Positions 1 to 64,000 of a stretch of DNA of 64,000 bases are shown here, in pieces. Position numbers and translations under genes: made by a program. Under the pieces are notes generated by a model. It saw only the letters and a program-made list of their open reading frames with translations. It was not told the origin of the DNA and ran no database searches. The DNA is taken from NCBI RefSeq assembly GCF_001042635.1, contig NZ_AP012331.1, positions 2,108,001 through 2,172,000 on the forward strand, read 5' to 3'. The DNA is from Bifidobacterium scardovii JCM 12489 = DSM 13734. GTDB taxonomy: Bacteria > Actinomycetota > Actinomycetes > Actinomycetales > Bifidobacteriaceae. How positions within the stretch are numbered: the first letter of the stretch is position 1; every line of letters starts with the position of its first letter.

Positions 1-774
1 GGCTCCGGCCAGTTCGGCGCGCACCGACGTCAGTTCGGCGCGCACCTGATCGCGGCGCTGCATGGAGCGGACGGCGTCCTCGGCGTAGAGCCGCGACTGC
101 GCGTCGCGCAACGAGACCTGGATGCTTTCGGCCCGCCGCGAGATGCGCGCCTGGCGGCCAAGCGGCCCCATCTGGCGGCGGATCTCGCCAAGCAGGTCGT
201 CCAGTCTGGACAGGTTCGTCTCGGTGTTCGCCAGCTTGCGCAGCGCGCGTTCCTTGCGCTTGCGGTGCTTGAGGATGCCGGCGGCCTCCTCGATGAACGC
301 GCGGTGCCCGCTCGGATCGGCCCTGAGGATCGCGTCGAGGCGCCCCTGGCCCACGATCACGTGCATCTGCTGGCCCAGCCCGGTGTCGCTCAGCAGTTCC
401 TGGATGTCGAGCAGACGGCAGGTCGAGCCGTTGATCGCGTATTCGGAGCCGCCGTTGCGGAAGATCGTGCGCGAGATCGTCACTTCCGTGTAGTCGATGT
501 TCAGCGTGCGGTCCGTGTTGTCGATGGTGAGCGACACCTGCGCGCGGCCGAGCGGCGGGCGCGACGAGGTGCCCGCGAAGATCACGTCCTCCATCGAGGT
601 ACCGCGCAGGTTCTTCGCGCCCTGCTCGCCCATCACCCACGTCAGGGCGTCGACGATGTTCGACTTGCCCGAGCCGTTGGGACCGACGACGGCCGTGATC
701 CCCGGCTCGAAGCGCAGCGTGGTCGCCGACGCGAAGGACTTGAAGCCCCTGAGCGTGAGTTCCTTGAGATACAT
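1..774 (-). CDS. smc: Chromosome segregation ATPase SMC, N-terminal part (3' end lies outside the window)
   Basis: SMC proteins fold and condense chromosomal DNA as ATP-driven coiled-coil dimers with ScpA/ScpB. The 258 codons present begin [15 protein letters not shown] and include the Walker A motif GPNGSGKSN near residue 34, which identify the N-terminal ATPase half. The end of the visible part, rich in Arg, Glu and Gln, is the start of the long coiled coil. The frame is still open at base 1, so the gene continues out of the window. The ATG lies 21 bp after the folC stop on the same strand, so the two are probably co-transcribed. This is ordinary core genome and marks the left border of the glycan region. 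Confidence 0.95.
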
Positions 775-795
775 GCGGATCGTCCGTCGGCCGCG

Positions 796-2433
796 TTACC
801 GGTCGGTTCCGGCGCCGGCGGCCGGGCCGCCGTCCGCCTCGTCGCCGTGCCGGCCGTGCCCCTGGGCCTCCTCCTGGGCGGCTTCCTGCGCAAGTTTCGA
901 CAGGCCGAAGTCGCCGAAGTCGTCCTCGAGGAAATCGGGGTTCGCGTCGGAGTCGAAGTCGCGGTCGGCGGCGTCCTCGTCCGCCTTGGGCGCGGCGGCC
1001 CCGCCGAGGTTCGGCTCGACACGGTCGGCCTTCGGCTTGGCCAGATCCGGGTTCATCCGCTCCTTGAGCAGCACGCGCGCGTCGCCGGCGGTCACGAAGC
1101 TGCCGCAGATGAGCACGCCGCGGCCGTAGCCGACGCCCAGCTCGTCGTCGACGTCGACCATGTCGACGGCGGCCTGGATCGCGTCCGGCAGCGAGTCGAC
1201 GCGGGTCACGCGGTCGGGGCCGAACACGCCGACGGCGATCTTCTCCAGGTCCTCGGCGGGCATGACGCGGTCGCGCCACGAGTTCTCGGTGACGACGATG
1301 TGGCTCAGGATCGGCTCGAGCACGCCGAGATACTCCTCGACCTGCTTGTCGCCCATCATGGCGACCACGCCGACCAGCTGCTGGAAGTCGTAGCTTTCCT
1401 CGATGGCCGCGCGCAGCGCCTCGGCGGCGTTCACGTTGTGGCCGCCGTCGATGATGATGGTCGGCGAGGTGCGGACCTGTTCGATGCGGCCGGGCACCTT
1501 GACCCCGCCCAGCGCCTCGGCGACCAGTTCGCCGTCCAGCGCGCCGGACACGGGGATGACCGCCTCGGCCGCGGCGAGCGCCGCGAGCGCGTTGTGCGCC
1601 TGATGCTCGCCGAACTTCGCGATCGGCACGTCCTCGTAACGGCCCATCGGCGTGGTCAGCGTGGCGATCTGCCCACCGACCGCCGGCGTGCGGCCGCCGA
1701 CCTCCATCTCGTAGCCGTCGCGCACCAGGGTCGCGCCGTTGCGCCGCGCCGCCTCTTCGATGATCGGCATGACCTCCTCCTCGTGCGGCTGGCGGCCGAT
1801 CACGGCCGTGCAGCCGGGCTTGATGATGCCGACCTTCTGCTCGGCGATCTTCTGCACGGTGTCGCCGAGCCACTGCATGTGGTCCATGTCGATCGGGCCG
1901 ATGACGGCGGCGTCGGCGTTCAGCACGTTGGTCGCGTCCTGCAGGCCACCCATGCCGACCTCGACGATGGCCACGTCGACCGGGGCGTCGGCGAACTTCC
2001 AGATCGCCATGGCGGTGAGCACCTCGAAGAAGCTCATCCGCGGCTTGCCCTGCTCCTCCATCCGCGCGTCGACCAGGTCGACGATGTCCTTGATCTGGTC
2101 CCAGGAGTCGACGAAATCGTCGTCGCTCAGCTCCTGGCCGTCGATGGCGATGCGCTCGTTGATGCGTTCCAGATGCGGCGAGGTGTACAGGCCGGTGCGC
2201 ATGCCGTACGCACGGCAGATCGCCTCGGCCATGCGCGCGGTGGAGCCCTTGCCGTTCGTGCCGGTGATGTGGATCACGCGGAACGACTCCTCCGGGTGGC
2301 CGAACAGGTCGAGGATGAGCGTCATCCGGTCGAGATCCATATTCGTCGTGTTGTGCTCGGGCGGGCGGCGCATGATGTCGCGCTCCACGTCGCGAATGGT
2401 CTCGTTGTTGCGGTTCGGATGCTCGAAAGACAT
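796..2433 (-). CDS. folC: Bifunctional folylpolyglutamate synthase / dihydrofolate synthase
   Basis: FolC ligates glutamate to dihydropteroate or folates using ATP in the cytoplasm. The P-loop HITGTNGKGST, the LYTSPHLERINERI segment and the Mur-ligase-type IIDGGHNVNA motif are all visible. The chosen ATG (545 aa) has an AGAGGATC ribosome site immediately upstream. An in-frame upstream extension to 2580 has no support. The last roughly 90 residues, after the region ending LKERMNPDLAKP, are acidic and low in complexity (many Asp, Glu and Ala) and extend beyond the usual FolC core, probably a disordered tail. It is transcribed toward smc and divergently from the aminopeptidase gene. Confidence 0.93.
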   Translation of the reverse strand: MSFEHPNRNNETIRDVERDIMRRPPEHNTTNMDLDRMTLILDLFGHPEESFRVIHITGTNGKGSTARMAEAICRAYGMRTGLYTSPHLERINERIAIDGQELSDDDFVDSWDQIKDIVDLVDARMEEQGKPRMSFFEVLTAMAIWKFADAPVDVAIVEVGMGGLQDATNVLNADAAVIGPIDMDHMQWLGDTVQKIAEQKVGIIKPGCTAVIGRQPHEEEVMPIIEEAARRNGATLVRDGYEMEVGGRTPAVGGQIATLTTPMGRYEDVPIAKFGEHQAHNALAALAAAEAVIPVSGALDGELVAEALGGVKVPGRIEQVRTSPTIIIDGGHNVNAAEALRAAIEESYDFQQLVGVVAMMGDKQVEEYLGVLEPILSHIVVTENSWRDRVMPAEDLEKIAVGVFGPDRVTRVDSLPDAIQAAVDMVDVDDELGVGYGRGVLICGSFVTAGDARVLLKERMNPDLAKPKADRVEPNLGGAAAPKADEDAADRDFDSDANPDFLEDDFGDFGLSKLAQEAAQEEAQGHGRHGDEADGGPAAGAGTDR

Positions 2434-2621
2434 GTGATCCTCTGTTTGGCTGCGTTCGTATGACTCCACACATTCTAGAAGAGGGCGTAACCATGGCCCG
2501 GGCGAGGGCACGGGAGGGGTCCGCATGTTCCCTGCCGGAAACATAACGGACCATGCACGGACTACGATAAGGAGCGGCAATATCCATATCCATACCAGCA
2601 GTGCATCGCACAGGAGATCGT
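2434..2621. promoter_or_regulatory. Divergent folC / pepP promoter region
   Basis: This 188-bp intergenic region must hold both promoters. An imperfect inverted repeat, ATGTTCCC-TGCC-GGAAACAT (2525-2544, 7 of 8 pairs), sits near the middle and could be a regulator site. Possible -10 hexamers are TAGAAT on the minus strand and TACGAT on the plus strand. No convincing -35 partners were seen, so promoter positions are not assigned. Confidence 0.4.
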
Positions 2622-4214
2622 ATGAGCGAGGTCATCACCGAGAAGGACAAGGAATACGAGGCGCAGGAGCAGGCCAGCGCCCCGGGCGCGAACCAGCCGA
2701 TGGAGGACCGGGTGAACAACCGTTCGCTCAGTCCGAACAGCGAGACGTTCAAGGCGTTCATGAAGACCGGCTGGGACAACCAGGAGCCCGCGGCCGAGCC
2801 GCTGGAGTCGAGCAAGTTCACGCCGGCCCGCCTCGAGACGCTGGGCCGCGCATTCCCGGGCGAGCGCATCGTGATTCCCGCCGGCCAGCCGAAGGTGCGC
2901 AACAACGACTGCGACTACATGTTCCGCCCCGACACGTCGTTCGTGTACTACACGGGCCTCGGCCAGGACTATGAGGCCGGCGCCGTGCTGGTGCTCAACC
3001 CCGTGGACCCGGATTCCGACGAGGCGAAGGCCGGCCGCACGCACACCCCGGAGCTGTTCGTGGCCCCGCGCGCGGACAACAGCACCGAGGACTACTACCG
3101 CGACCCGCATTACGGCGAGTACTGGGTCGGTCCGCGCGCCGGCCTCAAGGAGCTGGCCGCGATGACCGGCATCGAGACGCACGACATCGCCCAGCTGGCC
3201 GACGCGCTCGGCAAGGACGTCGGCTCGGAGGCCGGCGCCGTGCGCGTGCGCGTGGTGCGCGAAGCCGACCCGCAGATCACCTCGCTGGTCGAGTCCATCC
3301 GCGAGGCGAACGGCTACGCCGACCCGGACGCCAACGAGGCCGACGACGACAAGCTGCACGAGTTCTCCTCCGAGGCGCGCATGATCAAGGACTCCTTCGA
3401 GGTCGGCGAGATGCGCAAGGCTATCGCCGCCACCAAGCACGGCTTCGACCGCATCCTCGCCACGCTGCCGGAGGTCGTGGACCAGCCGCGTTCCGAGCGC
3501 AAGCTGGAAGGCACGTTCAACTCGGTGGCCCGCGAGGAGGGCAACGCACTGGGCTACGACACGATCATCGCCTCCGGCGAGCACGCGCCGATCCTGCACT
3601 GGATGCGCAACACCGGAGTGGTGCGCCAGGGCGACATGCTGCTCATCGACGCCGGCGTGGAGACCGACAGCCTGTACACCGCCGACATCACGCGCACCTT
3701 CCCGGTCGGCGGCAAGTTCACCGATCTGCAGCGCCGGCTCTACCAGGCGGTGCTGGATTCCCAGCAGGCCGGATTCGAGGCGGCCAAGCCGGGCGCCACG
3801 TATTCGGACATCCACCACGCGTGCATGCGCGTGATCGCGGAGCGCCTGCACGAGTGGGGCATCCTGCCGGTCGACGTGGAGGAGTCACTCTCCCCCGAAG
3901 GCCAGCAGCACCGCCGCTGGCTCGCCTGCGGCGTGGCGCACCACCTCGGCCTCGACGTGCACGACTGCGCGCAGGCCCGCTACGAGTCGTACCAGGGCGC
4001 GAAGATCACGCCGGGCATGATCTTCACCATCGAGCCGGGCCTGTACTTCGCGAAGAACGACCTGCTGCTGCCGCCCGAATACCGCGGCATCGGCATCCGC
4101 ATCGAGGACGACGTGCTCATGACCGAGCACGGCCCCGAATGGCTCTCCATCGACATCCCGAAGCAGCCCGACGACGTCGAGGAGTGGATGCGCGCCCGCG
4201 CCGAAGCCCGCTGA
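2622..4214 (+). CDS. pepP: Xaa-Pro aminopeptidase (aminopeptidase P, M24B)
   Basis: This cytosolic dinuclear-metal peptidase removes the N-terminal residue from peptides with proline in position two. An aminopeptidase P N-terminal domain is followed by the pita-bread M24 domain. Expected metal ligands can be seen in DAGVETDSLYTADITRTF (two Asp), HHLGLDVHD (His), FTIEPGLYF (Glu) and IEDDVL (Glu). The ATG at 2622 follows AGGAG at a good distance. A GTG seven codons upstream has no ribosome site and was not used. At 530 aa it is slightly long for the family because of a charged N-terminal extension of about 60 residues. It is unrelated to the glycan genes. Confidence 0.93.
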   Translation: MSEVITEKDKEYEAQEQASAPGANQPMEDRVNNRSLSPNSETFKAFMKTGWDNQEPAAEPLESSKFTPARLETLGRAFPGERIVIPAGQPKVRNNDCDYMFRPDTSFVYYTGLGQDYEAGAVLVLNPVDPDSDEAKAGRTHTPELFVAPRADNSTEDYYRDPHYGEYWVGPRAGLKELAAMTGIETHDIAQLADALGKDVGSEAGAVRVRVVREADPQITSLVESIREANGYADPDANEADDDKLHEFSSEARMIKDSFEVGEMRKAIAATKHGFDRILATLPEVVDQPRSERKLEGTFNSVAREEGNALGYDTIIASGEHAPILHWMRNTGVVRQGDMLLIDAGVETDSLYTADITRTFPVGGKFTDLQRRLYQAVLDSQQAGFEAAKPGATYSDIHHACMRVIAERLHEWGILPVDVEESLSPEGQQHRRWLACGVAHHLGLDVHDCAQARYESYQGAKITPGMIFTIEPGLYFAKNDLLLPPEYRGIGIRIEDDVLMTEHGPEWLSIDIPKQPDDVEEWMRARAEAR

Positions 4215-4287
4215 CGCCGCCCCGGCTCCCCTCGCTGAGGGGTCAGGGACTATCGTGAGCGGGATGTCCCAAGTTCGCTCGCGTTGC

Positions 4288-4310
4288 GGCTCCCCTCCAA
4301 GAGGGGAGCC
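4288..4310 (+). terminator. Hairpin terminator, copy of the GGCTCCCCTC repeat
   Basis: Perfect 10-bp arms (GGCTCCCCTC, loop CAA, GAGGGGAGCC) are followed by a T-rich stretch, TTCGTTCTTTT, which suits rho-independent termination of pepP. A degenerate half copy lies 60 bp earlier, just after the pepP stop. It belongs to the dispersed hairpin family described in the findings. Confidence 0.7.
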
Positions 4311-4357
4311 TTCGTTCTTTTCGACCATGAATGATGCATGACGGAAGGTGAATCATC

Positions 4358-4879
4358 ATGCCAACACCCGAATTCGTATTGGAACTGAGGAAGAAAATCG
4401 GCCATGATCTCCTCTGGCTGATCGGCGTGACCGGCTGCGTGCTGGACGGCGAGGGCCGCATCCTGCTGGGCCGCCGGTCGGACACCGGCGAATGGGCCAT
4501 GGTGTACGGCATCAACGAGCCGGGCGAGCAGCCCGCCGACACGGTGGTGCGCGAGATCAAGGAGGAGACCGGCGTGGACGCGGCCGTCACCGATCTGGTG
4601 TCGGTCGTCTCCTCGAACAGGGTGCTCACCTACGCCAACGGCGACAACACGATGTACATGGACCACTCGTTCCTGTGCGCACTGAAGCCGGGCGGCAACG
4701 CCGAGCCGTTCGTCGGCGACGAGGAAAGCCTCAACGTCGGCTGGTTCGACCTCGACGCGCTGCCCGAGCCACTGGCCGCCAGCACCGTGGAGCGTCTCGC
4801 GCTATTCCGCCGCTACCTCGACAACAAGCGCAACGGCGACGCGCACGCGCTATTCGTCACCGACGGCCAGCTGATCTGA
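4358..4879 (+). CDS. Nudix hydrolase
   Basis: Nudix enzymes hydrolyse nucleoside diphosphates linked to another moiety. The 173-aa protein has a perfect Nudix box, GINEPGEQPADTVVREIKEE followed by TGV, matching G-x5-E-x7-R-E-U-x-E-E-x-G-U, at about residues 51-73. An N-terminal helix of about 20 residues precedes the Nudix fold. The ATG follows GGAAGGTGA. Substrate cannot be deduced: the family includes ADP-ribose, 8-oxo-dGTP and nucleotide-sugar pyrophosphatases. The gene stands alone between a terminator and the convergent beta-mannosidase gene, only 42 bp from its stop. Confidence 0.88.
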   Translation: MPTPEFVLELRKKIGHDLLWLIGVTGCVLDGEGRILLGRRSDTGEWAMVYGINEPGEQPADTVVREIKEETGVDAAVTDLVSVVSSNRVLTYANGDNTMYMDHSFLCALKPGGNAEPFVGDEESLNVGWFDLDALPEPLAASTVERLALFRRYLDNKRNGDAHALFVTDGQLI

Positions 4880-4921
4880 CGTTCCTCGCTGATCGCCTGA
4901 TCGAGCGTTCCGATCAGACGA

Positions 4922-7696
4922 TCAGCCGCGTTTGAGATCGTTGGCGCAGCGCAGCACGTTGGAAGCGGTGAGCGCCGCCTCCAATCCCGGCACGGACGAG
5001 TGCACGAACAGGTCAGCGCTCTCCCCCGGCAACAGCGATATCATGCCCCGGTCCGCGCCGGCCAACGGATCGGCCTTGTCCGCCATGCAGAACAGGTCAC
5101 GCACGTAGCGGCGAGCGGTCACCCGCACGGCGTACCCGCCGTCGCATGCCCGCGCGGTCGCCGCGAACGGTTCGGCGTCGAGATGCTGGTCGACGACCTC
5201 GGCCGGGTCGTGGATCACCCGGGCAAAGTCCTGCGCAGGATCCACGCCGGTCATCCCGGCATCGCCGGCCACCGGGATGACCGGCACCGGATCGGCGACG
5301 AGAACGGCGTCGGCGGAGCCCAAGCCGGCGCCGAGTTCCGCGTCAAGGACGACGCGGTTCACGCCGCCGGCGGCGATCGTCATCGGATACTCACGGAGCG
5401 CCAGTTCCTCCCCCGTATGGATGGACACCAGATGCACCCGCCACGCACCGTGCCACGGCACGCGCGTGTCGTTGACCGCGACCAGTTCCAGGCTGTCGGG
5501 TTCCGGCATCACCCGCTCCCATGACAGGATCGGCTTGGGATGCGCGCAGATCGGCCGGATCACGGCGAAACGGGAACGGAAGCAGTCGCGGGCCGCGTAC
5601 CACATCGGCTTGCGGTGCCCGTCCGAGTCGACCGCGGCCCATGAGATGACCGGCCAGCTGTCGTTGAGCTGCCAGACCAGCGCACCCGCATTGACCGGCT
5701 CGACGGCGCGCATATGACTGATGCCGAAGCGGATCGCCTGCGCCTGCTGCAGCTGGCATGCCCAGTGCCAGTCCTCGATGTCCGCCCAGTGGTCGGTGCC
5801 GGTCAGCCAGCCGTAGGTGCCGTCGCCGTTGGCGTGCACGTCGTGGAACCGACCGGCCGTCAGATGCGAGCGCATGCCGAGCGCCAGCTTTTCGTTGCCC
5901 AGCGATGCCTTCTGATGCACCAGCATCTGCGCGCCGAAGGGGTCGAGCGGCTCGTCGTGCACCACGCGCGTCAGCGTGGACCATGACGGCGGCGCCTGAT
6001 AGCCGAATTCGTCGGCGAAACGAGGCGTGTAGCGCGCATAGTCGTGGTAGTCCGCGGCGTTCCAGATATCCCAGATATGGGTGGTGCCATCCGTGTCCAG
6101 ATTGACCGGGGCGTAGTCGGTCAGGCTCATCGGAGAACTGGGCAGGTAATAGCGCGAGGGATCGAGCCGCTCCAGCAGACCGGGCAGCATCCGCTCATAG
6201 TACAGGTCGCCCCATCCGCGCTCCCCGTAGCCCAGCGCGCCGGCTGGCGCGTCGTCGTCGCGCAGATCCTGCCGATAGCCGTCCCAGCCGGCGTACGCTT
6301 GGCGGCATTCGTTCGACCCGTTCCACAGGGCAAGGCTCGGATGCGGCATGAGACGGACGATCTGCTCGCGCGCCTCGGCCTCGATCTCGGCACGCATTTC
6401 GGCGTCTTCCGGATAGGAGGCGCAGGCGAGCGCGAAATCCTGCCAGACGAGCACGCCCAGTTCGTCGGCCAGATCGTAGAAGAGATCGGATTCGTAGATG
6501 CCGCCGCCCCATACGCGCACCATGTTCGCATTGGATTCGGTCAGGTCGCGCATGCCTCGCCGGTAGTCGCGCTCCCCGACCTGCGAGATGAACGCGTGAT
6601 CGGGAATCCAGTTGTAGCCGCGCGCATGGATCGGCACGCCGTTGACGACGAAGCGGAAGGGACGCCCGACCGCATCGGCCGCCGTCTCGACGTCGACGGT
6701 GCGCAGCCCGATGCGTTCGCGGCGTACGGCCGAAGTCGGTGGGGCGGCTTGGACGGCGTCCACGGCGGCTTCAACGGCACCGTTCAGCAGCACGGTCAGG
6801 TCGTAGAGCGGCTGCTCGCCGTAACCGCGCGGCCACCACAGCTCGGCGCCGGGCACGCGCAGCTCGACGCTCGCCGTGGTGCGCGTCGGCTCGATGACCG
6901 CCGTAACGCTCGTGGAGAATCCCTCCCGCGCCAGCGTGACGGTAACGGAAACCGGCCCGTTGTCCCGTGCACCGGGACCGGTGGTCAGTTTCGCCGACAA
7001 GGCGCGCTCCACGCCTACCGTGACGGTTACGCGACCCGTGCCGTCCGGATCGATGGCCGTGGCGGTGCGGACCTCGTCGATGCGCGCCCCCGACCACGAG
7101 TCCAGCCCGATTGGACGCCAGATGCCGCTGTTGGCGGCGTCGATGCCCCAGTCCCAGCCGAAGGCGTACCCCGGTTTGCGTATCTGGTTGAAGGCATGGC
7201 CGGCATGCGGGTAGTAGCCGGTCCGGCGTTCGCGCAGGTCGGTGTACGCCACCGGCGAGGTGAAGCTGATCTCGATCTCGTTGCGGCCCTCGCGCAGCAG
7301 GCCGCGCACGTCCCACCGCCATGTACGGAAGAAATTCTCGCTGTGGCCGGCCGGCCGCCCGTTGAGCCGGATCTGCGCGATGGTGTCCAAGCCGTAGGCC
7401 ACCAGGTCATGGCGGTCGCTGCCGTCGTCATGCCACTCGAACTCGTGCGTGAAGCACCAGTCGATGTCGCCGATCCACTGCAGCGCGGTTTCGTTGTCCG
7501 CATCGAAGGGATCGGGGATCATGCCGGCCCGCCGCAGGTCCACGATCGCCTCCCCCGGCACGCGGGCGGGGATGCCCCGCTCCAGCGTTGGGCGCAGTTC
7601 GGCCGGCGCGGCGTCCGGGTTGAGCGCGCGCAGGGTCCACCCGTCTTCGGCGAAGGCGTGGAAGGTATCGGGAATGCGGGATATCGGTGCGGGCAT
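4922..7696 (-). CDS. Beta-mannosidase, GH2 family
   Basis: This is a predicted exo-acting cytosolic beta-mannosidase that would remove the core Man-beta1,4-GlcNAc mannose of N-glycans or act on other beta-mannosides. The 924-aa protein has the GH2 sandwich and TIM-barrel order. The acid/base Glu is seen in LWNGSNEC (E463) and the nucleophile Glu in ADEFGYQAPP (E563). The GWDWG segment near residue 180 is typical of beta-mannosidases rather than GH2 beta-galactosidases. There is no signal peptide. AAAGGAATC precedes the ATG. It is the last gene of the importer-ROK-GH20-GH29 run, separated from GH29 by a 143-bp repeat element. A second, unrelated beta-mannosidase (GH5_18) lies at 58.8 kb. Confidence 0.88.
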   Translation of the reverse strand: MPAPISRIPDTFHAFAEDGWTLRALNPDAAPAELRPTLERGIPARVPGEAIVDLRRAGMIPDPFDADNETALQWIGDIDWCFTHEFEWHDDGSDRHDLVAYGLDTIAQIRLNGRPAGHSENFFRTWRWDVRGLLREGRNEIEISFTSPVAYTDLRERRTGYYPHAGHAFNQIRKPGYAFGWDWGIDAANSGIWRPIGLDSWSGARIDEVRTATAIDPDGTGRVTVTVGVERALSAKLTTGPGARDNGPVSVTVTLAREGFSTSVTAVIEPTRTTASVELRVPGAELWWPRGYGEQPLYDLTVLLNGAVEAAVDAVQAAPPTSAVRRERIGLRTVDVETAADAVGRPFRFVVNGVPIHARGYNWIPDHAFISQVGERDYRRGMRDLTESNANMVRVWGGGIYESDLFYDLADELGVLVWQDFALACASYPEDAEMRAEIEAEAREQIVRLMPHPSLALWNGSNECRQAYAGWDGYRQDLRDDDAPAGALGYGERGWGDLYYERMLPGLLERLDPSRYYLPSSPMSLTDYAPVNLDTDGTTHIWDIWNAADYHDYARYTPRFADEFGYQAPPSWSTLTRVVHDEPLDPFGAQMLVHQKASLGNEKLALGMRSHLTAGRFHDVHANGDGTYGWLTGTDHWADIEDWHWACQLQQAQAIRFGISHMRAVEPVNAGALVWQLNDSWPVISWAAVDSDGHRKPMWYAARDCFRSRFAVIRPICAHPKPILSWERVMPEPDSLELVAVNDTRVPWHGAWRVHLVSIHTGEELALREYPMTIAAGGVNRVVLDAELGAGLGSADAVLVADPVPVIPVAGDAGMTGVDPAQDFARVIHDPAEVVDQHLDAEPFAATARACDGGYAVRVTARRYVRDLFCMADKADPLAGADRGMISLLPGESADLFVHSSVPGLEAALTASNVLRCANDLKRG

Positions 7697-7762
7697 GAGA
7701 TTCCTTTCGGATTGCAGCGTGGCCGTCTGGGCCGGTGGACTGCGGCGTTAATGCGCTGGCTA

Positions 7763-7905
7763 ATTCTGGCTCCCCTCTCTGGGGGGAGCTGTCGGCGCAG
7801 CCGACTGAGGGGAGAATGCCCGAATCGGCTTGATTCAAGTATTCGAGGTAATGCTCCCCTCAGACCGCTTCGCGGTCAGCTCCCCTCAGAGAGGGGAGCC
7901 AGAAT
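7763..7905 (-). repeat. Palindromic multi-hairpin repeat, medium form
   Basis: A 143-bp element is bounded by exact 16-bp inverted ends, starting ATTCTGGCTCCCCTC and ending GAGGGGAGCCAGAAT. Inside are two tip hairpins, GTCGGC-GCA-GCCGAC and GACCGC-TTC-GCGGTC, plus GAATC-GGCTT-GATTC. It lies between the GH29 stop and the GH2 start, so it may weaken read-through or stabilise the upstream part of the message. Confidence 0.75.
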
Positions 7906-7930
7906 CACCACGAATCAATGACGTAGACCG

Positions 7931-9235
7931 CTAGCGCAGGGTCACCTTGAGCACGGTGTCGACCGGGTCGGGCAGCACCGGATCCGGGCCGAGGTCGGCG
8001 AAAGCGATTTCGGGGTAGTCGCTGTGCGTCCAGCTGGTCGAGATCGGCACCTCCGCCCCGCTGGCCAGATAGCGCATCGACTTGATCTGGTCCTTGGTCA
8101 GGCCGACGAGCGGCAGCGAGCCGATGCTGTTCTCGTAGACGTGGAAGTACAGGTCCTTGCCGTTGGCCGTGATGCGGCCGTATTCGGGCTTGGGCAGGTC
8201 GCTGCGGCCGCACCCGTAGATGCTGTCGTGGTTCCGGCGCATCCACTCGCCGATCTGCTTGAGGATCGCGGTGGACTGCGGCGGGAAGTCGCCAAGAGCG
8301 TCGGGCCCGACGTTGAGCAGCATGTTGCCGCCCTTGGACACGCATTCGACGAGCTTCTTGATGAGCATCGGCGCCGGCTTGAAGTAGTGGTCGGTGGCGC
8401 TGTAGCCCCAGATGCCGTTCATCGTCACACAGGATTCCCAAGCGATGTCGTTGCCGTTCACATCCTGGATGCCATGCGGGGGGATCATCTGCTCGGGGCT
8501 GACGAAATCGCCGTGGTACGGGGTCGGGTTGCCGGAGGCGAGCGAACCGTATCCCTCGCCGCTGACCTCAAGGCGGTTGTCGATGATGACGTCCGGCTGC
8601 AGCGAGCGGACCATGGAGACCAGCTCGGTGGCCTTCCACGCCTCGCCGCGCAGCTTGCCGTAGGAGAAGTCGAACCAGAGCACGTCGAGCTTGCCGTAGT
8701 TGGTGCACAGTTCGCGCACCTGGTTGTGCATGTATTCGAGGTACCGGTTGAAGTCGCGCCCCTCGTCGCTGACCGCCTCGTTGTTGCGGTCGGGATGGTT
8801 CTCGTCGTCGCGGTGCGGGAAGTCGGGGTGATGCCAGTCGAGCAGCGAGTAATACAGGCCGACGTGCAGGCCTTCGGCGCGCACGGCATCGACGAACTCG
8901 CGCACGATGTCGCGCCCGAACGGCGTGTTCGTCGACTTCCAGTCGGTGTACTGCGAATCGAACAGGCAGAAGCCGTCGTGGTGCTTGGCGGTGAGCACCA
9001 CGTACTGCATGCCGGCCTCCTTGGCGGCGCGGGCCCAGCGGCGGGCGTCGAAGTCCACCGGGTTGAACTCGTCGAAATACGGGCGGTACTGCTCTTCGGG
9101 CATCTGCTCCCAGCTGCGCACCCATTCGCCGCGCGCGGGGATCGCATACAGCCCCCAATGCAGGAACATGCCGAATCTCGCGTGCGTGTACCATGCCATG
9201 CGGCGGTTGTAGGCTTCCCTGTCGAATGTGTACAT
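7931..9235 (-). CDS. Alpha-L-fucosidase, GH29 family (first of two)
   Basis: GH29 enzymes are retaining alpha-L-fucosidases. The conserved FGMFLHWGLY, AKHHDGFCLFDSQYTDW and WFDFSYG segments are present. Asp189 in WFDF is the expected nucleophile. The protein is cytosolic (434 aa, no signal peptide) and of the shorter, single-domain type. AAGGAG directly abuts an ATG at 9244, while the ATG at 9235 has normal spacing, so 9235 was taken as start. Placement with GH20 and a beta-mannosidase suggests it removes fucose from imported N-glycan fragments, possibly core alpha-1,6-fucose left on GlcNAc. That linkage is inference. It differs clearly from the longer GH29 at 34.7 kb. Confidence 0.9.
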   Translation of the reverse strand: MYTFDREAYNRRMAWYTHARFGMFLHWGLYAIPARGEWVRSWEQMPEEQYRPYFDEFNPVDFDARRWARAAKEAGMQYVVLTAKHHDGFCLFDSQYTDWKSTNTPFGRDIVREFVDAVRAEGLHVGLYYSLLDWHHPDFPHRDDENHPDRNNEAVSDEGRDFNRYLEYMHNQVRELCTNYGKLDVLWFDFSYGKLRGEAWKATELVSMVRSLQPDVIIDNRLEVSGEGYGSLASGNPTPYHGDFVSPEQMIPPHGIQDVNGNDIAWESCVTMNGIWGYSATDHYFKPAPMLIKKLVECVSKGGNMLLNVGPDALGDFPPQSTAILKQIGEWMRRNHDSIYGCGRSDLPKPEYGRITANGKDLYFHVYENSIGSLPLVGLTKDQIKSMRYLASGAEVPISTSWTHSDYPEIAFADLGPDPVLPDPVDTVLKVTLR

Positions 9236-9285
9236 CGTGGTCATCTCCTTGGATGTTGGTTACTGCATTGTGGTTGTTACTACAG

Positions 9286-11307
9286 CTATGCGGCTTCGGG
9301 CGCTCCGTCACCGGATCCGGCGCCGATGCGGCGCAGCATGTCGGCCAGGCGCCAGACCACCGACCCGATCCGGTCGAGTTCGGATTCCCGGCTGATCTCG
9401 CGCCACGATCCGCGGTACTCCTCGAACCAGTATTCCAGATCCTGCGCCAACTCGGCGGGGCTCCCCATATCGGGGATTCCGGCGGTGCGTTCCAGTACCC
9501 CGGCGTCCACGGCGAGCCACCAGCCGCAGGCGTCGAACAGATCCTGCCCCCGCGCCGCGAGGGCCAGGACACCGGCCTCGCGGCGATCGGCGGCGCGCAC
9601 GCGCGCCTTGGCCAACGCGCGTTGGACGAGCGGCAGCGCGCGGGGCATGCTCGGCACGGCGCCCAGCCGGCCGGCCATGCTGCCCAGGAACAGTCGTCTC
9701 GCTTCGGCCACGGTCCCGGCCGAGCTGACCACATGCTCATCGGGCGTGCCCAGCTGCGCGAAGGTCGCCAGCACATCCCGATTGAGTGCGCCGTCGCCCT
9801 CGTCGAGTTCCAGCAGGCGTATCGCGTCGTGCCATGGGAACGCCGGCCGTCGGCTGCGTTCGTCCCATGCCTCCATCACGGCGCCGGTCGTGTCGCCGAA
9901 AATCAGCGAGCCAACGCGCCGGTTGATCTCGTCGAAGCCGGCCCGTTCCCCGCGCCACGAGCATTCCGCGCCGTACATCATGGCGGGCAGGCTCAGTCTC
10001 GGGTCGTTGACATGGCCGTAGTCGCCCCAGTCGGTCAGCAGGAATCCCTCGGCGCCATAGCGGATGCCATGCGCGCTCAGGCCGTCGATGTTGCGCCATG
10101 CATCGTGCAGACGCGGCAGCGTACGGTTCCATCCCTGCACCGCCGGGCATACGTACTGGCGTGCGCCGGCGTCGGCCAGCACGCGCACCTTGTCGTCGGT
10201 GACGTCGGGCTCGTACTGCCAGTTGAGCAGCGTGGCGCCGCCGTCGAGATCGGCGAGCGCCTGGGGGTGCTCCAGCACGATGTCGCCCCAGAGCATCGGC
10301 TCACGGCCGCGATCGGCGAGATAGGCGCACAGTCGGTTGACGTACCGCGCGTACATGCGCCCGACGCCGATGCGCTCGGCCTCGCCGTGCGAACGGCCGC
10401 GGCCCAGATCGAAGGTCTCGTCGGCGCCGATGTTGAATTTGCGCGAGCGGAACAGCGGCAGGTACTGGTCGATCATCGACGTCGACAGTTTGAACGACTC
10501 GTCGAGCAGAATGTTGAGCGTGTGGTGCTCCTGCCGTTCGATGAAGCTGAACGGCCGGTCCGCGTCTTCGGGGAACTCTCCAAGATGGCGCAGTCCCTGC
10601 GTGCGCAGCACGGCGTACAGGTGGCCGAATGTGGACACGGAGGGCACCAGTTCGATGCCGCGCTCCGCGCAGAACGCGTCGAACGCCATGATCTGTTCGG
10701 CGGTGAGCGGGTCGAGGCCGCGCCAGGCTTCGCTCAGCCCCTGGAAGGCGAAGGAATGCTCGATGTAGAGGTGCAGTTGGTTGTACTTGCACAGCTCCAG
10801 CTCGCAGGCCCATCGCTTGAGCCAGTCCAATGTCGGCACGCGGCCGCGCGTGACGTCGAGGTAATAGCCTCGCACGGCGTACTGCGGGGCGTCCTCGATG
10901 CGCACGATCGGCAGCACGCCCCCGCATTGGCGCAGCATCTGGCGCAGCGTCTGTACGCCGTAGCGCAGCCCTTCGAGATCGCCTCCGGTGATCGCGATTC
11001 CGCCGTCGCGCACATCCAGCGTGTAGGACCGTGGAGCCGCCGCCTCGTCGAGCGCCAACCGCACCACGCCCTGCCATGCGCCGCGCGCCGCATGCCATGA
11101 TCCGCCGGTTGCCGAGGACAGTTCGTCGGCGAGTTCACGGGCCAGGAATCCGTCGGCGTCGGGGACTTCGCCGGATTCGATCACGGTGCCGGAAAAGAAC
11201 GTGGCGGTGGCGCCGGGCACCATACCGACCGTATCCGGCCATGGGATGAGGGCCACCGGCGTGCCGAATACCGACAGGGCGCCCGGTGACGCGGATTCGT
11301 ACTGCAT
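9286..11307 (-). CDS. Beta-N-acetylhexosaminidase, GH20 family (first of two)
   Basis: GH20 enzymes release terminal beta-GlcNAc or GalNAc by substrate-assisted catalysis. The 673-aa protein has an N-terminal GH20b-like domain and then the barrel with RGYYLDVTRGRVPTL and the catalytic Asp-Glu pair in FNIGADETFDLG (D296, E297). No signal peptide or anchor is seen, so it should act on imported glycans, unlike secreted lacto-N-biosidases. AAAGGAATCCT precedes the ATG. It lies 50 bp upstream of GH29 on the same strand. The gene at 46.1 kb is a clear paralogue with long shared stretches in the barrel. Likely substrate is GlcNAc on complex N-glycan antennae (inference). Confidence 0.9.
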   Translation of the reverse strand: MQYESASPGALSVFGTPVALIPWPDTVGMVPGATATFFSGTVIESGEVPDADGFLARELADELSSATGGSWHAARGAWQGVVRLALDEAAAPRSYTLDVRDGGIAITGGDLEGLRYGVQTLRQMLRQCGGVLPIVRIEDAPQYAVRGYYLDVTRGRVPTLDWLKRWACELELCKYNQLHLYIEHSFAFQGLSEAWRGLDPLTAEQIMAFDAFCAERGIELVPSVSTFGHLYAVLRTQGLRHLGEFPEDADRPFSFIERQEHHTLNILLDESFKLSTSMIDQYLPLFRSRKFNIGADETFDLGRGRSHGEAERIGVGRMYARYVNRLCAYLADRGREPMLWGDIVLEHPQALADLDGGATLLNWQYEPDVTDDKVRVLADAGARQYVCPAVQGWNRTLPRLHDAWRNIDGLSAHGIRYGAEGFLLTDWGDYGHVNDPRLSLPAMMYGAECSWRGERAGFDEINRRVGSLIFGDTTGAVMEAWDERSRRPAFPWHDAIRLLELDEGDGALNRDVLATFAQLGTPDEHVVSSAGTVAEARRLFLGSMAGRLGAVPSMPRALPLVQRALAKARVRAADRREAGVLALAARGQDLFDACGWWLAVDAGVLERTAGIPDMGSPAELAQDLEYWFEEYRGSWREISRESELDRIGSVVWRLADMLRRIGAGSGDGAPEAA

Positions 11308-11485
11308 AGGATTCCTTTCGCCGTCGCCATGACGGCAGTTGGCCCGTGACGGGCCTGATGTGTTGAAAGCGGCGAAACGCCACCTTACGGGTTACGGACG
11401 CCATCCGTACCGACGCCGACCCTGCGATGGACAGGCGTCTCATTGCCGTACGCCGAGTCCGATGCCCCGACGCCCGACCGCTTCG

Positions 11486-12637
11486 CTACTGCGATTCCGG
11501 CACGCGCCTTCCGCCGTCCGAAGACGGGATGAAGTGCAGCCGGTCGCGAATGACCGAGGCGCAGGCACCGAGCAGCGACAGGTCGTCGCCGATCATCGAT
11601 CGCATCACCATGACGGGTTCGCGGAAGTCGGCGGCAATGTCGTCGTTGAGTTCGCGCTGCACGGCATCGACGAAGATCTGGTTGACGATATAGGGGTCGC
11701 CGACCACCACCACGCGAGAGAAGCCAAGCATGCCGACGGGCATCGAGATGGCCTTGCCAAGCGCGGCTCCGGCCGTTTCGAGGACGTCGACGCGGCGGTT
11801 CGGCTCGTTGGCGATGGACTGGATCAGATGCGGCACGTTGACCAGCGTCTCCAGGCACCCCCGTTTGCCGCACGAGCACAGGGGCCCGTTCTTGTCGGCC
11901 ACGATGTGGCCGATCTCGCCCACGGAGCGCGCCCACCCGTTGATCTCGCCGCCGATGAGCATGCCGGCGCCAAGGCCCTGGGTCAGCTGCACAAGCAACA
12001 TGTCGGCGCTGCCGCGGCCGAACTGGTATTCGGCGAACACCGCGTCGTTCGCGTCGTTGTTCACCGACACCGGCATGCCGATGGCCTGGCACAGCCGGCC
12101 CTTGAGGTCCACGTTCTGCCAGCCGAGGTTCATCGAGGCGCGCACCACGCCCGTTCGGGTGACGATGCCGGGGCAGGCCACTCCGATGCCGAGGATCGGA
12201 GCCGTGGCCCGAGCGATGAGCCTGCGGCACAGCTGCTCGACCAGCGCCAGATTCTCCGCGCCCTTGTCGGCGAAGGTGAGTTCGTCGCGCACCACGACCC
12301 GGCCATCCAGATCCATCACCGCGCCGCGGAACAGATAGGGCATCGACAGGTCGAGGACGATGACGTTGCGGCTTTCCGCCACGAATCGCAGCAGCATGCC
12401 TTTCTTGCCCGGTCCGTTGGACTCGCTGTAGCCGACTTCGGCCACGAATCCCTCGTCGATGAGTTCGGCGACGATGTCGGAAACGGTGGCCCGCGTCAGG
12501 CCCGACGCCTTGGCGAAATCGGCGCGCGACAGCTCCTGTGAGGGGTAGAGCATCCCCAGCAGCATCGCCTTGTTGTGCTTGCGCGCGGCTGCTGGAAGTC
12601 GCTTGCCCATCGGGGCTTTTCTGTCTGGCATCGTCAT
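11486..12637 (-). CDS. ROK-family transcriptional regulator (NagC/XylR type)
   Basis: The protein has an N-terminal winged helix (LSRADFAKASGLTRATVSDI) and then a ROK sugar-binding domain with the zinc motif CSCGKRGCLE and the sugar-binding EIGH. It probably represses the surrounding importer operon and responds to a sugar from N-glycan breakdown. A palindrome over the importer promoter at 15.9 kb is a candidate target. Two ATGs, at 12637 and 12631, are possible. The first has GGAATC about 11 bp upstream and gives 383 aa. It sits in the middle of the operon, 125 bp after malG and 178 bp before GH20. The effector is not known. Confidence 0.87.
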   Translation of the reverse strand: MTMPDRKAPMGKRLPAAARKHNKAMLLGMLYPSQELSRADFAKASGLTRATVSDIVAELIDEGFVAEVGYSESNGPGKKGMLLRFVAESRNVIVLDLSMPYLFRGAVMDLDGRVVVRDELTFADKGAENLALVEQLCRRLIARATAPILGIGVACPGIVTRTGVVRASMNLGWQNVDLKGRLCQAIGMPVSVNNDANDAVFAEYQFGRGSADMLLVQLTQGLGAGMLIGGEINGWARSVGEIGHIVADKNGPLCSCGKRGCLETLVNVPHLIQSIANEPNRRVDVLETAGAALGKAISMPVGMLGFSRVVVVGDPYIVNQIFVDAVQRELNDDIAADFREPVMVMRSMIGDDLSLLGACASVIRDRLHFIPSSDGGRRVPESQ

Positions 12638-12762
12638 CACCCGTTTGATTCCGTCGATTTGCTTGCCCCGGCGTGGCGGGTCGCTCCTATGGTCCCGCAT
12701 GCGGCAATCGGCCCGACCGTATGATTCCAGATTACCGCATGAGGCACGATCGGGGGCGCCAT

Positions 12763-13596
12763 TTATCCCTTGAGTCCTCCGGCCTCCACTCCCTTGAAGA
12801 AGTAGCGCTGGAAGATCAGGAAGAAGATGACGATCGGGATCAGCGCGATCACCGCGCCGGCCGCGATCAGCCTCGGATCCGTCAGGAACGCGCCCTTGAG
12901 CTTGTTCAGTCCGATCGTCAGCGTGTACTTGGCATCGTCCGACAGCACGATCATCGGCCACAGGAAGTTGTTCCACGCGCCGACGAACGAGAAGATGACC
13001 GTGACGGTGATGCTGCCCATGACCTGCGGCATGCAGATGCGGAAGAAACGCTGCCACACGTTGGCGCCGTCCACCTTCGCGGCTTCCTCCAACTCGTTGG
13101 GGATGCCGGCGAACGCCGTCATCATGATGAGGATGTTCATCGCCTGGCACAGGCCGGGCAGAGCGACTCCCATCAGGGTGTTGTTGAGGTGCATCGCCCG
13201 GATCTCGAGGAACTGGGAGACGAGCACGGCCTCGCCGGGGATCAGCATGGCGCCGAAGATGAGGATCAGCACGGCGGTCTTGCCGCGGAACTTGAGCTTG
13301 CCGAGCGCATAGCCGCAGGTGGTCGAGATGATCACGTTGCCGATCACGGTGATGGCCGTGACGATCAGCGAGTTCCATGCGTAGTGCAGCACCGGGACCT
13401 GCTGGAACACCTTGGCGAAGTTGCTCCAGGTGAAGTCCTTGGGGATGAAGTAGGGCGGCACCGCGTAGATGTTGTCGCCCTTGCCCTTGAAGGCCAGCGA
13501 CACCTGCCAGATGATCGGACCGACCAGCAGGACGAAGATTAGGGCCAGCACCACGTAGCGCAGCACGGTCGCCGACGAGACTTTCTTGCTATGCAT
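12763..13596 (-). CDS. ABC sugar transporter permease, MalG type (cassette 1)
   Basis: This is an inner-membrane subunit of a CUT1 oligosaccharide importer, 277 aa with six predicted hydrophobic segments. The cytoplasmic EAA loop reads EEAAKVDGANVWQRFFRICM, where the shared ATPase docks. The start overlaps the malF stop by one base (TGATG), so the two are translationally coupled. The protein ends EAGGLKG, like the paralogous permease at 55.5 kb (GEGGIKG), supporting a common origin of cassettes 1 and 4. No ATPase gene accompanies it. Confidence 0.92.
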   Translation of the reverse strand: MHSKKVSSATVLRYVVLALIFVLLVGPIIWQVSLAFKGKGDNIYAVPPYFIPKDFTWSNFAKVFQQVPVLHYAWNSLIVTAITVIGNVIISTTCGYALGKLKFRGKTAVLILIFGAMLIPGEAVLVSQFLEIRAMHLNNTLMGVALPGLCQAMNILIMMTAFAGIPNELEEAAKVDGANVWQRFFRICMPQVMGSITVTVIFSFVGAWNNFLWPMIVLSDDAKYTLTIGLNKLKGAFLTDPRLIAAGAVIALIPIVIFFLIFQRYFFKGVEAGGLKG

Positions 13597-14558
13597 CAGT
13601 CATCTCCCTTGTTCTGGAAGTAGAACTCGACCGCGGTGAGGATGCCGAGGATGAAGAACATGATGATGCTCAGCGCGCTCGCGTAGCCGGTACGAGCCGT
13701 CAGGCCGGTGCCCTCGCGCATGATGAGCATGGTCATCGTCATGTCCTTGCCTCCGATGCCACCCGAACCGCCGGTGAGGATGTAGACCTCGTTGAACACG
13801 CGGAACGCGGCGACCGAGGACAGCAGCAGGATCAGCACCATCGTCATGCGGCATCCGGGCATGGTCACCGAAACGAACTGGCGGATCGGTCCGGCGCCGT
13901 CCAGCGACGCCGCCTCGTACAGCGACTCGTCGATGTTGGCCAGCGCCGCCAGGTAGATCACCATGTAGTAGCCGAGACCGCCCCACACGGTGATGAGCAT
14001 GGCGCTGAACAGCAGAAGCCAGCGGTCCTGCAGGAACGGGATCGGCTCGGTGATCCATTTGAGCGCTTGGAAGATCGCGTTGATCAGGCCGCGCGTGCTC
14101 AGCAGGTTGGTGAAGATCAAGCCGGAAATGACCGAGCCGGCGACGGCCGGGATGTAGAAGGACACCCGGAAGAAGCTCATGATGCGGGTCTTCTTGTTGA
14201 CCAGCACGGCCAGGATCAGCGGCAGGACCACCATGCATGGCGCCATGCACACGGCGTAGACCGTGGAGTTGATCAGCGCATCGCGCAGTGTGGGATCGCT
14301 GAGTACCGCCTTATAGGATGCCAAGCCGACGAAGGAGCCGGGCTTGAGCATCGTCGCGTCCGTGAAGGACAGTCGGATCGTATTGATGAACGGGCCGAGG
14401 GAGAAGACAAGGGTCAGAATGACGGCTGGTGCGACGAACAGCCATGGCGCAATGGCGCTTTGGGCCTTGATGCGGTGGCTGGTGTCGACGGTGTTGGCGC
14501 GGAGCCGCCGGCCGCGGGCGGGGGTCCTGGCCCCCGCCTCACGACTGATGGCGCTCAC
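13596..14558 (-). CDS. ABC sugar transporter permease, MalF type (cassette 1)
   Basis: This is the partner permease of the CUT1 importer. The 320-aa protein has a basic N-terminal tail, hydrophobic segments starting with IAPWLFVAPAVILTLVF, and the EAA loop YEAASLDGAGPIRQFVSVTM. Its ATG overlaps the stop of the binding-protein gene by four bases (ATGA), which ties expression of the importer subunits together. The segment MTMTMLIMREGTGLTARTGY closely matches the permease at 56.3 kb (MTMVMLIQREGTGLDAQVGY). Confidence 0.92.
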   Translation of the reverse strand: MSAISREAGARTPARGRRLRANTVDTSHRIKAQSAIAPWLFVAPAVILTLVFSLGPFINTIRLSFTDATMLKPGSFVGLASYKAVLSDPTLRDALINSTVYAVCMAPCMVVLPLILAVLVNKKTRIMSFFRVSFYIPAVAGSVISGLIFTNLLSTRGLINAIFQALKWITEPIPFLQDRWLLLFSAMLITVWGGLGYYMVIYLAALANIDESLYEAASLDGAGPIRQFVSVTMPGCRMTMVLILLLSSVAAFRVFNEVYILTGGSGGIGGKDMTMTMLIMREGTGLTARTGYASALSIIMFFILGILTAVEFYFQNKGDD

Positions 14559-15844
14559 TGGTTGAGCCTCGCGTTGGCGGATTCGACCACCGAGTCAAGG
14601 GCTTCCTTGGCGGTGATCTGTCCGGTGATCGCCGCTCCGAGCTGCTCGAGCAGTTCGGTGGAATCCTGCGAAGTGAACTGGGCCGGATCGGTGACCTTCG
14701 CGGTCTTCAGGCGACTGGCGACCATCTTGATGACCTGGCCTTCCAGCGTGCTTTCGTCGACGTTCTGGAAGTAGTCGTCGTCATAGCCTTCGGCGCTGGA
14801 CGGGAAGGTCTGCGAGGACTTCGCGAAATCGACCTGGTTCTTGTTGTTGGTCACGAACGCGGCCAACTTCATGGCCTCCTCCTTGTGCTTGGAGGTGGCG
14901 CTGACGGACAGCATCTCCATCGAGGAGCCGAGCGTCTCGCCGCCGAGTCCGGGGCCGACCGCGATGTTCTTGTACAGGTCGGGGGCGTTCTCCTGCATGT
15001 CCTTGAGGTCGTACATGAAGCCACGACGCGCCGCGACCATGCCCTGCTTGAACTGATCGGTGGACTGCGTGCCGTTCGAGGCCGCGGCCTCCTTGCTGAA
15101 CACGCCTTCCTTGTACATGTCGACGTAGTGCTGGACGAATTCGACGCCCTTGTCGGAGTTGATCGTGAACTTGGTCTGGTCCTTGTTCATCTGGTCGACG
15201 CCGTAGACCGCGAAATCGCCGATGGTCGGCACCGAGGCGTCCCAGTACTTGCCGGTGTTGCCGCACGTCTTGGCGAACTGGTCGGCCATGGAGAAGTATT
15301 CCTCCCAATTGGTCGGGATCTTGGAGGAATCGACGCCGCACTCCTCGAGGACGGACTTGTTATAGAACATCGAGCCGGCGGTGAGGTACCACGGGTAGCC
15401 GTAGGCACCTTCGTCGATGCCGAAGCCGCTGAAGGTCAGGCCGGCCCAGGAGCCCTCGGTGTAGTTCTTCTCGGCATCGGGATCGGACTTGGAGATGTTT
15501 TCGATGGCGCCGGCCTTGGCGAACGGATACGCATCGCCCGGCATCAGATCGAACACATCGGGCAGCTCGCCCGCGGCCGCATCGGTGGAGAGCTTGTCGA
15601 CGTAGCCTTCACCCGGCTGGTCGATCCACTTGACCGTGATGTTCGGGTTCTCCTTTTCGAATTCGGCGATCAGCTTGGTGAAGTAATCCTCGTAGCCTCC
15701 CTTGAGGTTCTTGGTCTGGAAGCTGATCTCCACCTTGCCGCCGTTGTCCGTGGATGCGGTGTCGGATCCGCACGCGGCGAGTCCGGTGATCATGGCCAAT
15801 GCCGATGCGGCGCCAACCGCCTTGAACAGGTATCCCTTACGCAT
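14555..15844 (-). CDS. Extracellular sugar-binding lipoprotein (cassette 1)
   Basis: This is the solute-binding component of the importer, anchored to the outside of the membrane. It has a lipoprotein signal (MRKGYLFKAV onward) with a lipobox ending in Cys25 (GLAAC), then a family 1 solute-binding fold (429 aa). AAAAGGAGAACG precedes the ATG. Cassette context (GH20, GH29, beta-mannosidase, and the endoglycosidase 1.5 kb away) suggests it captures N-glycan oligosaccharides released at the cell surface. That ligand is inference. Its closest relative in the window is the lipoprotein at 57.3 kb: both read EDYF, EFEKENP and VKWIDQP at matching places. Confidence 0.9.
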   Translation of the reverse strand: MRKGYLFKAVGAASALAMITGLAACGSDTASTDNGGKVEISFQTKNLKGGYEDYFTKLIAEFEKENPNITVKWIDQPGEGYVDKLSTDAAAGELPDVFDLMPGDAYPFAKAGAIENISKSDPDAEKNYTEGSWAGLTFSGFGIDEGAYGYPWYLTAGSMFYNKSVLEECGVDSSKIPTNWEEYFSMADQFAKTCGNTGKYWDASVPTIGDFAVYGVDQMNKDQTKFTINSDKGVEFVQHYVDMYKEGVFSKEAAASNGTQSTDQFKQGMVAARRGFMYDLKDMQENAPDLYKNIAVGPGLGGETLGSSMEMLSVSATSKHKEEAMKLAAFVTNNKNQVDFAKSSQTFPSSAEGYDDDYFQNVDESTLEGQVIKMVASRLKTAKVTDPAQFTSQDSTELLEQLGAAITGQITAKEALDSVVESANARLNQ

Positions 15845-15923
15845 CGTTCTCCTTTTGTTCGATCTTCTTTGAATCGCATGATGTCAACCGACCACAACCG
15901 TGTAGATCGTGTTGATGATTGCC

Positions 15924-15959
15924 ATCATAGCATATATTTGTTTAGAGTCCAACCAAATA
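15924..15959 (-). promoter_or_regulatory. Strong promoter with overlapping palindromic operator
   Basis: On the minus strand, -35 TTGGAC (15952-15947) and -10 TATGAT (15929-15924) are spaced 17 bp. A 25-bp imperfect palindrome (15935-15959, arms TATTTGTTTAGA and TCCAACCAAATA around a central G, 10 of 12 pairs) covers the -35 box and most of the spacer. This is a classic repressor site for the importer operon. The ROK regulator encoded in that operon is the natural candidate. Confidence 0.75.
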
Positions 15960-16012
15960 GTCTTATCGACTGTTTCGAAGTAACAAAATCCCTTATTTTC
16001 CAACCTTTCTCT

Positions 16013-16039
16013 ATCTGTTTGCTTTCAATACAAACAGAT
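16013..16039. promoter_or_regulatory. Inverted repeat, 9-bp perfect arms
   Basis: The arms ATCTGTTTG and CAAACAGAT are separated by nine bases, about 60 bp upstream of the cassette-1 promoter, in an AT-rich island. Its sequence differs from the palindrome over the promoter, so it may bind a second regulator. The rest of the 490-bp gap (15845-16334) shows no gene. Confidence 0.5.
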
Positions 16040-16271
16040 TAATCGGCGCGTCGTTTCACTGGTTTGTCAGAGATGTAAACAATGGTGGCGCCATGTTACG
16101 GGCGATTACACGCCTCGACAATCCCCGATCTTCGATCACGGGACCGAACGGACGGCGCACACGGCTCCACCGCCACTCATCGAAGCACTGCGGGTGAGGA
16201 TCGACCATCCTGCATCATTGAACCCGTTGCGTCCTCCGCAGAGGAGCCAGAAGATACAAGCCGGGTACGAA

Positions 16272-16297
16272 AAAGCCACCCCGCATGGAGTGGCTTT
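16272..16297 (-). terminator. Rho-independent terminator after the esterase gene
   Basis: The arms AAAGCCAC and GTGGCTTT enclose a GC-rich loop. On the minus strand the hairpin is followed by TTTTT. It lies 38 bp beyond the esterase stop and ends the endoglycosidase-esterase transcript. Confidence 0.8.
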
Positions 16298-16334
16298 GGG
16301 AATACGGCTCCGCAAAGAAGCCGGAAGGCATGGG

Positions 16335-17270
16335 TCAGCTATGCCGGACGATGAAATCGAAGATCGTATCCAGCACGGGCTGGCTCCAGAAGTCGCGCTC
16401 GTGATCCGCCCCGTCGACCAGCACGAGCCGCGCCTCATAGCCGCGGTCGGCGAGCAGCCGGCGCATCTTCACCGACTGGCCGTACGGCACCACCTTGTCG
16501 GCGGTGCCGTGCAGCAGCAGCATCGGCGGATAGTCCCGGCCGTCGCGGACCTGATAGTACGGACTCATGGCCTTGGCCCGCGCACGCACCTCATCGGTGA
16601 TCCCCGTCTCCGGCGTGGCGCCGACCACGGCGGCGAACGGGCCGGCGTAGTACAAGCGGAAGGGGTCATCGTCGTGGCCGAACGCGTCGACGGCCTCGAT
16701 CAGATCGGTCGGAGGGAAGCAGCTGACCACGAAGTCCACCGCATCGCTCACCCCGGGGCAGGTGCCGTCCTCATAGGCGGGGTCCTGCGCGGTCAGGCCG
16801 ACCAGAAGCGCGGTGTTGCCGCCGGACGAGGTACCCCAGATGCCGACGCGGGCGGGGTCAACGTGCCATTCGGCCGCATGCGCGCGCAGATAGCGGATCG
16901 CGGCCTTGACGTCCTGCAGATAGGCCGGGAACACATGCCGCACGTCGCGGGTCGCATCGCGGTGGTTCACGCTCGCCACGACGTAGCCGCGGCGGGCGAG
17001 CGCCGACAACTGCGGCACTTCGTAGTCGCGATCCGGCGTCGTCCATGCGCTGCCCTGCACGAACACGACGGTGGGATATCTGCGATCGTCACCGTCCCCG
17101 TACGATTGCGGCGCGATGATATCCATCACCAGATCGTCCGCGCCCGTCTTGTATGCAACGTTGCGCGTCACGCGGGCGAGTCCGGCGAAGGTCGGATTGT
17201 TCGGAATGTGGATGGCGCCATCGTCGTCCGTGGCATTGGACGGCGACTGCGGCGACGAGAGAACACTCAT
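16335..17270 (-). CDS. Alpha/beta-hydrolase, carbohydrate-esterase-like
   Basis: The 311-aa protein has no signal peptide and is built like acetyl-esterase/lipase hydrolases. It has an oxyanion region (VFVQGSAW), nucleophile elbow GTSSGG (Ser), a late acidic segment LLLHGTADKVVPY (Asp) and catalytic His in VDGADHERDFW. The ATG follows AAAGGAG. It lies 73 bp after the surface endoglycosidase with no terminator between, so the two are probably one transcript. This suggests it removes acyl groups from imported glycan fragments, for example O-acetylated sugars. The substrate is inference, and a peptide or general esterase is not excluded. Confidence 0.75.
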   Translation of the reverse strand: MSVLSSPQSPSNATDDDGAIHIPNNPTFAGLARVTRNVAYKTGADDLVMDIIAPQSYGDGDDRRYPTVVFVQGSAWTTPDRDYEVPQLSALARRGYVVASVNHRDATRDVRHVFPAYLQDVKAAIRYLRAHAAEWHVDPARVGIWGTSSGGNTALLVGLTAQDPAYEDGTCPGVSDAVDFVVSCFPPTDLIEAVDAFGHDDDPFRLYYAGPFAAVVGATPETGITDEVRARAKAMSPYYQVRDGRDYPPMLLLHGTADKVVPYGQSVKMRRLLADRGYEARLVLVDGADHERDFWSQPVLDTIFDFIVRHS

Positions 17271-17343
17271 GGTCGGCTCCTTTCGTTGGCCGGCCCAATT
17301 CTATCGGCAATCCCCCGTCGCCCGCAGCGTCGTCACCCGATAT

Positions 17344-19116
17344 TCACCTACGGCGGAGGGCGACCACGCCGATCGCCGCGAACAGCAGCACCGCGCACGC
17401 CGCGGCCGCAGCCGCGATCGAGGCGCCGGTCTCACTCAGCCGCGCCGCCACCTTGCCGGCATTCGCGGCGACGGTCGTGCCGGATACCGAACCATCGGAG
17501 AGACCAGAAGCCGCCGAATTCCCCGTCGGCACCGGCTTGGTTTCCGGCTTGACCTCGGGCTTGACCTCAGGCTTAGGTTCGGGCTTCGGATCGGGAGTCG
17601 GCGCGGGATCCACCGCACCGGGATTGTCGGACGGATCGGGCGTCGGCTGGTCAACGGGAACGACTGCGATGGCCTTGGCCAGCGTATCGGACCATTGCGC
17701 CACCTGATCCTCGGTGTACAACCGATCGGCCAGCCCGGCGACGGCCGCGTCACGGGCCATCCGCAATATCATGCGGGCGTCGGCCGGGGTGTGCGCGTCG
17801 GCGATCAACGCATCGGCGCGATCGATGGACGACTGCAGGCCGGCGATGTCGATGCCCTTGAGCTGCAGTTCGAGAGCGGGGTCGTAGGTGTTGCTGTACC
17901 CCTGATCCCAATCCTTTCCAAGCACCGCCTTGTTCGCCTCATACAGGTTCGTGGCCGCGGCCACCGCCTGGCGGACCTCGCCCGGCACCGCCTTGGTCCG
18001 TTCCATGCGGTCGAGGAAGTGGTTCGCGGCCTCCTTGGACTGTTCGAGCGTCACCCCACTGCTCTGCGCTATCGCGGTCTTGGTCCACAGCAGGTTCGAG
18101 GGCTTGATGTGGTTGAGATCGTCCTGATCGTAGGTGCGCCCGTCACGGTCCAGCGCATAGAGGAACATGCCGCCGAGCCGGTGGTCGAACGAATACGACG
18201 CCACATCATGGATGTTGCTGCTCTCATACGGTTCGGCCGCATCGAACCACCGGTTGTGGTCCTGTTCCTCGGGGAAGGCCAGTCCTGGCACGAACCGCGA
18301 GGAGGGAATGTACTGCTCGTAGTCGGCCGCGGCATCGGCGGTCCGACTGGAGTCCGAACCATATTGCTGATAGGCGACGTAGTCGAAGCAATCGGCGACG
18401 TCCTTGAACGGCCCCATCTCGCTGCCGTTGGTATCGTACAGCAGCATGGTGTGCTCGGGATCGCCCGACTTCGGGCCGATCCTCGTGGACAACGCCGTGA
18501 TCACCCGGTCCGATATGGCGATGTCCGCCGCGCTGGGATACGTTTCCATATCGATGTCGAGACCGTCGAGGCCGACTTCGGTCATGTACGTCGCCACCAG
18601 ATGATCCGCGAAGGCCTCGTAGTCGGCGTCCGTCGCATCTTGCACGCTGCCGCCGCGCTCCGCGACGTACCTGCGGAATCCGTTGGTCACCGAGTCGTAG
18701 CCGATGCCGCGCACCAGCCTGATGCCGCGGGAATGCAGGTACGGCGCGTATTCGGCCTTGAGCTTGTCGTAGAACGGCTGAGCCAGGTCCTCCTGCCCCG
18801 GCGGCACGTAGCTGAACACGTTGACCACATCGATGCCGTAGGGAATGTCGTACATCGACATCCAGTTGTCATCGGGCAGGCTGGTGTTCACCCCTTTCAT
18901 CGTCACATCGCGCCAGGCGCGGTAATAGACCATGAAATGCTTGTTCCCGCCGGCGTCCGCGACCGTCCCGGCCGGCGCGGCATCGGCCGGCGAGGCCTGC
19001 GCGCTGGCCATGGGTCCCGTCATCATCATCGCCGCCATGATACCAGCGACGGCGGCGCCGACACATCGGCGCAGAGCCGTCCGGCCGCGCCCATGGGCAT
19101 CGTTCGTCAACCGCAT
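17344..19116 (-). CDS. Cell-surface endo-beta-N-acetylglucosaminidase, GH18 (EndoBI type)
   Basis: The enzyme cleaves the chitobiose core of N-glycans on glycoproteins and frees whole oligosaccharides. The 590-aa precursor starts with a signal peptide (Arg-rich, then a hydrophobic run to about residue 40). The GH18 motif DGLDIDME spans 184-191 with catalytic Glu191. A helical domain follows, then a Pro/Glu/Lys/Asp-rich wall-spanning stretch (about 490-535). The end has LSETG (560-564), a hydrophobic helix and RRR, a variant sortase-type signal or membrane anchor. CTAAGGAG precedes the ATG. A long GC-rich leader and the operator at 19347 precede it. Confidence 0.92.
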   Translation of the reverse strand: MRLTNDAHGRGRTALRRCVGAAVAGIMAAMMMTGPMASAQASPADAAPAGTVADAGGNKHFMVYYRAWRDVTMKGVNTSLPDDNWMSMYDIPYGIDVVNVFSYVPPGQEDLAQPFYDKLKAEYAPYLHSRGIRLVRGIGYDSVTNGFRRYVAERGGSVQDATDADYEAFADHLVATYMTEVGLDGLDIDMETYPSAADIAISDRVITALSTRIGPKSGDPEHTMLLYDTNGSEMGPFKDVADCFDYVAYQQYGSDSSRTADAAADYEQYIPSSRFVPGLAFPEEQDHNRWFDAAEPYESSNIHDVASYSFDHRLGGMFLYALDRDGRTYDQDDLNHIKPSNLLWTKTAIAQSSGVTLEQSKEAANHFLDRMERTKAVPGEVRQAVAAATNLYEANKAVLGKDWDQGYSNTYDPALELQLKGIDIAGLQSSIDRADALIADAHTPADARMILRMARDAAVAGLADRLYTEDQVAQWSDTLAKAIAVVPVDQPTPDPSDNPGAVDPAPTPDPKPEPKPEVKPEVKPETKPVPTGNSAASGLSDGSVSGTTVAANAGKVAARLSETGASIAAAAAACAVLLFAAIGVVALRRR

Positions 19117-19159
19117 ATATACTCCTTAGTGGTTGATGATCCCGACTTGCCATCGGGTG

Positions 19160-19182
19160 CGCCGCGCAACCGTTGCGCGGCG
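19160..19182 (-). promoter_or_regulatory. Stable hairpin in the endoglycosidase leader
   Basis: The 10-bp perfect arms CGCCGCGCAA and TTGCGCGGCG enclose CCG, 45 bp upstream of the endoglycosidase ATG. With no T-run after it on the minus strand it is not a clear terminator. It could shape the leader or attenuate transcription. The remainder of 19183-19346 shows nothing recognisable. Confidence 0.45.
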
Positions 19183-19346
19183 TATGGCGGAAAGCGACGC
19201 AACCGCTTGCCGCCACGGGGTGCGCCGGCCGCATTGAGGCCGCCGTGCCCCGGCATTCCCAGCATTCCGCATGGCGCTGGCTCGCCGCCGCGCCGGACCC
19301 CATAGTCCGCGAAACCGCCGAACCCCGTGTTGTCGGATGCCCGGCT

Positions 19347-19366
19347 CTACTAAAGCGGTTTAGTAG
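19347..19366. promoter_or_regulatory. LacI-type operator upstream of the endoglycosidase
   Basis: CTACTAAAGCGGTTTAGTAG is a 20-bp near-perfect palindrome centred on CG, the size and symmetry typical of LacI-family sites. The core CTAAA-N4-TTTAG recurs at 60163 and, with one change, at 60333. A weak minus-strand -35 (TTGTCC) lies just upstream. Confidence 0.65.
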
Positions 19367-19675
19367 TGGTAAGGACAACGATACATGACGCGACCATCGC
19401 CGGCAATCCCTCGAACCATGCCGCCATATGCCCCGTCGATCCCCGCCGAGTCACCATGACGCCGCGGCCCTCACAGCCGTTCGAGCCGCTCCGCCGATCC
19501 CAACCCGCTCCCGCTGACCTACAGCCCGCGCACATGCCGAAACAGGCCGTAAGTCAGCAATACCGCCACAACCAGCACTGGCATACGGCCCCGCGCCGGA
19601 AAACGCGGCCCCTCCCCCGAAAAACGGGTGAGATGATCCGGCCGCCACGCCGGCCCGCATACCGGTGCACGCGAA

Positions 19676-19730
19676 AGCGCCCCGCCCGGGGCTCCGGCGA
19701 ATGCATCGTCGGAACCCCGGGCGGGGCGCT
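19676..19730 (-). terminator. Large hairpin terminator after nagA
   Basis: Perfect 16-bp arms (AGCGCCCCGCCCGGGG and its complement at 19715-19730) with a 23-nt loop lie 55 bp beyond the nagA stop. Only TTT follows on the minus strand, so it may act with Rho or protect the mRNA 3' end. The 300 bp to its left hold no supported gene. Confidence 0.7.
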
Positions 19731-19784
19731 TGGCATATGACGCTCAGCGCGCGAACGCGCGCGCCGGCGCCGCGGGGCAGAACC

Positions 19785-21041
19785 TCACTTGACCTTGCGG
19801 CCGGCGCACCAGACCTGGTCGACGGCCCAGGTGCCCGGATCGCTCAGCAGCACGTCCGCGGCGAAGCCCGGGGCGATCAGGCCGATCGGGGCGCCCGTCA
19901 CCGCGTTCGGCTGGTCGAAGCCGAAGGCCCTGGCCGGCGTGAGCGTCGCCGCCTCGACGGCCTCGACCGGCGAGATGCCCAGTTCGAGCACCGCGCGCTG
20001 CACGGCGACTTCGAGCAGCAGCGTCGAGCCGGCGATCGCGCCGTTGGAGACCAGACGGGCGTGGCCGTCGACCACGTTCACGTCGAGCGCGCCCAGCTTG
20101 TACGGCCCGTCCGGGCAGTCGGTGGCCGCCATCGCGTCGGTGACGAAGGCCGTGCGGTGCGGCGCGAAGCCGAAGCTCAGCGACACCATCGGGTTCTGCA
20201 CATGGAACCCGTCGTTGATCAGCTCGATGGTGACGCGCGGGTCTTCCACGGCGGCCGGGATCGGGCCGGGCTTGCGGTGGTGCAGACCGTTCATCGCGTT
20301 GAACATGTGCGTCATGATGCCGGCGCCGGCATCGAAGCCGCGCTTGGCGGTCTCGTAGTCCGCGTCGCAGTGGCCGACCGCCGGCACCACGCCGGCGGCG
20401 GAGAACTGCCGGATCGCGCCGATGCCGTGCGGCAGCTCCGGGGCGATGGTGATCTGGCGCAGGCAGCCGTCGGCGGCCGCCAGCAGCTCGTCCACGAGCT
20501 CGGGCACCGGGTCCTTGAGGCATTCGGGATCGTGCGCGCCCTTGCGCGCGAGCGCGAGGAACGGGCCTTCCAGATGCGCGCCGAGCACGTCGGGGCGCTC
20601 ATCCATCTTGGCGCGCACGTTCCTGAGGTTGGCGCACATCACATCGATCGGATTGGTGATCAGCGAGAGCACCTGGCGGGTCGTGCCGTGCACGGCGTGG
20701 CCGGCGCGGGCGACGTCGATGCCGGACGGGCCGTCGTCGAAGGAATGCTCCCACGCGCCATGCGCGTGGATGTCGACGTATCCGGGGGTCAGCAGACGGC
20801 CGTTGGCGTCGATGATCGCGTTCTCGTCGGCCGGATCGATCGAGATGGAACGGCACGCGGATTCAAAGGCCTCCTCGTCGGTGCCGGTGGCGACGATCAC
20901 GCCGCCGTCGGACACGATCCAGAAGTGGTCGGCGACGCCCCGGGCGTCGATCTTGCGCGCGTGGTGGATCGCGATGGGGGCGGGATCGCCGGTGAGCGCG
21001 GCGGTGACCCGCTCCACGATCCGTTCGCGGGACTGTGTCAT
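19785..21041 (-). CDS. nagA: N-acetylglucosamine-6-phosphate deacetylase
   Basis: NagA converts GlcNAc-6-P to glucosamine-6-P plus acetate in the cytoplasm. The 418-aa protein shows the amidohydrolase metal motif DIHAHGAWEH, the ligand-region AHLEGPF and VTDAMAATD with the catalytic Asp. AAGGAG precedes the ATG. It follows nagB by 89 bp, the usual bifidobacterial nagB-nagA order, with nagR divergent beyond. It takes GlcNAc-6-P from the kinase at 23.7 kb and so links GH20, endoglycosidase and lacto-N-biose breakdown to the bifid shunt. Confidence 0.93.
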   Translation of the reverse strand: MTQSRERIVERVTAALTGDPAPIAIHHARKIDARGVADHFWIVSDGGVIVATGTDEEAFESACRSISIDPADENAIIDANGRLLTPGYVDIHAHGAWEHSFDDGPSGIDVARAGHAVHGTTRQVLSLITNPIDVMCANLRNVRAKMDERPDVLGAHLEGPFLALARKGAHDPECLKDPVPELVDELLAAADGCLRQITIAPELPHGIGAIRQFSAAGVVPAVGHCDADYETAKRGFDAGAGIMTHMFNAMNGLHHRKPGPIPAAVEDPRVTIELINDGFHVQNPMVSLSFGFAPHRTAFVTDAMAATDCPDGPYKLGALDVNVVDGHARLVSNGAIAGSTLLLEVAVQRAVLELGISPVEAVEAATLTPARAFGFDQPNAVTGAPIGLIAPGFAADVLLSDPGTWAVDQVWCAGRKVK

Positions 21042-21130
21042 GATGATGCTCCTTCACATCTGCATTGACGGGTGCGGCGCGCCGATGATGACGCGCCGCG
21101 ATGACGATTGCTCCGAATGATGAGGAACGA

Positions 21131-21943
21131 TCAGATGCCCTGCCAGGCCGGCTTGTGCTCGAAGGCGTACTTGTAGTAGTCCTTGTGGCGCAGTCGCGAC
21201 GCGGCGGCCTCGTCGATGATGATCGTGGCGTGCGGGTGCATTTGCAGCGCGGACGCCGGGCAGAACGCGGACACGCCGCCCTCGCAGGTCTCCTCGATCG
21301 CCTCGGCCTTGCCCGCGCCGAACGCGAGCAGCACCAGATGGCGGGCCTTCATGATCGTGCCGATGCCCTGCGTGATGCAGTGGGTCGGCACCTGGTTGAT
21401 GTCGTCGTCGAAGAAGCGGGCGTTGTCGATGCGTGTCTGCTCGGCCAGGGTCTTGACGCGCGTGCCGGAGGCCAGGGACGAGCCCGGCTCGTTGAAGCCG
21501 ACATGGCCGTCGGTGCCGATGCCGAGGATCTGCACGTCGATGCCGCCAGCGGCCTCGATGGCCGCGTCGTAGTCGGGGCCGGCGTTGCGGATCAGGTCGC
21601 CGTCCTCGAGCGGGGCGCCGTCGAGCACGTCGCCGGGCACGTGCACCGCATCGGGATTCAGGCCAAGCGGCTCGACAACCGTGCGGTGGATGGTGCTGTG
21701 ATAGGACTCCGGGTGCGTCAGCGGCAGGCCGATGTACTCGTCGAGCGCGAAGCCGCGCACCTGGGAGACGTCGATGTGCTCTTCCTTGACCTTCTTGGCC
21801 AGCTGCTTGTAGGCGGCCAGCGGACTGGAGCCGGTGGCCAGGCCAAGTACCGCGTTCGGCTTGTTCCTGATCAGATCCGCAACGCACTTGGCGTAGAGCT
21901 CGCCGGCCTCGTCCTCGTTGTTGACGATGATGACTTCTGGCAT
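21131..21943 (-). CDS. nagB: Glucosamine-6-phosphate deaminase
   Basis: NagB isomerises and deaminates glucosamine-6-P to fructose-6-P and ammonia. At 270 aa it has the normal family length. The sugar-phosphate site LATGSSPLAAYKQL and the loop ILGIGTDGHVGFNEPGSS are both present. GAGGAAGGAAA lies upstream of the ATG. It is the first gene of the nagB-nagA operon and is transcribed away from nagR. Fructose-6-P is the entry compound of the bifid shunt, so this is the drain for amino sugars freed elsewhere in the window. Confidence 0.95.
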   Translation of the reverse strand: MPEVIIVNNEDEAGELYAKCVADLIRNKPNAVLGLATGSSPLAAYKQLAKKVKEEHIDVSQVRGFALDEYIGLPLTHPESYHSTIHRTVVEPLGLNPDAVHVPGDVLDGAPLEDGDLIRNAGPDYDAAIEAAGGIDVQILGIGTDGHVGFNEPGSSLASGTRVKTLAEQTRIDNARFFDDDINQVPTHCITQGIGTIMKARHLVLLAFGAGKAEAIEETCEGGVSAFCPASALQMHPHATIIIDEAAASRLRHKDYYKYAFEHKPAWQGI

Positions 21944-22222
21944 GGTGTGTTTCCTTCCTCGGGTCGTGCCGGTTGGCCTCGTTGACTCCGGCTCGCCTGC
22001 ATATTGCGCGGATGCCGCTCCGCTGAAGCGACGGCCCGCATGCGCCGACCGATGCTTTTATTGTTAATAATAATTACATAATTAAAAATCCGCCATCTCT
22101 CGGCGTTTGCCGGACTGTCGCACGGCATTGAACCCTTACAATGAAAAGAAGGTTGTGTGCGTTTTCAATGATACCGATCATCACCCCGCACATTCCCTGT
22201 TCCAATGAAAGGCGGCGCTGAC
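21944..22222. promoter_or_regulatory. Divergent nagB / nagR control region with AT-rich candidate operator
   Basis: An AT-rich island at 22058-22089 stands out in a GC-rich background. It contains GTTAA-TAATA-ATTAC (22063-22077), a weaker relative of the RTTAA-N5-TTAAY sites at 33.6, 33.8, 41.0 and 43.4 kb. A -10-like TACAAT for nagR is at 22137-22142. No -35 box could be assigned with confidence for either gene. Confidence 0.5.
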
Positions 22223-23371
22223 ATGGCCGGACATACTCCCACCGGGGCATTCCCCCTGCATACCCCCGGCAGAACCGCGAAGGCCAGCCCCTCCGATGTG
22301 CGCCGTAACAACCGTTCCCTGATCTTCAGCTTGCTGTTCCCTTCACATCAGTACTCGCGTGCCGAGCTGGGCCGGCAGACCGGGCTGTCCCGTGTGGCGG
22401 TCTCCGATGTGGTCAACGACATGCTCGACGGGGGGCTGATCCGCGAGAACGGCTACGAGACCGGCGCCACCGGCAAGGGCAAGCGCGGCACGCTGCTGAG
22501 CATCGACACCACGCGGCTGAAGATCATCAGCATCGACCTCTCGCAGTCGCAGCTGATCCAGGGCGCGACGACCGACCTGTTCGGCATGCCGCAGCAACGC
22601 ATGGAGATCGCGCTCGGCCCCGACAACCACGTCGACGTCGACGCCATCGTCCAGCTGGTCGACCAGCTGCGCGCCGACCTCGACGTGAACGCCATCATCG
22701 GCATCGGCATCGCCGCGCCGGGCGTGATCCAGTCGGGCGTGATCCGCGAGTCCACCATGCTCGGCTGGCACGACGTCGACCTGAAGACCCGGCTTGAAAG
22801 CCGTTTCGGCATTCCGGTCACCATCGCCAACGACGTGACCAGCTCGATGCTCACCGAGCGGTTCTTCGGTCAGGCCGGGCCCAACCTGCTGTTCGTCAAG
22901 AACGATCGGGGCATCGGAGCGGCCACGCTGATCGACGACGTCCCCGTGGTGGGAGAGAACCATGCCGGCGGCGAAATCGGCCACATCTCCATCGATCCGG
23001 TCAACGGGCCGCTGTGCCCGTGCGGCAAGCGCGGGTGCATGGAGATGCTCATCTCGTCGACCGTGCTGCGCGACCGGATGCGCCGGGCCCCCGTGGAGGA
23101 CCGCAAGGAGATCATCCGTCAGGCCGGCGTGTATTTCGCCTCCGCGCTGACGATGCCGGTCGGGCTGCTCGACATCTCCGACGTGTGCGTGTACGGCCCG
23201 CCCGACATCATCAACAACACCTTCCTCGAGGCGGCCCAGCAGGAGCTCGACCGCACCACGGTATCCGCGTTCCACGGGCACACCACGATCAGGCGCTGCC
23301 AGTGCGGCGCCGACATCACGCTGCGCGGCGCGGCGATCACCGTCATCCGCGAATACATCGAAATGCGCTAG
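22223..23371 (+). CDS. nagR: ROK-family regulator of amino-sugar genes, NagR-like
   Basis: The protein has a winged helix (YSRAELGRQTGLSRVAVSDV) and a ROK domain with zinc motif CPCGKRGCME and GGEIGHISID, 382 aa from the ATG at 22223. That start has AAAGG about nine bases upstream. The ATG at 22205 has no ribosome site. Being divergent from nagB-nagA matches bifidobacterial NagR, a repressor of GlcNAc and lacto-N-biose genes that is relieved by amino-sugar phosphates. Here lacto-N-biose genes lie a few kb away. The name rests on family and context. Confidence 0.85.
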   Translation: MAGHTPTGAFPLHTPGRTAKASPSDVRRNNRSLIFSLLFPSHQYSRAELGRQTGLSRVAVSDVVNDMLDGGLIRENGYETGATGKGKRGTLLSIDTTRLKIISIDLSQSQLIQGATTDLFGMPQQRMEIALGPDNHVDVDAIVQLVDQLRADLDVNAIIGIGIAAPGVIQSGVIRESTMLGWHDVDLKTRLESRFGIPVTIANDVTSSMLTERFFGQAGPNLLFVKNDRGIGAATLIDDVPVVGENHAGGEIGHISIDPVNGPLCPCGKRGCMEMLISSTVLRDRMRRAPVEDRKEIIRQAGVYFASALTMPVGLLDISDVCVYGPPDIINNTFLEAAQQELDRTTVSAFHGHTTIRRCQCGADITLRGAAITVIREYIEMR

Positions 23372-23405
23372 TATCCCGTATCCCGCGCCGTTAATTCGTT
23401 GAGTA

Positions 23406-23646
23406 ATTCTGGCTCCCCTCTTTGAGGCTGAGCCTTGAAGCAAACAGCGGAGCTGTTTGCAGGCGAAGGTGAGGCGACAGCCGAGCAGACAAGGCTGCGG
23501 CCGCAAGGCCGTCCGTAATTGCAGGACGAGCTGTCGGCGTAGCCGACTGAGGGGAGAGCATGCGAATCGGCTTGATTCAGGTGTTCTCGGTAATGCTCCC
23601 CTCAGGCCGCTTCGCGGCTGGCTCCCCTCGGAGAGGGGATCCAGAC
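23406..23646 (+). repeat. Long multi-hairpin repeat, copy in the nagR 3' region
   Basis: A 241-bp element lies between the convergent nagR and kinase genes. The outer arms ATTCTGGCTCCCCTC and GAGGGGATCCAGAC pair imperfectly, and similarity of the ends extends further out through CGTTAAT. Inside are GCAAACAGC-GGA-GCTGTTTGC, CGGCC-GCAA-GGCCG, the segment AATTGCAGGACGAG, GTCGGC-GTA-GCCGAC and GCCGC-TTC-GCGGC. The order matches the copies at 62677 and, inverted, 39679. Confidence 0.75.
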
Positions 23647-23674
23647 ATTGTTAACGCATTAACGGCGCCGGATG

Positions 23675-24601
23675 CTAGGCGAGCGCCGCGCCGAGGGCGG
23701 CGGTCGGCCTGTCCTGCGGGGCGAGGCGCAGCCGCTCCCCCAGATGCAGCCCGGCGAGGAACGGACAGGCGGCCTCGCGCACGGACAATTCCCCGGCGAT
23801 GACCTCGACCAGCGGCTCGCCGGTCTTCGCCATGCCGCCGCCGAGAATGATGATCCTCGGATCGACCGACTGCGCGAGGATCTGGATGGTATCGACCATC
23901 GCGTGCGCGACCTTGCCCAGCACCTCCACGGCATGCTCGTCGCCGGCATGCGCGGCGCGGATCAGATCCGGCATCGGCGGCGCCCCGTTCTCGGTCGGCC
24001 ACAGACGGCCGACCGAGGCGCCGGAGCAGACGGTCTCCAGGCAGCCCCGCTGCCCGCACTGGCAGGGCAGCCGGTTCGGATCGACCGGAATATGGCCGAT
24101 CTCCCCCGCCGCGCCGCTGAATCCGTGCTGCAGCTCGCCGTCGATCAGGATACCGGCCGCAAGCCCGGTGCCGAAGTTCAGGAAGGCGATGGTGCCGGTC
24201 AGATCGGAGCCGACGACGGAGCGGGCGGCGCCGAGGGCCGCCGCGTTCACGTCGTTGTCCACGTGGACCGGAACCCCCAGCCGCCCGGAGACCAGCGGGC
24301 CGAGTTCCAGCGTATCGATGCCGAGGTTGACGACGTTGGCGATGCGGCCGGCGGCCGAATCCACCTGGCCCGGTGTGCCGATCCCTACCGCGCGCACGCC
24401 GGCGAGGCGGTCCCCCGCCACGTCGCGCACAATGGCGGTCACGTCGTCGACCAGCCGGTCGCCGCCCCGGCGCGCCGGAATGCGGCGCGAGGCGACGATC
24501 TCGCCGTCCGGCGAGACGAGCGCCGCCTCGATCTTGGTCCCGCCGACGTCGACGCCGACGCGGTATCCCGGCTCGGCACCGGATTGCTGGATTGGGGTCA
24601 T
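23675..24601 (-). CDS. ROK-family sugar kinase, probable N-acetylglucosamine or glucose kinase
   Basis: The 308-aa protein has the ATP site DVGGTKIEAAL, catalytic Asp region VHVDNDVNAAALG, sugar-binding Glu-His in AGEIGHIPVD and zinc motif CQCGQRGCLE. It lacks the regulators' N-terminal helix-turn-helix, so it is an enzyme. AAAGGACC precedes the ATG. It follows galE by 48 bp at the end of the lacto-N-biose operon and lies next to the nag genes. Since the operon lacks nahK, it may phosphorylate GlcNAc freed by LnpA to GlcNAc-6-P. Glucokinase remains possible. Confidence 0.82.
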   Translation of the reverse strand: MTPIQQSGAEPGYRVGVDVGGTKIEAALVSPDGEIVASRRIPARRGGDRLVDDVTAIVRDVAGDRLAGVRAVGIGTPGQVDSAAGRIANVVNLGIDTLELGPLVSGRLGVPVHVDNDVNAAALGAARSVVGSDLTGTIAFLNFGTGLAAGILIDGELQHGFSGAAGEIGHIPVDPNRLPCQCGQRGCLETVCSGASVGRLWPTENGAPPMPDLIRAAHAGDEHAVEVLGKVAHAMVDTIQILAQSVDPRIIILGGGMAKTGEPLVEVIAGELSVREAACPFLAGLHLGERLRLAPQDRPTAALGAALA

Positions 24602-24649
24602 TGCTGAATGGTCCTTTCGGGGATTGCGGCGTGCGGGGCGGGGGAAATC

Positions 24650-25669
24650 TCAGGCTTCCCGGTACCCGTTGGGATTCTTGGTCTGCCAGTTCATGGAGGA
24701 GGCCGCCATGGCGTCGATGTCCAGCTCGGCCTTCCAGCCCAGCTCGCGTTCGGCCTTGGCCGCGTCGGCGTAGCAGGCGTCGATGTCGCCCGGGCGGCGG
24801 TCCTTGATGACGTACGGGATCTCATGGCCGGCGGCCTTCTCGTACGCCTTGATGACCTCGAGCACGGAGTAGCCGTGGCCGGTGCCCAGATTGTAGGTGT
24901 ACACGCCCGGATCGGTGATCCTGTCGATCACCGCGACATGGCCCTTGGCCAGATCGACGACGTGGATGTAGTCGCGCACGCCGGTGCCGTCCGGGGTGTC
25001 GTAGTCGTCGCCGAACACCTGCACCTGGCTGAGCTCGCCGAACGCGACCTTGGCGATGTACGGGGTCAGGTTCGCGGGGATGCCCTTCGGGTCCTCGCCG
25101 ATCAGCCCGGACTCGTGCGCACCGACCGGGTTGAAGTAGCGCAGGATCACCACGGTCCACGAATCGTCGGCCACATGCACGTCGCGCAGGATCTGCTCCT
25201 CGAACAACTTGGTGGTGCCGTACGGGTTCGTGGTGCCGCCGATCGGCGTGGACTCGGTGATCGGCAGCTCCTCCGGCTTGCCGTACACGGTGGCGGACGA
25301 GGAGAAGATGATCTTCTTCACGCCGTGCTTGCGCATGGCCTTGAGCAGCACGATCGTGCTGTTGAGGTTGTTGTCGTAGTACTCGATCGGCTTGGCGACG
25401 GATTCGCCGACGGCCTTGAGCGAGGCGAAGTGGATCACCCAGTCGATGTGATGCTCGCTGAACACGCGGTCCATCAGCGCCTCGTCGCGCACGTCGCCGT
25501 CATAGCGGGTGACGGTGCGGCCGGTGATCATCTCGACGCGGTTGAGCGATTCGGGCGAGGAATTGCAGTAGTTGTCCACGCACACCACGTCGTAGCCCTT
25601 GTTGAGCAGTTCGACGTCGGTGTGCGATCCGATATAGCCGGCTCCGCCGGTCACCAGAATGGTGGTCAT
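24650..25669 (-). CDS. galE: UDP-glucose 4-epimerase
   Basis: GalE interconverts UDP-galactose and UDP-glucose with bound NAD. The 339-aa protein starts MTTILVTGGAGYIGSHTDVE (Rossmann glycine motif), has SSSATVYG and the catalytic Tyr-Lys pair in NPYGTTKLFEEQ. AAGGAGTAC precedes this ATG. A longer in-frame start at 25741 would add a His/Pro-rich leader with no ribosome site and was rejected. In bifidobacterial lnp operons galE (lnpD) closes the Leloir-like recycling of galactose-1-P made by LnpA, and the order here agrees. Confidence 0.95.
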   Translation of the reverse strand: MTTILVTGGAGYIGSHTDVELLNKGYDVVCVDNYCNSSPESLNRVEMITGRTVTRYDGDVRDEALMDRVFSEHHIDWVIHFASLKAVGESVAKPIEYYDNNLNSTIVLLKAMRKHGVKKIIFSSSATVYGKPEELPITESTPIGGTTNPYGTTKLFEEQILRDVHVADDSWTVVILRYFNPVGAHESGLIGEDPKGIPANLTPYIAKVAFGELSQVQVFGDDYDTPDGTGVRDYIHVVDLAKGHVAVIDRITDPGVYTYNLGTGHGYSVLEVIKAYEKAAGHEIPYVIKDRRPGDIDACYADAAKAERELGWKAELDIDAMAASSMNWQTKNPNGYREA

Positions 25670-25764
25670 GTCAGTACTCCTTGTGTGGTTGGGTGGGTGG
25701 TGGGTGGTTGGTTGATGGATTAGTGGATGAGTCGCGGGCATCCAGCGTCATGAATTCATGCACA

Positions 25765-25799
25765 GTATCTGGCTCCCCTCTGTGAGGGGAGCCAGATAC
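25765..25799. repeat. Minimal hairpin copy between galT and galE
   Basis: A perfect 16-bp-arm palindrome, GTATCTGGCTCCCCTC and its complement around TGT, lies 20 bp after the galT stop and 95 bp before the galE start. It can act as an intra-operon attenuator or mRNA end protector on either strand. Confidence 0.75.
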
Positions 25800-25818
25800 A
25801 AACGCAGGAGGCAGACCG

Positions 25819-27321
25819 TCAGGCGCGGCGGAAGCCCAGACCCTCCATGAAGCCGAGCGTCAGGTCCTTGGTCTTGAAGACCGCGGTGTTGCCGAGGATG
25901 CGCTCGCATACGCCGCCGAGCTCGTCCCGGATGGCGGCCCGGATGGCGGTGCGGTCGCGGTCGCCGTGCAGCGCGGCGGTCAGTTCGTCCCATTCGAGCG
26001 TGAACTCGCCGACCGCTTCGGGCAGGTCGACGCCCTCGGCCAACGCGTTCTCGATGAGCTTGAGCTGGCCGACCAGACGGCCCGGCAGGATGAACAGCCC
26101 CTGCGCCTCGATCAGGCCGATCGGCTCCTGCTTGACCGGCCAGAATTCGGGATGCGCGTGGAACACACCTTCCGGGAACTCGTCGCTGACGGCGTTGTTG
26201 CGGAAGATCAGGCTCATCTCGTAGCCGCGGTCGGTGACGATCGCGCTCGGCGAGACCGCCGATCGCTTGCCATCCTCGCCTTCGCAGATGATGCCCAGAT
26301 CCGGGTTCGAGTAGTGGATCCAGCCCTCGCGGATCGCGTCGCACACGTCGATGATCTCCTGGCGGGAGTTGGACACGACGCGCACCGCGCTGCCCGGCCA
26401 GTCCAGGATCTCGATCGCCGTGCCCGGATAGCCGTCCAGCGTCAGGCTCATCCATGCGGGGGCCTTGTGCATGGGCAGGAGCTCGCCGCCGCCCTGGTAG
26501 TGGTCGTGCGCGAGCACCGATCCGCCGATGCGGGGCAACGCGGCGTTGCACCCGAGGAAGTATCCGGGGAAACGGTCGACGAAATCCAGCAGATGACCGA
26601 AGGTGTCGCGGTCCACATGCATCGGCGTGTGCTTGGCGTTCACGCAGATGCCGTGCTGGTCGAAATAGCCGTACGGGGAGAACTGCCAGAACCAGTCCTC
26701 TCCGCCGAGCGTGACCGGCATCGTGCGCAGCGTGCGCTTGTTGCGCCCGGCGAATCCCTCGTTCTCGTGGCAAATCGTGCAGGACGGGTAGCCTCCGGCC
26801 ACCGCGTTGCCGGCCGCCGCCTTCTTCATGTTCTTGAACTCGGGCTTGGCCAGGTTGATCGTGACGGTCAGCCCGTGCGAGTCGAAGCGCGGGTTACGGT
26901 CGAGCACGGCCTTCTTCACGTAGTTGTTGGCCACGCAGTAGTCGTAGAACCAGCGCATGGCCCCCATGCCGCCCTCGGCCCGCTCGATGCCGGAGAAGCG
27001 GTCCTGCAGCGCGGAGGGGCTTGCGGAGAGCAGCCCCATCACCACATCCGCGTAGACCGCGCCTTCATCGGCATCGAACAGCCCGGCCGCCACGCCGGCC
27101 GCGCGGAAGTCGGCCAGCCGCTCGTCGACGGACCGGCCGCCGGCCGCCGTGCCAGTCGGATGGTATGAATCGAGCGCGAACAGCTCGAATATGCGGTTGC
27201 GCGTCCAATCCGCATCGCGCCGGTCGAGCCCGAGCGCACCGAGCGCATAGTCCACCAGCGCGTCGATGCCCGCGTACACGGCATCGAGTGTGGAATCCGG
27301 CTTCTTCTCCTGTGTCGTCAT
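25819..27321 (-). CDS. galT: UTP/UDP-glucose-hexose-1-phosphate uridylyltransferase, GalT class II
   Basis: The enzyme transfers a uridylyl group to galactose-1-P. At 500 aa it is the long gram-positive class rather than the E. coli type. The HDHYQGG active-site region (SVLAHDHYQGGGELLP) is present. The ATG at 27321 is preceded by AAAGGACG. The longer in-frame start at 27387 would run across the promoter and was not used. It matches lnpC in bifidobacterial lacto-N-biose operons. It follows lnpA after a 257-bp gap with its own promoter, where nahK would normally lie. Confidence 0.92.
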   Translation of the reverse strand: MTTQEKKPDSTLDAVYAGIDALVDYALGALGLDRRDADWTRNRIFELFALDSYHPTGTAAGGRSVDERLADFRAAGVAAGLFDADEGAVYADVVMGLLSASPSALQDRFSGIERAEGGMGAMRWFYDYCVANNYVKKAVLDRNPRFDSHGLTVTINLAKPEFKNMKKAAAGNAVAGGYPSCTICHENEGFAGRNKRTLRTMPVTLGGEDWFWQFSPYGYFDQHGICVNAKHTPMHVDRDTFGHLLDFVDRFPGYFLGCNAALPRIGGSVLAHDHYQGGGELLPMHKAPAWMSLTLDGYPGTAIEILDWPGSAVRVVSNSRQEIIDVCDAIREGWIHYSNPDLGIICEGEDGKRSAVSPSAIVTDRGYEMSLIFRNNAVSDEFPEGVFHAHPEFWPVKQEPIGLIEAQGLFILPGRLVGQLKLIENALAEGVDLPEAVGEFTLEWDELTAALHGDRDRTAIRAAIRDELGGVCERILGNTAVFKTKDLTLGFMEGLGFRRA

Positions 27322-27374
27322 CGACAGATCGTCCTTTCCGCCACGACACCGCCTTCCGGCATCTCTAATTGTTA

Positions 27375-27403
27375 AGTATATATGCATAAATGCCGACGCG
27401 CAA
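27375..27403 (-). promoter_or_regulatory. Promoter of galT
   Basis: On the minus strand, -35 TTGCGC (27403-27398) and -10 TATACT (27380-27375) are separated by 17 bp. The start would lie about 45 bp before the galT ATG. A run of ten C (27420-27429, G on the transcribed side) lies just upstream of the -35 box. Confidence 0.65.
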
Positions 27404-27494
27404 TATCGCGGCGTTTATGCCCCCCCCCCGACACCACCCCACACCCGCGGAGTCGTCCTTGATTGCGGATGATCCGACCGCGCAGCGACCACCC

Positions 27495-27521
27495 TTGGCT
27501 CCCCTCTTGGAGGGGAGCCAA
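27495..27521. terminator. Hairpin repeat after lnpA
   Basis: TTGGCTCCCCTC and its complement around TTG give 12-bp perfect arms, 58 bp after the lnpA stop. It probably ends or trims the lnpA message before the galT promoter and is another copy of the dispersed family. Confidence 0.65.
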
Positions 27522-27578
27522 ACATAGTACGCGAACTTACGACGCGGGCTACCAGGAGATTCCCCGCCCGCGCAACCG

Positions 27579-29834
27579 TCAGACCTCGCGCCAGGCGATG
27601 CCGCTGCCGGGCAGGTCGAAGTCCTCGGTGGCGCCGCCGGCCAGGGTCACGGTGGTGGACTGCAGCCGATCGGTGTTGTTGATCACGCAGTACACGCCGC
27701 GCTCCGGGAAGTGGGCCACCTCGCACTCGGGGTTGGACGAGCTCCAGGCCGCATACCGGTCCTCGTTGTGGGAGGCGTAGAACAGGATGCGCTCGAGCAG
27801 GCGGGCGTTGGCCGCCGAATACGGCAGCCCGGACACATACACGCCGCGCCCCTTGCCGTACTCGTTGACCGCGAGCTGCACCTGGCCGCCGTCGGCGCGG
27901 ATCAGGGTGACGTCCTCGTTGACCGGGTAGGTGTTGGGCACCGCCTCGCCGAAATCGATGCCGCCGACCGGAGCGATGCCCTGTCCGCCGCCGCACCCGC
28001 TCAGCGGGATCCGGTAGCCGGCCCGCTCCCAGGCCTCGCGCGCCGCCTGATCGACCGGCACGTCGGCGGTGATGAAGTGGTCCGGCGTGACGGGCGGGAA
28101 GTATTTGTCGACCGACAGGGTCTGGAAGCGCTCCTCGTCCACGCCGAGCACGTCGGCCAGCTGGAAGAAGCGACCGCCCTGGAAGCGCGGCACCGAACTC
28201 GGCTCGCCGACGCCGACGAAGGCGCCTCCGGCGCGCACCCACGCGCGCAGGGTCTCGAGCAGCTTGGGATCGCGCCACGCATCGCCGCCGGTGAAGGCCG
28301 TGTCGACCGGGCCGCCGTTGATGATCACGTCGATGTCGGGGTCGACGCCGTGCTCCAGCACGTCGTCGAAGCTGATGAAGCGCACGTTGACCCTCATGCC
28401 GGACAGCGACTCGAGGATGCCGTAGTAGGAGTAGGTCTGCTTGTTGGGCAGCGCATGCGCCACGGTGAACGCCATCCACGATCGCATCCGACCCCACGAG
28501 TTGAGGATCGCCACGTTGAGCTCGCCTTCGGCGGCCGCTCCCCCGGTGCGTTCGTGCATGTCGCGGAATTCGTCGGCGATGCGGGTCACCGTGTCCACGA
28601 ACTTCGGGAATTTCGCGGCGAGCGACAGGTAGCCGCCGTAGCCCATGCGGCTGATCGGCGAGCGCAGGATCGCGCGACGCGCCTTGCGCCAGTTGTCGAG
28701 TCCCTCGATGCTCGGATCGTTGCCCTCGTAGAAGGTGTCGGGGAAGAAGTACGGCAGGAAGCGGCCCTCGGTGTACCTGACGCCGGGGATGTCCGCGATC
28801 ATGCGGGTGGTGGTGCCGTCGCCGATCGAACCGACCACGGCGTCCAGGCCGAGGTCCCCGAACCCGTCCTTGTACGGTTCGGTGCCGATCCACTGATCGC
28901 CGAGGAACATCATCGCCTCCTTGCCGGCGGCGTGCGACATGTCGGCGAGCTTTTTGACGTTCTCGCGCACGAAGCCGGACAGGAAGTCGATCCAGTCGCG
29001 CTGGGCCTTGCGCGGCACGCGCCAGGCGGAGTTGTAGCAGCCCCCGTCCACAAAGTCCTCGGGGCGCAGGCGGTAGCCGTACCGGGCCTCGAAATCGTCG
29101 AGCGCCTTCGGCGAGACGGTGCACGAGCAGCCGAACCAGTCCACGATCTTCTCGCGGTGCTTCTGGTCGAAGATCAGCGTGAACTGGTAGAAGAAGGTCG
29201 TGAATCGCACCACATCGGTGGCCGGGTTGTCCTTGAGCCACTGCTCGAAGGTGTCGAACACGAACTCGCGGGTCTTCTCGTGGTAGATGTCGAACGGGAT
29301 CTCGTGTTCCTTGTCGCCCCAGTCGTTGGTCAGGTGGTTGTACATCTCCACCGGGTCCCAGATGATGTAGGCCAGGAACGAGACCGTGTATTCGTGCATG
29401 GGAGTCGCGCCGCCGACGTGCACCACGTCCGAATCGGCGTCGAGACTCCAGTCGGACGGGTCGACGACCGCGCCGGTGGTGCGGTCCACGACCTCCCAGT
29501 AGCGGTGCGGGTCGGCGTCGCGGTTCGGCTTGAGCTGCTCCTCGTAGAACCGCTCCATCAGCGGCACGTCCACCGCGTCGGACTCGGCCAGCACACGGTC
29601 GGTCAGCAGGTAGACCTGCGGGGTCTCGTCCATGTGCAGCGTGATCCACTCGTTGTGCGCGCGCGTCGGGAAATACGCGCTGTAGATCTTCTTGCCGAGG
29701 GCGAGCACGGCCTCATCCAGATGCGTGCCGTCGGAGTTGCGGATGGCGTCCGCACCCCACAATTCGGCGAGTTCCTTGGTCTTTTCGGCGAAGTTCTCTT
29801 CGCTGGGCAGCGTGAAGCGGCCGGTACTGGTCAT
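27579..29834 (-). CDS. lnpA: 1,3-beta-galactosyl-N-acetylhexosamine phosphorylase (GH112)
   Basis: The enzyme phosphorolyses lacto-N-biose or galacto-N-biose to galactose-1-P plus GlcNAc or GalNAc in the cytoplasm. The 751-aa protein has the family's usual length and N-terminus (GRFTLPSEENF), and is collinear with GH112 through YFPTRAHNEWITLHMDETPQ and GDGTTTRMIADIPG. AAAGGAGC precedes the ATG. It follows the lacto-N-biose importer genes and precedes galT and galE, as in B. longum. Its own weak promoter may lie in the 278-bp gap before it (TTGTGC-N18-TAGTTT). Substrates are human milk and mucin core disaccharides. Confidence 0.95.
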   Translation of the reverse strand: MTSTGRFTLPSEENFAEKTKELAELWGADAIRNSDGTHLDEAVLALGKKIYSAYFPTRAHNEWITLHMDETPQVYLLTDRVLAESDAVDVPLMERFYEEQLKPNRDADPHRYWEVVDRTTGAVVDPSDWSLDADSDVVHVGGATPMHEYTVSFLAYIIWDPVEMYNHLTNDWGDKEHEIPFDIYHEKTREFVFDTFEQWLKDNPATDVVRFTTFFYQFTLIFDQKHREKIVDWFGCSCTVSPKALDDFEARYGYRLRPEDFVDGGCYNSAWRVPRKAQRDWIDFLSGFVRENVKKLADMSHAAGKEAMMFLGDQWIGTEPYKDGFGDLGLDAVVGSIGDGTTTRMIADIPGVRYTEGRFLPYFFPDTFYEGNDPSIEGLDNWRKARRAILRSPISRMGYGGYLSLAAKFPKFVDTVTRIADEFRDMHERTGGAAAEGELNVAILNSWGRMRSWMAFTVAHALPNKQTYSYYGILESLSGMRVNVRFISFDDVLEHGVDPDIDVIINGGPVDTAFTGGDAWRDPKLLETLRAWVRAGGAFVGVGEPSSVPRFQGGRFFQLADVLGVDEERFQTLSVDKYFPPVTPDHFITADVPVDQAAREAWERAGYRIPLSGCGGGQGIAPVGGIDFGEAVPNTYPVNEDVTLIRADGGQVQLAVNEYGKGRGVYVSGLPYSAANARLLERILFYASHNEDRYAAWSSSNPECEVAHFPERGVYCVINNTDRLQSTTVTLAGGATEDFDLPGSGIAWREV

Positions 29835-29989
29835 GAATGCTCCTTTGTGGGGGTGGTCATCAGAAAACTAAACTACAGGGCGACAGTCACGTCGCACAAT
29901 AACGACCGGCGCCGTCGTGGGTCTTGGGACCCTGACTGCGTAGATCCTCGACACCTACGGTGACGCCGGACAGCGGATTGATGGGGTAT

Positions 29990-30118
29990 GGACGGCTCGC
30001 CTTCGGCCCTGCAATTATGGGCTCGCCTTCGGCGAGACTCAACGCTACCTTCGCTCGACTACCGTCTCGCTCAGGCTGAGCCTATGGACAGCCCACCGGG
30101 CTGTCCATAGGCTCAGCC
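29990..30118 (-). repeat. Hairpin terminator and decayed long repeat after the importer genes
   Basis: A perfect 21-bp-arm hairpin (30074-30118, arms start GGCTGAGCCTATGG) overlaps the last codons of the malG gene and should end or attenuate the importer transcript. Beyond it in the sense direction, GGCGAAGGCGAG-like and CATAATTGCAGG segments match the interior of the long repeats at 23.4 and 62.7 kb, so this is a diverged fourth long copy. The rest of the gap to lnpA shows only weak promoter-like sequence. Confidence 0.65.
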
Positions 30119-31063
30119 CTTTACCGCACCGGCGGCCAGGCCGGACTGCCAGTAGCGTTGCAGGCCGAGGAACAGCACGATCACGGGCAGCACGCCGAGC
30201 AATGCGCCCATCATCAGGGCGCCGCGATCGGTGAACGTGGCCAGCGAGACCATGCCGTACAGGCCGAGGGTCACGGGCTTCAAGGTGTCGGAGGAGACCA
30301 TCATCAATGGCAGCAGGAAGTTGTTCCACGTGGCCACGAACAGGAACAGGAAGATCGTCACCATAGCCGGGGCCAGGAGCCTGAGGACGATGGTGAAGAA
30401 GATCCTCGCCTCGCTTGCGCCGTCGATGCGGGCGGCCTCAAGCAGTTCGTCCGGCACCGAGCTCTGCGCGTACGTGCGGCCCAGGAAGAAGCCGAACGGG
30501 GAGACGCAGCACGGGATGATGATCGAAAGCATCGTGTTGGTCAGGTGCAGGGTGTGGAAGATCGAGTACTGCGGGATGGTCAGCAGGGCGGCCGGCATGA
30601 GCATGCAGGCCATGATGACGCCGATGGCCGCGTTCTTGCCGCGGAAGTTGAACTTCGCGGTGGCGTAGCCGGCCATCACGGACACGATGGTGCCGATCAG
30701 CGCGGAGGCGCCCGAGTAGATCAGCGAGTTCAGCACCCAGCGCCAGAAGTTGCCGCGGGTCCAGCCGAGCAGCTTGGAATAGTTGGTGGCGATGGCGTTG
30801 GGCAGCTCGCTGAGCGGCACGGCGAACCACATGCCGTTGCTGCCGGTCATCTGGGCTGGCGTCTTGGTGGAGGCGATGATGGCCCAGTAGATCGGGAACA
30901 GGAAGTAGATCAGCACCGCGACCAGCACGACGACGGTGATGGTCTTCGTGGCGGCGGAGGGGCGCATGGACCGGGGCAGGTCATGCTGCGCCGCCTGGCG
31001 CTGCTTTTCGAGCTTGCGCTCGGCCTTTCTGCCGGCGCGTTCTTCAGCGGTTGCGGAGCTCAT
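30113..31063 (-). CDS. ABC sugar transporter permease, MalG type (lacto-N-biose cassette)
   Basis: This is the second permease of the CUT1 importer beside lnpA, 316 aa. A basic N-terminal tail is followed by six hydrophobic segments. The EAA loop reads LEAARIDGASEARIFFTIVL. The ATG shares a base with the malF stop (TGATG), so it is translationally coupled. It ends QRYWQSGLAAGAVKG, almost like the permease at 36.2 kb, which makes these two cassettes relatives. Context supports import of lacto-N-biose or galacto-N-biose. Confidence 0.92.
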   Translation of the reverse strand: MSSATAEERAGRKAERKLEKQRQAAQHDLPRSMRPSAATKTITVVVLVAVLIYFLFPIYWAIIASTKTPAQMTGSNGMWFAVPLSELPNAIATNYSKLLGWTRGNFWRWVLNSLIYSGASALIGTIVSVMAGYATAKFNFRGKNAAIGVIMACMLMPAALLTIPQYSIFHTLHLTNTMLSIIIPCCVSPFGFFLGRTYAQSSVPDELLEAARIDGASEARIFFTIVLRLLAPAMVTIFLFLFVATWNNFLLPLMMVSSDTLKPVTLGLYGMVSLATFTDRGALMMGALLGVLPVIVLFLGLQRYWQSGLAAGAVKG

Positions 31064-32034
31064 CACTCGTTCACCTTCCTTTCGGCCAAGGTGTACAGCA
31101 CGGCGAGCACACCTGCGATCAGGGCCATGACGATGGCGATGGCCGAAGCGGGGCCGTCGCCGGACGGGGTGATGGTGCCTTGGGAGGTGTTCATGGCCAT
31201 CATCATCGGCGTATACGATTTGGAAATGCCCGGGTCGGCCGTCGACATGATCTGCGGCTCGTTGAACAGCTGGATGGTGCCGACGATGGAGAGCAGCATG
31301 GCCAGCAGAGCCGCACCGCGCACGTTCGGCAGCTTGATCTTGGTGGCGATCTGCCATCCGTTGGCGCCATCGATGCGCGCGGCCTCGTACAGATCATGCG
31401 GGATGGCCTGCAGCGCGGCCAGGAAGATCAGCATGTTGTAGCCGGTGAAGGTCCATGTGGTGATGTTGGCCATCGAGCCGAGCACGATGTTCTTGTTGAA
31501 GAAATCGATGTTGACGCCGATGGCGGCGAGACCTTTGACGATCGGCGAGATCTGGCCGTTGTACAGGTAGACCCAGATGATCGAGGCCACGACGCCGGGA
31601 ATCGCGTAGGGCAGGAAGTAGCCGAGGCGGAAACCCGTGACGTGCTTGACCACGAACGAATCGATGACGATGGCCAACGCCAGTGCGGCGATGATCATGA
31701 TCGGCACCTGAATCAGCGTGTAGAGCAGGACCCTGCCCACGCCTGACCAGAAGTTGCCGGAGGTGATGACGTACTGGAAGTTCTGAAGTCCGGCGAACTT
31801 GTTGACCAGTTCGCCGCCGCCGTATGCGCCGCCGCCTTCGGTGACCTGGCGGAAGAAGCTGGAATAGATGGCCCATACGATGGGCAGGATGAACACGAAA
31901 GCGAAGAGGATGGCGAATGGCGCCATGAACGACCAGCCGATGCGGTTCTCGCGCTTCTGCGCGCCGGACCGCTTCGGCTTGGCAGCGGCGCGTCTTGGCG
32001 CCTTGTCTTTCGCCTGAGTAGTTGATGCAGTCAT
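31063..32034 (-). CDS. ABC sugar transporter permease, MalF type (lacto-N-biose cassette)
   Basis: This is a 323-aa CUT1 permease with a Lys/Arg-rich N-terminus, six hydrophobic segments and the EAA loop YEAARIDGANGWQIATKIKL. The ATG at 32034 has AGG upstream. A TTG start 45 bp earlier is possible but less likely. It is separated from the binding-protein gene by 204 bp that contain an attenuator hairpin, a common arrangement that lets more binding protein than permease be made. Confidence 0.9.
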   Translation of the reverse strand: MTASTTQAKDKAPRRAAAKPKRSGAQKRENRIGWSFMAPFAILFAFVFILPIVWAIYSSFFRQVTEGGGAYGGGELVNKFAGLQNFQYVITSGNFWSGVGRVLLYTLIQVPIMIIAALALAIVIDSFVVKHVTGFRLGYFLPYAIPGVVASIIWVYLYNGQISPIVKGLAAIGVNIDFFNKNIVLGSMANITTWTFTGYNMLIFLAALQAIPHDLYEAARIDGANGWQIATKIKLPNVRGAALLAMLLSIVGTIQLFNEPQIMSTADPGISKSYTPMMMAMNTSQGTITPSGDGPASAIAIVMALIAGVLAVLYTLAERKVNE

Positions 32035-32119
32035 AATAACAACCTGTCTTTTCGAAAGAACAGCAAACGATTTTTTCAAAGGCCGCGTCGCCCTTGCGGA
32101 TCACCTTGCAGGCAATGCA

Positions 32120-32147
32120 AAAGGCCGGAGCTCATGCCCCGGCCTTT
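32120..32147 (-). terminator. Attenuator hairpin between binding protein and permease genes
   Basis: The 9-bp arms AAAGGCCGG and CCGGCCTTT, with TTTT at the start of the downstream side, lie 92 bp after the lipoprotein stop. It is a likely partial terminator that sets subunit ratios. Confidence 0.7.
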
Positions 32148-32238
32148 CGCGTTGGTGATGCGAGGCATCGGGGGTCCTGCACCGACGGGGACAATCAGCA
32201 AAAAAATCAGGCTTGGCCCCGTGCAAGACCCGGTGAGG

Positions 32239-33564
32239 TCACTCCTTGACCGACAGATTGAGGTTCTTCAGCGTGTCCACCGAAGTCTTCTGCGCGGTGT
32301 CGAAGATGTCCGAGACCTTGGCGGAGCCATCGGCCGCCTTGGCCGCGGTCTCGCCCATCGCGGCGCCGACCGCGGAGAAGCCGGGCATGTAGGTGAAGTC
32401 GCCCATGTTGCCGTTCGCGGTCTTGAACTCGGCCATGACATCCTGGCCGCTGAAGTAGTCGGACCACGTCGACGGGGTCTTGGCGTCCGCGGTGGTGGCG
32501 GCCACGACGAGGCCCTGGGAGACCAGATCATCGACCTGGGTGTTGAACCAATCGAGGAATTCCATGGCCTCGGCCGGGTGCTTGGAGCCCTTGAGCACGG
32601 CCACACCGGAACCGCCGTCGGCGCCGGTCTTGGTGCCGTTGCCGAACCAGTCGCCGAGCTGGGTGACCTTCCACTCGCCCGCACCGGTGCCACCGGAAGA
32701 ATCGATGAACAGCGGGGCCTCCCAAGCGGCGGCCACCGTGCCGATCAGCTGACCGGACTGGATGGAGGCGTCGAACGATGCGTCCCAACGCGGATTGGTC
32801 AGAGCGGCCTTGCTGTCGAGCAGCTGCTGGTAGACGTCGGCCACGGCCTTGGAGCCGGCGGTCTGGGTGTTGACGACCCAGGCGTTGTCCTTGACCTGGT
32901 ACCACGGACCGGAAGCGCCGGCCTGGCCGGACATCATCATCATGGCCTCATCGGGCTGGAAGGTCATGATGTACTTGCCCTGGGCGGCGGTCTTCTTGGC
33001 GGTTTCGATGAGTTCGCTGGCGCTCTTCGGCACGCTGATGCCCAGCTTGTCGAACTCGGCGGCGTTGTAGAAGTAGGTCAGCGGGCCGGTGTCCTGCGGC
33101 AGGCCGAAGGTCTTGCCATCCACCTGCATCAGCGCGAACGGGCCGGAGACGAAGTCGTCCTTGTACTTGGCGGCCTCATCGGTGACGTCCTGCAGAAGGC
33201 CCTTGGTGAAGACCTCGGGAACCTCGGAGTAGCCGACCTGGGCCAGATCCGGCGCGTTGCCGGCCTTGACGTCGGTCTCGAGCTTCTTGATCATCTCGGA
33301 GGCCTTGCCATCGAACTTCGTGGCCTTGACCTGGATGTTCGGATGATCCTTGTTCCACTTGGCCACGATGTCGTTGACCAGGGTCATGCCCTTCTTATCG
33401 GGCAGACGGTGCATGTAGGTGATATTGACCACGCCGCCATCGTCGGCGGCCTTCGTGTCGCCGGAGGCATTGCCGCCCCCAGTGGAACCGCAGCCGGCCA
33501 GGGCGATGCCCATCACGGCGAGCGAGGCCAGTCCGACCATAAAACGCTTGTTCTGCGAAACCAT
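32239..33564 (-). CDS. Sugar-binding lipoprotein, probable lacto-N-biose/galacto-N-biose binding protein
   Basis: The 441-aa protein has a lipoprotein signal with lipobox Cys25 (IALAGC) and a family 1 solute-binding fold. GGAGGAG precedes the ATG. It is the first gene of the operon with lnpA, galT and galE, the place held by the GL-BP gene (gltA) in B. longum, whose product binds lacto-N-biose, galacto-N-biose and short type-1 chains. The strongest promoter in the window drives it, and two operator-like sites flank that promoter. Ligand assignment is by synteny. Confidence 0.88.
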   Translation of the reverse strand: MVSQNKRFMVGLASLAVMGIALAGCGSTGGGNASGDTKAADDGGVVNITYMHRLPDKKGMTLVNDIVAKWNKDHPNIQVKATKFDGKASEMIKKLETDVKAGNAPDLAQVGYSEVPEVFTKGLLQDVTDEAAKYKDDFVSGPFALMQVDGKTFGLPQDTGPLTYFYNAAEFDKLGISVPKSASELIETAKKTAAQGKYIMTFQPDEAMMMMSGQAGASGPWYQVKDNAWVVNTQTAGSKAVADVYQQLLDSKAALTNPRWDASFDASIQSGQLIGTVAAAWEAPLFIDSSGGTGAGEWKVTQLGDWFGNGTKTGADGGSGVAVLKGSKHPAEAMEFLDWFNTQVDDLVSQGLVVAATTADAKTPSTWSDYFSGQDVMAEFKTANGNMGDFTYMPGFSAVGAAMGETAAKAADGSAKVSDIFDTAQKTSVDTLKNLNLSVKE

Positions 33565-33620
33565 GTTTCCACTCCTCCACGAGATGAAACGCTGCCACGG
33601 CGGTGCGGCAACCGGTATTT

Positions 33621-33660
33621 ACTTTAGAACAGGAAACAATAAATGTCAACTACCTTAACA
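33621..33660 (-). promoter_or_regulatory. Near-consensus promoter of the lacto-N-biose operon with operator
   Basis: Minus-strand -35 TTGACA (33649-33644) and -10 TAAAGT (33626-33621) lie 17 bp apart. The partial palindrome TGTCAACTACCTTAACA (33644-33660) covers the -35 box and fits RTTAA-N5-TTAAY with one change. NagR is the likely ligand-controlled repressor. Confidence 0.78.
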
Positions 33661-33782
33661 ATAAGCGCGTGTCACCGTTTACCAACCGCGCCCCCAACCC
33701 CATGCGCGACTTTACGCGCGCCGCACATATGGCATGCGACAACCGCGCAAACGCCCATACCCACAGCCAATCGGCCCATATT

Positions 33783-33799
33783 TGTTAACTCTATTAACA
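33783..33799. promoter_or_regulatory. Second operator-like palindrome of the lacto-N-biose operon
   Basis: TGTTAACTCTATTAACA has 6-bp perfect arms around five bases and sits 139 bp upstream of the site over the -35 box. Two such sites could support a repression loop. Confidence 0.6.
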
Positions 33800-33901
33800 T
33801 GCAACGGCCACCGCCTGCACGGCATGCGTTCGGCACGCCCATGGAACGGGCGGATCCGGTATCTGGGACCAATCCCACGAATCCTCACGTCGGACTTGTC
33901 T

Positions 33902-34091
33902 GGATCCCCTCTCTGAGGGGAGCCAAAAGCGTGACCGGAATGCCGACAGCCAGTCTCATGACGATGGAGGTGGGGTACGCCCCCGCTGGCGGGGGCTGTC
34001 GGCGCAGCCGACTGGGGGTGGTCGGAAACAATGCAGTATCAAGCATCCGACCACCCTCCGGCGCTACGCGCCACCTCCCGCCAGCGGGAGG
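33902..34091. repeat. Hairpin copy plus variant cruciform repeat between operons
   Basis: A GGATCCCCTC hairpin (33902-33924) is followed from about 33967 by a different element that shares the GTCGGC-GCA-GCCGAC tip. It has hairpins CCCCCGC-TGG-CGGGGG, an 11-bp-arm stem (GGGTGGTCGGA with a 19-nt loop), GGCGC-TAC-GCGCC and CCTCCCGC-CA-GCGGGAGG. No gene is supported in the 569-bp gap 33565-34133. Confidence 0.65.
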
Positions 34092-34133
34092 ATCAGCCAA
34101 TCAATTATCCACGAAACAAATCACCAGCGCTCC

Positions 34134-34580
34134 CTACTCCCCCGGGAACACCACGCCTTTGCGCAGGATCACGTTGGCGTACTGCGCGCGCTCCGACGTG
34201 GCGATGATGCAATACGCCCCGCGGGCACGATCGTAGAAATCGAAACGCTCCAGCTTGCCGATCGCCTCCGTGCCGCGCGGGTCGACGCCGGCGACGATCG
34301 ATTCGTACTCGCGCCAGATCGGCGTGTCCACGTCGTCGCCCTCCACCACATCCATCAGCGTGACCGGCTGGTCCACGTAGGTGTCCAATGGCAGCAACGT
34401 GACGATCGCACGCAGCAACTCGGGCACGCCATGCCCGTCGCACCGGATCACCACCGCGTCCTTGCCCACGGATTCCGCGGGAAAATTGCCGTCCGCGATC
34501 ACCAGCGTGTCGCCATGGCCCATCTCGCTCAGCGTCTTGAGCATCAACGGCGAGATGATCGGCGGAATTCCCTTCAGCAT
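34134..34580 (-). CDS. fucU: L-fucose mutarotase, RbsD/FucU family
   Basis: FucU speeds interconversion of alpha- and beta-L-fucose, so that fucose released in one anomeric form can enter catabolism. The 148-aa protein has the family signature LSEMGHGDTLVIADGNFPA with the catalytic-region His. AAAGGAG precedes the ATG at 34580. A longer start at 34640 has none. It follows the GH29 gene by 156 bp and ends the fucosyl-glycan operon. No fucose dehydrogenase, lactonase, dehydratase or aldolase gene follows, so fucose catabolism must be encoded elsewhere or fucose is excreted. Confidence 0.9.
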   Translation of the reverse strand: MLKGIPPIISPLMLKTLSEMGHGDTLVIADGNFPAESVGKDAVVIRCDGHGVPELLRAIVTLLPLDTYVDQPVTLMDVVEGDDVDTPIWREYESIVAGVDPRGTEAIGKLERFDFYDRARGAYCIIATSERAQYANVILRKGVVFPGE

Positions 34581-34736
34581 GGCTGCACTCCTTTGCGCAT
34601 CGTGGCCAGCGGCTGCCGCGCGGGGCAACCGGACCTTCATCCTCTCCCATTATGGCCCCGCGATGGCGGTTCTACGGCCATCCGCATCCGGCGAGTCGGG
34701 GCGCGGCACCACCCGAACGGGCGGCGCCGCGCATGG

Positions 34737-36188
34737 TCACGACGCGGCGCGCACGGCGGCGACGCGGGACAGGGCGGCCGCGCCGCGCGAGCGCCTGATG
34801 CGGATGCGCATGCCGGCCAGTTCGAGCGCGTCGATGGTAATGATGCGCCGGTACCCGATCGCGTGGACGGCGCCGATCTCCAGGATGCGCCCGTCGGTTC
34901 CGATGCCGTCGACGGCGAGATCCTCGATGCGCTGCCCGACGCGGATGTCCTCCTCCAGCACCACGGCTTCGACGCGTTCGGGCGACGGGAAGGCGATGGT
35001 CAGCTCGGGAGCGTCGTCGTGGGGATCGATCCGCCAGTGCCCGGATGAGCGGTGTCGCCCGGACGAGGAAGACCCGCCGGCGAACGCCGCGCGCGCAGAT
35101 TCCTCGCCGCTCGACGCCCGGACGGCCGCGCCGGCCACGGTGATGACCCGCTCCCGGAATCCGGCGATGCGCCGGCCCAGCCCGCGCAGCGCACGCACGT
35201 CGGGCTCGGCCAGCAGGCCGTCGCGGTTCGGCGGCGCGTTCAGCAGCAGCGTGCAGTTGCCGCCGACCGCGGCGCGCCACAGCGAGAACAGCTCGTCCGC
35301 GCTTTTCACCCGATCGTCCTGGTCGGCGTGGTGGAACCATCCCGGGCGTATGGAGGTGTCCACCTCGGCCGGGTACCACGCCAGCGCGTCGCCGTACGGC
35401 TCCAACGCGCCGCGGCTGCCCAGGTCCTCGTCCTCGGAGCGCACGGCCCGCACCAGCGACGGATCGTCCTGCCGCTGCGACTTCTCGGCGGTGAGTTCGG
35501 CGGAGCGCAGCCGAGCCGGCACCACGCTCCACTCGTCGGCGCGCACATGGCCGGCCTCGTTGCCCGCCCAGCGCACGTCGGGACCGCACACCGAGATCAC
35601 CGCTTCGGGCTGCAGCGCCCGGATGACGTTGTAGTAGCGCGCCCAGTCGTACTGCTGCGTCTTGCCGTTCGAGCCCTCGCCGTTGGCGCCGTCGAGCCAG
35701 ACCGAGAATATCGGACCGTATCCGGTCAGCAGCTCGGTCAGTTGATTGACGTAGAAGTCGTCGTACGCCGTGCCCTGGCCGTACGTCGCCTCGGTGCGGT
35801 CCCACGGCGACAGGTAGATGCCGAAGCGCAGGCCGTGGCGTGCGGCGGCCTCACTGGCCTCGCGCACCAGGTCGCCGCGGCCGGAACGCCATGGCGAGGA
35901 CGCCACCGAGTGGGCGGTGTAGGCGGATGGCCACAGGCAGAAGCCGTCGTGGTGCTTGCAGGTTAGGATCATGCCGGTCATGCCGGCGGCCTTGAACGCC
36001 GCGGCCCACTGGTCGACGTCCACATGCACCGGGTCGAACAGGGCCGGGTCCTCGTGGCCGAGACCCCATTCGCGGTCGGTCATCGTGTTCATGCCGAAGT
36101 GGATGAACCCGTACATTTCCATGCGCTGCCACGCCAGCTGGCGCGCGGAGGGGCGCACATTGGCGACGAAATCCATATTCAGCGGCAT
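34737..36188 (-). CDS. Alpha-L-fucosidase, GH29 (longer, subfamily-B-like)
   Basis: The 483-aa cytosolic protein has FIHFGMNTMTDREWG, LTCKHHDGFCLWPS and the nucleophile segment VWLDGANGEG (D166). A C-terminal beta-rich domain follows the barrel. Length and motifs resemble the 1,3/1,4-alpha-L-fucosidases of bifidobacteria rather than the shorter GH29 at 7.9 kb. The start at 36188 has GGGGTGA upstream and lies five bases after the malG stop, so it is coupled to the importer. It probably releases fucose from Lewis-type or fucosyl-lactose structures after uptake. Linkage preference is inferred from subfamily. Confidence 0.88.
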   Translation of the reverse strand: MPLNMDFVANVRPSARQLAWQRMEMYGFIHFGMNTMTDREWGLGHEDPALFDPVHVDVDQWAAAFKAAGMTGMILTCKHHDGFCLWPSAYTAHSVASSPWRSGRGDLVREASEAAARHGLRFGIYLSPWDRTEATYGQGTAYDDFYVNQLTELLTGYGPIFSVWLDGANGEGSNGKTQQYDWARYYNVIRALQPEAVISVCGPDVRWAGNEAGHVRADEWSVVPARLRSAELTAEKSQRQDDPSLVRAVRSEDEDLGSRGALEPYGDALAWYPAEVDTSIRPGWFHHADQDDRVKSADELFSLWRAAVGGNCTLLLNAPPNRDGLLAEPDVRALRGLGRRIAGFRERVITVAGAAVRASSGEESARAAFAGGSSSSGRHRSSGHWRIDPHDDAPELTIAFPSPERVEAVVLEEDIRVGQRIEDLAVDGIGTDGRILEIGAVHAIGYRRIITIDALELAGMRIRIRRSRGAAALSRVAAVRAAS

Positions 36189-36193
36189 GCGAC

Positions 36194-37093
36194 TCACCCC
36201 TTGGTGGCGCCGAGCGCCAGTCCGGACTGCCAGTACCGCTGCAGGCACAGGAACAGCGCGATCAGGGGAAGCACCACGAGCATCGAGGCCGCGATGACGA
36301 GATTCTGGATCACCGGCATGTTGCCGCCCTGGTTGCCCTGCGCGTTCCATTGGGCGAGGCCGAGCGCCAGCGGGTACCAGCGGGAATCCTTGAGCATGAT
36401 CAGCGGCAGGAAGTAGTTGTACCAGATCGACACGAAGGCGAACAGCGACACGGTCACCAGCGCCGGCTTCATGAGCGGCAGCGCGATCTGGAAGAAGATG
36501 CGCGCCTCGCCGGCGCCGTCGATGCGGGCCGCCTCCAGCAGCGAGTCCGGGACGGACTGGGCGAAGAAGGTCCACATCAGATACAGGCCGAAGGGGTTGA
36601 GGAACGAGGGGATGATCACGGCCCACGGCGTGTTCGTGATGCCCATGGCGGAGAACATGAGGAACTGGGGGATCACCAGCGCCACGCCCGGGACCGCCAT
36701 CGAGCCGAGGATCACCAGCATGATCGCGCGCCTGCCGCCGAACTCAAGCTTGGAGAGGGCGTAGCCGCCCATGGCGGCCAGCAGCACCGAGACGACGGTG
36801 CCGACGACGGTGTAGCCGACCGTGTTGAGCACCCACCGGCCGAAAATGCCGTCGTTGTAGGTGAACACCTCGACGAGGTTGTTCCAGAGCGCGAACGAGC
36901 GCCCGAAGGACAGCCCGAAGGTGGAGATGAAATCCGCCTTCGTCTTCGTGGCGTTGATGACCAGCCACACGAACGGCACCAGCGCGTAGAACAGGTACAT
37001 GCCGACGACGATGGTCAGCACCGGGCTCTTCTTCGGATCGGTCACCGTGTGGAACTTCGGCCGGCGCGCGGCCTCCTTCGATGCCATGGTCAT
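36194..37093 (-). CDS. ABC sugar transporter permease, MalG type (fucosyl-glycan cassette)
   Basis: This is a 299-aa CUT1 permease with six hydrophobic segments, EAA loop LEAARIDGAGEARIFFQIAL and C-terminus QRYWQSGLALGATKG. AAAGGGG lies about ten bases before the ATG. It is preceded by malF after 45 bp and followed at once by the fucosidase gene, which links import to defucosylation. Confidence 0.92.
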   Translation of the reverse strand: MTMASKEAARRPKFHTVTDPKKSPVLTIVVGMYLFYALVPFVWLVINATKTKADFISTFGLSFGRSFALWNNLVEVFTYNDGIFGRWVLNTVGYTVVGTVVSVLLAAMGGYALSKLEFGGRRAIMLVILGSMAVPGVALVIPQFLMFSAMGITNTPWAVIIPSFLNPFGLYLMWTFFAQSVPDSLLEAARIDGAGEARIFFQIALPLMKPALVTVSLFAFVSIWYNYFLPLIMLKDSRWYPLALGLAQWNAQGNQGGNMPVIQNLVIAASMLVVLPLIALFLCLQRYWQSGLALGATKG

Positions 37094-37138
37094 GATTGCT
37101 TTGCCCCTTTCAATTCGATGCGCATGCCCGTCGCTCCC

Positions 37139-38026
37139 CTACGAGCGGCGCATACTGCGGATCTGGATGGCGAAGGTCGCGACGATGACGATCAGCGCCA
37201 TCACGATGGCCGCGGCGGCCGCGTAGCCCTGCGACGAGTCGCTGAACGCAAGGTCGTAGATGTACAGATTGGGCGTCCAGTTGGTGGTGATGCCGGTGCC
37301 GCCCATCATCTTGGACAGGATCTGCGGCTCGTTGAACAGCTGCGTGCTGCCGATGATCGCGAAGATCAGCGCGATGGACAGGGACCCGGATATCTCGGGG
37401 ATCTTGATGTTCCGGTCCACCTGCCAGTGGCTGGCCCCGTCGATGGCGGCGGCCTCGTACAGCTCCGTCGGTATCGCCTTGAGCGAGGAGTAGAAGATCA
37501 GCATGTTGTATCCGATCGACCCCCAGCTGATCATGACGCCGATGGCGACGATCACGGACGACGGGGAGAACGGGTCGACGTCCGTGCCGAACAGCTCGTT
37601 GACGTTCTTGAACAGGCCGTAGCGCGTGCCGAGCAGGAACCCCCACATCAGCGTCGAGACGACGCCGGGCACCGCATACGGGATGAAGATCGAGATGCGG
37701 AAGAACCTGGTGCCGTACAGGCGGCCGGAGTCGAGGGCCAGGGCGAGGGACGCCGAGATGATCAGCATCAGCGGCACCTGGATGGCGGTGAACAGCGCCA
37801 CGCGCGCGATGCCCCGCCACAGCAGTGGGTCCCTGAACACGGCGATGAAGTTCGACGCCCCGGCGAACGACAGGCCGCCGATCAGCTTGTGCTCGAACAG
37901 GCTGATCCACAGCGAATACAGCAGCGGCACGACGAAGACGAACGCGAACACGAGGATGAACGGCAGCACGAACATCCAGCCCGCCAGACCGTGATGGCGC
38001 ATTCTGCGCGGCGATCTTGTACCCAT
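37139..38026 (-). CDS. ABC sugar transporter permease, MalF type (fucosyl-glycan cassette)
   Basis: This is a 295-aa CUT1 permease. The ATG at 38026 (MGTRSPRRMRHHGLAGWMF) has GGAAGGG upstream. An in-frame start 27 bp earlier lacks one. The EAA loop reads YEAAAIDGASHWQVDRNIKI. It is separated from the lipoprotein gene by 82 bp. A partner MalG follows. The ATPase must be supplied in trans. Confidence 0.9.
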   Translation of the reverse strand: MGTRSPRRMRHHGLAGWMFVLPFILVFAFVFVVPLLYSLWISLFEHKLIGGLSFAGASNFIAVFRDPLLWRGIARVALFTAIQVPLMLIISASLALALDSGRLYGTRFFRISIFIPYAVPGVVSTLMWGFLLGTRYGLFKNVNELFGTDVDPFSPSSVIVAIGVMISWGSIGYNMLIFYSSLKAIPTELYEAAAIDGASHWQVDRNIKIPEISGSLSIALIFAIIGSTQLFNEPQILSKMMGGTGITTNWTPNLYIYDLAFSDSSQGYAAAAAIVMALIVIVATFAIQIRSMRRS

Positions 38027-38108
38027 GATGATTTCCCTTCCGGTTCGGTGCATCGCGCCCGCGCCGGCCTGCGCTCCATGGCGGCGGCCGGCGCGGACGC
38101 GCGGCCCG

Positions 38109-39419
38109 TCACTCGCTGACGTCGAATCCCTGCTTGTTGCCGTAGTCGACGATCCTGCCGGCCCATGCGTCGAGGAGCCCCTGCAGGGTGTTGGACGGGG
38201 AGACCTTGGTGTAGTCCATGTTGTCGACGTACAGATAGCGGGCCTTCTCCATGAACGGCAGGTACTGCCATCCGGCCGCCACGTGCGACGCGGCGTCGGC
38301 GATGACCTCGCGGTACTTCTGGTCGCCGAAGTACGGGTTGGTGGCGGACAGGAAATCGGCGTCCTTGAGCACCTTGACGTTCGGGGGGAACACCCCGGCG
38401 TCGACGCGGGCCTGCACTCCGGCGTCGTCGTACGCCATGTATTGCAGGAACTCCCAGGCGACGTCCTTGTTCTTCGCCGCCGAGGGGATGGCGAATCCGC
38501 TGCCGCCGTTCTCGGCGCCGACGTTGTCGCCGGCCTTCCACTGCGGCATCGGCGCGACGCGGAATTTGCCGGACTGCAGGGGCGCGCGGTCGGCGATGGA
38601 GGAGGTCAGCCATCCGCCGATGATCTGGGTGGCGATGGTGCCGTCGTTGAGCGCGCGGTTCCAGTCGTCGGACCAGGTCATGATGTCGGTGGCGATCAGG
38701 CCCTCGTCGATCATCCGCTGCCACATCCCGACGGCGCGTTTGGTGCCCTCGTCCTTGACGTTGACGGTGATCTTGGTGCCGTCGACCGTGAACGGGCGGC
38801 CTCCGGCCTGCCAGATCAGCGACAGCATGGTGAAGATATCGCCGGCGTCGTTGATGATGTGGTAGTTGTCGCCGAGCGCGTGGACCTTCTTGGCCGCCTC
38901 GTAGAACTCATCCCAGGTTTTCGGCGCCTCGGCGACGCCGGCCTTGGCGAGGGTGTCCTGATTGTAGAACATGACGGTCGGGCCGTAGTCCATCGGCACG
39001 GCGTAGGGCTTGCCGCCGAAGCTGACGTCCTGCCACGCGCCGTCCACGAAGGTGCCGTCGTTCTTGGCCCCGTACCTGCCCAGATCCTCGATCTTGTTCT
39101 GGATCGCGAAGTACGGGACGGTGATGTACTCGAATTCCATGACGTTCGGGATGCCGGTCCCGGCCTGGATCGCGTTGTCCAGCGCCTTGTAGGCGTCCGT
39201 GACGGTCTCCACCTTGACGGTGACGTTCGGATGGTCCTTCTCGAACAGCTTCGCCGCGGCCTGCGTCGGCGTGGTGTTGCCGGTCCATACGGTCAACGTC
39301 ACCTTCTGATCGGGCGGCGTCCTGTCCGCGGCTCCATGCTGGCCCGCCCCGCATCCCGCGAGGACCATTGCGCCGGCGCACGCCAGGGCGATCGCGCCCG
39401 ACACCTGAGATTTACGCAT
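38109..39419 (-). CDS. Sugar-binding lipoprotein (fucosyl-glycan cassette)
   Basis: The 436-aa protein has a lipobox ending at Cys23 (VLAGC) and a family 1 solute-binding fold. AAGGAAGGA precedes the ATG at 39419. The longer in-frame start at 39506 would place a hydrophilic leader before the signal peptide and was rejected. With GH29 and fucU downstream, a fucosylated oligosaccharide is the best guess for ligand. The sequence itself does not prove this. Confidence 0.85.
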   Translation of the reverse strand: MRKSQVSGAIALACAGAMVLAGCGAGQHGAADRTPPDQKVTLTVWTGNTTPTQAAAKLFEKDHPNVTVKVETVTDAYKALDNAIQAGTGIPNVMEFEYITVPYFAIQNKIEDLGRYGAKNDGTFVDGAWQDVSFGGKPYAVPMDYGPTVMFYNQDTLAKAGVAEAPKTWDEFYEAAKKVHALGDNYHIINDAGDIFTMLSLIWQAGGRPFTVDGTKITVNVKDEGTKRAVGMWQRMIDEGLIATDIMTWSDDWNRALNDGTIATQIIGGWLTSSIADRAPLQSGKFRVAPMPQWKAGDNVGAENGGSGFAIPSAAKNKDVAWEFLQYMAYDDAGVQARVDAGVFPPNVKVLKDADFLSATNPYFGDQKYREVIADAASHVAAGWQYLPFMEKARYLYVDNMDYTKVSPSNTLQGLLDAWAGRIVDYGNKQGFDVSE

Positions 39420-39450
39420 TGCGACTTCCTTCCTTGGATGAAAGAGGAGA

Positions 39451-39550
39451 CCCGCCCCTGAGGCGGGGATCCCTTCGACTTCGTTGTCCAGCTGATGGCT
39501 CATCAACCGTCGTCACCAACGATAATGCGTGAAAGAAATTTTCGCAATTT
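39451..39550 (-). promoter_or_regulatory. Promoter region of the fucosyl-glycan operon
   Basis: Minus-strand -35 TTGCGA (39547-39542) and -10 TATCGT (39524-39519) are 17 bp apart. AAATT-TTCGC-AATTT (39536-39550) overlaps the -35 box as a possible operator. A small leader hairpin, CCCGCC-CCTGA-GGCGGG (39451-39467), precedes the ribosome site. Confidence 0.5.
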
Positions 39551-39678
39551 TTAAGAGATATTTCGTAGGTCCAATTTCCCCGATCACACCCGAACGCGCA
39601 CATGATCATGCACCCTATCTTGCAACGGAATTGCCGCCGAGCTCGGCACACGCCACCCTATCCATGCGTTACCGAACC

Positions 39679-39914
39679 TTGGCCCCCTCTCCGAGGGGAG
39701 CTGGCCGCGAAGCGGCCTGAGGGGAGGATATCCGCGGACGCTTGATATCAAGCCTGTCCGCAGGCGCTCCCCTCAGTCGGCTGCGCCGACAGTTCGCCCT
39801 GCAATCAAGGACGGCCTTGCGGCCGCAGTCTTGTCTGCTCGGCTGTCGCCTCGCCTTCGCCTACAAACGCCTCTGGCGTTTGCTTCACGGCTCAGCCTCA
39901 CCGAAGGAAGCCAA
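39679..39914 (-). repeat. Long multi-hairpin repeat, inverted copy in the cutC 3' region
   Basis: A 236-bp element lies in opposite orientation to those at 23406 and 62677. On the minus strand it reads GCAAACGCC-AGA-GGCGTTTG, CGGCC-GCAA-GGCCG, ATTGCAGG, GTCGGC-GCA-GCCGAC and a GGCCGC tip. The first stem differs from the other copies at paired positions only. The remaining gap up to cutC (39915-40053) is AT-rich without a gene. Confidence 0.75.
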
Positions 39915-40053
39915 TGTATGGCGCCGAAATGCTACACGATCATTTCAAAGCGCCTTCAAGAAACGAAAAATACTATCTAGATTAAGAATATTTCTCGCCC
40001 ATGGATAAGAAATACCCCCGATCATCGGGTACAGAACACGCCGGCCACGCCGG

Positions 40054-40794
40054 TCACGCCCGCGCGGCGGCGATGGCGGCGCGCACGATGCCGCGGTCGG
40101 TCAGCTCGATGCGGACGCCGTCCCCGCCGCCGCCCGGGCCGCCCGCCGAGACGACCGCCCTCTTGGCCGACAGGTGGATCGCGTCGACGCCGGTGGCCCG
40201 GATGGCGCCGATCGTCTCCGGGGTCACGCCGCCGCCGGCCTGGACCTGGATGCGCCCGGCGGCGAAGTCCGCCAGCTCGCGCAGGCGGCCGAGTCCCTGC
40301 GGCACGGTCGCGGCGCCGCCCGAGGTGAGCACGCGCGTGTATCCCAGATCGATCAGCGCGCGCAGCGCCTCGAACTGGTCGGCGGCCACGTCGAAGGCGC
40401 GGTGGAACGTGATCTCCACCGGCCGGTTGCGCCGCTCCCCCTCCTCGCGCGCGGCCTCGGCCAGCCGCTCGGCGAACGGGACGTCGACGGCGCCGTCCTC
40501 GTCGAGCCCGCCGACCACGACGCCGGAGGCTCCGGCCAGAATCGCGTACCGGACGTCCGCGACCTGCACGCGCTTCTCGTCGTCGTCGAACACGAACGAT
40601 CCGCCGCGCGGGCGGATCAGCGCCTGTACGCCCTCCGGCACGCCGACGTGCGCGCACGACTGGATCAGCCCGAAGCTCGGCGTGACGCCGCCAGTGGCAC
40701 CCAAAGCCATGCACAGTTCGACGCGGTCGGCGCCCTCCTCCAGCGCGATGCGCGCGCCGCGCACGTCCTGCACCGCTATTTCGATCATGGTCAT
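40054..40794 (-). CDS. cutC: CutC-family TIM-barrel protein
   Basis: CutC was named for copper tolerance, but its biochemical role is unsettled. The 246-aa protein has the typical order EEGADRVELC, GGVTPSFGLI, RPRGGSFVFDDDE, ITFHRAFDVA, VLTSGG and VQAGGGVTPE. AGGAG lies nine bases before the ATG at 40794. Upstream in-frame ATGs at 40803 and 40800 abut the ribosome site. It is divergent from the ROK-fructokinase-GH125 genes and shares their 295-bp control region. CutC genes often sit in glycan loci, so a sugar-related role is plausible. No neighbouring copper gene is seen. Confidence 0.88.
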   Translation of the reverse strand: MTMIEIAVQDVRGARIALEEGADRVELCMALGATGGVTPSFGLIQSCAHVGVPEGVQALIRPRGGSFVFDDDEKRVQVADVRYAILAGASGVVVGGLDEDGAVDVPFAERLAEAAREEGERRNRPVEITFHRAFDVAADQFEALRALIDLGYTRVLTSGGAATVPQGLGRLRELADFAAGRIQVQAGGGVTPETIGAIRATGVDAIHLSAKRAVVSAGGPGGGGDGVRIELTDRGIVRAAIAAARA

Positions 40795-40966
40795 ATCCAT
40801 CATCTCCTGACGATTCCGTCGTCTTCAACGCACTCAGGCTACCATCCGCGCCGGCGCGGGTCATCCCGCCCGCGCGACATGCCCCGCGGCCACGGTCCGC
40901 GATCCTCTATGCTGGTACGTAAGCGACGCGCCCAATGGCGGACGCGACACGCCGTACCGGTTCGAT

Positions 40967-40994
40967 TTGACTGAATCATTAACTGAGTTAATAT
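40967..40994 (+). promoter_or_regulatory. Promoter of the ROK-mannose operon with perfect operator
   Basis: -35 TTGACT (40967-40972) and -10 TAATAT (40989-40994) lie 16 bp apart. The perfect palindrome ATTAACTGAGTTAAT (40978-40992) fills the spacer and overlaps the -10 box, so a bound repressor would block polymerase. Autoregulation by the adjacent ROK protein, or NagR control, would explain it. Confidence 0.75.
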
Positions 40995-41089
40995 ATGAAC
41001 ATCGTTTATATCAATGCCGGGCGAACGCCGGCGGCGGATGCCGAGAACGTACGCCGAGGCCGGCGGCCACGACCAGCGAAGGAGCGAGG

Positions 41090-42301
41090 ATGTCCAATCC
41101 CAACAACGCCGCGACATCGATCGCCTCCGTCTCCGAGACCAACCGCTCGCGCATCATGAACCACCTGTACCGCAACGGCGTCAGCTCGCGCGCGCAGATC
41201 GCCAAGGCGCTGGGCCTCACCCCCGCGGCCATCACCAAGATCACCGCCAGGCTCATCGACGCCGGCGTGGTCAAGGAGACCGGGGACATGGAGGGCATCA
41301 AGAACCGCCGCTCCATCGGGCTGGCGCTCGACTCGGACGCCTTCCACGTGATCGGCGTGAAATTCGCGCGCAGCCTCGTGCAGATCGGCGTGTTCGACCT
41401 GTCCGGCAAGCCGCTGGCCTTCCGGGAGATGCCCAAGGTCACCGAGGACACGATCGACGCGACCATCGAGTCCATCCGCCGCACCATCAGCGACCTGCTC
41501 GCCGAGGACGAGGCCATCGTCGCCGTCGGCATGGCGGTGCCCGGCCCCTACCTCAAGGACCTCGGGCGCACCGCGGTCGTCTCCTCGATGCAGGGCTGGC
41601 GCCGCGTCAACTTCCCCGAGGAGTTCGGATCGGCCTTCCGCGTGCCCGTGTTCGTCGAGCAGGACGCCCGCGCCGGCGCGCTCGCGCAGTACCTGTTCGA
41701 CCCCGGCAACGCCAGCGACAACCTCGCCTACTACCTGATCGGCGAGGGCATCGGCCTGGGCATCATCGAGCAGGGCCGCATCATCGACGGATCGCGCGGC
41801 GTCGCCACCGAAATCGGCCACGTCAGCATCGACCTCGACGGCAGGCCGTGCGACTGCGGCAACGTCGGGTGCCTTGAGCGCTACTGCGCGGCCCCCGCCA
41901 TCCACGAGATGGTCGTCGGGGCCGGCGACCTGATCGAGAACGCCTCCTCGCTCACCCACGCGCAGGCCTGCCGCGCCCTGTTCGCCAAGGCCAACGGCGG
42001 CGACGAGCGCGCCCGGGGCATCGTGCGCGCGGCCGCGCGCTACCTCGCCTTCGGCTGCGTCACGATCATCAACATGTTCAACCCCGAACGCATCATCATC
42101 GGCGACATCGGCGCCGACGCCGGCCCGCTGCTGCTCGACGAGATCCAGCGGGTCGTCGACCGCCACGTGATCCCCGAGCTCAACGAGGCGACCACCATCA
42201 GCCTGTCGGAACTGCCCTCGGACGCCGCGCTCGGCGGCGCCGCCGCAGTGGCCATCGTCCAGTTCCTCGAACATCCCTCGATGTTCTTCGATCTGGGCTA
42301 G
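41090..42301 (+). CDS. ROK-family transcriptional regulator of the mannose operon
   Basis: The protein has a winged helix (VSSRAQIAKALGLTPAAITK) and a ROK domain with EIGHVSID and zinc motif CDCGNVGCLE, 403 aa. GAAGGAGCG precedes the ATG at 41090. An upstream in-frame extension to 40967 would start at the promoter and is rejected. It heads a plus-strand run with fructokinase, GH125 and an AGE-family isomerase, so it probably senses mannose or a phosphorylated product. The operator at 40978 overlaps its own promoter, and a like site lies before GH125. Confidence 0.88.
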   Translation: MSNPNNAATSIASVSETNRSRIMNHLYRNGVSSRAQIAKALGLTPAAITKITARLIDAGVVKETGDMEGIKNRRSIGLALDSDAFHVIGVKFARSLVQIGVFDLSGKPLAFREMPKVTEDTIDATIESIRRTISDLLAEDEAIVAVGMAVPGPYLKDLGRTAVVSSMQGWRRVNFPEEFGSAFRVPVFVEQDARAGALAQYLFDPGNASDNLAYYLIGEGIGLGIIEQGRIIDGSRGVATEIGHVSIDLDGRPCDCGNVGCLERYCAAPAIHEMVVGAGDLIENASSLTHAQACRALFAKANGGDERARGIVRAAARYLAFGCVTIINMFNPERIIIGDIGADAGPLLLDEIQRVVDRHVIPELNEATTISLSELPSDAALGGAAAVAIVQFLEHPSMFFDLG

Positions 42302-42405
42302 CAACCGGATTTCCCCAACGGAAAGCCTTCCAACAACCACAACTCAACACCGCACACCACAACCCGCCGGCCGGCGAACGACCGGGAAAGAAGAAAGGAA
42401 CCATC

Positions 42406-43302
42406 ATGGCCAAGCCAATCGTACTGTCCCTCGGAGAGCTCCTGTGGGACATGCTGCCCAGCGGCAAGCGCGCCGGCGGCGCCCCCGTCAACTTCGCCTA
42501 CCACGCGATGATGAACGGCGCCGACGGCTGGTCGATCAGCGCCGTCGGCGAGGACGAGCTCGGCGACGAGTTGATCGCCGAGGCCAAGAAGGCCGGCATC
42601 CACACCATCATCCAGCGCAACGCCTGGCCGACCAGCACCGTCGAGGTCGCGCTCAAGAACGGCATCCCCGAGTACACGATCGTCGAGCACGTCGCCTGGG
42701 ACCACATCCTGTACACCCGCCAGCTCATCGAGGTCGTGGAGCAGGCCGACGCGATCTGCTTCGGCACCCTGGCCCTGCGCGCGCCGGAGACGCACGAGAC
42801 GATCATCGAGCTGCTCAAGCACGCCAAGGCCGGCGCGATGAAGTTCTTCGACATCAACCTGCGCGGCAGCTACTACTCGAAGGAGCTCATCGAGGAGCTG
42901 CTCGGCTACGCCACCGTGTTCAAGATCAACGACGACGAGCTGCTGCTCATGCGCGACATGTTCGGCATCAGCGGCACCTCCGACGACGAGGCCTGCCGCT
43001 GGTTCGTCGACACCTTCGGCCTGGACTACATCATCCTCACCGGCGGATCGACCTTCTCCACCATCGTCGCCAGGACGGGCGAGAGCTCCACGCTGCGCAC
43101 CCCGCACGTCGAGGTGAACGACACCGTCGGCGCCGGCGACTCCTTCTCCGGCACCTTCACCGGCAAGATCCTCACCGGCTCCACGCTGGTCGAGGCGCAC
43201 CGCGCGGCCGTCAACACCGCCGCCTTCGTGTGCACGCAGGCCGGCGCCTGGCCGTCCTATCCGGACGTGATGCCGGACTACCTGGCGGCCGCCGAGGCGT
43301 GA
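42406..43302 (+). CDS. PfkB-family fructokinase
   Basis: The enzyme phosphorylates fructose to fructose-6-P. The 298-aa protein begins with the sugar site GELLWDMLPSGKRAGGAPVN and ends with NDTVGAGDSFSG holding the catalytic Asp and anion hole. AAAGAAAGGAA precedes the ATG. It lies 104 bp after the ROK gene and upstream of GH125 and an AGE-family isomerase. This supports a route of mannose to fructose (isomerase) to fructose-6-P (this kinase) without mannose-6-P. Other ketose kinases are less likely. Confidence 0.88.
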   Translation: MAKPIVLSLGELLWDMLPSGKRAGGAPVNFAYHAMMNGADGWSISAVGEDELGDELIAEAKKAGIHTIIQRNAWPTSTVEVALKNGIPEYTIVEHVAWDHILYTRQLIEVVEQADAICFGTLALRAPETHETIIELLKHAKAGAMKFFDINLRGSYYSKELIEELLGYATVFKINDDELLLMRDMFGISGTSDDEACRWFVDTFGLDYIILTGGSTFSTIVARTGESSTLRTPHVEVNDTVGAGDSFSGTFTGKILTGSTLVEAHRAAVNTAAFVCTQAGAWPSYPDVMPDYLAAAEA

Positions 43303-43330
43303 TCCGCGCGGCCTCCGGCCGACCCTGGCA

Positions 43331-43367
43331 GCAGGGCCTCCTCGCCTTCAAGGCAAGGGGGCCCTGC
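43331..43367 (+). terminator. Strong hairpin between fructokinase and GH125
   Basis: The 18-bp arms (GCAGGGCCTCCTCGCCTT and its near complement) contain two imperfect pairs and a one-base loop. No T-run follows, so it may be a partial stop that lets GH125 be controlled separately. Confidence 0.65.
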
Positions 43368-43430
43368 CATTCCCCGGCGATGCGCGTGTCGGGCAGCTGA
43401 AGCACTTTAGAATAGATACGACATTAATCA

Positions 43431-43445
43431 ATTAACACCGTTAAC
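43431..43445. promoter_or_regulatory. Operator-like site before GH125
   Basis: ATTAACACCGTTAAC (RTTAA-N5-TTAAY) ends 13 bp before the GH125 start codon. A bound repressor there would block initiation or early elongation. No convincing promoter boxes could be fixed nearby. Confidence 0.55.
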
Positions 43446-43458
43446 AAAGAAGTTGGTT

Positions 43459-44757
43459 ATGGCATACTCCGAAATACCCTCCAGCGTGGCGGCGTTCATG
43501 CAGCGCATCACCGACCTATGCGGCGACGAGCACGCCGACTGGGCCGAGAACTTCAACGCCTGCTTCGCCAACACGCTGCTCACCACCGTCAACCGGCACG
43601 ACGATGGCACCACCTTCCTGCTGACCGGCGACATCCCCGCGATGTGGCTGCGCGACTCCACGGCCCAGCTGCGCCCGTACCTCGTCATCGCCGACGGGGA
43701 CAGCGACCTGGCCTCGATGATCGCCGGACTGGTCCGCCAGCAGTTCCGCTTCATCGGCATCGACCCCTATGCGAACGCGTTCAACGAGACGCCGAGCGGC
43801 GCCACCTGGGACCCCGACGACCGCTCCGACCAGTCGAGCCCGTGGCTGTGGGAGCGCAAGTACGAGGTCGACTCGCTGTGCTACCCGATCCAGCTCGCTT
43901 GGCTGCTCTACCGGAACACCGGCTGCACCGAGCAGTTCGACGACGGCTTCGTCGCCGGGGTCAGGCGCATCCTCGACGTGTTCGAGACCGAGCAGGACCA
44001 CACGAGGTCGCCGTACTTCTTCATCCGCAACACCACGCTGAAGACCGAGACGCTCGGCAACGACGGCAAGGGTTCCCCCGTGGCCGTCACCGGCATGACC
44101 TGGTCCGGGTTCCGCCCCAGCGACGACGCCTGCACCTACCACTACCTGGTGCCTTCGAACATGTTCGCCTCCGTGGTGATGGGCTATCTCGAGCGCATCT
44201 TCGACGGGACGGTCCTCGACGATCCGGACATCGTCGCGCGCGCCGCCGCCCTGCGCTCCTCGATCCGCAACGGCATCGAGACCCACGCCAAGACGACCAA
44301 CCGCAACGGCGAGACGATCTACGCGTTCGAGACCGACGGTCTCGGCAACCACCTGATCATGGACGACAGCAACGTGCCGAGCCTGCTGTCCGCCCCGTAC
44401 CTGGGCTACTGCGCGAACGACGACGAGACGTACCTGGCCACGCGGCGCACGCTGCTCAGCGACGAGAACCCCTACTACTACGAGGGCGCGTGCCTCAAGG
44501 GCATCGGCTCGCCGCACACGCCGCCGCGCTACGTGTGGCCCATCGCGCTGACCATCGAGGCGATGACCAGCGACGACCGGGACCACAAGCGCCGGGTCCT
44601 CGACCGCCTCGTCGCCACCGACGCCGGCACGCACCTCATGCACGAGGGCATCGACGTCGACGACCCGACCAAGTACACGCGCGAATGGTTCAGCTGGTCC
44701 AACATGATGTTCTGCGAACTGGTGATGGACTACTTCGGCATCCGCGTCCGGCGCTGA
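43459..44757 (+). CDS. Exo-alpha-1,6-mannosidase, GH125 family
   Basis: GH125 enzymes are inverting exo-alpha-1,6-mannosidases acting on N-glycan arms. The 432-aa protein has the conserved PAMWLRDSTAQLRPY and RYVWPIALTIEAMTS stretches, SGFRPSDDACTYHYLVPSN and a C-terminal EWFSWSNMMFCELVMD. There is no signal peptide. The ATG at 43459 has only a weak GAAG site. A TTG two codons earlier is possible. It works with GH38 (62.9 kb) on high-mannose or core trimannosyl structures and hands mannose to the next gene. Confidence 0.92.
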   Translation: MAYSEIPSSVAAFMQRITDLCGDEHADWAENFNACFANTLLTTVNRHDDGTTFLLTGDIPAMWLRDSTAQLRPYLVIADGDSDLASMIAGLVRQQFRFIGIDPYANAFNETPSGATWDPDDRSDQSSPWLWERKYEVDSLCYPIQLAWLLYRNTGCTEQFDDGFVAGVRRILDVFETEQDHTRSPYFFIRNTTLKTETLGNDGKGSPVAVTGMTWSGFRPSDDACTYHYLVPSNMFASVVMGYLERIFDGTVLDDPDIVARAAALRSSIRNGIETHAKTTNRNGETIYAFETDGLGNHLIMDDSNVPSLLSAPYLGYCANDDETYLATRRTLLSDENPYYYEGACLKGIGSPHTPPRYVWPIALTIEAMTSDDRDHKRRVLDRLVATDAGTHLMHEGIDVDDPTKYTREWFSWSNMMFCELVMDYFGIRVRR

Positions 44758-44810
44758 CGTTCCCCGGCCCCGCTGTTTTTCCCAAAGTCTTTCCAAAGAA
44801 AGGAATCATC

Positions 44811-46043
44811 ATGACCAATCCGAAATACCGTCTCGGCACCGAGGCCAACCGCATCTTCATGGCCTCCGAGACCTATGAGCTGTTGCGCTTCGGCACCGGC
44901 TTCCCGGCGCCGAACGGAGGCTCCGGCTGGCTGAACGCCGACGGCACCCTCGACCCCTCGCACGGCGTGGAGACCTGGATCACCAGCCGCATGGCGCACG
45001 TCTACTCGATCGGCTCGCTGCTCGGCTATCCGGGCGCCGGAGAGCTGGCCGACCAGGCGCTCAAGGGCCTGACCGGCATCCTGCACGACGACAAGAACGG
45101 CGGCTGGTACCCGCAGGTGCACGAGGACGGCTCCCACGAGCCGGGCAAGGTCTGCTACGCGCACGCCTTCGTGATCCTCGCCGCGTCCTCCGCGCTGCTG
45201 GCCGGGCGCCCGGGCGCCAAGGAGCTGCTCGACGACGCGCTGGCCACGTACGACAGGCACTTCTGGGATGATCAGACCGGCCTGGCCGTCGACACCTGGA
45301 ACACCGAGTTCACCGAGCTCGACCCGTACCGCGGGCTCAACGCCAACATGCACACCACCGAGGCGTTCCTCGCCGTGGCCGACGCCACCGGAGACAACGC
45401 GTACCGCGTGCGCGCCGGCCGCATCATCGACCACGTGCTCGGCTGGGCGAAGCACAACGAGTGGCGCATCCCCGAGCACTTCGGCTCCGACTGGTCCATC
45501 GACCTCGAGTTCAACGCCGACAAGAAGGACGACCAGTTCAAGCCGTACGGCGCCACCCCGGGCCACGGCATCGAGTGGGCGCGCCTGATCACGCAGTGGG
45601 CGCTGAGCTCCTTCGCGAACCGCGAGGGCGCCAAGCCGTATGTCGAGGCCGCCGAGCAGCTGTTCGCCCGCGCCGTGGCCGACGGCTGGAACGCCGACGG
45701 CACCGTCGGCCTGGCCTACACGACCGACTGGAACGGCAAGCCGGTGGTCACCGACCGCATGCACTGGACGCTGGCCGAGTCGCTGAACACCTCCGCGACG
45801 CTGCTCGCCGCCACCGGCAAGGAGGAGTACCGCGACTGGTACGCGACCTTCGCGCAGTACGTGGACGAGCATGTGATCGACCACAAGGGCGGCTCCTGGT
45901 TCCACCAGCTCGACAAGGACAACAACGTGATCGGCACCGTGTGGCCGGGCAAGTCCGACCTGTACCACGCGTTCCAGTCCACGCTGATCCCGTTCCTCGA
46001 CCCGGCCGTGTCCATCGCCACCGCCGTGAAGAACGCCGCCTGA
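44811..46043 (+). CDS. AGE-family sugar isomerase, probable D-mannose isomerase
   Basis: The N-acylglucosamine 2-epimerase family includes mannose isomerases and cellobiose epimerases with an alpha6/alpha6 barrel. The 410-aa protein has family His regions such as VCYAHAFVI, NANMHTTEAFL, TPGHGIEWARL and DRMHWTLAE. AAAGAAAGGAA precedes the ATG, 53 bp after GH125. Because GH125 frees mannose and a fructokinase is upstream, mannose to fructose is the most sensible reaction. Epimerisation of ManNAc cannot be ruled out, but no sialic acid genes are nearby. Confidence 0.85.
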   Translation: MTNPKYRLGTEANRIFMASETYELLRFGTGFPAPNGGSGWLNADGTLDPSHGVETWITSRMAHVYSIGSLLGYPGAGELADQALKGLTGILHDDKNGGWYPQVHEDGSHEPGKVCYAHAFVILAASSALLAGRPGAKELLDDALATYDRHFWDDQTGLAVDTWNTEFTELDPYRGLNANMHTTEAFLAVADATGDNAYRVRAGRIIDHVLGWAKHNEWRIPEHFGSDWSIDLEFNADKKDDQFKPYGATPGHGIEWARLITQWALSSFANREGAKPYVEAAEQLFARAVADGWNADGTVGLAYTTDWNGKPVVTDRMHWTLAESLNTSATLLAATGKEEYRDWYATFAQYVDEHVIDHKGGSWFHQLDKDNNVIGTVWPGKSDLYHAFQSTLIPFLDPAVSIATAVKNAA

Positions 46044-46054
46044 GACCGCAACTG

Positions 46055-46085
46055 ATGTGGCTCCCCTCAGGGAGGGGAGCCACAT
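46055..46085. terminator. Bidirectional hairpin between convergent genes
   Basis: The 14-bp perfect arms ATGTGGCTCCCCTC and GAGGGGAGCCACAT around AGG sit 11 bp after the isomerase stop and 27 bp from the GH20 stop. It can serve both convergent transcripts. Confidence 0.75.
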
Positions 46086-46112
46086 TGGTAATAACTCGGT
46101 AATTACGCCCGA

Positions 46113-48263
46113 TCACGCCCGCGCCGTCGCGCGCAGATAATCGCAGGCCCGCCACAGGATGGCGGCGATGCGGCGCAGTTCGGACTCGCGGCTGACCTCG
46201 CGCCACTGGCGGCAGTAGTCCTCGAACCAGAGTTCGACATCCTGCGCCAGGCGGTACGGTTCCGGCAATCCGGCGACGGACTCCTGGTCAAGCGTGCCGG
46301 CGCCGACCACCATCATCAGCGTCAGCGCGACGTCGTTCATAAGATCCTGCCCGCGGGCTGCCAGCCGCCATGCGTGCAGGTCGCCGCCCGTTCCCGCGCC
46401 GCTCTCGAGCGAGGCGCAGGCCCGCTCCACGATGAGCCGGGCGTCGGAACCCGGCGCAACGACGCCCGGCCTCAGATAGCCGCGATGATGCACGCAGCGC
46501 TCCGCGATCGGCCGCAGCACCGCCTGCCGCGCCCGTCCCAAGTCGCCGCCGTCGATGATGGACCGGCGTTCGGCGGGATCGACCCACCACAGGGCGTTCA
46601 CGACGTCGCGGTTGACGCGCCCGTCGCCGTCGTCGACCTCGAAGAAGCGCACGATGTCCTCCCACACGCCCAGCGCGCTCCCGCAGGCGCTGCCGAGCTC
46701 GCCGACCAGGTTTCCGGCAGTATCGCCGTACGCGACGCGCGAGACTGCCGCGCAGAGCTCCCCATACGGCATCTCGCCGGCGCTCCACGAACACTGGGCG
46801 CCCATGACCATGCCGGGCACGCTCATCCTGGGATCGTTGATATGCCCGTAGTCGCCCCAGTCGGTGAGCAGGAATCCGGCGGCCCCATACTCGCGGCCGT
46901 AGCGGGCGATGCGCGAGATGTTGCGCCACGCCGGCTCGATCATCGGCAGGCAGCGGTTCCACGCGTGCACCGCGGGGCAGACGATCTGCGTGGCGCCGGA
47001 ACGGGCGACCAGCGCGATCTGCTCGTCGGTGACATCGGGCGAATACTGCCAGTTGAGCAGCACCGCATCGTCCGGCAGCTGCGGCAGAATCTCGGGCATC
47101 TGCACGGCGATGTCGCCCCACAGCATCGGTTCGCGCCCGCGGCTCGACACATACTCGCACAGCCGGCTCACGTACCGAGCGTACATCGAGCCGACGCCGA
47201 CCCGCTCCGCCTCCGCGCGCGAGCGCCCCTTGCCCAGATCGAAGGTCTCGTCGCCGCAGATGTTGAACTTGCGCGAGCGGAACAGCGGCATGTATTCGTC
47301 GATCAGCCGCGTGGAGAACGCGAACGCCTCGTCGAGCGTGACGTTGAGCGTGTGGTGCGCCATGCGCTCGACGAAGCTGAACGGGCGGTCGGCCTGTTCG
47401 GGGAATTCCCCCAGATCGCGCAGCCGCTGGGTCCTCAACGCCATGTACAGATGCCCGAAGGTGGAGACCGACGGCACCAGCTCGATGCCGCGCTCATGGC
47501 AGTAGCCGTCGAAGGCGACGATGTCCTCGGCGTTCAGCGGCGAGGCGCCGCGCCACACGTCGCTCATCCCCGTGAACGCGAAGGTGTGCTCGACGTAGAG
47601 CTGCAGCTGGTTGTACTTGTACAGGCACAGCCGGTCGACCCATTCCTTGAGCCAGTCCAGCGTGGGGACTCGGCCGCGCGTCACGTCCAGATAGTACCCG
47701 CGCTCCGGCATGGCCGGCCGATCCTCGATGTGGACGGCCGGCAGGCTTGCGCCGCACTGCCGGATGATCTGGCGCAGGGTCTGCACGCCGTGGCGCAGGC
47801 CGGCCGTGGAGCCGCCCCTCACCTCGATGCGGTCCGCCGACCACGCGGCGGCGTAGGCCTCGGATCGGGGATCCCAGCCATAGGGGCCCTCGACCACGGG
47901 CTCGATGTCCAACGCATACTCCTGCTCCCCCAGGGACGGATCGAGCCGCAGCAGGATGACGGCGGGCGAGCCGCCGGCCGCCGCCCGCGCGAAGCCATCC
48001 CGATCGAGACCGGCCGCATCAGCGCGGGTCACGCCCCGCCACACCACGCCGTACCGTTCGATCTCGCCCCGCAGCTGGCCGGCCATGATCTCGCCGGGAT
48101 CGTCGATGGCGGCGTCCCCGACGACGGCGACCTCGGCAAGCCGCACGGCGCCGTCATCGCCGACGTCCATCACCGCCGGCTCGGGCAGCACCGCGAACGG
48201 CGCGTCGGCGCGGGCCGAGAATCCGGTGTCGGACCCGGCGCTGGATTTGGTATTCGTTGCCAT
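46113..48263 (-). CDS. Beta-N-acetylhexosaminidase, GH20 family (second of two)
   Basis: The 716-aa cytosolic protein is paralogous to the GH20 at 9.3 kb. The blocks RGYYLDVTRGRVPTLDWLK and REPMLWGDI are shared, and the catalytic pair is D338-E339 in ICGDETFDLG. GGGGAATG lies before the ATG. It is the last gene of the minus-strand run that starts with the cassette-4 importer and contains the sulfatase, and it follows GH3 by 137 bp. It may remove GlcNAc after desulfation, or accept sulfated GlcNAc directly. The sequence does not decide which. Confidence 0.9.
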   Translation of the reverse strand: MATNTKSSAGSDTGFSARADAPFAVLPEPAVMDVGDDGAVRLAEVAVVGDAAIDDPGEIMAGQLRGEIERYGVVWRGVTRADAAGLDRDGFARAAAGGSPAVILLRLDPSLGEQEYALDIEPVVEGPYGWDPRSEAYAAAWSADRIEVRGGSTAGLRHGVQTLRQIIRQCGASLPAVHIEDRPAMPERGYYLDVTRGRVPTLDWLKEWVDRLCLYKYNQLQLYVEHTFAFTGMSDVWRGASPLNAEDIVAFDGYCHERGIELVPSVSTFGHLYMALRTQRLRDLGEFPEQADRPFSFVERMAHHTLNVTLDEAFAFSTRLIDEYMPLFRSRKFNICGDETFDLGKGRSRAEAERVGVGSMYARYVSRLCEYVSSRGREPMLWGDIAVQMPEILPQLPDDAVLLNWQYSPDVTDEQIALVARSGATQIVCPAVHAWNRCLPMIEPAWRNISRIARYGREYGAAGFLLTDWGDYGHINDPRMSVPGMVMGAQCSWSAGEMPYGELCAAVSRVAYGDTAGNLVGELGSACGSALGVWEDIVRFFEVDDGDGRVNRDVVNALWWVDPAERRSIIDGGDLGRARQAVLRPIAERCVHHRGYLRPGVVAPGSDARLIVERACASLESGAGTGGDLHAWRLAARGQDLMNDVALTLMMVVGAGTLDQESVAGLPEPYRLAQDVELWFEDYCRQWREVSRESELRRIAAILWRACDYLRATARA

Positions 48264-48400
48264 ATGGCATCATTCCCCTTCGTTGGTGTGATGATGATTG
48301 GTGTAATGATGATGAGGTGTGATGATCGGTTCGGCGACGGGTCGGCGCGGCGACGGCGCCCGTTCCGGCGCGCGCCGATCGCGCCCCGGACGGCCGGCCG

Positions 48401-50653
48401 TCAGCGCCCGCGCGCCACGTCCACGTCCACGTCCACGTCGATCGTACGCCCCAAAGCGGTCAGACGGACCCTCACCATGCCGTCGCCGGCGTCCATCAGG
48501 CTCGGGAACGGCACGGCCATGCGCACCTCGCGGCGCTGCCCGGCCTCCAGCCGCAGATACTCGGATCCGACCAGCATGCTCAGCCGCGGCACCCGATGCC
48601 CGCCGACGCAGTGGGCGAACAGGTTCAGCGCGCCGCGCGCGCCCGAGGGGCCGGCGGACACCGCCAACGTCACCGCAAGCGTCTCGGAGCCGGCATCGGC
48701 CGCCGCACGCATATCGTCCACCGTGACCCCGGCCAGCGCGCCGAGACCGAAGCCGAACGGAAGCAGCACCGGCTCGTCCGCGTCGCGGTAGACGTGCGCA
48801 GCGCCCTGCCGGTCGTTGTACCGCACCGGCACCGCGGCCGGGTACGCGGGCAGCGTCACCGGCAGGCGTCCCGGCAGCGCGGCGCCGCCGGCGAGCGCGT
48901 CGGCGACGGCTTGGGGCCCGTACTGCCCCGCGTATCCGGCCCAGACCACCACCGCGGAACGGTCCATGACCCGCGTGAGCACATGCGCGCGCCCGCAGAC
49001 CGCCACCGACACGATCGGCGCGCCGGTTCTGGCGGCGATGGCCTCCAACCGGGCATCCTGACCCCACGGCAGGCCGATGTCCGACAGGTCGACGCCCTCG
49101 CCGCAGGTGGCGCCGTGCTCGGGCACGGCCTTCGCGGCCCCGTTGTCGTCGAAGGCGCTATCGTAGCTGCGCTCGCTGGTGCCGCCGCACACGAACACGA
49201 CCGCGGCGGCCTGCGCCCAGACGTCTTCGGGCAGATCGCCGGGGTCGGGCGCCAGCCGGACGCGGTCGGCGCCGTAACGCCGGCACAGTTCGCGGTAGAC
49301 GCTCGTGCGCTCCCCTTCCGGCACCGGCGCGGTGTAGTCGCCGAGGAAGCAGCCGAAGTCGTCGGCGAACGGACCGGACACGACCACCGTGCCGCCCTGC
49401 GCCGGCGTGCCGGCGAGCAGCGTTCGGATCCCGCCCAGCGCCTCATCCCCCTTGAGCAGCGTCAGCGACTCGCGGGCCATCTCCCTAGAGCGTTCGTGCG
49501 TCACGGCGATGGCCCGCGCGATGCGGTCCGCCGGCAGATCGGGCACCGTCATCGCCGTGTCTCCGTCCGCGGGCAGCAGGCCGAACGCCCGCTTCAGCTC
49601 GAGGACGCGGCGCAGCGACGCGTCCACGGCGGCCGCCACGGCCTCGTCGTCCGCATACTCCTCCAGACTGGCGAAGCCGCGATCCCACAGCGAGATGTCG
49701 ACGCCGGCGAGCAGCGCGGCCCGGCCGGCTGCGGGGATGGACCCCGCCATGTCCGCCAGCCGGTCGACCGCCAGGCCGTCCGCCATGACGACGCCGTCGA
49801 AGCCCAGCTCGCCGCGCAGATAGGTCCTGAGCAGCCACGGATTGGCGCAGCAAGGCACCGAATCGATGTCGTTGTAGGCCGCCATGAAGCCCCACGCGCC
49901 GGCGCGCACCCCGGCCTCCACCGGGGGCAGGTGGATCTCGCGCAGATCGTGCTCGCCGACGACCGCGGACTGCCCGTTACGGCCGCCGACGGCCTCGCCC
50001 TGCGCGGCGAGATGCTTGAGCACCACGGCCACGCCGCCCTTGCCGACGTTGGCGCGCCGCTCGCCCTGCATGCCCGTGACGATGGCCTCGCACAGGCGGG
50101 CCGCCAGCAGCGGGTCCTCGCCGAAGCACTCCTCGCAGCGGCCCCACCGCGGGTCGCGCGCGATGTCGAGCCCGGAGACGAGCGCGATGTGCACGCCGCT
50201 GGCGGCGAGTTCGGCGGCCACGGCGGCTTCGGCCTCGCACACCGCCTGCGGGTCGAAGGTGGCGCCGAGCGCCAGGTTGGTCGGCAGCACGGTGCCGCCG
50301 AGGGCCTGGTGCCCGTGCGGGGTCTCCTCGCTCAGCAGCGTGCCGATGCCGTGCGCCCCGCGGGCCAGCACGGTCTCCTGCACCAGCGCCACCGCCTCGG
50401 GCCGTTCCTCGGGCCGGATGCCGTTGCCCCAGTGCTGCCCCGACCACGGGTCGGCGCGCAGCAGGCCGTACAACGTTCCGAGGCCGCCCCAGCGGTCGAT
50501 CTCGCGCTTCAGCTCGTCCGTGGCCACCAGCCTGCCGCCGGCGTCGCGGCCGACGGCCCTCCACCCGAGCAGGCGCTGGTTGAGCTGCCCGACCTTTTCG
50601 GTGAAGCTCATCGAGGCGATCAAACGGTCGATGGTCCCGGATCCAGTGGTCAT
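48401..50653 (-). CDS. Glycoside hydrolase family 3 protein
   Basis: The 750-aa cytosolic GH3 has an N-terminal barrel with RDPRWGRCEECFGEDP, KHLAAQGE and nucleophile Asp in VVMADGLAVDRL. The second sandwich domain (VVVWAGYAGQYGP) and a C-terminal fibronectin-III-like domain follow. AAAGGACATC precedes the ATG at 50653. The architecture is that of GH3 beta-glucosidases and beta-xylosidases rather than the short NagZ type. The usual SDW after the nucleophile strand reads ADG, so specificity is open. The C-terminus is a (Val-Asp)n run encoded by a GTCCAC tandem repeat. It lies between lacI and GH20. Confidence 0.85.
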   Translation of the reverse strand: MTTGSGTIDRLIASMSFTEKVGQLNQRLLGWRAVGRDAGGRLVATDELKREIDRWGGLGTLYGLLRADPWSGQHWGNGIRPEERPEAVALVQETVLARGAHGIGTLLSEETPHGHQALGGTVLPTNLALGATFDPQAVCEAEAAVAAELAASGVHIALVSGLDIARDPRWGRCEECFGEDPLLAARLCEAIVTGMQGERRANVGKGGVAVVLKHLAAQGEAVGGRNGQSAVVGEHDLREIHLPPVEAGVRAGAWGFMAAYNDIDSVPCCANPWLLRTYLRGELGFDGVVMADGLAVDRLADMAGSIPAAGRAALLAGVDISLWDRGFASLEEYADDEAVAAAVDASLRRVLELKRAFGLLPADGDTAMTVPDLPADRIARAIAVTHERSREMARESLTLLKGDEALGGIRTLLAGTPAQGGTVVVSGPFADDFGCFLGDYTAPVPEGERTSVYRELCRRYGADRVRLAPDPGDLPEDVWAQAAAVVFVCGGTSERSYDSAFDDNGAAKAVPEHGATCGEGVDLSDIGLPWGQDARLEAIAARTGAPIVSVAVCGRAHVLTRVMDRSAVVVWAGYAGQYGPQAVADALAGGAALPGRLPVTLPAYPAAVPVRYNDRQGAAHVYRDADEPVLLPFGFGLGALAGVTVDDMRAAADAGSETLAVTLAVSAGPSGARGALNLFAHCVGGHRVPRLSMLVGSEYLRLEAGQRREVRMAVPFPSLMDAGDGMVRVRLTALGRTIDVDVDVDVARGR

Positions 50654-50794
50654 GCGGATGTCCTTTCCGGCAAAAATTCGTGCTTGCCTGCGTGCGTGCG
50701 TACCGAGCGCGTACCGAGAACGCACCGAGAGAGAGCGTACAGCTCCGTCGGCGGCGACGCTGCCTTTCCGTTATCTCTCGCCCGGAGCGCCGCC

Positions 50795-51898
50795 TCAGGC
50801 GACGCGGTTCTTGGTGCTTTCGCGGATGATGAGCCGGGGCGTGAGTATCTTGCGGTTGCCGCTCACCTGCTCGCCGGCCAGCAGCTTGAGCAGCAGGTTC
50901 GCCACCTTGGCGCCGTATTCGCCGGCGTCGCGGTGCACCGCCGTGATCGAGGGGTACGAGGCCTCGCAGATGAAGCTGTCCTCGAAGCTGACGATGGCCG
51001 GCAGGTTGAAGGGGTACCGGCGCGAGGCGTCCTCGCCGTTCGCCAGCGCGCTTTTGGCGACCAGAATCTCCGTGATCGAACGGAGGCTGGACGCGGCGAG
51101 GATCTCCGTCTCGTAGATGAAGGCCGTCGGCGGCTGCGAGGAGGCCAGGAACCGTTGCGTCAGTTCCACGGCCTTGTCCGTGTCGAAGTCCGTGAATTCG
51201 ACGCGGGCCGATTCCAGATGCCTCTGCTCGGCGAAGCGCAGGAAGGTCTTCTCCCTTTCCTTGCTGTAGTCCAGCGCCGGGTCGCCCGAGATATAGGCGA
51301 TGCGCGTATGCCCCAGCAGCGACAGATGGTCGAGGATCGTCTCCATGGTGCGCGAGTCGTCGATCGACAGGGAGGGCACCAGATCGTAGGCGTCCGGCCC
51401 GCCGGCCAGCACCGCCGCGACCCCCAGTTCCTTGAGCATCGCCGGCCGCGGGTCGTCGGATCGCAGATCCACCAGGATCACGCCATCCACCCGCTTGCGC
51501 CGCGCCCAGTCGCGGTACACGCCGGTCTCCTCCTTGAGCGAGGCGCACGGGCGGTACAGCAGGCCGTATCCCTTGCGGCTCAGCGAGGAGTGCAGGCCGG
51601 CCATGAAATGCAGCATGAAGGTCTCGTTCTGCACATCGGAGGAGCGCGACGGGGCGAAGCCGATCGTCATGGTCTTGGATGAGCCGAGCGCCTGGGCGGC
51701 ATACACCGGGCTCCACCCGTGCCGGGCCGCCAGCTGCTTGACCCGGCGCTTCGTCTCCGCGGACACCCCCGGCCGGTCATTGATGGCGAACGACACGGCG
51801 GTCTGCGAAATGCCGAGCTCATCCGCGATGTCCTTGAGCGTGAACCGCGAAGCGGATGACGCTTTCCCGCCTCGGCCATCATCTTCGAAAGCCGTCAT
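50795..51898 (-). CDS. LacI-family transcriptional regulator
   Basis: The N-terminal helix-turn-helix and hinge (FTLKDIADELGISQTAVSFA, then SAETKRRVKQLAARHGW) are followed by a periplasmic-binding-like effector domain, 367 aa. AAAGG lies eight bases before the ATG at 51898. An ATG two codons upstream is too close to it. It is the only LacI regulator in the window and lies between the DUF202 pair and GH3. It could bind the CTAAA-N4-TTTAG sites at 19.3 and 60.2-60.3 kb or the inverted repeat GTTGC-N6-GCAAC at 51961-51976 just before it. The effector is unknown. Confidence 0.92.
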   Translation of the reverse strand: MTAFEDDGRGGKASSASRFTLKDIADELGISQTAVSFAINDRPGVSAETKRRVKQLAARHGWSPVYAAQALGSSKTMTIGFAPSRSSDVQNETFMLHFMAGLHSSLSRKGYGLLYRPCASLKEETGVYRDWARRKRVDGVILVDLRSDDPRPAMLKELGVAAVLAGGPDAYDLVPSLSIDDSRTMETILDHLSLLGHTRIAYISGDPALDYSKEREKTFLRFAEQRHLESARVEFTDFDTDKAVELTQRFLASSQPPTAFIYETEILAASSLRSITEILVAKSALANGEDASRRYPFNLPAIVSFEDSFICEASYPSITAVHRDAGEYGAKVANLLLKLLAGEQVSGNRKILTPRLIIRESTKNRVA

Positions 51899-51960
51899 CT
51901 GCATAACCTTTCATGGTAGGGAGGGTTCCACCACGCCCTCGCGCATATTCACCAACTCTC

Positions 51961-51976
51961 GTTGCCGGAACGCAAC
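51961..51976. promoter_or_regulatory. Short inverted repeat before lacI
   Basis: GTTGC-CGGAAC-GCAAC lies 63 bp upstream of the lacI start in the gap after the DUF202 pair. It could be an autoregulatory operator. Arms are short, so chance is not excluded. Confidence 0.35.
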
Positions 51977-51992
51977 AGCCCCTCGTCTCATC

Positions 51993-52319
51993 TTATGCCA
52001 TCAGCACCAGCGCCAACGAGGAAAACGACACAATCCCGAGGCATCCGGCGACGACGGCGAGGCCGCCGCCTCCCGGCGGCCTGTCGGCGGCGCCGCGCCG
52101 GTCCACGGCGAGGAACCAGGATTCGTATCTCGACCTGCGCAGCCAGTACACCACGCATTCGGCCGCGAACAGCACGACGCCGCACGCGCAGGCCACGCCC
52201 CAGCGCGAGTCGAGATAGGACAGCGCCCTGATCGCGGCGCAGCACAGCACCCCGGTCGCCAGCAGCGTCCGTTTCCAGGCCAGCCTCGTGCGTTCGATCT
52301 GCACGCCCCGGTCGATCAT
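51993..52319 (-). CDS. Small DUF202-family membrane protein (second)
   Basis: The 108-aa protein starts MIDRGVQIERTRLAWKRTLL, the conserved DUF202 Glu-Arg-Thr-x-x-Ala-Trp region, then three hydrophobic segments. Its ATG overlaps the upstream stop by four bases (ATGA), so the two DUF202 proteins are coupled, like yidH-yidG of enterobacteria. Function is unknown for the family. Its place right after a sulfatase-maturing enzyme suggests a membrane task tied to sulfated-glycan use, for example sulfate or acid export, which is speculation. Confidence 0.8.
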   Translation of the reverse strand: MIDRGVQIERTRLAWKRTLLATGVLCCAAIRALSYLDSRWGVACACGVVLFAAECVVYWLRRSRYESWFLAVDRRGAADRPPGGGGLAVVAGCLGIVSFSSLALVLMA

Positions 52320-52687
52320 CGCGCCCCCATCCATGAGATCACCATGCCGCACGCCACGCATACGGCGCAGACCGTGGTGACGATCGCGAACACGAACTGG
52401 GCGATCGACTCCGGCAGCGGATCGCTCAGACGCATGGCGCGCTCGGTGCGCGCCCAATCGATCCAGGCGAGGATTGGCAGCGCCGATCCGACGAGCAGCG
52501 CCAGCACGACGACCGCCGTCTTCAGCCGGGGCGCCATCGCCACGGTGACGTTGTCGAGGGCGATCGCCAAGGAGACGATGGCGAACGACGTGCGGCACCA
52601 AGCCAGAAACGTGCGTTCATTGGCCAGGCTGAACCGGGGGTCCGGCTCGTCGCCGCAGTCGTAGACCTTACGCGGGAACCGGCTCAT
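52316..52687 (-). CDS. Small DUF202-family membrane protein (first)
   Basis: The 123-aa protein has the DUF202 signature (FSLANERTFLAWCRTSFAI) and three hydrophobic segments. The perfect ribosome site AGGAGGTGA lies inside the 3' end of the radical SAM gene, and the two genes overlap by 20 bp. It is therefore a real, translationally coupled member of the sulfatase operon rather than a chance frame. Confidence 0.85.
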   Translation of the reverse strand: MSRFPRKVYDCGDEPDPRFSLANERTFLAWCRTSFAIVSLAIALDNVTVAMAPRLKTAVVVLALLVGSALPILAWIDWARTERAMRLSDPLPESIAQFVFAIVTTVCAVCVACGMVISWMGAR

Positions 52688-53951
52688 GGGCCATCACCTC
52701 CTGAAGCGCGCGGGCCGGGCCGGGCGCGCACGGGTCGAAGTCGGTCATGATCGCCGCCGCCGGCAGGCCCTCGTCGATCAGCTGGGCCATGCGTTCCATC
52801 GCCGGCATCGCATGGGTGAAGAACATCCGGTACCCCTCGCACAGATAGTTCAGCCGACGCGTCCCCTCGCCGTCGGGCAGGAAACGGTCCTTGGGGCACC
52901 CGCCCTGGCACGCCCAGAGCACCGGGCAGCGCCGGCAGTCCTGAGGCAGATTCTGCTTGAATCCGGAGAAACGGCGGTGCCGATCGGAATCGATCATGTC
53001 CCGGAACCCCTCGTGCAGGAAGTTGCCGAGGCGGTACTCGTCCTCCACCCAGTGGTCGCAGGAGAAGACGTCGCCGTTGTGGGCCGCGACCAGGGCGTTG
53101 CCGCACTGGGGCGCGTGCACGCACAGCGAATACTGGCCGAACATGTTGCCCAGCATCACGTCGAACTGCTGCACGAAGGTCGTGCCGACGTCGTGCCTGA
53201 CCCATTCGTCGAACACCGCGTCAAGGAATTCGCCCCATGATTCCGGCTTCACCGAACGGCTCGTGACGTGGTGGCCGGCCTGCCGGTACAGCAGGCGGCT
53301 GCCGTCGGTGCGCCGCCAGCGGTTCTCCGCCGTGGCCGCGTGCGCGGCGTCCACGCGTTCAACGATGGGGATGAACTGCATGTGGTCGGCGTGCATCTCG
53401 TCGCGGAAGAACCGGTACATCTCAAGCGGATGCCGCTCGTTGGCCGCGTGGACGGTGCACAGCACGTTGCGGGCTATGCCGTAGTCCTCCAGCAGATGCC
53501 AGCCGCGCATCACGGCGTCATGGCTGCCGTGGCCGGCCCGGTTCACCCGGTACCGGTCGTGCAGGTCCTTCGGCCCGTCGACGCTGATCCCGACCAGCAC
53601 CTGGTGTTTGGCCAGCAGACGGCACCACCGGTCGTCGAGCAGGGTGCCGTTGGTCTGCAGCACATGGTTGACGTGCTGTCGCGGGCGGGCGAGCCGCTCG
53701 GCCAGAGGCAGCGCCTTTTCGAAGAACCCGACGCCGCGCAGCGTGGGTTCCCCGCCCTGCCAGGCCACGCTCACCTCGCCGTCCGGCTGCTCGTCGAGGT
53801 ATCGGCGCAGGAAGATCTCGAGGGTGTCCTCGCTCATCAGCGGGTCCCCCGGCAGCACCTGATCCTTGGAGATGAAGAAGCAGTACTCGCAGTCGAGGTT
53901 GCAAAAGGCTCCGGTCGGCTTGACCAGCACCGAAAACGGCGTACCCGCCAT
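52668..53951 (-). CDS. Anaerobic sulfatase-maturing radical SAM enzyme (anSME)
   Basis: anSME oxidises the active-site Cys (or Ser) of sulfatases to formylglycine. The 427-aa protein has the radical SAM motif CNLDCEYC (C17, C21, C24), the SAM-binding GGEPTL, and C-terminal SPASM cysteine clusters (CGNALVAAHNGDVFSCDHW, CRRCPVLWACQGGCP) for auxiliary Fe-S centres. AGGAGG precedes the ATG at 53951. It follows the sulfatase gene by 67 bp, as expected for its substrate. Being oxygen-independent, it suits an anaerobic bifidobacterium. Confidence 0.93.
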   Translation of the reverse strand: MAGTPFSVLVKPTGAFCNLDCEYCFFISKDQVLPGDPLMSEDTLEIFLRRYLDEQPDGEVSVAWQGGEPTLRGVGFFEKALPLAERLARPRQHVNHVLQTNGTLLDDRWCRLLAKHQVLVGISVDGPKDLHDRYRVNRAGHGSHDAVMRGWHLLEDYGIARNVLCTVHAANERHPLEMYRFFRDEMHADHMQFIPIVERVDAAHAATAENRWRRTDGSRLLYRQAGHHVTSRSVKPESWGEFLDAVFDEWVRHDVGTTFVQQFDVMLGNMFGQYSLCVHAPQCGNALVAAHNGDVFSCDHWVEDEYRLGNFLHEGFRDMIDSDRHRRFSGFKQNLPQDCRRCPVLWACQGGCPKDRFLPDGEGTRRLNYLCEGYRMFFTHAMPAMERMAQLIDEGLPAAAIMTDFDPCAPGPARALQEVMAHEPVPA

Positions 53952-54018
53952 GGTGACCCTCCTGGTTGTTCCGTGCATGTGGACGGTGCACCGCGCCGGG
54001 CGCAGCGCACCCTTGCCG

Positions 54019-55464
54019 TTACAGCTTGCCCATCATCCGGCGGCGCTCCGCCTTGGTCGGGCGTTCGTACGGCTTGTCGCCGAGCTGCCGCTGCAGCTCG
54101 AGCAGACGCTGCTTGAGCTTGTCCCGGATCTCCACGTATCTCGGGTCCGTGTATACGGAGTGCAACTCGTGCGGGTCGAGTTTGAGGTCGAACAGCTCCC
54201 ATTCCGGCGGATAGGTCACGTTGTTGGTGTTCGCCAGCCCCAGGCCATCCGCGTAATAGTAGATGAGCTTGTAACGCTCCGTGGTGATGCCGTAATGCGC
54301 CCAGACGTGGTGCATGTGGTCGTCGTGCTCGTAGTAGCGGTAGTAGAACGCGTCGCGCACCTGGGCGTCGGGCACGCCGGTGATCTGCGGCAGCAGGCTC
54401 ATGCCCTGCATCCGGTCGATGCTCGGCACGTCCGCAGCATCGAGCAGCGTCTGCGCGATGTCGACGTTCGACACCAGGTTGGAGACCACCTGCCCGGCCG
54501 GAACGCGGCGGGGATACGACATCAGCAGCGGCATGCGCAGGGATTCCTCGTACATGAACCGCTTGTCGAACCACCCGTGCTCGCCAAGGAAGAACCCTTG
54601 GTCCGAGCCGTATATCGTGATGGTGTCGTCGTGCTCGCCGCGTTCGTCGACGGCCTGCGCGACGTGCCCGACGCTCTCGTCGATGGCGGCGATGACGCGC
54701 AGGTAGTCCTGCAGGTAGCGCTGGTACTTCCACAGGGAGAGCTGCTCGTAGCTCATGCCCTCCGGAGGGTCCTCCTTGAGGTCCACGTCGGTCAGGTCGT
54801 CGGCGATGCGCATCGTGGCCTTGTGGGCCGGCGTCGCACGGTCCGAATAGTCGTCCCAGAACGTCTCCGGCACCGGAATCGGATCCGTGTACAGGTTCAT
54901 GTGGCGGGGATGGGGCACCCACGGCCGGTGCGGCGCCTTGTGCCACAGCAGCAGGCACCAGGGCTTGTCACCGTTCTGCTTGGACAGCCACTCCAGCGCG
55001 TGGTCGGTCAGCAGATCGGTGGCGTACCCTTCCGTCTGCACGTCGCCGTCGGCCGTGTGCAGCAGCGGGTCGATGTACGTGCCCTGATCGTGCAGCACCT
55101 CCCAGTAGTCGAAACCCTGCGGGTCGTGGCCCGGGCCGTGGCCCATATGCCATTTGCCGAAGAAGGCCGTGGCGTAGCCGGCGTCGTGCAGCAGCGACGC
55201 GAACGTCGGCTGGCTGGAATCGATGGGCGTGTCCAGCGCGGTGACGCCGTTGACGTGGCTGTAGGTTCCGGTCAGGATCGTGGCCCTCGACGGCGCGCAC
55301 AGCGAGTTGGTGACCAGCGCGCGGTCGAAGCGCACGCCCTCCTTGGCGACCCTGTCGATGTTCGGCGTATTGTTCAGATGCAGCTGATCGCCATAGCAGC
55401 TGATCGCCGGAGCGGCGTGGTCGTCGGTCAGAACAAACAGGATATTGGGGCGTTTCTCGTTCAT
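54019..55464 (-). CDS. Cysteine-type sulfatase, cytosolic (S1 family)
   Basis: The enzyme hydrolyses a sulfate ester on a sugar. The formylglycine site CAPSR starts at Cys56 (NSLCAPSRATILTG). Metal-binding Asp residues are in LTDDH near residue 13 and GSDQGFFLGEHGW later. FFGKWHMG supplies the usual Lys. At 481 aa with no signal peptide, it acts inside the cell. Its ATG overlaps the stop of the importer permease by four bases, so sulfatase and importer are translationally coupled. Target sugar is not proven. GlcNAc-6-sulfate of mucin or sulfated N-glycans is the best guess given GH20. Confidence 0.9.
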   Translation of the reverse strand: MNEKRPNILFVLTDDHAAPAISCYGDQLHLNNTPNIDRVAKEGVRFDRALVTNSLCAPSRATILTGTYSHVNGVTALDTPIDSSQPTFASLLHDAGYATAFFGKWHMGHGPGHDPQGFDYWEVLHDQGTYIDPLLHTADGDVQTEGYATDLLTDHALEWLSKQNGDKPWCLLLWHKAPHRPWVPHPRHMNLYTDPIPVPETFWDDYSDRATPAHKATMRIADDLTDVDLKEDPPEGMSYEQLSLWKYQRYLQDYLRVIAAIDESVGHVAQAVDERGEHDDTITIYGSDQGFFLGEHGWFDKRFMYEESLRMPLLMSYPRRVPAGQVVSNLVSNVDIAQTLLDAADVPSIDRMQGMSLLPQITGVPDAQVRDAFYYRYYEHDDHMHHVWAHYGITTERYKLIYYYADGLGLANTNNVTYPPEWELFDLKLDPHELHSVYTDPRYVEIRDKLKQRLLELQRQLGDKPYERPTKAERRRMMGKL

Positions 55465-56327
55465 CCCTTGATGCCTCCTTCGCCGACGCCCTGGAAGAAG
55501 TACTTCTGCAGGGCGAAGAACAGAACCAGAATCGGCAGAATCGCGATGATCGTGCCCGCGGCGACGACGCGGGGATCATTGGCGAAGGTGCCTTGCAGAT
55601 AATTCAATCCGATCGTCAACGTGTACTTGTTCTGATCGGACATCACGAGCAGCGGCCACAGGAAGTCGTCCCATGCGGCGACGAAGGAGAAGATGGCGAC
55701 TACCGCCATCGTGCCCTTGACCGACGGGATGATGATGCGGGTGAACCGCTCCCATGCGTTGGCGCCGTCGATCATCGCGGCCTCCTCCAGCGAGGTCGGG
55801 ATACCGCCGATCGCGTTGCGCATCAGCAGCACGTTCATCGCGGACACCAGCGACGGCAGCGCGATGCCGATCAGCGTGTTGTTCAGCCCCATGTTCTGCA
55901 TCAGCATGTACCGGGCGATCAGGATCGTCTCGGTCGGCATGACGATGCCGACGATGATCACGCCCATCGCGAACCGGCGTCCCTTGAACTGGAACTTGGC
56001 GAGCGCGTATCCGGCCGCGGTGGCGCCGGCCACGTTGCCGATCAGGCAGATGACGGCCACGATCACCGAGTTGATGGTGTACCTGAGGATCGGCACGATG
56101 CGCGTCACCTCGCCGTAGGCGGCGAAGGTCGCGTCCTCGGGCCAGAACTGGGGAGGCCTGGTGTACAGGTCGACGCCCTTGCCCTTGAGCGAGGTCGACA
56201 GCTGCCACAGCAGCGGCGCGACCAGGATGACCAGGATGACCAGCAGTACGATGTAGCGGACGACCAGCCCCGCTATTTTCCTTGATTTGGAACCGGCCGC
56301 GGTTCCTCGTTGGATGCCGTTGCCCAT
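55461..56327 (-). CDS. ABC sugar transporter permease, MalG type (sulfatase cassette)
   Basis: This is a 288-aa CUT1 permease with EAA loop EEAAMIDGANAWERFTRIII and C-terminus GVGEGGIKG. The ATG at 56327 shares a base with the malF stop (TGATG) and GGAGG lies upstream. Its closest relative in the window is the permease at 12.8 kb. The 3' end overlaps the sulfatase start, making import and desulfation one translational unit. Confidence 0.92.
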   Translation of the reverse strand: MGNGIQRGTAAGSKSRKIAGLVVRYIVLLVILVILVAPLLWQLSTSLKGKGVDLYTRPPQFWPEDATFAAYGEVTRIVPILRYTINSVIVAVICLIGNVAGATAAGYALAKFQFKGRRFAMGVIIVGIVMPTETILIARYMLMQNMGLNNTLIGIALPSLVSAMNVLLMRNAIGGIPTSLEEAAMIDGANAWERFTRIIIPSVKGTMAVVAIFSFVAAWDDFLWPLLVMSDQNKYTLTIGLNYLQGTFANDPRVVAAGTIIAILPILVLFFALQKYFFQGVGEGGIKG

Positions 56328-57289
56328 CACTCATCCTCCATTTGCATGCGCAGCGATGCGATCATGAGGCCGACGGTGATGAGGAACATCACCAGGGAGA
56401 TCGCCGAGGAGTACCCGACCTGCGCGTCGAGGCCGGTGCCTTCCCTCTGGATGAGCATGACCATCGTCATGCCCTTGCCTCCGATGCCGGCGGTATTGTT
56501 CGACAGTACGTAGATTTCGGTGAACACGCGGAACGCGGCGACCGAGGACAGGGCGGCGATGAGCACCATCGTGTTGCGCACGCCGGGGATGGTGACGCTC
56601 CAGAACTGGTGCCAGGCACCGGCGCCGTCGATGGACGCCGCCTCGTACAGGTCCGTCGGGATGTTGGTCAGCGCCGCCAGGTAGATCACCATGTAGTAGC
56701 CGACGCCCTTCCAGATGGTGACGATCATCGACGAGATCAGCAGCAGCCACCGGTCGGTGAGGAAGGGCACCGGCGAGGTGATCCAGCCCAGCGCCTGCAG
56801 CAGCGAGTTGACCATGCCGCGCGAATCGAGCATCCACTGCCACATGATGCCGGCCGCCACCATGGAGACGATCACCGGCACGTAGTAGCCGGTGCGGAAC
56901 ACCGCGATGAACGGCACCTGCTTCTGCACCAGCAGCGCCAGCAGCAGCGGCAGGAAGACCATGGCCGGCATGACGACCACGACGTAGAGCGCCGAGTTCT
57001 GCAGGGCCGTCCAGAAGCGCTCGTCGTGCGCCATTTCGATGAAGTTGTCCAATCCCACGAACTTCCAGCTGCCCAGTCGCCGTGCGTTGGTGAACGAGTA
57101 CATGATGGTCTGCAGGAACGGAACGATGGAGAACAGGATGGTCACCACCAGGGCCACGGACAGGAACAGCCATGGGGTGGCGACGCCGTTGCGGCGGATG
57201 CGGTTCGAGACGCCGCCGCCCGACGGGCCGGTGCCACGTCGGGCGGCGAGCTTGTCGCCGCGATCCCGCTTGTCGGTTGCGGCAGTCAT
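56327..57289 (-). CDS. ABC sugar transporter permease, MalF type (sulfatase cassette)
   Basis: This is a 320-aa CUT1 permease with EAA loop YEAASIDGAGAWHQFWSVTI. It is clearly paralogous to the permease at 13.6 kb: same length, and both have a basic head and the MLIxREGTGL block. It begins three bases after the lipoprotein stop. Hydrophobic segments start with VATPWLFLSVALVVTILF. Confidence 0.92.
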   Translation of the reverse strand: MTAATDKRDRGDKLAARRGTGPSGGGVSNRIRRNGVATPWLFLSVALVVTILFSIVPFLQTIMYSFTNARRLGSWKFVGLDNFIEMAHDERFWTALQNSALYVVVVMPAMVFLPLLLALLVQKQVPFIAVFRTGYYVPVIVSMVAAGIMWQWMLDSRGMVNSLLQALGWITSPVPFLTDRWLLLISSMIVTIWKGVGYYMVIYLAALTNIPTDLYEAASIDGAGAWHQFWSVTIPGVRNTMVLIAALSSVAAFRVFTEIYVLSNNTAGIGGKGMTMVMLIQREGTGLDAQVGYSSAISLVMFLITVGLMIASLRMQMEDE

Positions 57290-57292
57290 GGA

Positions 57293-58594
57293 TTAGTCCT
57301 CCAGTCGCTGGTTGCAGAAGTCCACGGCGTCGTCGAGCGCCTGCTGCACGGACTTTTCGCCCTGCAGGGCCTTGGCGATCTCCTCGCGCAGGTTGGACTT
57401 CATGGCTTCGCTGTACACGGCCGGCGAGTAGGCGACCGCCTCCTGGATCTGCTTGGCGCCCATCACGCGCACCTCGGCGATGTCGGAGCCGTCGCTCTCG
57501 GTGAAGTAGGAGTCCTCCAGCGATTCCTTGGCGGAGGGGAAGATGTTCACCTGCTTGGCGAACTCCAGCTGGTTCTTCGCGTTGGTGACGAACTTGGCGA
57601 AGGCGACCGCCGTGGCCGGGTTCTTGCTCTGCGTCGAGACGCCGATCAGCTGCGGGTTCATGTTCGGGGCCGCGTTGGTGATCTGCTGGGTGTAGACGAG
57701 GGACTTGTACACGCTGGGTGCGTCGTCCTTGATCTGCTGGATGTTCTGCGCGCTGCCGGCCATGTACGCGATGCGCGCGGACTGGAAGCTCTTGTCGACG
57801 CCGGTGTAGTTCTGGCTCAGGGTCTCGGGCAGCAGGCCGCCGGCGTCGTAGACCTCCTTGTATCGGTTGACGTATTCCACGGCCTTGTCGTTGTTGAAGG
57901 TGAACTTGGTCTGATCCGCGTTCATGATCTCCGCACCGTACTCGCCGAAGGACTCGAGCGTCGGGGTCTTGCCGAACATCGAGAAGTCGCCGTGGGCGTT
58001 CTTCGCCATGACCAGCGCGTCGTCGAACAGCTCGTCGAAGTTCTTCGGCAGGTCGTTGGGATCAAGGCCGGCCTTCTCGAACAGCGCGGTGTTGAAGAGC
58101 GACGGCCCGGTCGTCAGATACCACGGCAGCGCGTAGGTGCCGCCGTCGATGGACTTCCAGGTGGCCACGTCCCAGGCCTTGTCCAGATAGATGTCCTTCA
58201 CGTCGGAGGCCACCTTGCTCATATCCATCAGGTAGCCGCTCTTGGCCAGCGGGTAGCTGGTGTTCTGGTCGAAGTTGATGACGTCCGGCAGCGTGCCGCC
58301 CGAGGCGTCGGCCGACAGCTTGTCGGCGTAGTTGTCGGCGGGCTGGTCGATCCACTTGACCGTGGTGCCGGGGTTCTCCTTCTCGAACTCGTCGATCACG
58401 CCGTTGAAATAGTCCTCGAAGGCCGCCTTCAGATTCCAGGTCTGGAACGTGATCTCTCCCTTGACCTCGCCGTTCTTCACCTGGTCCACATAGTCCGAGC
58501 CCGCTCCGGCGGAGGACCCGCACCCGGACAGTCCCATGCACAGCGCCAGTGCTGCGGCGGATACCATGGTCATGCGATGTGACTTCAGTGTCAT
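57293..58594 (-). CDS. Sugar-binding lipoprotein (sulfatase cassette)
   Basis: The 433-aa protein has a lipobox ending at Cys25 (GLSGC) and a family 1 solute-binding fold. The ATG at 58594 follows a purine-rich stretch (GAGAGAAAGAA). The in-frame upstream codons to 58651 lie over a palindrome and were not used. It matches the cassette-1 lipoprotein (EDYF, EFEKENP, VKWIDQP) and so probably binds a related oligosaccharide, here perhaps sulfated. It is first in the sulfatase operon. Confidence 0.88.
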   Translation of the reverse strand: MTLKSHRMTMVSAAALALCMGLSGCGSSAGAGSDYVDQVKNGEVKGEITFQTWNLKAAFEDYFNGVIDEFEKENPGTTVKWIDQPADNYADKLSADASGGTLPDVINFDQNTSYPLAKSGYLMDMSKVASDVKDIYLDKAWDVATWKSIDGGTYALPWYLTTGPSLFNTALFEKAGLDPNDLPKNFDELFDDALVMAKNAHGDFSMFGKTPTLESFGEYGAEIMNADQTKFTFNNDKAVEYVNRYKEVYDAGGLLPETLSQNYTGVDKSFQSARIAYMAGSAQNIQQIKDDAPSVYKSLVYTQQITNAAPNMNPQLIGVSTQSKNPATAVAFAKFVTNAKNQLEFAKQVNIFPSAKESLEDSYFTESDGSDIAEVRVMGAKQIQEAVAYSPAVYSEAMKSNLREEIAKALQGEKSVQQALDDAVDFCNQRLED

Positions 58595-58636
58595 TGCTGT
58601 TCTTTCTCTCGGTGTTGGTGTTGTTGCGTGTAGTGG

Positions 58637-58651
58637 TTGCATATGATGCAA
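58637..58651. promoter_or_regulatory. Palindrome upstream of the sulfatase operon
   Basis: TTGCATATGATGCAA has 6-bp perfect arms and begins 42 bp before the lipoprotein start. It is a candidate operator for this operon and is unlike the two main operator families in the window. Promoter boxes were not clear. Confidence 0.45.
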
Positions 58652-58794
58652 TGCTTGGTGTGTTGCCCGGCATCATGCCGTGTGCCCGGGGGCGGGCCCG
58701 CGGCCGGCCGTCTTTGGCCGTATGCCGCGGGCGCTATGCGACGTGTCTCGGCACCTCCTCTTCCCTTTCCCTCATCGGATCGGTCCTTGTCGGG

Positions 58795-60078
58795 TCAGTC
58801 CCTGGCCAGCGACGGATCGGACACGGCGGAATAGGCGTCCCCGGCAACTAGGTCGCAGGTGATGCATTCGTCGATGCCACGGCGCTCGAGTTCCGCCGGA
58901 TCGGCGGCGAGCGTGGACGAGATCAGCGCGGGGCGCTCGCCCGCCTCCTCCATGGCCATCCACCGCTCGAAGATCGATCCGCCCGGCGCGCAGGCCAGCC
59001 GGCACAGGGGAAGCTCATGGTCGTCGACCGGGATGACGATCGCCTTGCCGCGTCTTTCGGGGACCACGGCATCCTTGTTCGCGGCAAACTCGGCGAGGAC
59101 CTTGGCCAAGGGCTTGGCGTTGCCCTGCTCGTCGAACAGGCCGAGCGCGTGCTCGAACGGCGGGAAATCCGACATCGCGCGGGACACGTCGTGCGAGCAC
59201 CACCAGGTGATGCCGTACAGGCGGTCGCAGCGCAGCGCGTGCTCCACGGTCCTTCTGCAGAATTCCGCGGCATCCGCGCGGTCGACGACGTTCTCGGGAG
59301 CGCCGACCTCCTGCAGCCAGACCTGATGGCCGGCATCGTGCGTGAACGCCTTCGCCAGCTCGACCAGGTACGCGGCGTGCATCACGCTGGCCGGCGACAT
59401 GCCGCCGTACCGCTGCGCGGTGCCGTTGAACACCCAGGAATGCACCGTGGCGACGTCGCCGAGGTTCGATGCCTGCCGGGGAGCGAAGGGGTGCCCGTCC
59501 ATGTACCACACGCCGTCATTCTCGCTGTGCAGCAGCACGCGGCCGGAGGCGGCGGCGCGGTCGCGGATCGGCGACATCATCGCGTCGATCCACTGCCCGG
59601 CGCCGGTCTCGTCGGCGGTCATCCGGTGGGGATGGCTGCGATCCGCGAACTGGTTGCACTCGTTGCCGAGCGTCAGCCCGCGGAAATTCGGCAGGTCATC
59701 CAGGGCATCGTATACCGCGGACACCAGCCGGGCCTCGGCCTCGACGGCCTGGGCGTCGGTGAACATGCTGCGGTCGTGCCAGGTGACCAGCCACGACGGG
59801 ATGAAATCAAAGCTCGACAGGTGCCCTTGGAATACGTCGCAGAACACGTCGAGACCGGCCTTGCCCGCGATGTCGCACATGGTGCGCACATCGTCCAGCC
59901 CCTTGCCGTTGATCCAGGTTCGATTGGGCTGCAGAATCGGCCACACCGGAAAAATCCTGACGTGGTCAAGACCCAACGCCGCAATCTGATCGAGATCCTT
60001 GGCCACGGATTCCCAGTCGGGATCCAACCAGGCATGGAACCAGCCATGCGACGGGGTGTAATTGACGCCGAATCGCAT
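58795..60078 (-). CDS. Beta-mannosidase, GH5 subfamily 18 type
   Basis: GH5_18 enzymes of bifidobacteria cleave Man-beta1,4-GlcNAc, the disaccharide left when the N-glycan core is trimmed after endoglycosidase release. The 427-aa protein starts MRFGVNYTPSHGWFHAWLDP, has acid/base Glu140 in LTLGNECNQF and nucleophile Glu257 in WLQEVGAPE, and lacks a signal peptide. A small C-terminal domain follows the barrel. The ATG lies divergent to the MFS gene across a region with two LacI-type sites, the same motif as before the endoglycosidase, which fits joint control. Confidence 0.88.
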   Translation of the reverse strand: MRFGVNYTPSHGWFHAWLDPDWESVAKDLDQIAALGLDHVRIFPVWPILQPNRTWINGKGLDDVRTMCDIAGKAGLDVFCDVFQGHLSSFDFIPSWLVTWHDRSMFTDAQAVEAEARLVSAVYDALDDLPNFRGLTLGNECNQFADRSHPHRMTADETGAGQWIDAMMSPIRDRAAASGRVLLHSENDGVWYMDGHPFAPRQASNLGDVATVHSWVFNGTAQRYGGMSPASVMHAAYLVELAKAFTHDAGHQVWLQEVGAPENVVDRADAAEFCRRTVEHALRCDRLYGITWWCSHDVSRAMSDFPPFEHALGLFDEQGNAKPLAKVLAEFAANKDAVVPERRGKAIVIPVDDHELPLCRLACAPGGSIFERWMAMEEAGERPALISSTLAADPAELERRGIDECITCDLVAGDAYSAVSDPSLARD

Positions 60079-60160
60079 ACCGATATCACTCCCTTCCTCT
60101 TCATCGTGGTGGAGAACAGGACGTGATCGATGCCTCGTCCATGAGGTTCAGCGACCACAT

Positions 60161-60366
60161 CACTAAACTGCTTTAGTAGCAGAATAACCGTTCGCCCCCT
60201 AAATGGCAAATCGAGCGACACGCCGGCTAACAGCACATAAATCAGGCTTATTCATGTAGTTTTCCGTATCGCCGACACCACCTCAAACCATGCCGCAACC
60301 CCGAGAACGCACGCGACACGACATCGACGCAGCTAATTCGCTTTAGTTTCGTCCTGCTGTTATTAT
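60161..60366. promoter_or_regulatory. Divergent control region with two LacI-type operators
   Basis: CACTAAACTGCTTTAGTAGC (60161-60180) and CTAATTCGCTTTAG (60333-60346) share the CTAAA-N4-TTTAG pattern (one change in the second). The second overlaps a plausible MFS -35 (TTCGCT 60337-60342) with -10 TATTAT (60361-60366), spaced 18 bp. The 153 bp between the operators could form a loop. No gene is seen in this 364-bp gap. Confidence 0.65.
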
Positions 60367-60442
60367 CCATGTTTGGCTACGTAGCCACGATCTTCCCCCT
60401 CAATCCCCGATCGATCATTCACGCCACAGAAGGAACCCCCAC

Positions 60443-61741
60443 ATGATCGAATTCACCTCCCGTTACCTGGGCACCGACGCCAAGGGCACCCGCACCTTCT
60501 TCGTCATCTCGCTGTCGTCGTGCATCTACTGGTTCCTCTCGATCAAAGGCGTGATCTACGAACCGTTCCGCCAGTCCCTCGGCGTGAGCAACGCGCAGCT
60601 CGGCGTGCTGCTGGGCGTGACCGGCTTCGTTCAGGTGTTCGGCTACCTCGCGCTCGGATGGGCGCAGGATTTTCTGCAGATACGCAAGGTCATCGCCATC
60701 GATCTGATCGGATACGGGGCGATCTCGCTGTCCCTGGCGCTGATGCCGAATCTGCCGTTCTGGTATCTGGTCGTCGCGTTCGCCTGCTTCGGGCTGTTCG
60801 GCGAGGCGCTGTACTGGCCGACCATACAGAAAAGCACACGAGGACTGTCCGACGGCATTCATCAGACGGCGCTGTTCAGCACGCAGGAGGCCATGCGCGG
60901 CATGATGGGGCTGTTCGCGAACATGGTCACGCTGCTGTTGTTCACCGTCGCCGCCTCGCCGGTGATCGGCGCGCGCTCCGCCATGCTGTGCTACGCGCTG
61001 CTCATGATCCTGTTCTCCGCGATCGTGCTGCGCAGCATTCCGCCCGACTTCCTGCACGAACGCGATGCCGCCGATCCCCGATCCGGCCGCCCCCGGCGTT
61101 CAGGACCATCCCTGGTCCTTGCCGCGGCGCGCCGCCCGATCGTCTGGACGACCGGATTGGCGACGATGGCCGGATACACGGCCTACATCGCCGCGACGAC
61201 GTACACGCTGCCGCTGCTGCAGCAGGCCTTCGGGCTGACCGACGGCCAGGCGGCGGTATACGGGCTGATCAACACCGGCATCTTCCCCGTCGTCTCCGCC
61301 ATGGCCTCCGGGGCCATCGCCAAGCGGTTCCGCAGCAGCCCGCAGTGGATGGTGCTGCTGTTCCTGCTGTGCGCCGCGTGTGCGCTGCCGCTGGCGCTGA
61401 TGCCCAAAGGGCCGGGCTGGTTCGCGCCGTGCACCGTCATCACCTGCGTGATGGCCCTGACCTGCTACGCCATCCGCGCCGTCTATTACGTGCCGATCGG
61501 CGAATACGGCATCGGCAACGATCAGGCCGCGACCGTCATGTCGGTGACCTCGTTCCTCGGATACATGCCCTCGTTCTTCGCCTACCCGCTGTTCGGCGCC
61601 ATCATCGACGGCAGCGGGAACGGCGCCGACGCCTACCGCACCGTGTTCCTCATCATCCTCGGCTCCAGCATCGCCGGGGCCGTCTGCAGCGCGATCGGCC
61701 ATCGGCTGATCGCCTCGCGGCGGAGCGAGGAGGAACGCTGA
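60443..61741 (+). CDS. Major facilitator superfamily transporter
   Basis: The 432-aa membrane protein has about 12 hydrophobic helices and a central Arg-rich loop (ERDAADPRSGRPRRSG). AGAAGGAAC precedes the ATG. The substrate is unknown. It shares its promoter region with the GH5_18 beta-mannosidase and is followed by an MBL-fold gene 65 bp later. A sugar or sugar derivative linked to N-glycan breakdown (import of a short glycoside or export of a by-product) is reasonable inference. It is the only non-ABC transporter in the window. Confidence 0.88.
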   Translation: MIEFTSRYLGTDAKGTRTFFVISLSSCIYWFLSIKGVIYEPFRQSLGVSNAQLGVLLGVTGFVQVFGYLALGWAQDFLQIRKVIAIDLIGYGAISLSLALMPNLPFWYLVVAFACFGLFGEALYWPTIQKSTRGLSDGIHQTALFSTQEAMRGMMGLFANMVTLLLFTVAASPVIGARSAMLCYALLMILFSAIVLRSIPPDFLHERDAADPRSGRPRRSGPSLVLAAARRPIVWTTGLATMAGYTAYIAATTYTLPLLQQAFGLTDGQAAVYGLINTGIFPVVSAMASGAIAKRFRSSPQWMVLLFLLCAACALPLALMPKGPGWFAPCTVITCVMALTCYAIRAVYYVPIGEYGIGNDQAATVMSVTSFLGYMPSFFAYPLFGAIIDGSGNGADAYRTVFLIILGSSIAGAVCSAIGHRLIASRRSEEER

Positions 61742-61806
61742 CGACACGGCCGGACATCCGGTCCGCCAACATCCCTACGATTGCACATCAAGCAAAGGAG
61801 CACACC

Positions 61807-62646
61807 ATGCACATCACGCAACTCGGCACCGCCGCCGCGGAACGCATCCCCGGCATCTTCTGCGAATGCGATCTCTGCCGTCTGGCTCTGCAGCGGCAGG
61901 GCCGCGAGATCCGCACCCAATGCCAGGCCATCGTCGACGACGAGGTGCTGATCGATTTTCCCGGCGACACCTACCTGCACTACCTGCGCGACCGGTTCCC
62001 GCTGCCGTCGGTGCGTTCCCTGCTCGTCACCCATTGGCATTCCGACCATTTCTACGGCGAGGACATCGCCTACCGCATGGGCGGGTACGTCATCAGCAAC
62101 CCGACCGAACACATGGAGGTGTATGGCTCGGAGACCGTGCACGGCTTCCACGAACGCGCGTTCTTCCTCGAACAGCGCCATGACGAGCAGCGCGTGGCCT
62201 TCACCACGGTGAGGCCCGGCGATGACTTCGCCCTGCACGGCGCATACCGCGCGCATGCCTTCGAGGCGGCGCACGGCCATCACGCCGGGGATTGCCTGTT
62301 CTACTCCCTCACCGACGGCGAACGCACCCTGCTGTACGCGCACGACACCGGATGGTTCCCCGACCGCACGTGGGAGGAGCTGGAACGGGTCGGCGGCCAT
62401 TACGACTACGTGTCGCTCGACTGCAACCATGCGCTGCACGGCGCCTCGCTGAGCATGCACATGAATTTCGAGGACAACCTGCGCGTGCGCGACGCCATGG
62501 TGCGGATCGGCGTGGCCGACGACCGCACGATATTCGTGGCCAACCACTTCTCCCACAACGGGCGCACCACCCACAAGGAAATGGACGAGGCCGCCCGCAG
62601 GGAAGGCTTCCTGTGCGCCTACGACGGCATGACCGTCGAGTTCTAG
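61807..62646 (+). CDS. Metallo-beta-lactamase-fold hydrolase
   Basis: The 279-aa protein carries the metal motif THWHSDHF, later His in AAHGHHAGD, Asp in AHDTGWF and His in VANHFSHNGR, giving a full binuclear metal site. The start is like PhnP-type phosphodiesterases (LGTAAAERIPGIFCECDLC). AAAGGAG precedes the ATG. It is co-transcribed with the MFS gene. Possible roles include a cyclic phosphodiesterase or sugar lactonase. Neither is proven. It ends before a long repeat element and the convergent GH38 gene. Confidence 0.82.
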   Translation: MHITQLGTAAAERIPGIFCECDLCRLALQRQGREIRTQCQAIVDDEVLIDFPGDTYLHYLRDRFPLPSVRSLLVTHWHSDHFYGEDIAYRMGGYVISNPTEHMEVYGSETVHGFHERAFFLEQRHDEQRVAFTTVRPGDDFALHGAYRAHAFEAAHGHHAGDCLFYSLTDGERTLLYAHDTGWFPDRTWEELERVGGHYDYVSLDCNHALHGASLSMHMNFEDNLRVRDAMVRIGVADDRTIFVANHFSHNGRTTHKEMDEAARREGFLCAYDGMTVEF

Positions 62647-62676
62647 GAGCCCGGCGTCGTAAGCTCGTGCACTACG

Positions 62677-62915
62677 TCTGGCTCCCCTCTTGGAGGCTGA
62701 GCCGTGAAGCAAACAGCGGAGCTGTTTGCAGGCGAAGGCGAGGCGACAGCCGAGCAGACAAGGCTGTGGCCGTAAGGCCGTCCATAATTGCAGGACGAGC
62801 TGGCCGCGAAGCGGTCTGAGGGGAGCATTGCCGCGAACGCCTGAATCAAGCCGATTCGCATGGTCTCCCCTCAGCCGGCCACGCCGACAGCTCCCCTCCA
62901 AGAGGGGAGCCAGAG
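62677..62915 (+). repeat. Long multi-hairpin repeat, copy in the MBL-gene 3' region
   Basis: A 239-bp element lies between the convergent MBL and GH38 genes. The inside order equals the copy at 23406: GCAAACAGC-GGA-GCTGTTTGC, TGGCC-GTAA-GGCCG, AATTGCAGGACGAG. The left tip here is GGCCGC-GAA-GCGGTC and the right one GGC-CAC-GCC-like, so the tip module is swapped. The outer hairpin CTCCCCTC-CAA-GAGGGGAG closes it on the right. Confidence 0.75.
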
Positions 62916-62923
62916 CGGATTCA

Positions 62924-64000
62924 TTACCTGCGGATGCGCAGCGTCGCCAGCTGGAACGGGTTCAGCGAGAGCGCGGCGCCTTCGGCCGGCTGCGGGCCGT
63001 CCACGGCGAGCGCGCGGGGCAGATCCTCGGGCAGCGCGTCGGCGCCTTCCGTCACGCCGACCTCCTCGACCGTGGCGCCGGCGAACGCCCCGTCGAGGTG
63101 CAGCGAACCTCGGGCCATGCCGCCGGTCGGCTCGTAGAGGCGCACGATCAGGTCACCGGAACCGTCGTCGGCCAGCTTGACCCAGTCGAGCACGATGCTG
63201 CCCTCCGTGGCGTCGACGCGCGCCAGCGGCGCGAACGCCGGCAGCCGGTCGATCACCGGGGCGTTCAGTCGGGACGCCTCGGCCAGCACGGTGTCCATCC
63301 CGGCATCGGCGACCACGGACCAGGCGAACGAATGCTCGCCTTGGTCGGTGTGCGGGTCCGGGTACAGTGGCGCGCTGAGCAGAGACAGGCGGATCATCGT
63401 GCCGCGGTTGACGCCTCGCGCGGCGTCCTCGTGGATCGGGCTCACGTCGGAGCCGTAGGTCGACGCATTGATCACGGCGGCGGCGTAGGAGGAGTCGGCC
63501 ACGCGCACGAAGCGGTGCGTGCAGCTTTCGAACTTGGCCTCGTCGCCGCGCGAGTTCTTGTTGACCGGGCGCTCGACCAAACCATACTGGCACTCGTACT
63601 GCGCGTTGACCGCCTGCACGCCGACCGGCACGTCGACCTTGAGGAACTTCTCGACCGCATGCCAGTCCACGTCGGCCGCGAAGTCCAGCGAGCCGGCTCC
63701 GGGCCGCAGCGTGATGCGCGTGGCGATGGCCACGCCCTTCGCGCGCGTGGTGACATGCGCGACCGCGGTGCCGTCGGCCAGCGTCTCCACGCCGTCGAGC
63801 GACGAGTCCGCCAGTCCTTCGGCCGCAAGAAGCGCATCGCGCTGGATGTCCCATGCGTCCCAGTGGTACGGTTCGTCCTTGAGCAGCTCGTAGCGCCCGA
63901 GCCGGGTGCCGGCCGGCACGATCTCGCGCTTCGCGGCCAGATCGACCAGCGACGACACCGTGCCGTCCGGTTCGACGGCCACGCGCAGACGGCCGTTGTC
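62924..64000 (-). CDS. Alpha-mannosidase, GH38 family, C-terminal part (5' end outside the window)
   Basis: GH38 enzymes trim alpha-linked mannose from N-glycans. About 359 C-terminal codons are present. They contain the beta-sandwich region typical of GH38, with YGLVERPVNKNSRGDEAKFE and FVRVADSSYAAAVINASTYG, and a late TLRIRR end. The catalytic domain lies beyond base 64000, so activity cannot be checked here. It is convergent with the MBL gene. With GH125 and GH5_18 it completes a mannose-removal set for N-glycans. Confidence 0.9.
   Translation of the reverse strand, partial: DNGRLRVAVEPDGTVSSLVDLAAKREIVPAGTRLGRYELLKDEPYHWDAWDIQRDALLAAEGLADSSLDGVETLADGTAVAHVTTRAKGVAIATRITLRPGAGSLDFAADVDWHAVEKFLKVDVPVGVQAVNAQYECQYGLVERPVNKNSRGDEAKFESCTHRFVRVADSSYAAAVINASTYGSDVSPIHEDAARGVNRGTMIRLSLLSAPLYPDPHTDQGEHSFAWSVVADAGMDTVLAEASRLNAPVIDRLPAFAPLARVDATEGSIVLDWVKLADDGSGDLIVRLYEPTGGMARGSLHLDGAFAGATVEEVGVTEGADALPEDLPRALAVDGPQPAEGAALSLNPFQLATLRIRR

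Follow-up and report, generated by a model that had tools for sequence, protein, structure and literature searches.

A candidate sulfated-N-glycan import and desulfation unit with a DUF202 pair in Bifidobacterium scardovii

The window, the whole 64,000-nucleotide stretch of Bifidobacterium scardovii JCM 12489 = DSM 13734 analyzed here, carries a close-packed run of genes for a lipoprotein, MalF, MalG, a sulfatase, an anSME, two DUF202 proteins, and a LacI regulator, all on the minus strand. Every gene named in the original prediction was found in its place and on that single strand. The run and its nearest neighbors are as follows:

58795..60078, minus strand: GH5_18, N-glycan core beta-mannosidase type (BlMan5B/BlGH5_18 relatives; 6mp2 match, E 3.1e-166)
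57293..58594, minus strand: SBP_bac_1 lipoprotein of the sulfatase-linked importer (ABC1), ATG at 58594
56327..57289, minus strand: MalF-type permease of ABC1 (BPD_transp_1)
55461..56330, minus strand: MalG-type permease of ABC1 (BPD_transp_1)
54019..55464, minus strand: cytosolic sulfatase, probably S1_11-type
52668..53978, minus strand: anSME, radical SAM enzyme for anaerobic sulfatase maturation (TIGR03942), ATG perhaps at 53951
52316..52687, minus strand: DUF202 protein a (YidH-like), 123 aa, VTC1-like fold
51993..52319, minus strand: DUF202 protein b (YidG-like), start placed from a 4-base overlap
50795..51904, minus strand: LacI regulator; its counterparts in other bifidobacterial N-glycan loci are 62-86% identical
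48401..50653 (open reading frame to 50725), minus strand: GH3, beta-xylosidase/glucosidase type, ATG taken at 50653
46113..48263, minus strand: GH20, no signal peptide seen

Several genes of the run overlap. The overlap is 4 bases between MalG and the sulfatase, 4 bases (GTG start) or 1 base (ATG start) between MalF and MalG, 20 bases between anSME and the first DUF202 gene, and 4 bases between the two DUF202 genes if the second starts at ATG 52319. This agrees with the predicted four-base overlap of the sulfatase ATG with the permease stop and with the predicted overlaps of the DUF202 genes with anSME and with each other. Another genome of the genus, G050, also has the order GH5_18-SBP-MalF-MalG-sulfatase-anSME-DUF202-DUF202-LacI, and its sulfatase is 90% identical. 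Because the same order recurs there, it is more than chance, and the search for it in other bifidobacteria that had been proposed was successful. In G050, a Schlafen/AlbA_2 gene lies between LacI and AGE, where the window has GH3 and GH20. Thus, these two are not fixed members of the unit, and gaps of about 140 bases separate them in the window. The core of the predicted unit was retained, while its start was moved one gene earlier, to GH5_18, and GH3 and GH20 were removed from it. A reading of GH3 as a hexosaminidase was not supported, its best relatives being beta-xylosidase/glucosidase types.

The sulfatase contains the domain PF00884 (169.1 bits) and the formylglycine motif (C/S-x-P/A-S-R) as C56-A-P-S-R; the formylglycine place is a cysteine here and a serine in the 5g2v and 7p24 chains. 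It shares its sequence family and triad positions with the Bacteroides S1_11 GlcNAc-6-sulfatases BT4656 (5g2v) and BT3177. D300 and R302 align with D361 and R363 of BT4656 and H390 is invariant; partly from this conservation, we take these to be probably the S1_11 recognition triad. The L-galactose-6-sulfatase 7lha, presumably also an S1_11 member, is among the relatives as well. A His plus Asp/Arg recognition triad has been described for S1_11 sulfatases in the available part of PMC10154612, which also gives BT4656 as periplasmic, whereas no signal peptide was seen in the window's sulfatase by a crude hydropathy check. This result, together with the overlap between the last importer gene and the sulfatase gene, bears out the predicted coupling of an ABC importer to a cytosolic sulfatase. 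In the predicted model (pLDDT 81.3), the active-site loop 290-302 scored below 50. Judged from sequence, the enzyme is probably of the S1_11 type, with 6S-GlcNAc as its substrate. The anSME reached 419.9 bits against the TIGR03942 cutoff of 349.45 and is the sole protein above this cutoff in the genome. The sulfatase is present in only 2 of 189 genomes, and in the genus of G923, a homologue at E <= 1e-180 (56% identity) was found in 1 of 392. The sulfatase set comprised 93 rows, 63 of which were used in a tree of the quick type; nine loci were dropped because they were too short or had a stop within the tblastn stretch. No match was found among the viral contigs searched.

The wider setting of the run includes the following features:

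60332..60347, no strand: second operator-like site with 2 mismatches, toward the MFS gene in the divergent gap
60162..60177, no strand: candidate operator differing from ACTAAANCGNTTTAGT at 1 position and lying 84 bases upstream of GH5_18
62924..63982, minus strand: GH38 alpha-mannosidase, C-terminal part, continuing beyond the window
44832..46043, plus strand: AGE, N-acylglucosamine 2-epimerase family
43453..44757, plus strand: GH125 alpha-mannosidase
17344..19116, minus strand: GH18 endoglycosidase of the EndoS type, N-terminus signal-like; an operator lies at 19349-19364

The importer genes thus lie beside GH5_18 and GH38 with a LacI regulator, as in an N-glycan locus. The candidate operator ACTAAANCGNTTTAGT, a pattern derived from two of its six sites, occurs in the genome at six sites (<=2 mismatches), all inside one 54-kb region, so that the predicted sites give this N-glycan locus a common operator, presumably read by the window's LacI. 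A promoter-like pair lies next to the 60162 operator at 60209-60181, where the scan found 1 against 1.7 expected. In a regulator reconstruction for ten bifidobacteria (64 groups), the main text, in its available part, contains neither "mannos" nor "sulfat" (PMC4746261). GH3 is also present in the N-glycan loci L147, L150, L157, and L164, and GH20 homologues occur in L160 (58%) and L166 (36%). In Microbacterium (best-scoring 20 of 46 genomes plus L005), the same sulfatase clade was found in 15 N-glycan loci, several of them near-identical, where it adjoins another importer lineage; DUF202, TauE, and anSME were found in 0 of these 15 in the fetched stretches. Because the genomes and loci are related, such counts are not independent. 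Taken together, the GH5_18, GH38, GH125, AGE, and LacI neighbors, the shared operator, and the sulfatase clade support the assignment of the predicted genes to an N-glycan regulon. An apparent in-frame stop was noted in one GH38 beside the window.

ABC1 was compared with related importers. Among 20 fetched loci with a related SBP (of 43 places outside G000 and G050, mostly the best scoring), GH5_18 and GH38 were each present in 19 and a sulfatase in none. Two importer trees of the quick type were made. The first, with 39 rows, was unrooted and had flagged long branches; it seemed compatible with transfer from Microbacterium. The later tree had six more actinobacterial loci and lacked the long-branched rows L146, L166, and L197. 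Here, ABC1 fell outside the 21 other bifidobacterial importers (support 100), which does not place it as an orthologue of the core importer. It nevertheless grouped with them at support 96, and the importers from Microbacterium stood apart, with long branches flagged again; on this placement, joint transfer of importer and sulfatase from Microbacterium was rejected. No basic residue was found that both sulfatase-linked SBP sets share and the other SBPs lack, and sulfate recognition by the importer was therefore not seen. To the right of the window lies ABC3, whose subunits are 69-84% identical to the importers of L159, L160, L162, and L163.

The 13 sulfatase/anSME clusters in Bifidobacteriaceae contained either TauE/SafE (six) or a DUF202 pair (six) and never both, with one cluster cut off; this alternation is new. 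DUF202 was found in exactly the six genomes with those DUF202-pair clusters, of 189, and five of these six encode a TauE protein elsewhere. TauE is named for sulfite. The transmembrane fold of DUF202 matches the membrane subunits of the VTC polyphosphate complex. The original prediction listed the DUF202 genes and missed both their replacement of TauE and their likeness to VTC1. One DUF202 protein of the window has 4099 relatives at E <= 0.001. In the wider homologue search, limited to the 80 best of 591 confirmed stretches, DUF202 occurred only in L009, L015, and L018, with L015 and L018 on one contig. A pair of opposite topology was considered and rejected, as both members look N-in by eye.

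On this evidence, it is rather likely that the genes from GH5_18 to LacI form the sulfated-N-glycan arm of the bifidobacterial N-glycan regulon. N-glycans would be released by the secreted EndoS-type GH18, and a fragment whose antennae may bear sulfate would be taken up by ABC1. Inside the cell, anSME would activate the S1_11-type sulfatase, which would take the 6-sulfate off terminal GlcNAc, and the glycan could then be dismantled by GH20, GH38/GH125, and GH5_18. The released sulfate would leave through the DUF202 pair, in place of TauE/SafE. Import followed by internal desulfation, as originally proposed, thus stands as the likeliest order, with the setting refined to an N-glycan regulon by the neighbors, the operator, and the Microbacterium sulfatase clade.

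Ordinary, unsulfated N-glycans might instead be imported, with the sulfatase module as a passenger acting on GlcNAc-6-sulfate or another ester from a different route. The SBP indeed lacks a sulfate-specific change, and at least 37 of 39 importers, whether or not they go with a sulfatase, retain residues such as F50-Q51-T52-W53, W81, D83-Q84-P85, and P157-W158-Y159; anSME and DUF202 pairs also accompany other sulfatases elsewhere. We regard this as improbable, however, given the 4-base MalG/sulfatase overlap, the identical order in G050, and the recurrence of the sulfatase clade beside a different importer lineage in the N-glycan loci of Microbacterium. Desulfation of mucin O-glycans or glycosaminoglycans, as by B. 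breve ats or Bacteroides PULs, seems highly doubtful. For it speak a galacto-N-biose/lacto-N-biose phosphorylase (1,3-beta-galactosyl-N-acetylhexosamine phosphorylase; 27579-29834, 25 kb away) and the GalT and GalE types, all within the window. Such phosphorylases serve in the use of mucin O-glycans and milk sugars. Close solved relatives of the sulfatase also act on mucin or heparan 6S-GlcNAc (available part of PMC10154612). The immediate neighbors and the operator, however, are those of N-glycan use, the genome scan found no operator site near the phosphorylase, and no glycosaminoglycan lyase was found among the scanned window proteins, a subset of the open reading frames. A free-standing mucin ats cluster was rejected on the operator and close neighbors, while the phosphorylase keeps it as a rival.

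For the DUF202 pair, a role in sulfatase maturation or membrane tethering rather than export is rather unlikely. DUF202 adjoins anSME in four of the six clusters (window, L100, L104, and L108), but in L110 and L111 the pair lies behind the sulfatase and apart from anSME. In L009 and L018, where DUF202 likewise comes after a sulfatase, the 22-kb stretch gave no anSME match. In addition, TauE occupies the DUF202 place in six clusters, and DUF202 has the fold of a membrane subunit of the polyphosphate complex. Thus, the pair is most likely a candidate sulfate exporter standing in for TauE/SafE. Only tentatively do we extend this to tandem DUF202 (YidG/YidH-like) proteins as an unrecognized sulfate exporter class, a VTC1-like anion pore that vents sulfate from intracellular sulfatases, is interchangeable with TauE/SafE, and here would complete a self-contained route for sulfated N-glycans, from importer through sulfatase to exporter.

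The unit was also set against known systems. The published bifidobacterial N-glycan locus, compared by description, comprises the mnaABC importer, GH38, GH125, and GH5_18 (available part of PMC11758915). The window shares the importer type and the three hydrolases, whereas ABC1 forms a separate lineage accompanied by the sulfatase, anSME, and DUF202 pair. Pneumococcal NgtS, also by description, similarly links ABC import of N-glycan fragments to an endoglycosidase, and "sulfat" is absent from the available text (PMC5215778). In E. coli, an overlapping DUF202 pair, yidG-yidH, lies near the yidJ sulfatase and the putative transporter yidK, but the yid gene run has no ABC importer or glycosidase. 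Yeast VTC1, of the polyphosphate polymerase complex, shares the DUF202 fold and the ANERTFL-W stretch, whereas no polymerase or SPX subunit was found in the 123-aa DUF202 protein or the Pfam-scanned neighbors. Egan et al. (2016), cited in PMC9599254, reportedly described the B. breve ats glycosulfatase clusters, which likewise combine a cytosolic sulfatase with anSME in a bifidobacterium. G028 is taken here for B. breve; its two sulfatases are 23-27% identical to the window's, and TauE takes the place of the DUF202 pair, so the window does not hold an ats-kind sulfatase with TauE. One G028 cluster reads MFS-sulfatase-anSME-TauE, in line with the MFS carrier originally ascribed to ats clusters, but the other has a divergent ABC importer beside the sulfatase.

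A search of titles and abstract starts, with few subscription papers covered, yielded no description of this system; the matches to "DUF202" in the available text of PMC10434189 belong to DUF2023, a different family. GlcNAc-6-sulfate N-glycans have been reported on human IgA (PMC8379841, in part). If the proposed route is correct, bifidobacteria would use sulfated N-glycans such as these, and a commensal would thereby be linked to an immune glycoprotein that the host secretes. The route would also give the large DUF202 family its first testable function and bears on the wider question of how cells with internal sulfatases dispose of sulfate. Among the further sequences, P0126 and P0244 (72% for the sulfatase, 63% for the SBP) are perhaps linked, the longest contig being 13883 bases in both, and the same may hold for P0137 and P0253, in both of which it is 12766 bases.

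The sulfatase unit (GH5_18-SBP-MalF-MalG-sulfatase-anSME-DUF202a-DUF202b-LacI) is real and conserved. The window covers positions 2108001-2172000 of the single 3,158,347-base contig, and every gene named in the original prediction was found in it on the minus strand. GH5_18 (58795-60078), whose nearest solved structures are the bifidobacterial BlMan5B and BlGH5_18, is the first gene of the unit. The full unit was found in just two genomes of the family Bifidobacteriaceae. The original proposal of sulfated-glycan import coupled to cytosolic desulfation pointed in the right direction; the refinement made here is that the unit probably sits within an N-glycan regulon. The functions assigned to the unit's genes are all putative. 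The greatest novelty lies in the DUF202 pair, a candidate sulfate exporter.

At E ≤1e-20, the sulfatase occurred in 2 of 189 family genomes, namely the window genome and G050, the second genome of the genus with this gene order. Its top solved relatives were the GlcNAc-6-sulfatase 5g2v (E 1.7e-118), 9s03 and the mucin-desulfating 7p24, with the L-galactose-6-sulfatase 7lha scoring lower. C56 and the triad candidates D300, R302 and H390 were unchanged in all 31 homologues, and no signal peptide was seen on the window sulfatase. On human IgA N-glycans, a gut-metagenome sulfatase is reported to need prior removal of sialic acid and galactose before it acts on terminal GlcNAc-6-sulfate (PMC8379841). 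This suggests the order of steps proposed for the unit.

Three paralogous N-glycan-type ABC importers of one family lie inside about 60 kb:

55461-58594, minus strand, ABC1, in the sulfatase unit
12763-15844, ABC2
L143:6657-9755, ABC3, right of the window

A relative of the SBP was present in 44/189 Bifidobacteriaceae genomes. Among 20 loci fetched from the 43 SBP places outside the window genome and G050 (mostly the best scoring), GH5_18 and GH38 each occurred in 19 and LacI in 16; sulfatase or anSME occurred in none. SBP-MalF-MalG-GH5_18 with LacI and GH38 was also found in large genomes of the same class (L220-L222). The importer genes are thus an old N-glycan set, to which the sulfatase module was added.

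A palindrome common to the ABC3 and GH38 upstream regions was generalised to ACTAAANCGNTTTAGT. In the window, three sites matched at ≤3 mismatches versus 0.18 expected (0/100 shuffles as high). Genome-wide, six places matched at ≤2 mismatches, all within 2127349-2180892; with a palindromic pattern, the control says nothing about this count. The pattern was derived from two of the six, and the other four were found with it:

upstream of EndoS-type GH18, one place
GH5_18/MFS gap, two places
upstream of GH38, one place
upstream of ABC3, two places

Both sites of the GH5_18/MFS gap recur in G050, and at least one site was present in 17 of the 20 fetched family loci. None was found in L150, whose contig begins inside GH38, or in L165 and L166, where LacI was also not found. 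Given this distribution, the sulfatase operon probably belongs to an N-glycan regulon, and co-occurrence suggests that the unit's LacI reads the site. The operator-bearing gap is shared with a divergent MFS carrier and metallo-beta-lactamase-fold protein (60443-62646), a pair that recurs in G050 (L100) and L160.

The unit lies in an N-glycan locus. The window further holds GH125, AGE, EndoS-type GH18, GH29, a second GH20, GH2 and a GH38 end, together with NagA, NagB, GalT and GalE types and a PfkB kinase. The GH38 gene reaching into the window (L143:2-3208) read as two pieces in a single frame, apparently interrupted by a stop codon in that frame at about L143:2222; this is either a broken gene or a sequencing error. 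GH3 is not clearly a hexosaminidase by its relatives. This gene (48401-50653) is of the beta-xylosidase/glucosidase type, which also adjoins GH5_18 in L147, L150, L157 and L164; it may perhaps act on xylose of plant N-glycans.

In Microbacterium, a sulfatase relative at E ≤1e-130 was present in 46/366 genomes, and loci were fetched from the 20 best scoring. In the 14 best (62-65% sulfatase identity), SBP and MalF always adjoined, with GH5_18 in 13, GH38 in 10, LacI in 10 and EndoS-type GH18 above 100 bits in 7, several of the contigs being short; the remaining six (59-62%) had neither GH5_18 nor GH38. These 14 sulfatases, that of L005 and the two bifidobacterial ones formed one clade (SH-aLRT 99). 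The importer tree did not mirror it, ABC1 grouping with other bifidobacterial importers and the Microbacterium importers apart. One sulfatase clade with two importer lineages speaks for function. Microbacterium N-glycan loci also have a second, different sulfatase after GH5_18 (L005:11502-14069), with 25-27% identity to the window's.

Several results weigh against import of sulfated N-glycan fragments with sulfate export. No special basic residue common to the SBPs of both sulfatase-linked systems was found; the importer might therefore do no more than tolerate sulfate. The presence of the full unit in only two family genomes and the unclear standing of GH3 as a hexosaminidase count the same way. 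DUF202, TauE and anSME were absent from the fetched stretches of all 15 Microbacterium N-glycan loci, and DUF202 occurred in only 3 of 80 other sulfatase loci (best 80 of 591); an exporter beside the sulfatase is therefore no general rule. Of the six genomes with DUF202, five also encode a TauE protein at another place. The window also contains an enzyme of O-glycan and milk-sugar use rather than N-glycan use:

27579-29834, 1,3-beta-galactosyl-N-acetylhexosamine phosphorylase (galacto-N-biose/lacto-N-biose phosphorylase; TIGR02336, 1288.5 bits)

This phosphorylase and the Microbacterium loci lacking an exporter gene make the reading slightly less likely. The GalT and GalE types adjoin the phosphorylase, so that all three share the window with the N-glycan genes; phosphorylase and GalT are also present in G050 (L101).

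Elsewhere, in Saccharopolyspora and Cryobacterium, a DUF202 gene (L009:11977-12181) and a DUF202 pair (L018:12011-12718) directly follow a sulfatase. A second kind of sulfatase-ABC neighbourhood occurs in G028, taken for B. breve (L102:8355-17019), where sulfatase, LacI, anSME and TauE follow one another and the adjacent, divergently oriented ABC importer belongs to a different family.
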